DNA of 64,000 nucleotides from Atrina japonica (taxonomy: Eukaryota > Mollusca > Bivalvia > Pterioida > Pinnidae). The stretch is from NCBI GenBank assembly GCA_030159075.1, contig BROG01000816.1, positions 33,501 to 97,500 on the forward strand, given 5' to 3'. How positions within the stretch are numbered: the first letter of the stretch is position 1; each line of letters begins with the position of its first letter. A program made the position numbers and the translations under genes. A model generated the notes under the pieces. It did not search any database, was not told where the DNA came from, and saw only the letters and a program-made list of their open reading frames with translations. Shown in pieces: positions 1 through 64,000 of the stretch.

Positions 1-847
1 TAGTAGTGTAAAGAGTAGAGAAGTCATAAGTTTTGATACTGTGAATTCGAGAAAAATTGTGTGCTAAGCGATGTCCATTATAATGGAGTTCAGTATGTAT
101 TCTGGGGTTGAAGAATCCGTGTAGGGGTTCATTCTTGCTTCTTGAAAAAGTTTATTGAGATTTGTAAAAGGAACAGAATAAAGTTTGCTGCGAATGTGAT
201 GAAGACCCAATTTTTTGTTAATGTAAGGTAAAAGAGATGAAAAAGTGACATCATGTATGTAGGGTCGGTTGTATGATCGATGTCCGTGATTTCGTTTACG
301 TCTTACGTTAGAATTAAAAAGTTAATATACTGTCGTGCATGTGTCTACACGTGTGTATGTACTTATATCGATTATAATATCTACATTGTTCCTGCAACAA
401 CAATGCTTGTTATACCTTTATTTTTAATTCTCTAAACTCTCCTATAATAAAAATGTCCAAAATCTCAGATGATTGCCTCACAAAAATGTTGACAGGTCAG
501 CATTAAATGTTGACTGACTTTGCGTGAATTGTTGCCCGCTTACGTCACAGCTCATTACTATTCAGTATTTCCCGGCCATTACTCGTCGATTTCCGCCATT
601 ATGCAATTGTAATATCCCTATGAATGAATCGTTTCATAAAAATCAACCATAGAAGAGTACATAAAAAAATAAAAATAAAGGTATAACAACACATTTGTAG
701 ACAGAGTTTTCGGTCAATATGTGTTATGTTGAACCCCCGGGCCAAACTGTTCCTTTCGGCCTTTGGCATTATGCAACAGTTCGATCATCTGGTTTAACAT
801 AACACATGTTGACCCCAAACAACAAATGTAAAATGTTCTATTTACAG
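1..847. other. Intron or 5' flank of CRYM-like gene
   Basis: No exon could be placed here. The only structures seen are the terminal inverted repeat element at 407-689 and, within 714-814, an imperfect inverted repeat of about 24 bp arms (centred on TGTGTTATGTT and AACATAACACA) enclosing a GC-richer loop. Confidence 0.5.
407..689. mobile_element. MITE-like element with 19-bp terminal inverted repeats
   Basis: The 19 bases at 407-425 (starting TTGTTATACC) are an exact reverse complement of those at 671-689 (ending GGTATAACAA). The 283-bp interior has no coding capacity. A target duplication is not obvious. Inferred to be a non-autonomous DNA transposon. Confidence 0.5.
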
Positions 848-9419
<8,572 letters not shown>

Positions 9420-9561
9420 TGTCAATGTCGGCCATTCTTGTTTCCAGCCTAAAATCAATGTTTCGTACTGTTGTGAAAAGCTATGAAAACGTGACTCAAT
9501 GACCAGGTCTTTTTACAACTTCTATTAGCGCTATCACAAGAAATACAATTATCATTACATT

Positions 9562-9567
9562 AATAAA
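9562..9567 (+). terminator. Poly(A) signal of the CRYM-like gene
   Basis: AATAAA stands 143 bp after the stop codon, in AT-rich 3' flanking DNA. Cleavage would be expected some 10-30 bases later. Confidence 0.6.
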
Positions 9568-10024
9568 TAGTTATCAAACGTTTTTGTTGCAACTTTATTA
9601 TATTTATACAAACACAAAAATGATGCAAAAAGTAAATATTCAGACTGGAAATGAAATATGAAAAGATACATAGAAACAGGAAATGTACGAAATAATGTTA
9701 ATGAAACAAATGATGAAACTTATAAAGATAATATGTACAAGAAAAAGAAAGGAAGAAGAGGAATGGTCTATAATAATACAAACAAAATTCTTTGAAAAAT
9801 TTAGAAATCGAAATACATTATGCCAACAGTATTGCATTAATAAATTAAAATAAACATATTCCATCGATTGTTTATCATTCCCCTACAAAAATACGATAGA
9901 AGTAGAAATTTTGAAATATTATAGTAAAAACGTTTAATTATCATAGTAACAACTTTTATAAACAATACTTAAAACTCCTATTAACTATAGTGACTAAAGT
10001 TTACTTAAGTAAAGTACGAGGGGT

Positions 10025-10255
10025 GGAGCCGGCCTGGTTCAGTCGGTAGCACGCTCGACCCTTGATCCCGAGTCCTGTCTTCCGGTTGAGACAGTGAAAA
10101 CCGAGGTCCCGTGTCACAGTAGGTGACGGCACGTTAAAGAACCCTCACTGCTCAATGGCCGTAAGTGCCGAGCATAGGCCAAACTTTGAAATCCTTCACA
10201 GGCATTTGGTGACGTCTTCATATGAGTGAAAGATTCTTGAGTGGGACGTTGAACA
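10025..10255 (+). mobile_element. tRNA-derived SINE (family 2), older copy
   Basis: Starts GGAGCCGGCCTGGTTCAGTC with a tRNA-like box A (TCAGTCGGTAGCACGCTCG). The body ACCGAGGTCCCGTGTCACAG..CACTGCTCAATGGCC and the end GTGGGACGTTGAACAACAAC match the copy at 45797. Flanks ACGAGGGGTG (10015-10024) and ACGAGGAGTG (10256-10265) look like a target duplication with one mismatch. Confidence 0.85.
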
Positions 10256-10433
10256 ACAACGAGGAGTGATTGATAGATTTTGAGCCTTGTCATTGGAGTT
10301 AAGCAGGCTTGCCCATTTTCAGTTCTATTGCTCTCCAGCTATGTAAGGTTGTGTAAACAACGAACGGTGTCGTTTGGTCATTTTTGTCGATCAGGTAACA
10401 CTCTAAAGTAAACGAATACAAGTAACTTTAGCC

Positions 10434-10783
10434 AAATGGACAAAATTGCCGAGAGAGCAGTGATTCAATATTTATTCAAGAAAGATATAACACCTAAGGC
10501 TACTCATGCCGACATGGTAGCAACACTAGGATGTCCATTAACAAGCTACCGTATAAAGATGATGGGAGAATTTAACCGTGGCAGGCAGATACTTCAGCTG
10601 GGAAGGTCATGGCCTCCGTTTACGGGGATTCTGGTGGTATTCTTATGTTAAGATTATCTCCAAAAGATAACAATCAATGGGACATATTATGCATCACTTC
10701 TTAAGCAGTTATGAGAAAAAATTAGATCAAGCGCCGTGGAAAGCTCAGTAAATGTGTCTTGTTTCACTAAGACAATATAGCAC

Positions 10784-10795
<12 letters not shown>
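10434..10795 (+). pseudogene. Mariner transposase fossil
   Basis: The open frame from ATG 10436 reads MDKIAERAVIQYLF then KKDITPKATHADMVATLG and EFNRGRQ, the N-terminal helix-turn-helix of mariner (Mos1-type) transposases. In another frame follows a degraded stretch like the catalytic domain: KVMASVYGDSGGILM, then NNQWDILCITS, then GKLSKCVLFH and DNIAP, broken by stops. The region between HTH and catalytic core is largely deleted, and at least one frameshift separates the parts. No active enzyme can be made. An intact family member would be about 345 residues. Confidence 0.8.

Positions 10796-10866
<71 letters not shown>
10788..10866. repeat. (TA)n microsatellite
   Basis: About 39 uninterrupted TA dinucleotides, just after the mariner fossil. 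Confidence 0.97.
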
Positions 10867-10869
<3 letters not shown>

Positions 10870-10912
10870 TAGCCTAAGGTGGTAAAGATATAAATTTTAA
10901 TATTTGTGAAGT

Positions 10913-10992
10913 TGATAAAAAAACCAAAAAAAAAAAAAACCAAAAAAAAAAAAACCAAAAAAAAAAAAAAAAAAAAAATCAAAAACAAAAAA
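10913..10992. repeat. A-rich simple repeat (A-runs split by CC)
   Basis: Runs of A interrupted by CC; it produces a spurious Lys-rich open frame. Confidence 0.9.
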
Positions 10993-11499
10993 CACACATC
11001 TAACCGGTTTAGACGGCATGTAGTTGGACATTCGCATTTATGCTCCGCCCACCGCCTCTATTTTGTAAAGACATTTTCTGCAGAATTTATAGTCTGGGAT
11101 TGGTTGACTTTAAAGATAGTCGTCTTACAAGGGTTAGAATATTATAGAAGTTATAATGCTCAAGACGATCGTTTCTGTCAATTAGACCATCAGTTGAGCT
11201 GCAATTTAAAATATTATTTTCTAAAGAAATGGATTTTTTTTTCAACCAACTAATCATAGGCTGTCAAGGTAATCGTGTAATTCCTAAAGAATCGATGTAT
11301 TATGTTCAAATAGCCATGACAGTATCACCAGCGTCTTCAAATCAACAAGAGTACCAAAGACGATCAAGATACGCCTTTGATATTATTTCTAGTCAAAAGG
11401 TGCTACACTTGCTAGCCGAGCAAACGAACATGTTACAGTCTGTGTCTTTTGATCCCACATCAAAGTTGTGTAAGTCTACTGGAATTACTCTGTAGACGC

Positions 11500-12430
11500 A
11501 GCAATGCAACTCCTCCTTCACCAATGAATTGATTTCAATGTAACTTTGCACAATGAAAGATTACATTACGTTCAAAAACATTTTCCCGCTTATATCTTTT
11601 ATCCATGTGTATGTGGCATCGCAAACCCTCCAACACTAATGAATTTATTTCAATGAAACTTCGCACAATGAAATATCATATGGAAATTTACATGAAGGCA
11701 GGAGATTTGTGTTCAAAATATTTTTAGATGATTAATGGCAAATTGGAACTAGATTGATTCAAAATTAATATCGAAGTCTGATAACATTTCATTTTTGGCC
11801 TACAAATATACATAAAACATATGTTACTGCGGAGGTATTCGTTCCAATGGCCTATTCTAGTTATTAGAGAAAATATCAACATGGGCTCTGCAACGTGTGG
11901 CTTCTACTGGCAATGTGGGTCAAAAGTTACATTGACTTTTAATATTAATACCACACACATTACTAGAACGTGAATTTTTCGAAAAGATGCCTTAAATTGA
12001 AAGAACTTATGCAGAACCAATAACACAGATCCTCTTTTAAAATTGGCGTCTTAGAATAAATAACTTTACCACTTCACCATATTGGCTGTTGAGAAAGGAT
12101 AATGACAAGGGTTACAGAATGTCACGTAACATATGTTAGAGATGATTATTTTTAGACTGTCGAATTTCAAAAAATTAGCAGTAATTTCACTTTTTTCTAA
12201 GAAATGTCATATTTGGGGGAAAAATTCACGTTTTAGTCCGACAATGGACGTTGTTTAACTAGTCTAAGGTATACTGACATTGAATTGATGATTCAAGTTT
12301 CATCAAAATCGGTGAATGATATCATTATCAATGATGACAATGAATGTTCGGACAACCGGACGGATGGAGAGTATACCATATGTTTATATGACGGTCGTAT
12401 AAAAACCTGAGTTAACCATTAAATACAATA
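11500..12430. repeat. Probable non-autonomous dispersed element
   Basis: Phrases such as TTTCATCAAAATCGGTGAAT and GGACAACCGGACGGATGG are of the kind that ends repetitive elements in mollusc genomes, and TTCAATGTAACTTTGCACAA / TTCAATGAAACTTCGCACAA repeats within it. Boundaries are not clear and nothing coding was seen. Confidence 0.35.
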
Positions 12431-13179
12431 TCCGATGCTTGAATTTCATACTCACATAGCTAGCATTACATATGAAAGTATTAGATGATAGACAACGCCC
12501 AAAGTGAGACTTGTCGATGTTTCCAGCTTGTTAGCAATGAATGAAATATGAAGGAAAGAAGAATTGTAATTGTCCGCTATATAACCTCTTGTAATGTTTA
12601 CATATCCCCTTCACTCCAATGTAATATATACATGGAAATGTTCCCCCCTTTACGACAGATAATATATTCATCCCATCTTAAATTCGCCATAATTCATCAG
12701 TCTCATTGATGGCCAATATGTCAATGTTTAAATTACATATCTGGAAAATTTCACTTCATTTTAAATTCGCCCTCTCCTCCAAGGACGGGAATTAAACGAG
12801 AGCATAGATTTCTAGGCATACAGTATATGTATGTAGTCCAGTAATAAACAAACAAATCCATTATTTTAAACTTTGAAAAATTTAATACATACATCTTTTC
12901 GTGTACACACAGATGCATTAAAATCTGTACAATTAGCACCATTAAATGTCAATTGTTCTTTGTTTCCTATCTTATTTGATTGCACGATGTAGGTATTGCC
13001 ATTATTATGACCACTGTAAGTGACAAGACCATTATGATAAAATCTAGGTTCAGACTACGTTAAAACATACGGGTACACATATAACAGCAAAGAAACTGAA
13101 AATGATGAAGGCTCACGTTTAACTGCATTAAATGCACAATTTATATGACTATGTCTATTTCCATGCACTCTAGACTCAA

Positions 13180-13860
13180 AAATATACCAATGTTGTACAT
13201 CTGTCTAGGGATTATACCAATCTCTTACATCCTATGAAGGGATTATACCAATGTTGTACACCTGTCTAGGGATATACCAATGTTGTACATCTGTCTAGGG
13301 ATATACCAATGTTGTACATCTGTCTAGGGATTATACCAATCTCTTACATCCTATGAAGGGATTATACCAATGTTGTACACCTGTCTAGGGATATACCAAT
13401 GTTGTACATCTGTCTAGGGATTATACCAATCTCTTACATCCTATGAAGGGATTATACCAATGTTGTACACCTGTCTAGGGATATACCAATGTTGTACATC
13501 TGTCTAGGGATATACCAATGTTGTACATCTGTCTAGGGATTATACCAATCTCTTACATCCTATGAAGGGACTATACCAATGCTGTACATTTGTCTAGGAA
13601 TTATACCAATCTTGTACATCTGTTATCGGATTTTAGGGTTGTATCTCTATCTACAAAGGATTATACCAATTTTGTATATCTGTCAAAGGATTATACTAAT
13701 TTTGTACATCTGCCTAGGGATTATACCAATCTTGTTCCTCTGTCTAGAGATTATATCAATCTTGTACGTCTGTCTAGAGATTATACCAATCTCTTACATC
13801 TTATCAAGGGATTTCATCAGTAATTTCTACCTGTCAAGGAAGTACAATTATACCATGTTT
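13180..13860 (+). repeat. 30-bp minisatellite with higher-order structure
   Basis: Monomers of about 30 bp (GATTATACCAATGTTGTACA, TCTGTCTAGG) mix with a CTCTTACATCCTATGAAG variant, in blocks repeated as larger units. Degenerate monomers continue to about 14500. Two overlapping open frames here are repeat artefacts. Confidence 0.9.
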
Positions 13861-14510
13861 TTACCCTTGCATTTGTAGAGTGGTTATACCAACATTGATT
13901 CATCGATCCTTTACTGCAATCCAGGAATTGTACCAATCTAGAACATTTGATAAGTAATTCATTTATCCCCTACTACAATCCAGGGATTACAACAATTTTC
14001 TTACACCCATCGCGGAGTAAGGATTATATCATCTCTTATATTGTCTTATATTGGAATTATACCAATCTCGTGTAAGAATTATGTCAATCTTTTATATCTG
14101 TTTAAGGAATTATATCAATAATCTTAAAACTTTCTAAGGATGTTTTACAAATTATACTGGGATTATACCAATCTTTTACATCTGTGTAAGGGACTCTACC
14201 ATTCTCTTATATTTAACGATTATTAGGATTTTCTTCCAACTTGGTATTATACCATTTTTCTTACAGCTATCTAGGGATTATATCTCTCAGTACAACCCAG
14301 TGGTTATAACCTAAGTTCTATATTTATCTTGGGATTATACCTCTCACTACAATACAATTGTTAAAATCAACGTTCTATAATTATCTTGGGATTATACCTC
14401 TCACTACAATAAAACTGTTAAAATCAACGTTCTATAATTATCTTGAGAATATGTCTCTCAGTACAACCCAGTGGTTATAACTCACTCACTACAACCCAGC
14501 AGGGATCCTA
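13861..14510 (+). repeat. Degenerate continuation of the 30-bp array
   Basis: Scattered GGATTATACC and CTTATAT-type monomers, plus about three copies of a longer unit with ATTATACCTCTCACTACAAT and AAAATCAACGTTCTATAATT. Confidence 0.7.
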
Positions 14511-15835
14511 GGATTTCATCGGTATACAATAGCTATCTAGCCCACAGCTATTTGTAGATTTCAGTTATTAACGTCAATCTTATGACCACACTTTGTGTAC
14601 ATATTTAATGTTTCCCCGACGGCCTCACTCGTCAACACCCCATAGTGATTATCAACACAATTACAAGAGTACAATTCAATTTATCAATAAAGATTTTAGA
14701 ATTTAAAATTATAAAGATATTAATCATATATATATTATTGATAAATCTAATTATCTCCTAATGAGTTTTATGATAAAAGAACTTAATTTCTATTTCATTT
14801 ATTTCAATTACATATCAATATCAGCATTATACACAAGAAATTCCAATCTTTATATCTCAAATTAATTTTTATCATTTTGTCAAGATTTGTGATGTACATT
14901 TTAGTTTTTACAATTAATTGAAAAGAAACATTAAGTAATCTAAAAATGTAGAAAATTAAAATTGGCAAAAATGTTTAAACTGATTTAGATAATAATTTAA
15001 ATCTACTAATGTATATAATTTTAAATGTCTATATTAAGAAGATAAAATTTCCAGAGTAATAATTATATATCAAGGACACCCAGTATAAGACAGTGATCCG
15101 TGTAGACCTAATTTTACTTACTTGTTAGACAGGACATGGAGCCTACACCATTTACAGTTTCGTTTGCTGTTGTTGACAGTTTATATTACTCATCAGATAA
15201 ACAGGATTAAAGTACATTTGAGATTCCAACTTGTTGTAGAGATCATGATGAAAGTTACATTTCACCAACTTTGTAGAGTTAAGGGAGATAAATCAAGCTC
15301 ATCGATTCACATGGTTGCAAGCCATAGCGAAAAAATAAATGTTGTATTAAGGTTAGTGTTTCGGAGATCATTTTACTGGTGTCTGGAACTGGAACTTGGA
15401 ATCACATCAGAAGTTCAATTAAAGCTGTGCATTTTACCATCTGTAGACCACAATTGTATCTACTGCAGTAAATACTCTAAAATTCTGTCTGTTCGTAACC
15501 TTATACTGAAATGTATATGAATATGTTGAAAATGTCCATGTGACAATAATGCAAGTGCTAGGTAAAAACTTAGCTTTTCTACTTACTTACATTTACTCTG
15601 AGTCAATCAAGATACATATCAAAAGTAACCCGCCAATTACCAACCTACACTTTTGTATATATCAATAAATGTCTAATAGACAATAGACAATGTCAGTTTC
15701 ATAAATGGACACATATCAGATCCACATGTATCTATTTCACATGTGTGACATTAGTGGCAATGACACTTTATACTGGGCAGGGTTGTGATGTAAATACAAT
15801 TATATATGACCATTCAGAGTTACTAGTATGTCAAC
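14511..15835. other. Intergenic, no feature recognised
   Basis: AT-rich unique-looking sequence. The 132-codon open frame at 15122-15520 (+) has no recognised similarity, no splice context and irregular composition, so it is not called as a gene. Confidence 0.4.
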
Positions 15836-15839
15836 AGTA

Positions 15840-16735
15840 ATGTACCTGTTATACCTAACCATCACTGGAAGTGTACCTGTTATATCTGACCCTCACAGGA
15901 AGTGTACCTATTATATCTGACCCTCACAGGAGGTGTACCTATTATATCTGACCATCACTGGAAGTGTACCTGTTATACCTGACCATCACTGAAGTCATAC
16001 CTGTAATACCTGACCACCACTGAAGGTGTACCTGTAATACCTGACCACCACTGGAAGCATACCTATAATACCTGACCACCACTGAATGTGTACCTGTAAT
16101 ACCTGACCACCACTGGAAGCATACCTATAATACCTGACCACCACTGAAGGTGTACCTGTAGTACCTTGTCACCACTGGTAGCATACCTGTAATACCTGAC
16201 CACTACTGGAAGCAAACCTGTAATACCTGACCACCGCTGAAGTGAATATGTAATACCTGACCACCGATGGAAGCATACCTATAATACCTGACCACCACTG
16301 AAGGTGTACCTGTAATACCTGACTATCAATGAAGGTGGACCTGTAATACCTGGCCACAAGTGAAAGCATACCTGTAATATCTGACCACCACTGAAGGTTG
16401 ACCTGTAATACCTGTAGAACCTGATGTACCTGACCACCACTGGATGTATACCTGAGCCTACTTGTAGAACCTGACCACTACCTGAGTGTACCTGACCACC
16501 ACTGGAAGCATACCTGTAATACCTTATCACCACTTGAAATATGCCTATAATACCTGGCCACCACTGGATGTGTACCTGTGCCTACATGTAGAACCCGACC
16601 ACTACTGGAGGTGTACCTGTAGTACCTGGCCACCACTGGATGTGTACCTGAAATACCTTTCCATCACTGGAACTATATCTTTTACACCTTCCCACCACTG
16701 GAAATGTGCTTGAAATACATGTCTATTGATTATTT
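15840..16735 (+). repeat. 31-36-bp minisatellite
   Basis: Around 27 diverged copies of a unit containing CCTGTAATACCTGACCACCA and CTGGAAG(T/C). Lengths vary from unit to unit. Confidence 0.9.
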
Positions 16736-16779
16736 ATCTGTAGTATCTGACCATCACTAGAAATGTACGCATGATAATT

Positions 16780-17900
16780 GTATACTAATAGAAGTGAACC
16801 TGATGTATCTCTCTCATTATAAGTATATTTATAATACAGGTATACTATAAGAGGTGAACCTGATATATCTATCATTGTAAGTGTATCTATAATACATGTA
16901 TACTATTAGAAGTGAACCTGGTGTACATATCACTGTGTATACTATTAGAAGTGAACCTGGTGTACCTATCACTGTATCTATAATACATATATACTATTAG
17001 AAGTGAACCTGGTGTATCTATCACTGTATCTATAATACACGTATACTATTAGAAGTGAACCTGGTGTACCTATCACTGTATCTATAATACACGTATACTA
17101 TTAGAGGTGAACCTGGTGTACCTATCACTGTATCTATAATACATATATACTATTAGAAGTGAACCTGGTGTATCTATCACTGTATCTATAATACACGTAT
17201 ACTATTAGAAGTGAACCTGGTGTATCTATCACTGTATCTATAATACATATATACTATTAGAAGTGAACCTGGTGTACCTATCACTGTATCTATAATACAC
17301 GTATACTATTAGAAGTGAACCTGGTGTATCTATCACTGTATCTATAATACACATATACTATTAGAAGTGAACCTGGTGTATCTATCACTGTATCTATAAT
17401 ACACGTATACTATTAGAGGTGAACCTGGTGTACATATCACTGTATCTATAATACATATATACTATTAGAAGTGAACCTGGTGTATCTATCACTGTATCTA
17501 TAATACACGTATACTATTAGAAGTGAACCTGGTGTATCTATCACTGTATCTATAATACACGTATACTATTAGAGGTGAACCTGGTGTACATATCACTGTA
17601 TCTATAATACATATATACTATTAGAAGTGAACCTGGTGTACCTATCACTGTATCTATAATACACGTATACTATTAGAGGTGAACCTGGTGTACCTATCAC
17701 TGTATCTATAATACACGTATACTATTAGAAGTGAACCTGGTGTACCTATCACTGTATCTATAATACATGTATACTATTAGAGGTAAACCTGGTGTATCTA
17801 TCACTGTATCTATAATACATGTATACTATTAGAAGTAAACCTGATGTATCCATCACTGTAAGTGTATCTGATACATGTAAACTATTAGAAGTGAACCTTT
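16780..17900 (+). repeat. 52-bp minisatellite
   Basis: About 19 copies of a 52-bp unit containing TATACTATTAGAAGTGAACC, TGGTGTATCTATCACTG and TATCTATAATACA. The central copies differ at only a few sites (AAGTGAA/AGGTGAA, CACG/CATA), indicating recent amplification. Confidence 0.95.
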
Positions 17901-18039
17901 TATACCCTATCACCACTTTCAGTGTGTCTGTTATATTTGATTACTCGTTATAATGTAACTGTGTACTTGTCAACAACTAGATGTGGTCCCAGGTAAAATC
18001 TATGTCATGACCAATTTTTACAGCATTTACAGGAATTAT

Positions 18040-18365
18040 TACACATTTCTTTGCAACAGCTTTAATTGAACAAACTTTGTTATGCCTTGTTTTCCATCAA
18101 TTAAACTTTGTGATTCAGGTAGATTCAATGAGGCCCTGGGCCAGACTTTGATGACTTTAATGGATGTTGGGGTACATCCATTGGATCTCTGATCATTCCA
18201 ATTGGTTTCACTGATTACAACAAAACCAAGCCAAACATGCAAAGCATGTATGATGGAAGCATCTACCAGCATCAACAGTATCTCCAGCTTCAGTGTGTGT
18301 CCACCATAGTTGATAATCAATCCACCAATCTAACCTTGGAGACTAGAATTCACTAGTGTTAACAT
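18040..18365 (-). CDS. Probable terminal exon of minus-strand gene, mostly 3' UTR
   Basis: Acceptor TATTTCAG on the minus strand precedes 18365. Joined in phase to exon 11, it adds Lys-Cys and a TAA stop at 18361-18359. ATTAAA on the minus strand (18066-18061) could be the poly(A) signal. Other acceptors inside would give other C-termini, for example a frame ending ..LQRNV. This non-repetitive island lies between two satellites, which supports exonic status, but the assignment is tentative. Confidence 0.45.
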
Positions 18366-21300
18366 CTGAAATATAAAACGTTGTTTACTACAAGCTAGAA
18401 AAGTGCTATATATGAAAGGTTGTATAAATATTATTACTGTAACATCAGTATAAACATTGAAAATATTTACAGTCCTATGTCATGAGCAATACATGAAAGA
18501 GGTTTAATTTCACTTTAATTCAAAATAATGAAAATTATCTAACTAATATTGAGCTGCTATAAACAATTAATCTAATTGCTGTGACACTTTAATCTAACTT
18601 CTCAATGAGATACCACATGTAAACTGTTCAACTGATCGCTGAGATACTGTAACTTATTACTGAGATACTGGGTGATCTAGCTTATCACTTCAGGTACTGG
18701 GTGATCTAACTTGTCATTGAAATACTTTGTGATCTACATGTAATTTATCACAGAGATACTGAGTAATCTACCTTATCACTGAAATACTTTGTGATCTAAC
18801 TAATCACTGAGATACTGTGCAATCTAACTTATCACTGAGATACAGTGTGATCTAACTGTGATCTAACTTATCACTCAGATACTTTGTAATCTAACTTATC
18901 ACTTAGTGATCTAACTTATCACTCAGATACTGTGTGATCTATCTTATCACTGAGATACATTGTCATCTAACTTATCCCTATAACTATGCTGGTTGATCTA
19001 ACTTGTCACTGAGATACTTTGTGATCTAACTTATCACTGAAATAGTGTGATCTAACTTATCACTGAGATACTTTGTGATCTAACTTATCACTGAGATACT
19101 TTGTGATCTAACTTATCACTGAAATAGTGTGATCTAACTTATCACTGAGATACTTTGTGATCTAACTTGTCACTGAGATACTTTGTGATCTAACTTATCA
19201 CTGAAATAGTGTGATCTAACTTATCACTGAGATACTTTGTGATCTAACTTGTCACTGAGATACTTTGTGATCTAACTTATCACTGAAAAAGTGTGATCTA
19301 ACTTATCACTGAGATACTTTGTGATCTAACTTATCACTGAGATACTTTGTGATCTAACTTATCACTGAAATAGTGCAATCTAACTTGTCACTGAAATACT
19401 ACAAGTGATGTTTTCTCTTATAAGTTATGTGTTTAACTTACCACTGAGATACAACATTGTAATGTTTTTATCTTATCAGAGATCTACTTTATCAGTTAAC
19501 TATCTTAGAGTATTTAACTAATCATAGAAGTACTGAAAGTGACCTAAACCGATTCATCACCAAGATTCTGCATGTGCTCTATCTAATTAAAATGTAACCG
19601 AAGATAATTTGGGTTATTTTTTTACATTTCTCACTTACCTATGACAAACTCTTGGTTAGTTTTGTATTTTAATGAGCATTAGGACAACGAAATTGATTGA
19701 CAACATTTAAAGAGTAAAACTCATTCTTTAAAACATGCTTGTTAGAAATATCAATGTTATTATTGATAGAGATGAAATCAACTATATACATATATGTATA
19801 TACAAACAGGAATTCTAAACTTTCTATTAAAACTATTCTGATCAAGAAATAAAATTAGGCCAAAATAAAAATAGAACTGTTTAATTAGCATGACCAAACT
19901 ACCTAACAAAAGCCTTGGAAGCAACATGTTCCAGTAAAAACACTATCATCATGAAGTGTTATGTAGGTATGAAATGAAAAAGTAACCTCAACTAGCTAAA
20001 CACATGGTAAGACAGACAGCCTGGTACCTGTCGTCCAGACAACATAATAACCAAAACGTCAAGATGAATTACCAAAAATGGTACTACACCAAACTGCATC
20101 CAATTGTTTTAAGATAACTTCACTAAATATCAACACCTTTTATTAACATCAGGAGCATTTCCTATTGGTGGTTAGAAGTTTATGATACAGATTCTAATTT
20201 CAATATTAATGTATCAAACATTAAACAAGCTATCACCATGCTAAAAACAGGGTATAGATAAGCTTAATGGTTTAATATTGTTATAGTTATTTGAAATTTT
20301 CTAGCCACATTTTTGAGGCTAAAAAGGAGGGCAAGTGCAAAGCCAGATAGATCTAAGATAACAAGGAGAAAAGGCAGGCCGCAAGGCTTAGCAAATAAAA
20401 ACTGGACAAATTTTCATTAAAATATCTAGACTGCAATCTTAAACCAGTAATACAAACCTACAAAAAAAAAAACCCAAAACAACAACCAAAGACAAAAAAA
20501 AACCAAAACAGCATCACATAAACCATGTTCAGCCATTTTAATAAAAAAAAGTTTGCCTTTTTTCTTCTCTACTAAAAATACACTTATGGATAAAAATAAA
20601 TCTAACAACCAGCCCATTTCCCTGCTTTAGACAAGAACAGCAGGTAGGAGAGTCTGGGGACCATTCATAAAACTTCACAGACAGAATATATAGATATGGT
20701 ACCAAGATAATATATTTTGTGTTGTATTCTTTTTTTTTGTTAGTTGATGTCTAGTTTGACTCCATATTTAGTTCAAACAAATATATCTAAAATTTATTGA
20801 AATAATTCAGTCATTCCAAAATAAAATAATAAAACCAAGTCACAATGGTCTCCATGCAAAACTTTACCCTTGTTCCAGACAGTTTCGTTTTTATGCTTCA
20901 TCTAGGAATTAAAGGTATAACCAGATGAAAAATGCAGCATATTGGAACTTTGATAAAGACCAAAAAATCTGACTGTAAAATTCTTATGTCAAAGAGAAAT
21001 ATCAAAAGCCTTAACTTTGTCACCGTGTAAACATGAACCTAACCCTTTTATCCCCAAGAATCATAATGGCATGCTTATTTTTTTGTATAAGGCTAGTTTA
21101 TTCTAGTCTACAGGGTTGAAAGGGTTCCACACCTAATGTAGGTTTGATTCTTTATTGAAACCAAAGTATGTATAAATTGATTTTAATTCAAGATCATTTC
21201 TTGAAGAATTGGTATCGGTTAAATATAGAATATTTTCAATTCAACTTACTTCGAAACTTTGAAAAAACGCCTAGGCTTCTGCAACCAACTTGACTCAAAA

Positions 21301-24300
21301 AATTTGGACCTTTGACGTCTTTTATCATCTGACTGAGGGGAGGAGGGACTACTTGCTTCCTCTTCTGAGCCTGAGGATAGAGTTCGTACATTTTTATCAT
21401 CCCCTTCACTTTGTTTTCTTTGCTGAGCTTCTAGTTGTTGTTGTTCTGCTTGCAGAGAGAGACCAAGATCAAAGGAGAGCATAGTCTGTTGACACAGTAC
21501 ACCTATTGTCCCCATTTTGACTTTGGCACTTCTTTTTTGTGGTGTTTTCTGTGGGAATATTATTTCTAGTTTTTGAGGTGCTGGAGGTGTTTTGGGAAAC
21601 ACAGTCTTTTTTGATACATGCACTTTTGTTTCACCTGCTGTTGACGCAGCACCGATGTCACTGTCTGACAATGCCGATATTGTTAAGTGTACTTCCTGTT
21701 TTTCTTTAACTCCTTGTTCAGCACTGGAATCACAAGTTGCTGTAGTTGCAGCCCTTTCCCTATATCCGTTGGGAGCTTCAGAGCTTTCATCTTCTTGAGC
21801 ACTTAACAAAGGCATTGATGAATAGTTTATAACATTTGTACTTATAGTTGAATCTGGTTGATATTCCGTTACATTCAATAATTGTGAGTTTGTGAGAGTT
21901 GATGATGATTCAAATGACGTATGACCGATTTCATGATTTTTTCTCTTACTAGTCACAAGTATGGATTTTAATGGTTGACTTTCAGAGTCTGATAAGGCTC
22001 TGTCAGGTGTAGTTCTTGCACTATCAAATGCTTCTGCTAATTTTTTCACCTTATGGCCACTACCATTGGTTAAATCTTTCAAGGGAGCTGTAGCAGTTCG
22101 AGACTGCTCTGGTCCACTGGGAGAGGAAAGTTTTCGCACAATATGTTGGACAAATTCTGATTTTGTTCTTGGAGAATCTGTCTTTTGTACTGTCATAATT
22201 GTTCCATCACTACCACTACTTTTTACACTTAGTGTATCTGGTGTTCCTTCTCGAGACAGCCGTTTTACAATTGTTTTAACGTAGCCATGGGCTAAATTCT
22301 CTTTATCACGGCTGTTTAATTTTTCATCGAAAGTTTTCTTTGAATCATCATGCAAGGCATACTTTTGTAAAATTCTGGTCATATAAACAGACTGCCCTTT
22401 CCTGTATCTCCTACTCTCCTGCAATAGTTCCTCAGCTGGTTTGATCCGGTTTGCACTAGTTACTTGACGTATTCTTGGCCAGTGAAGTCTGGTTTCAACA
22501 GTTCGTCTAGAAATTAAAGGACTATCAGTGACAGATGTCTGACCTTCAGTTTTTGTAATAGTTATGGTTTCTGAATGTGTATCAGTAATTCTAGGAAATG
22601 TGTGTCGCTTGTTTGGATCAACGGAGTTACGGGGATTTTCCTTAGAAACATCATCAACTGTATAAAAGTTTGAAGCATTTCCAAATATAGAATCTGAAGA
22701 ATCCTCAGACACAACACTTCTTTCATCTTGAGAACTACCTTCAACAGTCCTATCACTCAAATCTGACTGTAACCCATCCTCAGGCTCACTTACATCAATA
22801 CTTTGTAGTTTGATTAGTCGACCTCTTTGAGTCTTTTTCCATTCTGGAATGAGAAGTTCTGGGAATTTCATCTCTAGTTTAGGAACATTGCTTTGATGTA
22901 ATTGTTCATGAATCTCTGCTTTTTCTAAGTCTATAACTTTTTCATGTTGATTCCTATTACTTCTTGGAACATTAAGTTCCTGTTGAGATATGTCTCTAGG
23001 TAATTTAATCATTAAAGCAATTTCTACTCCTTTTTCACCACACACTTCTTCAATTGGTTTGGACTGATCTGGGACAATTATTGTTGTCTCATATGTTTCA
23101 GGTTTTTCTACAATATCTGTTACAAAATTGACTTCTTTTGCAGTCTCTGGTTTATTTTCCTCCATAGTTTCGGCAAAATACTGTGGTTGGTCTAAGCTAT
23201 TTACAGCTTGGGCTGGAAGTGTAACAGCTGAGTCTGTACTTAGCTGCTGATCTACAAACTGAGGAGATGAAATTTCTGTTTTAAGGGATACACATTCTTC
23301 TTTGCTTGAATCTGAAAAAATATAAGACACTATTGCAGAACACAATTCTGAGGGTAGATTGAATAGTTGCATACATTCATAGATTAAAGGGATATTAGCT
23401 GTGTTTTTTTTCAAAATTTTATTTTTCCTTTTTTACTACTTAGATCGATATATAAAACAAAAATATACACAGGCATAAAAATTCTGAAGTCCCTATATAA
23501 TTTCTGAAAGTTGCTCGAGAAACACAGGTTTGCCTCATTTTCAATTGCAACTGATTAATTCAACCATACGATTTGTATATGAATACCACACTGGACCTGA
23601 CCTTATTTTCACAAAATATATAGGAATATAAATTTTGTTAGGTCTGTGTATAGCTCTTATTTGTTATTGTACATCAAGTACAAGTAGTCAAAGTAGAAAA
23701 AATAGATTTTTGTTTTGGTAAACACAGCTAATGCCCCATTAATATATCATTAAACAAATATGAAATAATATGCCACAATTGTTAAGATCATTAAAGAACC
23801 ACAAAAGTATACTTGGGTAAGAAATACAGGCTTAAAAGCTATGAATGTAATTTAGGAGTCTGTATACATGTTCAAGGCATTACAAAAAATAACGTAAAAG
23901 TCTTTAAACATGATATTTTTCATAATAATAAAATGTCATTTAATGAAATAATTAATGACCTAATTTTGTATATCTCTGAAATTCTTTTACAATGTCCAAT
24001 GCATTTCAACTATCAAAGTTACATTACCTAATTCAAATCTTTCCACTAATTCTTCACCACAGGCTACTGATGCTCGAACTGCAGTGTTTTTGAGGCCTTT
24101 GGTGAATCTTTTGTATGGTGGAATATAGTTAGTTTCTTCGCCTTCGACCTACAAAACATGGAATTTAGTGGTTCTTTATATCACAAAAACTTCAAGCAAA
24201 ATGTAATGTGGTGCTTCTGTCTTGATTCAAGTATAGCTTGGGTATCTCCACCTTTGTAAAGTCAACCAACCACACCAAAACTACAATCTTACCATTCGAT

Positions 24301-27300
24301 ATTTTTTATGATTATATCGATTATTTTCGTTTTGATTTGCAGAACACTTGTTTTCCATTTTTTTTCCAATTCTTTGTTTTGTTTTTTAATATTAAAATAA
24401 TAAAAATATTTTGTCAAGATCTGTGTGGAAAACAATTTGTTACTATGTACATTATGACATCTGTTCTGTTATAAAAAAAATTAATGGACAATCTTTCACT
24501 GCTTAAGTAAAACTGCTTTTAAAATATGTTCATTTTGATACCAAATTCACAAAATAATATCCATGCAATAAAAAATAATGTAAAAAAATGCATATATCAT
24601 AGCTTTTAAAATAACGAAAATGTCTGCAAATTGAAATAAAAAATGAGGAGTAATTAGGATAAAATACAATCCACAAAACAAGACCCACATCACTGCCAGT
24701 TCGGGAACAATACAGTACCTTCTGTCTGGTTCAAAACCAGTGGCAAATGAGGCAGACTCCATGACAGTTCAACCTGATGGGCTAACAAACTATGCGCAGG
24801 TTTATTGATGTTCAAAAACAACATCGACAGATAAATCATAAACAAGTTCCTTGTTTATCAAAATAAATCAGCTATGATGTAAGCAAATCTATGCAAACAC
24901 AGGGGATCCAGCACATTCCATTGACAACATTAATCTACACTTACATGAAATTGAACCGAGAGTGCTTTTCCTGGTAAGCATGTAAATATATATTGTTCAA
25001 AATATTTTTTTTTTCAAACTTAAAACTCATCTGCTTTAAATCTGTATGATACAGATTTTTGATGCTTACTTACTCATCTGGTATAGACTGAAAAGTGGAA
25101 GTACATATAAGTCAGAACTTTTTTTACGGTTCCGGATCGAATGTCTTTCAGGGAAATATTTAAAATCTATTTAAATCTAAAAATTTTCATGTCAAAAATT
25201 ATGAATAGCAAAATCTAAATATTTATATGATTTTTTTTATGCCCAGGCTTTTTCAAATGCATACAATGACAAACTGAGACTACTTATATCCAATGACCTA
25301 AATATTATTTAGCCTACATTGTTTATCCCTTAAAACACAAAAAACGATGACAACATTACCAGGTCTATTTTCATTAAATTGCTTCATATTCACACAAACA
25401 AGTCAGTAAAATGTTCATCCCCAGCACAGCTAATGGTTCTTTTTACACTATTTGATACAGACACATTTTCTGACAACTTACCACTCTGCCCTCCATCCCT
25501 CCATACGTGTTCCATCGTTTGATACCAGACGTCCTTTTGGCATATTGTTTGTATCTAATCAGTTCGGTTTCCCGCCTTGTAATGTCTGCTTGTAACAGTA
25601 AATTGTTAGCCTCCTGAAGAAGCAGTTGACGTTTCATAGACATGATTTCTTTATTTCTTTCAATCTGACTGAGTCGTAAGTTGCTCAGCTAAATAGAAAA
25701 AAAAAAGAAAAAAAGAAAAAAATCCAATGTTAATACAGACAGTTGTAGCAATCTGTATGAATTAATATTTGTTAATTAGCTGTTTATCCAAAATCTTTAT
25801 ACAGAGGATATTTGCCATTTTTTATGAATAACATTTTCATTTAGACTCAGAAGCAGAAGATAAATATTTTACCAAAATTGCCAAGTGTCCCCCATAAATA
25901 GGAAGACTTCCTTTTTTATGTAAAATTTTGATAATTTCTTCAAGAAAAATGCATATCTACCCCATGAAAAATTTGTATTTTCCTATTAATTCTTACTAAA
26001 ATTTAGAGTCTCCTCCATGAGATTGAAAAATCTCCCTCAAGAAAATTTTTCAAGGTTGGCAAGTCTGTTTTACATGAGTGTATTATTATTCATCAAAAAT
26101 TGGCAAATATTCTATTTATTACATGTCTATTTCACATAAAATAAGAAAAAGTAGTCCAAAAATTTGATTTTACATTGATTGTGCATGAAGTGCTATTTTT
26201 CAAAATGAAAAACAACAATTAAAAGTAACAAATTTAATAAATTGATAAATCCTTGTATTTCCCAACCAAAAATGTAATAAAAACTTATATATATTATATG
26301 GTTTTTTATCTGATATTTGATTCCTGGTTGTTTATTTGATATTTGTTATATGGCTGTTTATCTGATATTTGTTATATGGCTGTTTATCTGATATTTGTTT
26401 ATATGGCTGTTTATCTGATATCTGTTATATGGCTGTTTATCTGATATTTGTTATATGGCTGTTTATCTGATATTTCTTATATGGCTGTTTATCTAAAATT
26501 TGTTACATGGCTGTTTATCCGATATTTGCTATATGGTTGTTTATCTGATATTTGTTATATGGCTGTTTATCTGATATGTTTTATATGGATGTTTATCATA
26601 TATCTGTTATATGGCTATTTATCTCATATTTGTTATATGGCTGTTTATCTGATATTTGTTATATGGCTGTTTATCTGATATTTGTTATTTGGATGTTTAT
26701 CTGATATTTGTTATATGGCTGTTTATTTGATATTTGTTATATGGATGTTTATCTGATATTTGTTATATGGCTGTTTATCCGATATTTGTTATATGGCTGT
26801 TTATCTGATATTTGTTATATGGCTGTTTATCTCATATTTCTTGTACGGCTGTTTTATCTGATATTTGTTATATGGATGTTTATCTGATATTTCTGAGCTT
26901 TTTTCCCTCCAAATTTCTAGCCAATATTGGAATATATTCCAAGTAGCAAATCATATCTTTTTCCCCATTTCTTTGCTAAAAATTCCCATTCATGAACATA
27001 ACATCTTTTCATAATTTCTAATTTTATGCTGATATTTTCAATCACTGTTTTTCTTGAAATTTGACAGCAGCTTGGCAATAAAAATGATGAAAAAAATAAC
27101 AAGCAGCAAAATAAATGAAATACCTTATGCAAAATATTCCTAGTTTTGAGCCAAAATGTCATGAAATTCCCAATTCCAGTGCCATCGGTCATGTTCTCAA
27201 AAAGGCAAGAAAAAGCATTGTATTTGTTATATGGCTTGTTATGAAAAAGATATGAGTATTGACATTTTCTGTGGTACAAAGGAAATTTTCTGTTATTTTA

Positions 27301-30300
27301 CCTGTACTTGCAACTGCATTGCATGACTATATAACTTCTCAAAACTATGGAGAGCTGTTGTCTTTTGGTAAACTTCTTCTGAAATGAAAAAATACCATAT
27401 ATTAGTATAGATTGCTTAGTCTGTTTACTCAAACAAAGATCCCCCTGGCAATTAACCTGATAGACCAAATACATATTGTACCTAAAACAGTACAAGTTAG
27501 TAACTACAGGTATGGAGAAGTCTTTATTGCAGTCCAAGGCAATTTCTCAGAGTGATAGATGATTCTCTCCACTAAAACATAGATCTGTGGATTATCAGTG
27601 GTCTAGTAACATTTTATGAGAAAACATAACAGCATTATACATATTATACACAATATTATAACATCCTTTCAGTTTTTGCTCTGATGGAAATAAAACTATC
27701 CCTGCTTTTATGTGAAACATACATATAAGATGTGAAACATACATATAAGATGTGAAACATACATATAAGATGTGAAACATACATATAAGATGTGAAACAT
27801 ACATATACATTTGTAACATGTGAAACATACATATAAGATGTGAAACATACATATAACATATGAAACATAACATGTATAACATGTATATACAGTAATTTCA
27901 CACAGATACTAGCATCACTTTTAAGGTTGAACAATATATCTTTAAATATCCCAACTGACTCTGGTTTTCTCATAAAAAGATTATTTTGTATAGGTTATAT
28001 ATACCCGATTGTGAAGCTTGTAACAGCATAAGTCTCATCTGTTCTAATAAGTCCATCAATCTGGTGTTGACATTCTCTTCCCCTTCCACTGACTGCCACT
28101 TACAAACCTGAAACATAGAAATACAATGCAATTAACAGGAAATACAAAGTGTATTGTAAGAGTTACAGCCCTGTATATGATATATTATAAATGTATCAGG
28201 ATTGTATGACAGGAATTACAAAGTGTATTGTAAGAGTTACAGCCCTGTATATGATATATTGTAAATGTATCAGGACTGTATGACAGGAATTACAAAGTGT
28301 ATTGTAAGAGTTACAGCCCTGTATATGATATATTGTAAATGTATCAGGACTGTATGACAGGAACTACAAAGTGTATTGTAAGAGTTACAGCCCTGTATAT
28401 GATATATTGTAAATGTATCAGGACTGTATGACAGGAATTACAAAGTGTATTGTAAGAGTTACAGTGCTGTATATTGTAAATGTATCAGGATTGTATGACG
28501 GGAATTAAAAAGTGGAGTACGTATAGAGATTTAACAACAAGTGTTAGTATTATATACAATTGTCGACCTCATTTGAGGTTAATACATGGTGTTATCAATC
28601 CCAGGCCGAAAGCTGTTTAACACAGCTAAATGTTTTGAATGTCTAGTAGTTTTAGAATCCTTCTCTTCCAATAATGTTTGAACACCATAGCTGTCAACCG
28701 TGGCGAAACGAAAAACGTTTGTTTACTCTCTCATCGTATGTCATCTTGAATGTACTCCCTTGACACTGAATATAGGTAGACAGCGTTGATGATTGGCTAT
28801 ACAATAAATGCCAAGCGTGCCAAGGTTCGGGAATTCCTTGGTGCAATTTTTGGTTACAACCTCAATGTGTTGGATTGTTATATCAACCTAAGAAGCAATT
28901 TATGGGTTAATATAACAATTGAATTGAGAACAGAAAGTCTGAAACGAGCCAACCAAAAAATAGATGATAAGACAGTCATGTAATAATCATGTTTATCTAA
29001 TTCAAGTTAGCTGATTTTCAAAATTTGAAAAGACACAAGGTTTCCTTGAGTATCTTTTCAAATTTTGAAAATTAACTAACTCCAGTTAGATAAACATGAT
29101 AATCAACTTACACAAGTTGTTGAATCTGTTTCTACCATAACTGAATAGTGCTGGTAGTATGAATTATTAGCCTACATCATGTCTAGACACTATCAGGTTT
29201 GGACTTTCATGATCGTGTTGAACTTGTACTTTACTTCAATCTCTTCTTATTCATCTGAAGGTTGGCGATGACATCATTTACTGTTTGTGACATCACTTAA
29301 ACAGCTCTGTTAGTTATTTGTAAATGTTAACTAACTGCAGCTTTAATCATACCATCGCTTGAGAGTGGTATAACAACACAAGTTATGGTAGAAACATGTT
29401 TTATATAATTTTAGAATTTTGAATGTTGCTTTGTGCCACACTCAACAATTTCTCAGTGATTTGGTGGCAACCAGTTTTTAGTGGTGGAGTAGAGAACTCA
29501 ATTACAATGTACCCAGGAAGAGACCACTGGCCTTCTGCAAGTTAACTGGCAAACATTTTAATTAAATCAGCAAGATGTGAACCCATGCAGTCTAGAGTGA
29601 TGGACATTAGTTTATGGTTTAAAGAACAACCAACTAACTACTTGACCATAGAGGTTCCTTTACACATAATAACAATACTGTTAAAGTGATGGGCTCATGT
29701 AGCAAGAAATATGTATACTGTGAGAATTTACAAACATAAATACAGCATAAATACTAACATAAAAACAAAACAATCCTGTAAAACGAGTCATATAACAGGA
29801 ATACAAAGATACATGTACTGTGGCAATTTGATAGCCTTGTAACTCTGTAGGCTTATATGATAATTTGTAAAAGTAACAGCCCTGTTTAACCCTATAACTC
29901 TGTATGCCTATATATTTTGTAATAGTAACAGCCCTGTTTAACCCTATAACTCTGTATGCCTATATATTTTGTAATAGTAACAGCCCTGTTTAATTCTACA
30001 TGTATAACTCTATAGCCTACATAATAATTTGTAAAAGTAACAGCTCTGTTTACAACTATATCTATGTAGGCCTATGATAATTTGTAAAATCCTGTTTAAC
30101 CCTACATGTATAACTACATAATAATTTGTAAAAGTAAAAGCCCTATTTAACCCTATAACTCTGTGGGCCGTAATAATAATTTGTAAAAGTAACAGCCCTA
30201 TTTAACAGAAAGTAATAACAGGCTTGTATAAAATAAAATTCATATTTTCTATGAAAACTCAGAAAAGGCTAGTTCCATTCATAAATAAACTTAAACATCA

Positions 30301-32451
30301 CTATGTTATGGAAAAATATATATAAAAATATATCAAAAAGTAATAGAAGGGATCTTTACAACTATAGATGGGGAAAATTGTCTATAGCTCTTGGGTGATT
30401 ACTGCTCCCTTTATCTACATTGTTATCTATATATTTACGATATTTTTTACAAGTTTCTGTAAAACATGACAGCATAATATGCTTTTATAAAATGTATAAA
30501 GTTTGGTAGGTTTACATTTTTTTTTATTTCCAACACTATAATACATGTATATACAATCTGTGTGAAAGTGTAAACATTTATATGTATCATAGCATTACGC
30601 AAAATCATAATCCAACAAAATTTTATAAGCTTTAACTGCCCACACAATAGTCAAAACTATGCAGACTTATCAACCTTGAAAAATTTTTGTGGGGGAGAAT
30701 TTTTCAATTTCATGGGAGAGACTCTAAATTTTAGTAGGATTTAATAGGAAAATTAATTTTTTTCATGGGGGAGATATGCATTTTTCTTGAAGAAATTATC
30801 AAAATTTCACATACAAAATAGGGAGTTTCCTATTTATTGGGAAACTTGGTAACTATGACTATGACTTGGATTGTGTGTCATTTGAAAGCTCACTTGTAAT
30901 GTTCAGAATTCAAAACTGATCAATATGTTCAACTCACAGCAATACTTTCCATAGTGACAGCCAAATTTTCTCCAAAATTTTTCAATTCCTGAATCTTGCA
31001 TTCCAGGTCCGATAATTGACTTGACATAGCCAGTGGTGATGGCGGTTGTGTTGGCCCACCTGTAAGGCATTCTTTCTTATATTGCTCTGTCAGAGTAGAC
31101 ACAAGGTTAGTACGTATTAGTGGTCAGTAATGTAAGGACAAGTACAGGTTGCTGGTCAGTGTTCAACAAGCAGTATCCCAGTATTACAGGAGATATACAA
31201 AACAGACTATAACATTTATAAGAGATATCTACTGACATGGACATAACAGATATATAGAAAAGATTATCTACAAGAAATATATAGAACAGATTATAACATC
31301 TACAAGAGATCTCTGTTGATATGGACATGACAGATATAAAGAACAGATTATCTACAAGAAATATATAGAACATATTATAACATCTATTGATATGGACATA
31401 AAAGATATAAAGAACAGATTATAACATCTACAAGAGATATAAAGAACAGATTATAACATCTACAAGAGATATAAAGAACAGATTATAACATCTACAAGAG
31501 ATATAAAGAACAGATCATAATATCTACAAGAGATATATAAAACAGATTGCCATATATACAAGAGATATCTATTGACATGGACATAATAGATATATAGAAC
31601 AGATTATAACATCTACAAGAGATATCTATTGATATGGACATAAGAGATATATAGGAAAGACTACATCATGTGTAAGAGATATCTAGAACAGATTATAACA
31701 TCTTCAAGAGATATACAGAACATTCTATAACAAATATAACAGATATCTATTGACATGGACTTGAGATACACATATATAGATCAGACTTTAAAATCTACAA
31801 GAGATATATAACAGATAATAACATCTTAAAGAGATATCATAAGAGATATATAGGAAAGACTACATCATGTGTAAGAGATATCTAGAACAGATTATAACAT
31901 CTTCAAGAGATATACAGAACAGACTAACACAGCTATAAGATATATATAGAACAGATTATAACATTTACAAGAGATATACGGAACAAAGTATAACATCTAT
32001 AAGACTAAAGAGATAGATAGAACAACCTAAAGCATCTACATAAGATTTAAGAAAAGATTATAAGATCCATAAGAGATACATGTATATAGAAAAGACAAGT
32101 ATAAAAGATATATAGAATATACTATAGTATCTACTATCCTAGAACTATATACATGTACATAATATTGATATAGGACAATATTGTAACAAAGGAATATATA
32201 GATAAGACTACATGTAAAAGGGTTATATAGAAAAAATACTATTACATGTACATTATGAGATATATAAAAAGACAAATTTCTAATACTTTTTAACTTTTTA
32301 TTATATAGAATTTCATATTTGTGTGATGTAAAATAAGGGAGATTTTAAGAGAAATCATAAAAAAAACTGTCCAGGAACTGTTATAGTACCGGTAATTTAA
32401 AATATCCTAGTATTGTAATGGGAAGAAATGTAAAACAGATTCTATATTATG

Positions 32452-32489
<38 letters not shown>

Positions 32490-33085
32490 TTAAGTTAAAG
32501 TTAAGCTTGATACAGATGATTATACATTGTATATTTAGAAAGAGTTCAAAATGTCACATTTCATAATTTTCTTCTTTAATTTCTGTAAGCGCTTTCGCCT
32601 TTACAGGCTCTTCAGACGGAATACATGTTGTTAAGAATACAGTAGAACTTTAATGAGTCAAATTTTATTGACAAAGTCCCAAATGATTTTGTTGTTTAAC
32701 AGTACTATAAACCTTTTATAATGTGAACTTCTATGAGTCAAATTTCTCATCGTTTTTGGGGCCCATTTCTATAAAAACAACAGAATTTTCTACATATAAT
32801 TCTAAGTCCAAATTTACATGTGTACCAAATCACCCCATCATAATTCTTGTCCTTCAAATAAACAATCAATGTTTCAATTTCTCGAACACTAAGTTAAATT
32901 TAGCACTAATAATTATAATGACCATAAATATGTCTTAAATGGTTGCGAAGTGGTCATATGTACCTTATACCACCTCTAAAACTAAAAATTGCATGATTCT
33001 CGGTCACCATCCATGAGTTGAAGTCCCGATGTTTCAAACTTTCTAGGTGGTCCCTTGAACTTCAACTCATCTAAGTTTTACTGTA

Positions 33086-33163
<78 letters not shown>

Positions 33164-34735
33164 TGATCAATCTAATCTAATTTTACTATGGAAAGTATCT
33201 AAATATGTTTTATTTTCTTGAAAATTTCAGGTATACAATAATTCTACCACAAATTTAATTTATGAATTTAAAAAAAAATATCTAGACTAACACAACAATA
33301 ACACAATCATTAATATGATGAAAACTGCAAGGGAAACTTGTATATTTTGTATTGTGAGCAATTCATAGTTACTTCCCCATAATTTTGTACAAGAACACTG
33401 TAGAAATATTTATCAAAAAGTAACGGTATCCCCCTAGTTAGGATTATAGAAAATGAACTGCATTCAGGATAATAAGCAATGTATAAGATTTATCTCCCTT
33501 TGTATAAGGCAACATTTACATGCAAAATAATGGTAAATCTAGACATGAACGTAAAACTTTGCAAACATTATTGTTTTTCAACATAACAACATAAATGTAG
33601 GTGATTTGAGTTACAGTAAGAATCGGTGGTAAATGTTACTTATAGCCACCCAGTAGCCACATCACTTAGTATCCACATCACTCAGTAGCCACATCACCCA
33701 GTAACACACATGTTAATGACATTGTGTTAGTTGTGTTTTAGTGTGTTAACAATCAACAAAATTATGTAAACATGAACAAACGTATACAGCAACTTAAAAA
33801 AAGAAAACATCATTTATTATTACAATAAACTTACAATGTACCGTAAAACAACAAAACATTATTCACAATTAAGACTTATTTCAAAAGCTGATAACTGAAT
33901 ATACAACAAAAATTTGAAAAGAAAGTTTTTTATTGTAATTTAATATACAATATTGTACAACAACAAAATTGGTGTTACAATGTACCACAACTGAGGTGTC
34001 AAACTCACCAATTTCTTTGGAATGTTGAATTCTGGCTTTGTTGAGTTTTTCATTTAGATCCTGGACTTCGTCTTGTAAGGCAGCATATTCCATTTCTTTT
34101 TCTTGTAATTCTTCCAACAATTGTGCATTAGCTTTTTCTAAGCTGAAGTACAAAATATCATAAATTTACTAAATCTACGTCAATATGATAAAACCTGAGT
34201 TTATTGCATGAAACAGGAAATGTGTTCAAATACTAGGTCTAATACATATCATAAATGTGTTTATATAGGATCTATAATTCTTTTTTAATCTACAATATTT
34301 AGTAAAAAAAAAAATTGTAACATCTTTGGTAGTGAAGGATTTATCGAAGAAATTTTTTTTAATTGCCATTTTTCAGTGTGAAAAATAATACTCCATTTAA
34401 AGTCAATGTAAACTGTGTTATTTTCACTCGCCCAATCAAAATCCTTTTCAAATTTTGCGAATACATTTTTTTGAGAAATAAATATGTAATAAATAAAATA
34501 TTTGCTAATTTTTTTAATAACATTGTTAATTTAATCTTGTGAGACAGAGGAATATATATTCTGCACTCTATATATTCCATTGCAAAAATAAGTAAGCAAA
34601 AAATAAATAATATATCAGTGAATATCAGCATCATGTGACAAGGCAAAGATGCCAGTAGAATGGATTAACTGATAAAATGTAACTATCTAGATTATTTATT
34701 GTTATATATTTTCTGTACTAAGGAACTTTATTCTT

Positions 34736-34771
<36 letters not shown>

Positions 34772-37700
34772 TAACTTTGTGTGTTTGTGTACATGTAAAG
34801 GAGACTGTGTGTGTTAGTGTATGCATGTGTGACTGTTACAAGAGGCAGCCTGAGTGCATATGTGACAGTGTGTGTTTATGTATGATAATATTTATGTATT
34901 TGAACAGTAAACATTCCAGTTCTTTTATACATTTCACATGCCTTCTGATATGAGTTACACTACTGTATTACATGACTCCTCTCAAAACAATCTCTAGATG
35001 CAAACACTAGGACCAAATTGAGTTAGACATTCATTCAGTGACTGGTATAGGGAGATAAATTTACAAACATGTTCTTGGCTTTTATCTATGGTTAAATCTA
35101 CAGCTGCAGTAGTTTATTAGACACTTATGAATTATTACATGGCAAAGTATGTCTGAGCTGCCTCAGAACATTAGATAACAGTCTACAATGGCTACCTTCA
35201 TACCCAAAGCTAAAACTGATCTCAAATCAGATTTCTAACTCCAAATAGTATGCAGGTCAGACCATGGATAGAAAGATACAGAATGTCGATTTGATATTCC
35301 ATCAGGAATGCTACATAAATGATGTCTGTACATAATGTCCCATTATTTACTTTTGAAATAATTGGGCATGTGAAATGGAGTATTTTCATGCATTGTGTTT
35401 AATTATTAAAACAAACTAAAGAGTAAAAAAAAAGTATGTTTACTGTTTTATGATATAAATGATTTTGGTTATTTTGGATATAAAATCTTGGTTATACTGG
35501 AGGCCATCATGATATAAATACCTGCTTATGTTAAATATAAATACTTGGTAATGTTAAACATAAATACCTGATAATGTTAGAAATAAATACCTGGTTATAT
35601 AAGAAATAAATACCTGGTTATATTAGATATAAATACCTTGTTATATTAGCTATAAATACCTGGTTATGTTAGAAATAAATACCTGGTTATATTAGCTATA
35701 AATACCTGGTTATGACAGAGCAAATTATAGTGTATAAATACCTGGTTATATTAGCTATAAATACCTGGTAATGTTAGAAATAAATACCAGGTTATATTAG
35801 ATATAAATACCTGGTTATGTCAGAGCAAATTATAGTGTGTAAATACCTGGTTATATTAGATATATATAAATACCTGGTAAAGTTATATGTAAATACTTGA
35901 TTATATCAGCTATAAATACCTGGTTATGTTAGATATAAATACCTGGTAAAGTTAGATATAAATACTTGATTATATCAGATATAAATACCTGGTTGGTTAT
36001 ATCAGGTATAAATACTTGATTATATCAGATATAAATACCTGGTTATATTAGATATAAATACATTTAAGTTAAAGTAAACTGCTTGCTTTCATTTGATTTA
36101 ACAAGCAGCATGACTACTTAAATGTCCTGTGGGGCAGGGAGAGATGTCTTGTGTGTTACTATCTGTCTTTAGTGGTCTGTATTTCCAATGGCTTTATTCA
36201 TGTAAGAGAAATCTGACATGACTGAGCCACTCTATCTACTTTAGAGTCAATTAAAAATACCTGAATCTGTTACATTTAAGTACAGGGTTATGCTAGAGCC
36301 AATTGTAATATATAGATACCTGAATCTGTTACATATTAGTTTCTGGTTATGCTACAGTCAATTATAACATATAGACACCTGAATCTGTTACATATTAGTA
36401 CGTTGTTATACTAGAGTCAATTGTATTACATAAACCACCTGAATCTTTTACATTTAAGTATCTGGTTATGCTAGAGTCAATTATAATATATAGATACCTG
36501 AATCTTTTACATTTAAGTATCTGGTTATGCTAGAGTCAATTATAATATACAGATACCTGAATCTGTTACATTTAAGTATCTGGTTATGCTAGAGTCAATT
36601 ATTTTATATAGATACCTGAATCTGTTAGATATTAGTATCTGGTTATGCTAGAGTCAATTATTTTATATAGATACCTGAATCTGTTAGATATTAGTATCTG
36701 GTTATGCTAGAGTCAATTATTTTATATAGATACCTGAATCTGTTAGATATTAGCATCTGGTTATGCTAGAGTCAATTATTTTATATAGATACCTGAATCT
36801 GTTAGATATTAGTATCTGGTTATGCTAGAGTCAATTATAACATATAGATACCTGAATCTGTTAGATATTAGTATCTGGTTATGCTAGAGTCAATTATAAC
36901 ATATAGATACCTGAATCTGTTAGATATTAGTATCTGGTTATGCTAGAGTCAATTATAACATATAGATACCCGAATCTGTTAGATATTAGCATCTGGTTAT
37001 GCTAGAGTCAATTATTTTATATAGATACCTGAATCTGTTAGATATTAGTATCTGGTTATGCTAGAGTCAATTATTTTATATAGATACCCGAATCTGTTAG
37101 ATATTAGCATCTGGTTATGCTAGAGTCAATTATTTTATATAGATACCTGAAGCTGTTAGATATTAGTATCTGGTTATGCTAGAGTCAATTATTTTATATA
37201 GATACCTGAATCTGTTAGATATTAGCATCTGGTTATGCTAGAGTCAATTATTTTATATAGATACCTGAATCTGTTAGATATTAGTATCTGGTTATGCTAG
37301 AGTCAATTATAACATATAGATATCTGAATCTGTTAGATATTAGCATCTGGTTATGCTAGAGTCAATTATTTTATATAGATACCTGAATCTGTTACATATA
37401 AGTATCTGGTTATGCTAGAGTCAATTATTTTATATAGATACCTGAATCTGTTAGATATTAGTATCTGGTTATGCTAGAGTCAATTATAACATATAGATAC
37501 CTGAATCTGTTAGATATTAGCATCTGGTTATGCTAGAGTCAATTATAACATATAGATATCTGAATCTGTTAGATATTAGCATCTGGTTATGCTAGAGTCA
37601 ATTATTTTATATAGATACCTGAATCTGTTACATATAAGTATCTGGTTATGCTAGAGTCAATTATTTTATATAGATACCTGAATCTGTTAGATATTAGTAT

Positions 37701-40379
37701 CTGGTTATGCTAGAGTCAATTATAACATATAGATACCTGAATCTGTTAGATATTAGCATCTGGTTATGCTAGAGTCAATTATAACATATAGATACCTGAA
37801 TCTGTTACATATAAGTATCTGGTTATGCTAGAGTCAATTATAACATATAGATACCTGGTTATGCTAGAGTCAATTATTTTATATAGATACCTGGTTATGT
37901 TTGAGTCAGTCATACTTTCCATGGTAATTGATGTATCGTCACCAAAGCTCTCTAGTGATGACCTTGATCTTGCTCCAGGTGAAATTTCTTCTGGTGAATC
38001 AGTGCATGGCATTAAGGTCAATGGTGGTGGTTTTTGACCTTTTGATAATTTTCTAGGTGGTGCATCTGTGATGGGCAATTCCTCAACAGTAGAACTAATA
38101 CTTTCTTTCTTTTGCTGAGCGAGATCTGGGCTCTGTCCTTGCTCTAAACTTCGGTGATGGGCTTCAAGGTAAGTAGCTGGTGAAACGACTGATGGTTGAC
38201 CCTGACCTTTCCTTAATTCCCATTCATGTAATTTTCTAGCGAAGTCTGTGGTAACTTTGTATTCAGCTAAAGGACTCAGTATTGGATTTTTGAATTTTGT
38301 TTCTAAGTCTGATTGACTAAGACGACCTTTCATTTTTTCTATCCTGGCTTCTCTTTCTAGAGCTTTTAATCTCTCTTTTTCAAGCCTGATTTTCTCCTTT
38401 TCAAGTTTGTGTTGTTCCCTTTCAACTCTCTGAATTTCTCGTTCCCTCTGTCTTTCAAATTTTTCTCGATCCTTTTCCTCCTTACTCTTGCGGCTTTTTT
38501 GACGATCATCTTTCCTCATCAGTGGTTTAGAACTACTATCTTTTCTGTCCAGTGGTGGACTTCCATCTCTACGATATTTTCTTCTTTCCCATTCTTCCAT
38601 TTTTCTATTAAAGCTGTCTGTTAATTTCCGCTGCATTTCTTCAATGTTTATGGGCTGACCATGAATTTCTGGTGGAGTGGAAACACCCTCTGGAGATACC
38701 TCTCCAGAATCTTGAGTGGGCTGATCTTCAATTAATTTACTGGAACCTAAAACAATTGTTGAGAATTAAAATTTTAAGAGTTATATAATCAAGTTGACAT
38801 TTTTCTATTTTAAAATTCAACAAGCATCAAACTGGTCTGAACAGCAACATTTAATCTCAAATTCGATTACCAGTACTGTATTAGACCCAATAATAAGTTC
38901 CCCTCTGCTATAGTTCAGATTTACTCATCATTTTTACACACAATCAAGAATCTTTTCATGTCCGTTGATGAGGAGAGGTGGAAAAACTTGAGTAACAATT
39001 TATCTCTAGCCCCCAGAGCAACAAAAGAATGTTGATAAGTGTCCTTGGTAATAACTGCAAACTTTACCACAGTGCCTTATAAAATAAATAACTGTTTATG
39101 TCAATTTGAATAATATTAGTTTCAATAAGAGCCTATCCCTTTCCCCTCCCCCAATTTTTAGCACTGAGTGATTATTGGGTTGAATGCAGTATATGCAATT
39201 CATCATATCTGCCATGTAATATTCAAATTTACAAAAATAAATCTACAAATATCATTTTCTTCTGGATTCCCCTATTACCATTGGTGATTCGATAGAAAAT
39301 ATTTGTGACTTCAAAATATGTTTTGCCACTTAGTACTATACACAATTTGTTTCATTATACTTTTCTTGGAAATAATTTACATTTCTTCATTTAACTAGAA
39401 AAGACCACAAAACCACACAGAAATGTTCATTTGACCACAACATGTGTATATCACAGACATGGTGTCTGAGGTTTCTTTCCTTCATGACAAAAAACAAAAC
39501 TTGGTACAATGTTGTACAGTGACATCTTCTGGCAATCACATTAATTTCGTAATAGACTAAACAAAGTCTTGTTTAAAACACAACAGAAAGCATACACATG
39601 TCTTATAATTATATCTAACCTTTTTAAACATTACATAAATCAAAAGAAATATAAAAGATGTAAATGTCTCCACAAAGGACAGATGATAACCTTGTGTCCA
39701 GGACAACCGAGACTCTATATTAGTACTCGATTACATAAATCAAAAGAAATATAAAGGTTCAAATGTCTCCACAAAGGATAACCTTGTGTCCAGGACAACC
39801 GAGACTCTATATTAGTACTCGATTACATAAATCAAAAGAAATATAAAGGTTCAAATGTCTCCACAAAGGAGAGACGATGACCTTGTGTCCAGGACAACCG
39901 AGACTCTACATTAGTACTCGATTATATAAATCAAAAGAAATATAAAAGATGTAAATGTCTCCACAAATGGCTGACAACAAAGGCTCTATATGACAACTGA
40001 GGCTCTACCTGATACCACAGTGTCACCAGCTTACATTTTAATGTAAAAAACATAACAATCTGATTCAAAATTATTTCATCAATTTCAGCCAACATCGAAA
40101 TTAAGATTTTTTTTAATTACAATAGTAATTTCTATTATAATTTCTTCCCAGGTGTTTTGTAACTGGGTTCTCTCCTCCACCATTACAAACTGACCACCAC
40201 CATATAACTGAATAATTGTTGAGTGTGGCATAAAACAACATTCAAAATAATAACAAAAATTCTATTATAATTAAGATTGGTTCTGCAAACTTTAAAGATG
40301 TAACCTACTGTTACCTACATGTAGGATCTAAGTTTGGTTCCAAAATATATCATTCACCCCTAAAGACATTTTTGTTTTG

Positions 40380-40464
<85 letters not shown>

Positions 40465-43400
40465 TTTTTTTTTTTTTTTTTTTTTTGGTTTTTTTTTTTT
40501 TTTTCATTTTTGGATTGGTCCAAGTCAATAATTAAGAGAAGAGTCAATTGTTTTTAGGGGTTGATGAGTTAAGATGAACACTGTTTTGAATTAGTTGTAC
40601 ATTAGTATCCAGACTTACTTTTGATACTCTTGGATCTTTCCCATTCCTCCATTTTCTTCTGAAACTCTGGTGACACTGTACCAATACTATCCGGGAAAAC
40701 TGATTCCGCTCCATCACTTGAGTCTGTAAAAGTATTGTGTGATATATTAATTCTCTGATTTGAATCTAGGAATAAGGTTGATCTATGAGGTAAAAATTAA
40801 CAACTTTTTTCTTATGTCATGTTGAAAGGAGAGGAGGTTGTTAATAAAGACACCCTCAAGTGTTTTTATTGATGGTCAATGCTAGTTCTGTTTTTATAAA
40901 TGTCAGGATAAATTAAAATTCATCACAGGAAAGTCCAAAATAACCAAATATTTGGAGCTGTCTCAGAAACAGGAAACACAACAACATTAAAGCAGTTGAA
41001 AACAATCAGATTACAACACTAGATTAGTTACATAATTACATTACACCCTCATACTGCTCACATCCCTTCTTAACTCAAAATCTTTAACCTGTTATCAAGC
41101 TTTAACTACCTGACTCAAATCAAACAAACCCTATGTTGACTGATAACATTCAATGTTTTGTTTTAATGTAAAAATTACGGAAACACAACAGACATAAGTT
41201 TGTTCTCTTTTACCAAATAGAAGCTGACATCACAAATAAGACTCTGTATATTTGCTACAAAGAAGTCTTGCTTCTCTAATTACAACCTATCTGTGACAGT
41301 TGGTGACAGAGAGCTATGTCATTCACTTGATGTTCATTTGTATTTTAGCTTGTACTACATGAAGTACAGAACATGTTTCAGAATGTAAAGCTGTTTTTAT
41401 ATCATTATGCAGTCCATTATTGCCGAGGGCGTCTGATAGATCGACATCAGTATGCTACATCATATTCCATGTTCTGTGCGATAAAGAATATTCTAATTTA
41501 ATTGAGGAGTAGAATTGTTTTTCTCATCTCCACTCTTTGCACACGGCAATGGCAATAAATTGCCAAGTTCAATCTTTTCTTTTATTATCCACAATTAATT
41601 GAATTGTCTTGATGTACCACTTGTTTACTAGATTTATTCTACTGATAAAATTATAGCACAGGGAATGTTACCGTCAGCAGCAGGTGGTGGATATTGACAA
41701 AATGTAGTACAGTGGAACCTGTCTTGAGGCACCACCCCATCTGCCACTCAAATGTGGTCTCTCATAAGAAGTTTTGTTTAAAGAATTAACTGACAGAAAC
41801 CCTTGTCCTGGCCATTTGTTTTTGTCTTTTTTTTTAAAAAAAAACTATAACTTTGGTATTATGTTTAAATATTTACAACCAATGTGTGGTTGTCACTACT
41901 GGTGGACCATCTTATTTTAAAAAATCCTTCAGGGTATACATAAACCCAGTGCCTCCTATTTTGGTACCATCTGGTTATTCTATAGTAACATAAATTTTTG
42001 TATGGACAGCACTGTTCAAATTATAAGCTCCTTAAAAGCTAAGACAGTCTTTCTTTTTTCTTTTTAACAGTGGTTACACTTACACACATTTCGGAATACA
42101 CTTAGGTTTATTACTTGGCCTTGTGTAGTACCTTTTCTGTTTCGTAACTCTATTTTAAATTTCAGCTTAACTGATGAAGTTTATTATTTTTATTTTTTTC
42201 CGAAAAGAAACATGATCTTCGGTATTATTTTTACAATATTAATCAAGTGGTTGTCAAATGTTGTCTCAGAAGACAGATGATCTTTTATGAGAGTGGTCTC
42301 CCTAGATGGGTTCCACTGCAGAAAATACATTGGGTCATAAGATAAAAGTTCGGAAGAAATATTTTCCTATAATCAATATAACAGCATATTAAGGTAAATG
42401 TAATTAAGCTTGATTCTGATCAAAGTTACTCTTTGTAAAAATCAATTTTTTATTCTACAGATATAATTATCACACAGGAAATACAGACATTAGAATCAGG
42501 TGGATGTAAGAAACTGGAAAATGTGGTGTAAAATATATTGAATCAAAACAAGAAATTCTAAGGTAGTATTTCATTAAAATCTATGGGCTAAATCATTAAA
42601 GGGAAACAACTCTGGAAAGAAAAAATTTATATGATGTATATATTCAAAGTTCATATGGTTTTGATGTGTACCAAAATTTCATTCAAAAACTAATCTTGCT
42701 GCATTCTCATAACCTCTACAAAGTTTGGAAGATTAAAAAATTTCTGACAGACATTAAGTCTATTCTATTTTATCCAAGGGGTGGGTATGTTGGTGCAGAG
42801 AACATACAAATTTTAAGATACTGTTTTCAATACCATATCACTAATGACTATACGTATTCTTCATTCTAATATCTCTTTAATTGTATGTTTCCTTTTTTAA
42901 ATTGTAAAGACATTTATTAGATACAGACTTATAAAAAAATATGTTTGCATAAAAAATAAATATAAATAAATAGATAAATCATTTAGAAAAAGGATTATTC
43001 TTTTATCGTTCCAGAAAAAAAATTAATAAGAAAAAGATAGCCGGCAGCAACATCAAATTGACAAAATAACTTACCTTTAAGAGGTGTAGATAATCTTTTA
43101 GTTTGGAGTTCTTCCCACTGTTTCCATTTTTTAGAAAATTCATCAGACATTCCACCTGTAAAATCAAACTTTAAGTCATCAAATCTTATCTAAGTTTTTG
43201 AAAATTACACATTATTCAAAAATTCTTTAATTTGAGAAAAACACATTAATTTTGAATACCTTTAGATTTTTTAAAACCACAATATTTTTTATGACCTTTA
43301 ATTTAGAAAATACAATATTTTGAACACCTTGAATTTGAGAAAATTCAATTAAAATTTTCAAATGTATTTAATGCAGAATATTTAAATGTCACCTCAGTCA

Positions 43401-46400
43401 ATCATACAATGTAGAAATGTTACAAACCTTTACATGGTATTTTACAAAGTCTCCTAAAACAACCAAACATACTAATATTTCCCTTGTAAAATCCAGAACA
43501 ATATTTAGTAGAGCTATGACCAATAGCTTCAGTGATTCAAGAGATTTAAACACAGAAGGAATTGTAGTAAACGATGGAGGAATGACAGAATTTATAGTGG
43601 TAGACGTTAATCAATATCATACATCTCTTTATAACACACTGTTGCAAATTAACTAACAAAGTCTGTTACAAGTTTTCTGTCAAACTATAAATTGTTTTCT
43701 ACAGTTTTAGTGCCATTGATAATGATAATCATTAACGGAAAGTGACTCGCATAAAATCAGGAGACATATTATTACTCAACAGAGAACAATAACACTTCCA
43801 AACCAAAAGTAAAACAACCTGAATAAAACTAAACCAGTACATTATTGACTATAGATTTACTGGTCTTACAAATGTAATTGGCTGAGTAAGTTTCTTAGAA
43901 ATTCAACTGCCCTCAAATCTGGGGCTTTTCAGACATCAATTACAGCATGCTACATGTATGAGGGCAATTTTCAACTTTCTTTTGTTCAATTTAATGACAA
44001 TTCAAACATGTCATCTATATATCATGAAACAATTCTAAACTGTAACTGAGACTAGTCAAATTTGTCTATAAAGGACAACCAAGGAAACAGGCAAAAGTTG
44101 CTGTTTTAGACAGGTGGCCTTTATTAAGAGGTTTCTTAATTATAAAAAATTAACAAATGTTATGTTTGATTGGCCTTTATAGGCAGGTGCCCTTTATACA
44201 AAGGTGGCCTTTAATGCAAGGTTGACTGAATGTTTGAAATATGTAACTGAGTCATGCTGGACTATGCTTTTATTAAAGAAACACACACAAACAATAACAA
44301 TCAACATAACACAAAGTCAAATATGTCTGGATCTGTCAGAAAGTTTGGCAGAAGTATTAAACAGTCTGCCAATGTAAATCAAATAAAAGTGGAAGACTAC
44401 CTTTGAGGATAGGTCTTTAGAAAGATTAATGGTTGATCAGTGCATCCTTTATAAAATATTCTACCCTACCATGGCTTACATTTATATGACAATGTTGTAA
44501 ACTGACAAACAAACAAACTCAAGTTACATGACAAATAGACAAACAAAAAACAAAAACAGACTAAACACATACAATATGTCCTGATCGCCTATATAGGGGA
44601 CAACAATTAGAAAGATTGCATTAAATTAGTCAAGTTCTGTTCTGTTGATCAATGAATACCAAAGAGATTGAATATAATGGCTCACTAGAATCTCCTGATT
44701 TAATTGGTTTATAAATAGGATCCAGATATTACAATTAACAGACAGACAAAAATGTGTTTAGAATCACATCAAATGTCAAATATTTAGACAAACGACTCCT
44801 TCTATGTTTTGAACTTATTTGCTAAATTTGCTTGTTCAATTTACATGATAAGATCATGTATATGCATTATGTTCATTTATATTGACTTAATTTATTTTCT
44901 GTGAATATAGATCATATCAATTCCTAAATTTCTTTGACTTTTTCATCAGACACAAACTCATAACTATGAAATATGGCATGTATTTCTCACAAACAAAAAA
45001 TGAATCAATACATGACTGTGACATTCAGAATACAGCTGAATCCAAACATGGTCTGGATGATTACATGTTGTAGAAAAAACAGATATTGACTTAAAACAAT
45101 CTTGTTCTGTTGATGTTTTTAACTAATTTCAACATTTTGTAAAAGATTGGTTGTCTACCTTGGGAGTATATACAAAAGATCTATCATCTAGTCAATGTAT
45201 CACTAAGATTGGAAACACAAACTGAACAATGGCCGTTGCAGTGATTACTAATTTTGGCTGTGTTTCTGATTCATCGTTTTATTCCTAAAATACCTTCATT
45301 TCTGCTGTGGTACTTTGATAATTCTGAAACCCTTTTTCAAACTGTCAATAAGTTATGTGATTTACGACTTGATGCTACAAGAACTAATGAACAACTCAAC
45401 AAACAGCAGAATGTCAAACTCTGCTCTATTACCAGGATATAAAGCTACGTAGCTATAACAGGTTTTGTTGTAACTAGAATTGTTACTGTGACAAGGGTTG
45501 ACAGTATGACTGTATCAACATGTGCAAGTTTAGCAATGTAAAAGAACTTTTAATATAACCAAAAACAGTCAATGTGACCAGGTAGCAGTGTTTTGATATT
45601 GCTCCAATTTTTAAAAAGAGTTCAGACTGTTGTCTGACAATCAGGCAGTCAATGGTTAGATTATAGGTATGTTATGTTATCATTCCTATTAACTTTTAAA
45701 TCATTTCCCCCTGAAAAGCAGCTGAGGCTCTATTCATTATCAATGATGCATTTCAGTCCAACTGTGTATTTAAGTAATATACTACTAAGAAAATTGGAGC
45801 CGGCCTGGCTCAGTCGGTAGCGTGCTCGATTTTCGATTGTGAGGTTGTGAGTTTTGAGTCCAGCCAGCGACAGGTTGGTTTCCTGTCCTGCGGATGAGAC
45901 AGTTAAAACCGAGGTCCCGTGTCACAGTAGGTATCGGCACGTTAAAAAACCCTCACTGCTCAATGGCCGTAAGTGCCAAGCATAGGCCAAAATTTGAAGC
46001 CCTTCACCGGCATTTGGTGAAGTCTCCATATGAGTGATAGATTCTTGAGTGGGACGTTAAACAACAACAAACAAACAAACAAACAAACTAAGAAAATTGT
46101 CTCCCTTGTTGACTCTCTTTTCTCTGCAATGGTCAATCTCTTTACAAAGATAACCTGAGTATTAACATACTGCTGAAGAGATTATCTCCCTTGGCATTCA
46201 CTTCTCTATATCATGGTCATTGTCATTACAATAGCAACCAAAGTATTTTACCATAATGCTGAAGAGATTGTTTCCCTTGTTTTCTCTATAATGATTTTTG
46301 TCATTACAATAACAACCTGGGTATTTTGTGCTTTACTCATACTAATCATATATAAATCAATTGGTATCTATACTGTATCAGCATTTCCGTCTCACTAAGT

Positions 46401-49400
46401 AACGCACAGGCTATCTTCTGTGTTTACGTTTCAATATTTACACATTGTGTGAAAACTATTATATAACAATCCTAATAAAACTTATCACCAAACACCTTAC
46501 AAGACATATCTAATCAATTACCTATCTATCGTTAAACCTACAGGAATCTGTTTAAGTACATATACATTTAAGGTAAATGTATATATCCATTTTCATTCTC
46601 TTAATCCCTTATCTCTCTATTTGAGATACATCCAAGTAAAACAGGGGATAAATGGCTGGAAATGTTTTACACAATTTGAAAAATACAGACAAGTATTTTA
46701 CTTTTCAAAACATTGCCATTATATGATTACGTCTTTTGCATGGCGTTCTTACATTCAACCAATATAAACTAAAAATGTAAACAATCAATTTGAAGTTCTT
46801 GTACATTTCATAAAAAAACTTGGGTAATAATCAAGTGTACAACATTTTAGTTCAGACCTGGGACAAACTTCACATTCCTCATAGACATCAACATAACACA
46901 CAGATTTAGAGGTCAAATTGTTAAGAAGTTGACCTTGATTTACAGCAACAGACGTTTTGTACAAGTCTGGTGATTACTGTCATAATATGTTGTGTTCCTT
47001 GGCACAAGTAGATGGTCAGTGGTCTCTTTTGGGGAACATAATATCAGTGTTATCTTTTCCACCAATAAAAATTGGTCGCCACCATTTCATGAAATAATTG
47101 GTAAGTGTAGAGTAAAACAAAAAACTAGGTACAAATGGAAATATGATAACTCATATATTTGAAACATACTTCCCTGAGAAATAAACCAAAGTTGTATTAG
47201 TTTTTAAAGTATCCAGAGATTTAAACACTACACAAACCCAACAAATTAAAGTCATTTTGGGCTTCTATGGCCTTCTACTCCTGCACTTTAAACCATGAAG
47301 TCTCTCATATCTATTCAGTGAGTATTCATGGCCCACTGGAATCTAAGCTGATTTCATGAGAAAGTTTGCTAGTTTACTTGTGGAAGGCCAGTGGTCTCAT
47401 CCAGGGTACATTGTAACCAGGTTCTCTCCACCACTATGCTGCCACCATATAACTGTAAAATTGTTGTGTGACAAAAACACCATACTAACAAAAACACCAC
47501 TATGCTGCCACCATATAACTGTAAAATTGTTGTGTGACAAAAACACCATACTAACAAAAACACCACTATGCTGCCACCATATAACTGTAAAATTGTTGTG
47601 TGACAAAAACACCATACAAACAAAAACACCACTATGCTGCCACCATATAACTGTAAAATTGTTGTGTGACAAAAACACCATACAAACAAAAACACCACTA
47701 TGCTGCCACCATATAACTGTAAAATTGTTGTGTGACAAAAACACCATACTAACATAAACACCACTATGCTGCCACCATATAACTGTAAAATTGTTGTGTG
47801 ACAAAAACACCATACTAACATAAACACATACATCCATTTTAAAAATGCAGCAAGATTATGGATTAACTATCAAACTTACATATCATAGGCTACAACTTCA
47901 GACAACACCAGGACAGAACTTACTGTGTGCCCATGCAACTTTGGAAAGCGTTTTTTTTGTAAATATTTATTAAAAATGTTGTCGTGTGGGAACAATTCAT
48001 CCATACATTCATTAGATATGTCCAGAGTCATAAAGTCTTATCCCCCATTAATTACGTTTCAACATAGAGTAAACCCTAAATAATCGAAAATCACTAAATT
48101 CTATTCATTATCTCTTTTGAAAATTAAACCAGATGTTTACAAACATTATTCTTTTGCGCAAGTCATGTGCAGGGGTGTTTCGCCAGTATTTTCAATCCAG
48201 TGTCTATGGTGACTTAGAAGTGATGAGATGTACACACCAGACGGAAATGATAGACAGTTCCAATGAAAATCAACAGCAACAATGGCCGCTGCCATTACTG
48301 CTCATTTAGGTCAGAAAACCATAAAGTGTTTAACTAGGATCTTGAGTATTGGAGGGTCTTATTTATATTTGAAAGCAAAATTAATTAAACTATGACCTTT
48401 TTGAAATAAAATAGCAATTATATTGATAATTTGATTGCTTCTTTGATGTAAATTTCATAAAACCACTTTCTGGGTTTGCTGGGACACAATGGTTTGAGGT
48501 GTAGTAAGTTTCTAGTAAAACAAGTTCAAATATCAAAGTCAATATAACCTCAAACAAACAGAGCTACCAAGCATAATAAACGGAAAACGATAATAAAAAA
48601 AAACCATGCTGAATGAAAGTACAATATATTCCTGACACTTCAATTCATATGCGATGATTTATATTATGAACAGGACTACAATAACTTGTATCCTATTCCA
48701 GATTTGATTTTATTATTGTTCTATGTGCCAATAAGGTGATTTACAAGATGTTTAATTAGAAAATCAAAGCTTGTCTAGACATCATAGTTTATATGACATG
48801 ATAAGCACTTGATACATTTTGTTTCTGGCAATAAAAGACCTTCCACACTGACCACGTCTGAGGCTTGAGCAAGTGGCATGATCTCAATGACATCTACATT
48901 ATTACAAGTTGTAATTATCGTCTTGTATGAGGGCTTGAACTATGACTGTTAATGTAACATTTGTAAAGTCTTGTGTGCGGCTACACTGATATGTTTAAAT
49001 CTTATGACATTGGAAATATCTTGTTTTGGGGCTTTTGCCTATCACAATGACATTATAAACAAGTCTGGTATTCAGGTTTATGACAGGATATGACATAATA
49101 AATATCTTGTATGTGGTTAGCACTATGGCTATCAATATGATATCATAAATGTCTTTTAATGGGGGATTATGACTGTCACTATGACATTGTAAATATCATG
49201 TATTGGGGCTTATGACTGTCAATATGACACTCAGTATGTCTGGTACTGAGGTTTATGGAGGATATGACATCATAAATATCTTGTAGGTGGCTGAGACTAT
49301 GTCACAGGAAATGTATTGTATGAGGCTAAGACTATGGCTATCAATATGACATTATAAATGTATTTAATGGGGGATCATCACTGCTACTATGACATCATAA

Positions 49401-50133
49401 ATAACTTGTATTGGGGCTTCAGATTGTCAATATGACACTGTCAGCATGTCTGGTATTAAGGTTTATTACAGAGGGTATGACATCATAAATAACTTGCATT
49501 GGGGTTTCTAATTGTCAATATAACACTGTCAGCATGTCTGGTATTGAAGTTTATTATAGAGGTATGGCATCATAAATGTCCTGTATGGGGACTTATGACT
49601 GTCATTACAATATTGTAAGCATGCTTGGGGTCAATTGCATTTCTCTTAATATACTTTATCATAGAGGGTAGGATACTGCAAATAACTTGTATGGGGGTAC
49701 TCTTTCTGCTTTCAGACATTTTGAGTATTGATAATACTATATTTAGATATTTGTTTGAAGTCACTGTACAGTAAAAACATCTGCAATAATATTTTCACCA
49801 ATTTCTTAGCATAAAGATATGTCTAATTGAGTGAATGGGGCTTTGGTTTAAATCAGCAGCTATGGTCATTTACTGTTGACTACATGGGTGTGTAAATACA
49901 TTGTCGCAGTATATATCACTTTCAGGTATTAAACAGGAAAGATGTATGACCTGCCCTCTGACCAAGCTTTTTTTTAATACATGAATCTGTATAAAAGTAT
50001 GGAGGTTGAAATGTCTTCCTGTGGCACTTTTATGAGTGGTTATCAATCTGAGGTCAGCTTACTTATAGGTTCCTTAACACCGAAATTATGTATTCATATA
50101 TGACCCTGTAATTTTTGTCTGTTTATATATATT

Positions 50134-50185
<52 letters not shown>

Positions 50186-53100
50186 CATGTGTGTGTGTGT
50201 GTGTGTTTGTTTGTTACAAGTGGCTTTGGAATTATTCATATATTGAATGATATATTGGAAATATACCTCATATTGCACATACAACTAACTGCACAATATA
50301 AATAACATCATTTAGCACATTGATACTAAATATAGGCAAATATGATGGATAATATTGCACTTAAATCATTTGGGGGTCATTTACTGCACCGACATACATA
50401 ATTCATACCTGTAAACAACATGACAAAACATCAACTAATCATTCTGTTTATATCACTTTGAATTCTTCATTAGGTTTAAACTTGGGTAAATAAATTCTTA
50501 TCAATAATAGCAGAATTATACCCCAAATATAACCTTTTTGTAAATGAGACAAAGAACTAATTGTATCAATACCCCAACATATAACACATATATTGTCACC
50601 TGAGCATCAAGGGTGGACACATAATTCACCTATCATCAACAGGGTGGACACATATATTGTCACCTGAGCACAGAGTGGACACATATATTGCTCATCTTAG
50701 CATCATCAGGGTAGACACATATATTGCTCACCTGAGCATCATCAGAGTGGACACATATATTGCTCACCTGAGCATCATCAGAGTGGACACATATATTGCT
50801 CACCTGAGCATCATCAGAGTGGACACATATATTGTTCACCTGAGCATCATCAGGGTAGACACATATATTGCTCACCTGAGCATCATCAGGGTGGACACAT
50901 ATATTGCTCACCTGAGCATCATCAGAGTGGACACATATATTGCTCACCTGAGCATCATCAGAGTGGACACATATATTGCTCACCATAGCATCATCTGTCC
51001 TGTCCAATTTAAAATGTTGACCAGATTTCACAACATGATCACAAAATAAGGATCAAGAAACAGAAGAAAATACCATGTCCGCTAGACTAAAGATTTGATT
51101 TATTAGATCAATCTCCTTTGTATAAACATCTGTCATAGCAAGCACTTTCTCATCCCAGTTTTATATCACTTATTCATTCATGATGAAACATAATTTCTAT
51201 CTGGCCTAATCTCTCCCAAGTCCATCACACTAAATTAAGTAATTGTTCAGAGCTACCTTTCCTAAATAATATCAAAACTATTTTTTTCATTGCTCAAAAG
51301 AAAATGAAATCCTAAACAACAGAATCGAGTTATTTATTCTGATTGGACAGTCACAGATGATTAAGTCTTTATTACAAATTCTGATACTGACCTGATACTA
51401 CAGATTAAAATAACTACGACAGCCCAATCATCCTATAAACTTAATAATTCCCCAGTGGCAGTTATAAATAGAAAAGTAAATAAAATGTAGAAAATTAGGG
51501 CAAAAGAAGTCAGCTTTCTGTCACATTCTCAGGGAAGACAAACTGACTTTCTTCACTGCAATTACAAACCATCTTATCATCTTCCTTCATAAAACAAGAG
51601 GATATCAAAACATTTCTATCATTTTATACAAAAAATTTCATCATGGTAAAATAAGGAATCCCAGATAATTTGACATTTGTAACTAAGGTGTCCATTTCTG
51701 GAAATTGTCTTTCAAGTGGAGAATAAATACCCATCAGGATACATAGAAATTGATCCTTAATTTCAAATTTTAAAAATACCAATAATATAAAAAATCTCAG
51801 GTAGCAATCCTGTATGCTGTATGTGTATAAAATTACAGTAGACTCCAAAATTGAAAATGTCTGCCTGGAAGACACCTGTAGTGCTCAATGATTATCTTCT
51901 CTTTACTGATCAGGCAACCACTTGACTTGTGCAAATAAACATGAAAATAACAACTAAACCAGGTCATTTTGTTCAATTGTTAGATGACAACCTGTTATAT
52001 GACCTAGAGCATATGAGAATTAAAGGTACTCTATGACTTCAATCTGTCATATGTGATAATCTATGTCATATAACCACAAACAAATGACAAATAGTCTAGA
52101 TCATCTTGTCATTGAGGCCTCTGTTTTGTGACAACCTGTGTCATGATTATTGCCACAATGACAACCAATGTCATATGATTCCTACCGAATAACAACCAAT
52201 CTAGATTATCTTATCATTGTGGCCTCTGTTTTGTGACAACCTGTGTCATATGATTATTGCCACAATGACAACTAATGTCATATGATTCCTACCGAATAAC
52301 AACCAATCTAGATCATCTTGTCATTGAGACCTGTTTGATGACTACCTGTGTCATATGATTGCTGTCAAATGACAACCAATGTCATATGATTCCTACCAAA
52401 TAACCACCAATGTAGATAATTTTGTCATTGAGACCTGTTTTGTGACAACCTGTGTAATATGTGTCCTGCCAAATAACCACCAATGTAGATCATCGTCATT
52501 GAGACCTGTTTTGTGACAACCTGTGTCATATGATTGCTGTCAAATGACAACCAATAACATATGATTCCTACCAAATAACAACCAATCTAGATCATCTTGT
52601 CATTGAGACCTGTTTTATGATGACCTACATGATATGATTGCTGTCAAATGATAACCAATCTAGATCTAGTCTTTTGTTCTTCTCTGATGAGATTAGCTGT
52701 CATATGAACACTAGCAAATGACAATCAATCCAAACTATCGTTCCAGAAACACCTCTCTAGTAAGATGACCTGTAAATCATGGTCATCACAAACAAATCAA
52801 ATTATCCATCTAAATACATCTTATATGCCTACCTTTATCATATCAACATTGTCAAAACAAAAATAATTTTTACTGATGCCTTCAAATTTTATCTGTTTCT
52901 TCTAAAATCACATCTCAATTTATATTAAGCCTTTGTTATGAGATACACTTATACCTCACAGCATGTATAGAACTTGAATCACGTCACATGACCAACATAA
53001 TAATTACTTATTCCTCAAATACAAGCATGTGACAAACTCGTTGATTAGCTGAATCACGTCACATGACCAACATAATAATTACTTATTCCTAAAATACAAG

Positions 53101-55980
53101 CATATGACAAACTTGTTGATTAGCTGAATCACGTCACATGACCAAAGTTTCTCAACTGGAGTAAACAGGGCAGAATCCAACAAATTATTCTAACAAAAAG
53201 ATGCCTGATATATTAAAATCAACTTAGAATGTAGTAAAAAGTTTCAGAGACTTCCCCAGGGATACATGAAGAATTCTTTACTTTTTATCTTTTAGTAAAA
53301 CTGATTTGCAATTAATCTTATAACATTAAAAATTGGACTCAAACAAAATTATGGCCGACTTGGCATTCAGGAACGTGCAGATGACTGTCTAGGAATTCAC
53401 AGCAATGAATTTATAACCAACTTCCAATTCATGACAATAATTTTATATCTGTTCATGTAATAAAACATTGATTTCTACAGGTTTTAATCATTCTTAGGGG
53501 AAAGCCTGCCTATAATTAAGTGTTCTTGTATTTGATAAGGTTAACAATGTGTACATCACAGTGCTATCTAAAAATCACCGCATGTCCTAATTAACAAGCT
53601 AAAAACATTGTTGACTTAATTGTTCTAAAAGACTGTGTAATCAAATCTGTATACAGATGTCAATTTTGCCATCACTATCTCAATTATAACTGGTTAGTGT
53701 TTATATATCAGAATAAGAATTTCTCCTAGAAAATCTGACTCATGGAATGGGGTAAAATTTAGACCCTTGGAGTGGCGCAAAATTTAGACTCAATGTGTCA
53801 TCACTGTTTTACCTGTACTTTGTAATACAAGGAATTTTCCATTAACTGGTACATCGAGATGTCACCTAATATGGTTAAAGTGCCACAAATTTTGACCTAT
53901 ACCATGTACTCGATGTCCCTGCAATGAGGTTTAATTAACATGTCATACCTACCCTGACACAGGACCTACATGTATCTATCCTGACCAATGACCTATCTAC
54001 CCTGATGTGGATTTACCTATCCTGACACTGGAAAAAACCTACCCTGACACTGGAAAAAACCTACCCTGACACTGAACCTATTTACCGTAACATGGCACCT
54101 ACCAACCATGTCATGGGGCCTACCTATGCTAACAAAGGACCTACCTGTGTTAGGATAGGTAGGTCCCATGAAAGGGTAGGTAGGTCCTTATCTTACACAA
54201 GACCTACCTGACAGGGGACCAAACTACCCTGACATGGGACTTACATACCTGACACAGGACTTTTCTACCCTGACATGGGACCTACCTACCACCTTTAATT
54301 TAAAAACTTCAAATCTCATGTAACAGATGAAGAGCACAGACCAGATACAGAGGAAATCTTTAATATGATACAAACCTATATACTACCAGAGGGATCTTAG
54401 TGCCCACCATGGAATGTTCTATGTCTGATCTATAACAGACTGTTCTTTTCTCTTATTTTGTGTCTCAACATTGTATTTGAACTTAAATCCAGATTTCTGT
54501 CAAATTCTTTTTTCACAAGATTATAGCGAAACTTGAACTTGAAATGACCATATAGCATTTTCACAGAGAATGGAATTTAACATGGCTGCCTGCCAGCATT
54601 GTTGGATTCTGTTCCTTCTGAAAATGTAATATGCACAAGTAGACCTCAAACTTCAAAGGCAACCATCATGTCAAATATCAATGAGATCCCTATAGTACTT
54701 TTTGAGAAATATAAATGGCAACAAACTTCCTTTGGTCAAAATCCAAAATCCTGTCAGCCATGATGGATTCTGATCTCTCTGAATATGTAATATGCCCACT
54801 AGACCTCAAAGGGAAACTCCATGTCAAATTTAAACATGATCCCTTCAGTACTTACCTAGAAATAGGGGTAACATACCTCCATTGTCAAAATCCAAGATGG
54901 CCACCTGTCAGCCATGTTGGAATCCAATCTCTCTGAAAATGTCTCATGCACAACCAGACCTCACGGGGAACCTTTATGTCTAACTTCAAGGAAATCCCTA
55001 TAGTCCTGGCTGAGAAATAGCAATAACAATCTTCCTATGGTCAATATCCAAGAAGGCTACCTGTCAGCCATATTGGATTCTGATTTCTCTAAAAATGCAA
55101 TATGTACAACTAGATCTAGATGTCAAATTTCAATTCCCATTTGTCCTTTCTGAGAAATAGTGGTAACAAACTTCCTTTGGTCAAAATAAAAAATGGCCGC
55201 CTGTTGGCCAATGAAAATGTCATATGCACAACTAGACCTCAAGGGGAAGTTTCATTTCAAATTTCAAGGAGACCCTTCAGTCGTTCCTGAGAAGAAGCGG
55301 TAACAAACTTCCCTTGGTCAAAACCCAAAATGGTCCCTTGTCGGCCATATTGGATTCTGATCTGTCTGAAAATGCAATATGCACAAATAGACCTCAAGGA
55401 GAGCCCTGAAATTGAAAGTTCAAGCGGATCCCTTCAATATTTTTTTAGAAATAGCTACAACAAGAATTGTTCAGGATGGACGGACAGACAGACAGGCCAC
55501 GGACACAGAACAATTTGAATAGCCCACCATCTGTTGATGGTGGGCTAAAAACATAATTATAGAGAGATTGAAACTGAAAGTATTCTATCACACACAGCCT
55601 TTTTCCTTCTTTATGACTATGTACATATATGTAAACATATGTGGCCTTTTCCTTCTTTATGACTATGTACATATATGTAAACATGTGGCCTTTTTCCTTC
55701 TTTATGACTATATGTACATATGTGGCCTTTTTCCTTCTTTATGACTATGTACATATATGTAAACATATGTGGCCTTTTCCTTCTTTATGACTATGTACAT
55801 ATATGTAAACATATGTGGCCTTTTTCCTTCTTTATGACTATGTACATATATGTAAACATATGTGGCCTTTTTCCTTCTTTATGACTATGTACATATATGT
55901 AAACATATGTGGCCTTTTCCTTCTTTTTACAACACTAAAAAAATTCCTTCATTTATAACTATGTACTCGCCATATATGTA

Positions 55981-56047
<67 letters not shown>

Positions 56048-59000
56048 GTTCATGTTTCTCTTCTGGATGAAAATATAAAAATTAAAATATTGACTATGTA
56101 CATATATTTGTATTAACTATGTTGACCTTTTTGGCATTTTTTTTTCAGGAGTTTTTATGATTTTCATATTTGTTCTCTATAACAAATATTTGATCAAAAT
56201 GTCAAAACCAATGTATTATCATTTCTGTGAGACAATCTTAAAACACCTATACAGCTCAAAATATTTGTCAAACATTACAGTATAGTCCGACTGTTAAAGG
56301 GACATTTTATTGTGTTGCAATAGAAAAAGGAATTAGGCTTTTGCTTTTTTTCCAACTTTTACTACTTGTACTTGATGTAAAATAACAAATAACTGTTCCA
56401 GCTTTAACAAATAAACTTAGTATACAATCTCTTATACTCCTATAGGAAAATTTTTCGTGAGAAATACAAGGTCAAGTCCACGTGCGTGTGGTATTCATAT
56501 ACAAACAGCAATTTCGTTGTAAGTTAATCAATTCGGGGGAAAAAAACTGGTCGCAATTGAATGAGGTAATCACTCGAATCTAAAAAATGGGTTTCTCAAG
56601 CAATTTTCACAAAATATATAGAAATTTAGGAATGTTTATGACTGTGTTTATCTCTTTCTTGTTATTTTATATCAATATAAGTAGTAAAAAAGAAAAACAA
56701 TTTTTTTTATAAAAAACACAGTTAAGGGACATTAGATGTGTTTATCATCAATATTATTTTGATTTTTTACTACATGTACTTGATGTACAAAACAAGTAGG
56801 AGTTATACACAGGCATTATATGATTATAACAATTATATTATAAAAATTATATAAATTATATATTATATTATATAAATTATAACAATTTTATATTCCTATA
56901 TATTTTGTGAAAATAAGGTCAGGTATGGTCAGGTCCAGTGTTGTAGGCATATACAAATACAATGTAGCAATCAATTGCAAGTGAAAAAGTGCCAAACCTG
57001 GGTTCTAATTTAATTTTCACAAAAATATATAGGAACTCAAGAAGTTTCATGCCTGTGTATTTTTCTTTTTGTAATTATATACAAATCTAAGTACCGGTAC
57101 ACAAAAAAACAGGAAAAGAATGCCTGTGTATTCTCAAAAGAATCGAAGTAATAAAAGGAAAGAAATATTTCAAAAGTGAAGAGGAAACCACAAATTTAGG
57201 TGTTTGAAAAAAACATTGTAACATGATTTTGTGTTTTGTGATTTAAGTCGTATTTACAGTGTTGGCGGTTGTTTGGACATGATATAATAGTCGTAACTGT
57301 CACAAATCCTCATAGAGTTCTCATAGTCGCAATATTTACAGGATATGGACAAAGATTAATGCTCACATAGACTGATACAGGATTGCACCAGTTACATTTG
57401 GTACACAATTCTGTCAACAAGAACGGCTGAATATATAGGTGATTATTCTGAATAACAAGAATTTCATCATAACAAATCCAAAAAAGCAAACAGATTATGA
57501 TCATGATAAGACTTTTGTGTAAATGAACTATAGGAATTCACCAAAGTTGTACAGAGAGCAGTGTTTTCTTTTTACATCCCAAAGTGCCTTTTCCTCAGTA
57601 CATAATGAGTGCTACCAATCAAAGAAAAATGGTCATTTGACCAAAACATGGGAAATTTAAGAATATATTTAAACAAAAGTAAAACATAAGCAAAACAACA
57701 AACAACAATAACAAAACCCAGAGAAAAATCATAAAGAAAAAAATCAATATCTTCCTGTAATTTTTATCCAATTTCAAGTGAAAAACCAAAGTAGACAGGT
57801 TCAATACATTCTCCAGCTTTACATCCTTACTGCATCAAACCACCATTCCTACACCTTGATTAGCAAAGGTCATTATAAAAACTTGAAATGAATCAATACA
57901 ATAATGACTTACCCATGAGTAAGGATACATCAATACTGCCTCCCATCTGACTAATCATTGTTGGGGAAAACTTTGTAGGAGGTGAATCGCTCATACTTTT
58001 TTCTCTAGGTTTTTGTCTAATAGCCATTGGTGATGTTTTTGGTGTAGACCTTCCAACTGGACCTTCTTGTTCGTCATATCTGAAATCATCAATGTCAACC
58101 TCCGACAACTCTTCTCCACCGCTATGATCAACATCTGACATTCTATGTCCAGATTTTTTAATAAGTCTCTTTTTTATACTATCTTTTCGAGTATGGACCA
58201 TTTTTACAACTTTCCCCCAGGCTGCTTTGTGTAATTTTTTCCCTAATTTTGGAGATCCTAAAATTTGTTCTTTTCCTTCAGTTAAATCAGCCTGAGAAGA
58301 TCTTAATTTGTGACTTGAGGACCTACGTAAGGGTACATAACTCTCTCCATCAGAGGAATCACATTTATCATCATGATCAAGTAAAGAGGGACTACTTTTC
58401 CTCCGAGGTATTGGCACTTGTAAAAACTTTTCAGCTTCTTCTTTGTTTGTAGCACTTTTGAGAATTATAATTTCTTTATGTTCTAAACAGGATGTAGGAC
58501 TAGACAACTCTTCCTCATGTTCTTGTAACCATTCTGGTGGACCCATCCAGATACCTGATGCTAATTCAGCTTTGCTCCTTTCATCAAAAGGTGGGGTAAA
58601 TGGTGGAGGACTAGCAGGCTCACCTGATGAAGTGGATTTTCTCTGTCCTTCTAATCCTTCAGCTTCTACCCCACTCCCAACTCCACTATCTACTGACCGG
58701 CCATCCAGAGCACTAAAAGCAGGTACACTTAATTCCTTTGGAGTACCAAGGGAACCATATCTGATATGGCTGGTACCAGATGCAAAGTCTTTCTTTGTTT
58801 TGACACCAATAGCAAAATCCTCAGGCAGTTTCTGCCTGGTCAGTACTTTGATGATTTTAGACCAATTAGATTTTCGAGACTTCCTTTTAGCACTAGGTGA
58901 TTTTGAACCTTTACTGGAAACTCTACCTTTTTTCTCATATGATTCAGAAAGCATTTTCTTTGGAATCTCATCTTCAGATTGCTCCATGATATCAGATGGA

Positions 59001-59909
59001 ATGTCAAGGGAACCTGTGGAAAAACTCCGCTTGCTGAGAGTTGCCTTTGGTCTTTTGGGACTAGAATCAGAGGAGGTTTCCACAGAGTCCAAACTCATAA
59101 CATCTTCAGCACTTGCAAGGCGTGGTCGGCCACCTTTCTCTCTCCCTCCAGATTTTGATTTAGCACTTTTTGGCAACGAATTATACCCTGTAAGATAACC
59201 AATTTCTGATTCTACAGCACTTTTCACCTGCAGCAAATTTTTTGTACTTTCTAAATATTCACACTTTTTCTTCAGTTTTAAATTTTCATCTCTTAAAGTA
59301 GATAACTGCTCCATTAATTTGACCAAATTGTCCAAATGATCCAATCCAATGCTTTGCCTCACAGGACTAGGACTTGAAGATCTTGATTTTCTAGACCTAA
59401 GTGTTAAGGCCTTTGCTTGTTGTTGCTCTTGAAAACTTTTACCTTGTGCCTCAAAAAATTCCAGGACCTGGGCATGAGGTATTTCCACCTCTTGTTGTTG
59501 TACTGCCATGGTGTATTGCACTTTAAGTTGTCTGGCCATGGTTGAGGTAGTATTTGTTGTTGTTGCTGACAACTCAACAACTGTAGTAGTGGTAGTAGCA
59601 CTTTCATGATGTCCATTGAGGTCTATCACACTATGTGAGACAACAGGACTATCTATACTCAGTGGACTAGCTTCTGTGCCCACAATTCTTTCTCCCTGTC
59701 TTCTGCCCTCTGATGCTGTTGTGATGATGCTTGGAACCAGTTGTTCTGAGGGCAGATAGGTCATTCTTATTTCTTGTCTTGCAAGTTGCACTGGTGGAAT
59801 AACTTTCCTTTCCTCCCGCTGGACCTTGACATACAATCGTTCATGGTTCTGGTCATCTGGCGGTCGCCTTGCTGCCATTTAGGGACAGCAAAGACCGACT
59901 ACATTGGAC
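18040..59909 (-). CDS. Unrecognised ~1955-residue coiled-coil/EWE-motif protein (gene span)
   Basis: Twelve exons join with matching phases: 59909-57913 (ATG at 59878-59876), 43155-43075, 40723-40619, 38746-37891, 34142-34009, 31086-30938, 28107-28005, 27378-27302, 25688-25482, 24148-24028, 23311-21250 and 18365-18359 (stop). The CDS is 5868 nt. The product is Ser/Lys/Glu-rich and mostly disordered, with a coiled coil near 180-225, two W(S/G)K(I/V)(I/V)K motifs, four K-x-x-EWE motifs between about 660 and 897, an E/R/K-rich helix about 800-860, a leucine-rich coiled-coil stretch about 1003-1230, and a long acidic Ser-rich tail. No signal peptide or membrane segment is visible. I do not recognise the family; a cytoskeletal or signalling scaffold is only an inference from composition. 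All introns are GT-AG. Confidence 0.85.
18640..19405 (+). repeat. 28-bp minisatellite
   Basis: About 25 copies of GATCTAACTTATCACTGAGA followed by TACTTTGT, some shortened to AAATAGTGT. It lies in the last intron of the minus-strand gene. Confidence 0.93.
19406..21249. other. Intron of minus-strand gene, no feature seen
   Basis: AT-rich DNA upstream of the donor at 21248-21249. No exon on either strand was recognised. Confidence 0.45.
21250..23311 (-). CDS. Minus-strand gene exon 11 (long acidic Ser-rich tail)
   Basis: 2062 bp, phase 1 in and 2 out, acceptor TTTTTTCAG. It codes about 687 residues starting DSSKEECVSLKTEISS. The Met-initiated frame reaching to 23414 extends into intron and is not the true start. 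The tail is low complexity (Ser, Thr, Glu, Lys) with Gln-rich LQAEQQQLEAQQRKQ and a basic end KPRRFFKVSK. A consensus donor GTAAGT sits exactly where an in-frame TAA would end the protein, so spliced and unspliced transcripts differ by one residue. Confidence 0.88.
23406..23745. mobile_element. Fold-back MITE-like element, copy 1
   Basis: Internal inverted arms: TACACAGGCATAAAAATTCT..CCCTATATAATTTC faces AAAATATATAGGAATATAAA..GTCTGTGTATAG. The centre holds AATTGCAACTGATTAATTC and GAATACCACACTGGACCTGA. Two related copies lie at 56290-57125. Confidence 0.65.
24028..24148 (-). CDS. Minus-strand gene exon 10
   Basis: 121 bp, phase 0 to 1, acceptor TTTTGTAG, donor GTAATG. It codes VEGEETNYIPPYKRFTKGLK then NTAVRASVACGEELVERFEL. 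Its Pro/aromatic content suggests an ordered conserved segment. Confidence 0.87.
24149..25481. other. Intron 9 of minus-strand gene, no feature seen
   Basis: AT-rich intron. No repeat or RNA gene recognised. Confidence 0.5.
25482..25688 (-). CDS. Minus-strand gene exon 9
   Basis: 207 bp, phase 0 at both ends, a very long pyrimidine tract before acceptor TTTAG, donor GTAAGT. It codes LSNLRLSQIERNKEIMSMKR, then QLLLQEANNLLLQADITRRE and ..KRWNTYGGMEGRV: continued coiled coil and a basic end. Confidence 0.9.
25865..26075 (+). repeat. Inverted intronic repeat, arm 1
   Basis: About 200 bp (AATTTCTTCAAGAAAAATGC, CTAAAATTTAGAGTCTC, AATTTTTCAAGGTTGGCAAG) are the diverged reverse complement of 30655-30865. 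Confidence 0.75.
26290..26900 (+). repeat. 26-bp minisatellite
   Basis: About 23 copies of GATATTTGTTATATGGCTGT followed by TTATCT, in intron 8 of the minus-strand gene. The 76-codon open frame here is a repeat artefact. Confidence 0.93.
27302..27378 (-). CDS. Minus-strand gene exon 8
   Basis: 77 bp, phase 1 to 0, acceptor ATTTCAG, donor GTAAAA. It codes EVYQKTTALHSFEKLYSHAM then QLQVQ. Confidence 0.86.
27710..27875 (+). repeat. 20-bp minisatellite
   Basis: About eight copies of GTGAAACATACATATAAGAT, in intron 7 of the minus-strand gene. Overlapping minus-strand open frames are artefacts of it. Confidence 0.93.
28005..28107 (-). CDS. Minus-strand gene exon 7
   Basis: 103 bp, phase 0 to 1, acceptor TGTTTCAG, donor GTATAT. 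It codes VCKWQSVEGEENVNTRLMD and LLEQMRLMLLQASQS. A short in-frame helical exon. Confidence 0.88.
28130..28505 (+). repeat. 74-bp minisatellite next to exon 7
   Basis: Five copies of a 74-bp unit (AATTACAAAGTGTATTGTAA, GAGTTACAGCCCTGTATATG, AAATGTATCAGGACTGTATG) begin about 25 bp beyond the exon 7 acceptor. The units are nearly identical. Confidence 0.95.
28986..29100. repeat. Near-perfect palindrome, 47-bp arms
   Basis: Arm 28986-29032 (starts AATCATGTTTATCTAA, ends TTCAAAATTTGAAAAGA) is the near-exact reverse complement of 29053-29100. The loop is 20 bp. It lies in intron 6 of the minus-strand gene. Confidence 0.85.
29425..29545 (-). mobile_element. SINE family 1 tail, minus orientation
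   Basis: Reverse complement of the family 1 tail: GGCCAGTGGTCTCTTCCTGG, CTCCACCACTAAAAACTGG, TTGTTGAGTGTGGCACAAAG. The tRNA head is not evident. Confidence 0.7.
29850..30205 (+). repeat. Irregular ~60-bp minisatellite
   Basis: About six copies built on GTAACAGCCCTGTTTAACCC, TATAACTCTGT and AATTTGTAAAA. It shares GTAA(G/A)AGT(T/A)ACAGCCCTGT with the array at 28130. Confidence 0.85.
30655..30865 (-). repeat. Inverted intronic repeat, arm 2
   Basis: Diverged reverse complement of 25865-26075: CAACCTTGAAAAATTTTTG, GAGACTCTAAATTTTAG, GCATTTTTCTTGAAGAAATT. It lies in intron 6, on the other side of exons 7 and 8. Confidence 0.75.
30938..31086 (-). CDS. Minus-strand gene exon 6
   Basis: 149 bp, phase 1 to 0, acceptor TCTGACAG, donor GTGAGT. 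It codes QYKKECLTGGPTQPPSPLAM then SSQLSDLECKIQELKNFGEN and LAVTMESIA: a Pro-rich linker followed by a helix. Confidence 0.88.
31170..32290 (+). repeat. ~30-bp minisatellite with larger duplications
   Basis: Over 30 diverged copies of AACAGATTATAACATCTACA followed by AGAGATATATAGA, with interspersed ATTGATATGGACATAA variants. A block around AGGAAAGACTACATCATG occurs twice (about 31650 and 31850). Confidence 0.92.
32457..32486. repeat. (AT)n microsatellite
   Basis: About 14 AT dinucleotides in intron 5 of the minus-strand gene. Confidence 0.95.
32581..32621 (-). ncRNA. Hammerhead-ribozyme-like motif (type I, minimal)
   Basis: On the minus strand the order is: stem I 5' strand TTCCGT (32621-32616); core CTGAAGA (32615-32609), fitting C3-U4-G5-A6-N7-G8-A9; stem II GCCT / loop GTAA / AGGC (32608-32597), a 4-bp stem capped by a GNRA tetraloop; core GAA (32596-32594); a very short self-complementary stem III AGCGCT (32593-32588), supplying A15.1 and U16.1; U at 32587 as residue 17; and stem I 3' strand ACAGAA (32586-32581), pairing with TTCCGT except one A.C mismatch. 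Cleavage is predicted 3' of 32587. Known family: minimal type I hammerheads occur in Penelope-like elements and retrozymes of molluscs. Here it is in intron 5 of the minus-strand gene, in sense orientation. No reverse transcriptase is nearby. Confidence 0.7.
33086..33160. repeat. (GT)n/(AT)n microsatellite
   Basis: A short GT run, then about 30 AT dinucleotides. Confidence 0.95.
33161..34008. other. Intron 5, 5' portion, little structure
   Basis: AT-rich. At 33640-33705 about four copies of a TAGCCACATCAC(C/T)CAG-type 17-bp unit form a very short array. Nothing else seen. Confidence 0.5.
34009..34142 (-). CDS. Minus-strand gene exon 5 (coiled coil)
   Basis: 134 bp, phase 2 to 1, acceptor TACTTCAG, donor GTGAGT. 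It codes LEKANAQLLEELQEKEME then YAALQDEVQDLNEKLNKA.., a heptad-rich coiled coil. Confidence 0.9.
34736..34772. repeat. (TA)n(CA)n microsatellite
   Basis: TATATA followed by ACACACAC, then a GT-rich stretch to about 34880. Confidence 0.9.
35515..36065 (+). repeat. 23-24-bp minisatellite carrying splice-donor-like motif
   Basis: About 23 copies of ATAAATACCTGGTTATATTA followed by GAT. On the minus strand each reads AACCAG|GTATTTAT, close to the real exon 4 donor AACCAG|GTATCTAT located 1.8 kb away. Confidence 0.9.
36240..37890 (+). repeat. 59-bp satellite abutting exon 4 and carrying its 5' splice site
   Basis: About 28 copies of a 59-bp unit: ATAGATACCTGAATCTGTTA, GATATTAGTATCTGGTTATG, CTAGAGTCAATTATTTTAT. 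The two units touching the exon are a shorter 36-bp form. Exon 4's last bases (GGTTATGTTTGAGTCAGTCA on the plus strand) resemble the monomer's GGTTATGCTAGAGTCAATTA, so the array appears to derive from the exon-intron junction. Confidence 0.95.
37891..38746 (-). CDS. Minus-strand gene exon 4 (EWE motifs, E/R/K helix)
   Basis: 856 bp, phase 1 in and 2 out, acceptor TTTTAG. It codes two further motifs, SFNRKMEEWERRK (about 762-774) and DFARKLHEWELRK (about 885-897), with between them a highly charged E/R/K segment (REREIQRVEREQHKLEKEK) likely to form a single alpha helix. It ends in a Ser-rich stretch, MESMTDSNIT. The donor CAG|GTATCT at 37889-37890 is the first of a tandem series carried by the adjoining satellite. 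Confidence 0.88.
38747..39585. other. Intron 3 of minus-strand gene, unstructured part
   Basis: No feature recognised. Confidence 0.45.
39590..40010 (+). repeat. ~101-bp tandem repeat, four copies
   Basis: Unit contains CATAAATCAAAAGAAATATA, AATGTCTCCACAAAGGA and CCTTGTGTCCAGGACAACCG. One copy is shortened by an 11-bp loss; the last decays. Confidence 0.9.
40148..40250 (+). mobile_element. SINE family 1 tail fragment
   Basis: TTTTGTAACTGGGTTCTCTC, GACCACCACCATATAACTG and TTGTTGAGTGTGGCATAAAA match the family tail. The tRNA head is missing, so it is a 5'-truncated copy. Confidence 0.75.
40369..40504. repeat. Poly(T)/poly(A) tract
   Basis: About 135 bp of T with rare G and C. Lys- and Phe-rich open frames across it are artefacts. 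Confidence 0.95.
40619..40723 (-). CDS. Minus-strand gene exon 3
   Basis: 105 bp, phase 1 to 1, acceptor TTTTACAG, donor GTAAGT. It codes DSSDGAESVFPDSIG.. then SPEFQKKMEEWERSKSIK, the second EWE motif at the exon end. Confidence 0.88.
41705..42320. mobile_element. Putative MITE with CAGTGGAACC ends
   Basis: CAGTGGAACCTGTCTTGAGG.. and TGGTCTCTCATAAGAAG near 41707-41785 face TTTTATGAGAGTGGTCTCCC..TAGATGGGTTCCACTGCAG near 42278-42320. The termini are inverted, and the roughly 615-bp interior has no coding capacity. An internal part (42095-42200) is shared with 5700-5970. Confidence 0.55.
43075..43155 (-). CDS. Minus-strand gene exon 2
   Basis: 81 bp, phase 1 to 1, acceptor TTTTACAG, donor GTAAGT. 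It codes GGMSDEFSKKWKQWEELQ then TKRLSTPLK, the first K-x-x-WE motif. Confidence 0.85.
43156..45795. other. Intron 1, proximal part
   Basis: A GGCCTTTATA / GGTGGCCTTTAATGCAAGG phrase repeats three or four times at about 44110-44225. Nothing else was recognised; short open frames at 43417 and 45254 have no support. Confidence 0.45.
45797..46086 (+). mobile_element. tRNA-derived SINE (family 2), young full copy
   Basis: Starts GAGCCGGCCTGGCTCAGTCG (tRNA box A) and ends ..GTGGGACGTTAAACAACAAC followed by (AAAC)n. A perfect 13-bp target duplication ACTAAGAAAATTG flanks it (45784-45796 and 46087-46099), so both ends are exact. Confidence 0.93.
46100..46985. other. Intron 1 segment, no feature
   Basis: Only a short duplication was seen: ATGCTGAAGAGATT(A/G)T..TCCCTTG occurs at about 46170 and 46255. 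Confidence 0.45.
46990..47120 (+). mobile_element. SINE family 1 tail fragment, diverged
   Basis: TGGTCAGTGGTCTCTTTTGG, TCCACCAATAAAAATTGGTC, GCCACCATTTCATGAAATA and a GTAAGTGTAGAGTAAAAC end: the same tail in the same order. Confidence 0.65.
47360..47470 (+). mobile_element. SINE family 1 tail feeding a satellite
   Basis: AGAAAGTTTGCTAG.., GGAAGGCCAGTGGTCTCATC and AACCAGGTTCTCTCCACCA match the family body, and the remainder continues straight into the 66-bp array. Confidence 0.75.
47429..47828 (+). repeat. 66-bp satellite derived from the SINE tail, six copies
   Basis: Unit of exactly 66 bp (CACCACTATGCTGCCACCAT, ATAACTGTAAAATTGTTGTG, TGACAAAAACACCATAC); TATGCT recurs at 47435, 47501, 47567, 47633, 47699 and 47765. 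Because 66 is a multiple of three, open frames of up to 154 codons arise on both strands. They are not genes. Confidence 0.97.
47829..48830. other. Intron 1 segment, no feature
   Basis: AT-rich DNA; no repeat, exon or RNA gene recognised. Confidence 0.4.
48940..49700 (+). repeat. Diffuse long-period tandem repeat (~130 bp)
   Basis: Recurring phrases TATGACATCATAAATA, GGGGCTTATGACTGTCA, ATATGACACTGTCAGCATG and TCTGGTATTGAGGTTTAT. Copies are strongly diverged. Confidence 0.7.
50143..50208. repeat. (GT)n microsatellite
   Basis: About 30 GT units, interrupted once by TCAT. Confidence 0.95.
50595..51000 (+). repeat. 36-bp minisatellite
   Basis: About ten copies of GTGGACACATATATTGCTCA followed by CCTGAGCATCATCAGA. 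The period is a multiple of three, so both strands stay open over about 125 codons (repeating RVDTYIAHLSII on +). Judged non-coding. Confidence 0.95.
51001..51970. other. Intron 1 segment, no feature
   Basis: No repeat or exon recognised. Confidence 0.4.
51975..52690 (+). repeat. ~110-bp tandem repeat
   Basis: About six diverged copies containing AACAACCAATCTAGATCATC, TTGTCATTGAGACCTG, TTTTGTGACAACCTGTGTCA and TATGATTGCTGTCAAATGAC. Confidence 0.9.
52972..53145 (+). repeat. 73-bp tandem duplication
   Basis: Two and a half copies of GAATCACGTCACATGACCAA, CATAATAATTACTTATTCCT and AATACAAGCATGTGACAAAC. The GTCACATGAC core is an 8-base E-box-like palindrome, present three times. Confidence 0.9.
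53935..54295 (+). repeat. CCTACCCTGACA minisatellite
   Basis: Diverged 20-27-bp copies of CCTACCCTGACACAGGACC. One copy (about 54135-54195) reads in the opposite orientation, so the array contains a local inversion. Confidence 0.85.
54530..55548 (+). mobile_element. Repetitive element: ~165-bp tandem block plus terminal hairpin
   Basis: Five or six diverged copies of a unit with GCCATATTGGATTCTGATCT, GAAAATGCAATATGCACAA, CTAGACCTCAAGGGGAA and AACAAACTTCCTTTGGTCA. It ends GGACGGACAGACAGACAGGC and then a perfect 12-bp stem, 4-base loop hairpin at 55520-55547 (TAGCCCACCATC/GATGGTGGGCTA). The terminal hairpin suggests a non-autonomous DNA element; a Helitron-type end is possible but unproven. 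Confidence 0.75.
55575..55930 (+). repeat. 46-bp minisatellite
   Basis: About eight copies of CCTTTTTCCTTCTTTATGAC, TATGTACATATATGTAAACA and TATGTGG; one is shortened. Confidence 0.95.
55986..56050. repeat. (TA)n(TG)n microsatellite
   Basis: TA run merging into a TG run, directly after the 46-bp array. Confidence 0.95.
56290..57125. mobile_element. Fold-back MITE-like element, copies 2 and 3 in tandem
   Basis: CTGTTAAAGGGACATT (56291) and CAGTTAAGGGACATTAGATG (about 56719) start two adjacent copies. Each contains ACTACTTGTACTTGATGTA or ACTACATGTACTTGATGTAC, a central AATTG block and ATTTTCACAAAATATATAG, matching the element at 23406. Each folds on itself. Confidence 0.65.
57126..57912. other. 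Start of intron 1, no feature
   Basis: Sequence next to the exon 1 donor; no repeat recognised. Confidence 0.45.
57913..59909 (-). CDS. Minus-strand gene exon 1 (first coding exon, 655 residues)
   Basis: The ATG at 59876-59878 opens MAARRPPDDQ; the 31 bases before it are 5' UTR beginning after an acceptor (TTTCAG), so at least one upstream non-coding exon exists. The donor GTAAGT follows ..SIDVSLLMG at 57913, phase 1. The exon holds a Thr/Gln-rich region (95-155), a likely coiled coil at about 180-225 (LVKLMEQLSTLRDENLKLKK), WSKIIKVLTRQK at 339-350, GIWMGPPEWLQEHEEE at 442-457, a related WGKVVKMVHTRK at 554-565, many Ser-Pro sites, and an acidic patch (about 588-605). Reading on past the donor gives only six more codons. 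A 251-codon open frame on the opposite strand is a shadow. Confidence 0.9.
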
Positions 59910-60515
59910 CTGAAATTATATAATAGATAAATGTAAATATCTGAATTCAATTAATCATTTACAATGATTTTCAATCACAGACGTATGTTAAAAAATAAGA
60001 GTATTCAGCTTAACATGTATATTAACAGATTTACAATTGTCCAGCTTTACAATAAAAACCATAACTCATATCTTACATTAGAAAAGTCATAATGTGGCAT
60101 ACTGGAACAGTCATAAAACATGAATCAGCCACTCATACTTGTTTGTGAAGTTTTCATTTTATAAGAAGAGAGAAGTGATTTCATTACAGTGCTCTTGTTT
60201 AGGTAGATAGCACTAATATAGACTTGTCAGTAACATGAACACATTACTGATATACACTCAGGATGTAAAAAGTTTATAGTACCACTGACTAACTTAAACA
60301 TCAGAACTGATGTGTAAATATAAATACATGTCATTACAACCATTGCTATCATCTTCAATTCTGTTTTCAATTTCACAATCATCATCATCACCACAAAATA
60401 CCATTGTAACTATATATCATCACTGTCAATATTAAAATATCACGTCCTCAAGGATATGCCATCAAACATATCAATGTCAACACTAAATACCATCAACACA
60501 AAGCATCAATAACAT
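59910..60515. other. Upstream intron of minus-strand gene, no feature
   Basis: DNA above the exon 1 acceptor. The promoter and 5' exon are not identified and may lie outside the window. Confidence 0.45.
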
Positions 60516-61815
60516 AAGATGTTCTCAAATATCATCACCAGATATCATCAATGTCATCACCAGATACCACCAATGTCATCAGTCGACATCACTAATGTCA
60601 TCACTAGCTATCACCAATGTCATCAGTCAATATCACCAATGTCTTCAGTAGGCATCACCAATGTCATCAGTAGATATCACCAATGTCATCACCAAATACC
60701 ACCCAATGTTATCAGTAGATATCACCAATGTCCTCACAATGAATTTCCAATATCATTTGTTGATATCACCAATGTCATCAGTAGATATCACCATTGTCCT
60801 CACTAGACATCACCAATGTCATCAGTAGAAATCACCAATGTCATCAACAGATATCACCAATGTCACAATTAAATATCACCAACATCATTAGTAGATATCA
60901 CCAATGTCATCAGTAGATATCACTAATGTCTTCACTAGATATTACCAACATCATCAGTAAATATCACCAATGTCATCAATAGATATCATCAATGCCATCA
61001 TTGGATACAGTAGATATCATTAATGTCATTAGAAGATATGATCAATGTCATCAATAGACATCACCAATGTCATCTGTAGATATCATCAATGTCATCACCA
61101 GATACCACCAATTTCATCAGTAGACATCACCAATGTCATCAGTAGACATCACCAATGTCATCACTAGCTATCACCAATGTCATCAGTCAATATCACCAAT
61201 GTCTTCAGTAGACATCACCAATGTCATCAGTAGACATCACCAATGTCATCACCAAATACCACCCAATGTTATCAGTAGATATCACCAATGTCCTCACAAA
61301 GAATTTCAAATATCATTTGTTGATATCACCAATGTCATCAGTAGATATCACCATTGTCCTCACTAGATATCACCAATGTCATCAGTAGACATCACCAATG
61401 TCATCAATAGATATCACCAATGTCATAATTAAATATCACCAACATCATTAGTAGGTATCACCAATGTCATCAGTAGATATCACTAATGTCTTCACTAGAT
61501 ATTACAAACATTATCAGTAGATATCACCAATGTCTTGACTAGATATCATCAATGCCATCATCAGATACAGTAAATATCATTAATGTCATTAGTAGATATA
61601 ATCACTTTCATCACTAGATATCACCAATGTCATCAGTAGACATCATCAATGTCATCATTAGATATTAATGGAATCACTCATCATCATCAGTGTCATCACT
61701 AGATATCATCAATGTCATCAGTAGATATCATCAATGTCATTGGTAAATATAATTAATGTCATCACTATATGTTTCGTCATTAGATACCATCAATATCATC
61801 ACTAGATATCACTAA
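60515..61815 (+). repeat. ~22-24-bp minisatellite with a ~550-bp segmental duplication
   Basis: More than 50 copies of ATCACCAATGTCATCAGTAG + ATAT. Special markers (ACCACCCAATGTTATCAG; GAATTTC.AATATCATTTG) occur at about 60700-60760 and again at 61255-61320, showing that a block of about 555 bp was duplicated. The 95- and 77-codon open frames are artefacts. Confidence 0.95.
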
Positions 61816-62279
61816 AAACACTATTAGTTCAGGACTTTCACAATGGGTATCCCATAGGAAGAAATACAAAATTGATAACTCAGGTTCTGAGAATCTACAT
61901 TATAAGAATCACTCTATATTACAAATTTCCCTGCAAGAGTTTAGCATATATTTCCCATACTGAGTTTTTGTGATGAACCCTTTTATGTTTACGTGTACAC
62001 TGAGTTACTTGTACTTTCTGCTCATTTACATAAATATTTTGGCCTGTCAACTCAGATTTATTCAAAGAGTGTGTGTATATTGATACATTGATTTATTGAT
62101 TATATCCTAGTGGATATTCTTGTAACATTTCAATTATTGTGATCTTACACTAATGATATGCTAATTATCCACCAACTACTGGTGTAACACAGGTGGCTGT
62201 CAGCTGTTGATATAATATGTTTAAGGCGTCAAGCACTGAATGAACAGAGAAATTTCTTCTGCATTAAATACTTTTTCTT

Positions 62280-63195
62280 TGATAAGTATAGTACCTTCAG
62301 TACGGTACCTTCACCAAGAACAGTACCAGAGTAGAATGTTAAATTAGTACAGTACCTTCACTTAGTACATCCCAAGTATAGTACCTTTAATAAAACAATA
62401 CCTTCACTCAGTACATCCCAAGTACAGTACCTTTAATAAGACAATGCTTTAACTCAGTACATCTCAAGTACAGTACCTTTAATAAAACAGTACCTTCACT
62501 CAGTACATCCCAAGTACAGTACCTTTAATAAAACAGTACCTTCACTTAGTACATCCCAAGTACAGTACCTTTATAAAGACAATGCTTTTACTCAGTACAT
62601 CTCAAGTACAGTACCTTTATAAAGACAATGCTTTAACTCAGTACATCTCAAGTACAGTACCTTTAATAAAACAATACCTTCACTTAGTACATCCCAAATA
62701 AAGTAACTTAAGTAAGACAATGCTTTAACTCAGTACATCTCAAGTACAGTACCTTTATAAAGACAATGCTTTAACTCAGTACATCTCAAGTACAGTACCT
62801 TTATAAAGACAATGCTTTAACTCAGTACATCTCAAGTACAGTACCTTTATAAAGACAATGCTTTAACTCAGTACATCTCAAGTACAGTACCTTTATAAAG
62901 ACATTGCTTTCACCCGTATATCCCAAGTCAATACCTTTATAAAGACATTGCTTTCACCCGTATATCCCAAGTCAATACCTTTATAAAGACATTGCTTTCA
63001 CCCGTATATCCCAAGTCAATACCTTTATAAAGACATTGCTTTCACCCGTATATCCAATACCTTTATAAAGACATTGCTTTCACCCGTATATCCCAAGTCA
63101 ATACCTTTATAAAGACAATGCTTTCACCCGTATATCCCAAGTCAATACCTTTATAAAGACAATGCTTTCACTCAGTACATCCTTAGTACTTTTAA
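62280..63195 (+). repeat. ~45-bp minisatellite with regional variants
   Basis: Two subtypes: CAGTACCTTTATAAAGACAA + TGCTTTAACTCAGTACATCT + CAAGTA to about 62890, then a 47-bp CAATACCTTTATAAAGACAT + TGCTTTCACCCGTATATCCC type to about 63165. Adjacent units within each zone are nearly identical. Confidence 0.95.
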
Positions 63196-64000
63196 AACAT
63201 ACAGTGTCATCTTCCTTTACAACCACCAAATAATCCTATGAATTAGTACTGTACTCAACATAGTACCAGTATTGTACCTTTAACTAGTACAGTATGTAGC
63301 ACAGTTGCAGTAGATTCATCATTGTAACATGTATACTCATTATAGTCCCAGTTGAATACCTTTAACTATTAAAGTACCTTCACTAAGTATTTCTGCACTA
63401 ATTATGTGGCTGGTTATTTACAAGTAACTAGAACATTACCTGTCACTTCAGTTAGTAATTTAAATACTAAGATCAAATATTATTTTGATTTACTCAAGGT
63501 TTTCTATAACATCGCCAGGTCATACAAACTATGATATTGCATTTGTGACAAATCTCAATATATATTTCAAGCATGTCTACACGATGTATATTTTTCAGTA
63601 TACTGAGTGCATTATACCTCATTAAAACTTAACGATTCCCATCAACTCGTATCAGTACTTTCATTTCTTTGATTTCAGTTATAGCCTGGTAAAGAATTTT
63701 GTCCTTGGATGACATAGGGCCACCAAAAATTTTCAAAATAAAAAAACAAACAAACAAAAATCTGTTGAAATCCAGACTTATGAGTCTATTATCATATTCT
63801 CTATTACTATAACTGGTTCCCAATCCCATGATAATCCAAGAAATCATAAACACAAAATCCCTAACCATGCCAATGAGACCTTTGAAGGGACATGCAAATG
63901 GAAGGTTAAGAACAATAGTTTATATTTTCCTCCCTCCCTCATAGATTTGAAGATTCACCCTTGACATAAAATGTAGAATTTATTTAGTGCGGCAATATAC
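63196..64000. other. Right edge, no feature recognised
   Basis: Degenerate GTACC-type remains of the preceding array to about 63390, then unremarkable AT-rich DNA. No exon could be supported. Confidence 0.4.

What the first reader, a model, noticed from the sequence alone, without database searches (positions are those of the whole stretch)
32581..32621. Intronic hammerhead ribozyme in sense orientation of a host gene
All invariant hammerhead core positions are present in order on the minus strand (CUGANGA, GAA, A15.1-U16.1, a 17th residue that is not G), with a GNRA-capped 4-bp stem II and a stem I of five pairs with one mismatch. Stem III is only the self-complementary AGCGCU, as in minimal Penelope/retrozyme hammerheads, which often cut best as dimers. 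Unusually it is a lone copy inside intron 5 of the minus-strand gene and in the transcribed sense, so it could cut the pre-mRNA or mark an old Penelope-like or retrozyme insertion.
Basis: partly seen in the sequence, partly recalled or inferred. Interest (0 to 1): 0.8.

Follow-up and report, generated by a model that had tools for sequence, protein, structure and literature searches.

The report
Weak hammerhead-ribozyme look-alike in mollusc intron
A 41-base stretch inside an intron of a mollusc gene has the letters of a small self-cutting RNA (a hammerhead ribozyme), but it is predicted to fold mostly into other shapes, so it is most likely a decayed scrap of a common mobile element, or a coincidence, rather than a working switch in the gene.

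Summary
On the minus strand, 32621-32581 carries the whole type I hammerhead core (CUGAAGA, GAA, A15.1-U16.1, U17), a 4-bp stem II with a GUAA loop, stem I with 5 of 6 pairs, and a stem III reduced to AGCGCU. Homologous exons and splice sites read by eye place it in coding intron 5 (34008-31087), sense, of a mollusc gene. Equally good motifs are expected 0.002-0.004 times per 64-kb window. The working-ribozyme reading is weak: no Rfam family reaches its cut-off (best hammerhead 13.9 bits against 48.5); stem III would be one A-U pair; a rival hairpin is 5-11 kcal/mol more stable than the hammerhead in the 41-nt core; stem I is essentially unpaired in every fold tried; residue 17 is U; stem I has a C x A mismatch. 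No second copy was found in the window, and no mobile-element domain in 10 intronic ORFs. Reviews describe thousands of dispersed minimal type I hammerheads in animal genomes, and ~5000 type I motifs in a mussel. Best reading: a decayed, inactive dispersed minimal hammerhead of Penelope/retrozyme kind (0.58, descent inferred from the clade); chance is the main rival (0.3). The deciding own-genome copy search was asked 12 times and never answered.

The parts
32581..32621 (-). hammerhead-like motif, type I order, 41 nt
   Evidence: sequence read directly; motif scan; chance rate
32616..32621 (-). stem I, 5' strand UUCCGU (5 of 6 pairs with 32586-32581; C32618 x A32584 mismatch)
32609..32615 (-). 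core C3-A9, CUGAAGA (A at the free position 7)
32597..32608 (-). stem II, GCCU-GUAA-AGGC, 4 bp with GNRA-type loop
32594..32596 (-). core G12 A13 A14
32588..32593 (-). reduced stem III AGCGCU (A15.1 ... U16.1), self-complementary; a full helix could form only between two molecules or tandem copies
32587..32587 (-). residue 17 (U); predicted cut between 32587 and 32586
32581..32586 (-). stem I, 3' strand ACAGAA
32583..32606 (-). competing hairpin CUGUAA-AG-GC-GAAA-GC-GC-UUACAG, uses stem II and stem I bases
31087..34008 (-). host intron (coding intron 5 by homology), GTGAGT donor at 34008, CAG acceptor ending at 31087, read by eye
57893..59878 (-). long ORF holding the first coding exon of the host gene, homologous to molluscan proteins

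Best explanation
A single, decayed, dispersed minimal type I hammerhead motif of the kind that animal Penelope-like elements and retrozymes scatter through non-coding DNA, lying by happenstance in intron 5 of a molluscan gene and now practically inactive. In its parent element the palindromic AGCGCU would form stem III between two tandem copies, so the RNA would cut itself as a dimer into units. A lone copy has no partner, and the transcribed stretch would fold mostly into a simple hairpin and other non-hammerhead shapes and be spliced out with the intron. Shown here: the anatomy, the intron by homology, the orientation, no second copy found in the window, the stronger rival folds in silico. 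Inferred: descent from a mobile element, and inactivity.
For: Complete core, G10.1-C11.1 stem II, 5/6 stem I. Chance rate 0.002-0.004 per window for equally good motifs. 0 of 121 core-matching sequences had both stems (31 viral loci; 90 prokaryote loci; both scored), a control of limited power, see evidence against. Clade: the host gene is molluscan; all 6 proteins that carry a name among the 29 listed are molluscan, the nearest from Tegillarca granosa. About 5000 type I hammerheads in a mussel genome (PMC7229834, section read); thousands of dispersed minimal hammerheads lacking helix III letters in animal genomes, some in Penelope pseudo-LTRs (PMC7761336, passages); 764 to 90,093 annotated Penelope copies in five oyster or pearl-oyster genomes (PMC9679248, passages) and 11,273 in the hard clam (PMC8905726, passage). 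The motif passes the core and core-adjacent pairing filter of PMC3088659 (passage). Inactivity: rival hairpin -9.9 against -4.6 (stems I+II) or +0.9 (with A15.1-U16.1) kcal/mol; stem I pairing probability at most 0.003.
Against: No covariance-model hit at Rfam's cut-off; with loose thresholds the best hammerhead match (type III model) has 13.9 bits, E = 8 on 600 bases, third of four chance-level hits. No mobile-element domain in 10 intronic ORFs. No second copy found in the window. PMC7761336 also says that most invertebrate type I hammerheads can form a stable helix III, which this one cannot. U17 is, as I recall, uncommon in natural hammerheads. Criteria set after the fact; number of windows scanned unknown. 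In the prokaryote control 7 of 90 had stem II >=4 and 6 of 90 stem I >=5/6, so about 0.5 with both would be expected if independent: the 0 of 90 is no more than that. Crassostrea species carry few Penelope copies, and the species here is not known.
Confidence: 0.58

Rival explanations
1. Chance: an AT-rich intron that happens to spell a hammerhead core, helped by a short hairpin (GCGAAAGC inside CUGUAA/UUACAG) that supplies the GAA and GCGC letters. No function.
For: No Rfam hit at cut-off; fold energy of the 71-nt region z-score only -1.13, 24 of 200 shuffles as good; none of the folds computed is the hammerhead; U17 and a stem I mismatch; many windows were read, so a rare match is expected somewhere.
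Against: Expected only 0.002-0.004 times per window at this quality; real minimal hammerheads are reported as common in animals of this kind; 0 of 121 core matches elsewhere have both stems (limited power).
Confidence: 0.3
2. A working, domesticated intronic ribozyme that cuts the host pre-mRNA in intron 5 and tunes splicing, as proposed for the amniote RECK and C10orf118 introns.
For: Sense orientation inside a GT-AG intron; complete core; precedents (PMC3088659 and PMC6155905, passages).
Against: Stem III in a monomer is one A-U pair over four bases; stem I is essentially unpaired, probability 0.000-0.003; U17; mismatch near the cut; conservation could not be tested.
Confidence: 0.05
3. The element of interest is the hairpin CUGUAA-AGGCGAAAGCGC-UUACAG itself (for example a relic of another repeat), and the hammerhead likeness is a by-product.
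For: It is the best fold of the 41-nt core, -9.9 kcal/mol, and the likelier one in the ensemble at all five flank lengths (outer pair 0.63-0.93).
Against: 6-base inverted repeats with a 12-base spacer are common here, 159 in the window, many of them probably in AT-rich repeats; nothing marks this one as special. With 40 or 150 bases of flank, and in the 71-nt fold, the single best structure is another one that keeps stem II.
Confidence: 0.07

Closest known systems
Minimal type I hammerhead motifs of Penelope-like elements and Terminons (Cervera and de la Pena 2014, not held; as described in PMC7761336, passages)
   Same: type I order, stem III reduced to almost nothing and self-complementary, dispersed in non-coding DNA
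   Different: no tandem partner found in the window, no Penelope reverse transcriptase or GIY-YIG domain in the 10 intronic ORFs scanned, stem I has a mismatch, U17; loop-loop contacts were not examined
Metazoan non-LTR retrozymes, e.g. the Mytilus galloprovincialis 350-390 bp repeats (PMC7229834, sections 5, 13 and 14 read)
   Same: type I hammerhead order in a low-GC molluscan genome
   Different: those sit in sequence repeats of a few hundred bp, often tandem; most invertebrate ones can form a stable helix III (PMC7761336, passage); neither is seen here
Intronic hammerheads of mammals and birds, RECK and C10orf118 (PMC3088659, passages)
   Same: hammerhead layout in a spliced intron
   Different: [quoted passage not shown] conservation untested here and folding predicted poor
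Rfam RF00008 Hammerhead_3, and the type I family (number RF00163 from memory)
   Same: core letters align
   Different: 13.9 bits against a cut-off of 48.5 for the type III model; no type I match was printed, either above E = 10 or dropped as weaker in the same clan

Membership tests
Hammerhead ribozyme, type I | invariant core C3 U4 G5 A6 N7 G8 A9, G12 A13 A14, A15.1-U16.1, H17 | tested here: met
   consensus as given in PMC3088659
Hammerhead ribozyme, type I | core-adjacent pairs 1.1-2.1, 10.1-11.1, 15.1-16.1 intact | tested here: met
   A-U, G-C, A-U by reading; rule from PMC3088659
Hammerhead ribozyme, type I | three stems able to form together in one molecule | tested here: not met
   stem III is one A-U pair over four bases; hammerhead fold +0.9 against -9.9 kcal/mol for the hairpin; stem I probability 0.000-0.003, stem II 0.03-0.35. 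RNA energy rules ignore the hammerhead's non-standard core contacts, and minimal Penelope-type hammerheads are said to work as dimers
Hammerhead ribozyme, type I | covariance-model score above the family cut-off | tested here: not met
   0 matches at gathering score; 13.9 against 48.5 bits. Minimal forms may score low by nature; no positive control was run
Hammerhead ribozyme, type I | loop-loop contact between stems I and II | not tested
   not examined; minimal Penelope forms are said to lack it
Hammerhead ribozyme, type I | self-cleavage | not testable with these tools
   needs a transcript
Penelope-like element hammerhead | lies in a pseudo-LTR beside a Penelope reverse transcriptase / GIY-YIG ORF | tested here: not met
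   no such domain in 10 of the 13 intron-region ORFs of 45 aa or more; shorter fragments and the rest of the window not scanned for it; a truncated relic could lack it
Penelope-like element hammerhead | dispersed copies in the genome | not tested
   own-genome search unanswered in all 12 calls (5, 10, 18, 28, 34, 39, 44, 49, 59, 66, 70, 73)
Metazoan retrozyme | hammerhead-bearing repeat unit of 150-450 bp in several copies | tested here: not met
   no second copy found in the window; the rest of the genome not searched
Domesticated intronic hammerhead | conserved position across species | not tested
   no orthologous intron DNA of related molluscs was at hand

The most novel reading that the evidence does not exclude
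An active, sense-oriented, dimer-dependent hammerhead kept in intron 5 of a molluscan gene, which cuts only when two nascent transcripts pair through AGCGCU and so makes intron cleavage depend on transcript concentration.
Probability: 0.03. Interest if true: 0.65.

Novelty: new member of a known kind. Interest (0 to 1): 0.17.

Why it matters
If real it adds one more dispersed minimal hammerhead to the thousands already reported in animal genomes (PMC7761336), and a place to ask what becomes of such relics when they land in introns. By itself it changes little; only proof of cleavage in the pre-mRNA would make it notable.

Tried and rejected
Rfam at cut-off over the window (0 hits) and with loose thresholds on 600 bases: four sub-threshold matches, of which the hammerhead is third (snoR103 20.1 bits, mir-297 17.2, Hammerhead_3 13.9, SNORD22 13.2). 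Search for copies: exact 21-base string in viral contigs (0); core plus AGCGCU with a 6-24-base spacer in viral contigs (31 loci) and with an 8-12-base spacer in prokaryote genome contigs (90 loci, all 90 fetched and scored, the printed table lists 80). None of these 121 has stem II >=4 together with stem I >=5/6 (31 matches are 25 distinct sequences and 90 are 87). Singly, stem II >=4 is met by 3 of 31 and 7 of 90, stem I >=5/6 by 0 of 31 and 6 of 90, so about 0.5 with both would be expected among the 90 if independent; the control is weak. I take the 121 as chance matches without looking at their genes, except that L001's match was read and lacks stem II pairing. Tandem origin: two 21-base copies, 90% alike, lie 80 bases apart just 5' of the motif, but the hammerhead itself is not duplicated. 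Pfam on 10 of the 13 ORFs listed: no match above cut-off (two weak ones, Herpes_UL49_5 E 0.07 and Cas8b_C E 0.38, taken as chance). The three left out are the ORFs holding exons 5 and 6 and a repeat-rich ORF at 33075-33221 (+). Bacterial promoter/terminator scan has no bearing on an animal intron. Slips: one search used a fixed 11-base spacer, which the window's own motif (10) does not fit; one search repeated it with a variable spacer. The pattern has the same misfit and its zero means nothing. In one search my script cut its printout at 9000 characters, so the exon mapping rests on P0001, P0004, P0014 and part of P0023; P0025 and P0026 were run but their rows not seen.

Full report
What was checked. 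The sequence at 32621-32581 on the minus strand was read and found by a motif scan. The predicted cut lies between 32587 and 32586 (U17 at 32587).

Context. The long minus-strand ORF at 57893-59878 matches 29 proteins at E <= 0.001 among the 7992 candidates scored; the 6 that carry a name are all from molluscs, the best from the ark clam Tegillarca granosa at 49% identity, and an unnamed protein reaches 63%. Mapping homologues on the window gives coding exons at about 59878-57911, 43162-43076, 40724-40611, 38744-37893, 34144-33989 and 31087-30935, which follow one another along the Tegillarca protein without a gap of note (printout cut). The sequence shows a GTGAGT donor at 34008 and a CAG acceptor ending at 31087, so the motif sits in the middle of a 2922-base intron, coding intron 5 by this count, in the sense direction. 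No RNA data were seen. The species is not known; the gene points to a mollusc, probably a bivalve.

More than chance? In Markov sequence modelled on the window, motifs of at least this quality occur 20 times in 592 Mb (order 1) and 19 times in 316 Mb (order 3), both strands read, that is 0.0022 and 0.0038 per 64 kb; with loops II and III of at most 4 bases as well, 1 and 3 times, 0.0001 and 0.0006 per 64 kb. The looser criterion of stem II >=3 and stem I >=5/6 with any stem III is expected 0.06-0.09 times per window. The core-plus-AGCGCU string found in 31 viral loci and 90 prokaryote loci was not accompanied by both stems in any case: 0 of 121. With 7 of 90 having stem II and 6 of 90 stem I, about 0.5 would be expected if independent, so this control only shows that both stems together are uncommon. 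The criteria were set after seeing the motif, and the scan that produced the finding read an unknown number of windows.

Against a working ribozyme. No Rfam family reaches its cut-off anywhere in the window. With loose thresholds the best hammerhead match is 13.9 bits against 48.5, E = 8 for 600 bases, third of four chance-level hits; no positive control for minimal hammerheads was run, so this is weak evidence. The 71-nt region folds little better than shuffles (z = -1.13, 24 of 200 as good). The 41-base core folds best into a hairpin CUGUAA-AG-GC-GAAA-GC-GC-UUACAG at -9.9 kcal/mol; the hammerhead arrangement has -4.6 with stems I and II only and +0.9 with the single A15.1-U16.1 pair. In the ensemble, stem I pairs have probability 0.000-0.003 with 6, 20, 40, 80 or 150 bases of flank, stem II 0.03-0.35, and the outermost hairpin pair 0.63-0.93. 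In favour of the motif, stem II is kept in the single best structure of the 71-nt fold and of the folds with 40 and 150 bases of flank, but never together with stem I. Even as a dimer the hammerhead arrangement (-17.7) loses to the best dimer fold (-27.1). These energy rules do not count the hammerhead's own core contacts, so they lower but do not exclude activity. Residue 17 is U; from memory C17 is the usual residue in natural hammerheads.

What it resembles. [quoted passage not shown] it also says that most invertebrate type I hammerheads can form a stable helix III, which this one cannot. PMC7229834 (sections 5, 13 and 14 read) reports about 5000 type I hammerheads in the Mediterranean mussel, usually in 350-390 bp repeats. 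PMC9679248 (passages) lists 57,601 Penelope copies in Ostrea edulis, 39,094 in Saccostrea glomerata, 90,093 in Pinctada martensii, 4,421 in Crassostrea gigas and 764 in C. virginica; PMC8905726 (passage) lists 11,273 in the hard clam. PMC11167929 (passages) found that an Anolis Penelope hammerhead showed no cleavage without added protein. In such animals a stray relic in an intron would be no surprise. PMC3088659 (passages) gives both the filter whose core rules this motif passes and a warning about inactive or false candidates; 14 of its 18 consensus-conforming hammerheads cut in vitro. The key paper on Penelope hammerheads (PMC4209133) is not held, so the comparison with its motifs rests on the review.

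What could not be settled. The decisive test, further copies in the same genome, was asked twelve times and never answered. No mobile-element domain was seen in 10 intronic ORFs and no second copy was found in the window, so descent from a mobile element is an inference from the clade, not a result.

Verdict. Most likely this is a decayed dispersed minimal hammerhead (0.58), with chance as the main rival (0.3). The numbers are judgements, not computed.

Noticed in passing
32645-32665 and 32725-32745: Two 21-base direct copies, 90% alike, 80 bases apart, just 5' (in the minus sense) of the hammerhead-like motif; perhaps the rest of an old tandem repeat.
   Followed up: partly
31185-32078, 36257-37857, 16937-17913, 60528-61767 and others: The window is full of tandem arrays (107 rows in Tandem Repeats Finder, some overlapping), several in introns of the same gene.
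   Followed up: no
57893-59878, 37779-38765, 33881-34165 (minus): These three ORFs of the host gene have no Pfam match above cut-off although the protein has molluscan homologues; the shortest matches several coiled-coil families weakly.
   Followed up: partly
21246-23432 (minus): A further 728-residue ORF without a Pfam match, possibly a later exon of the same gene or a second gene.
   Followed up: no
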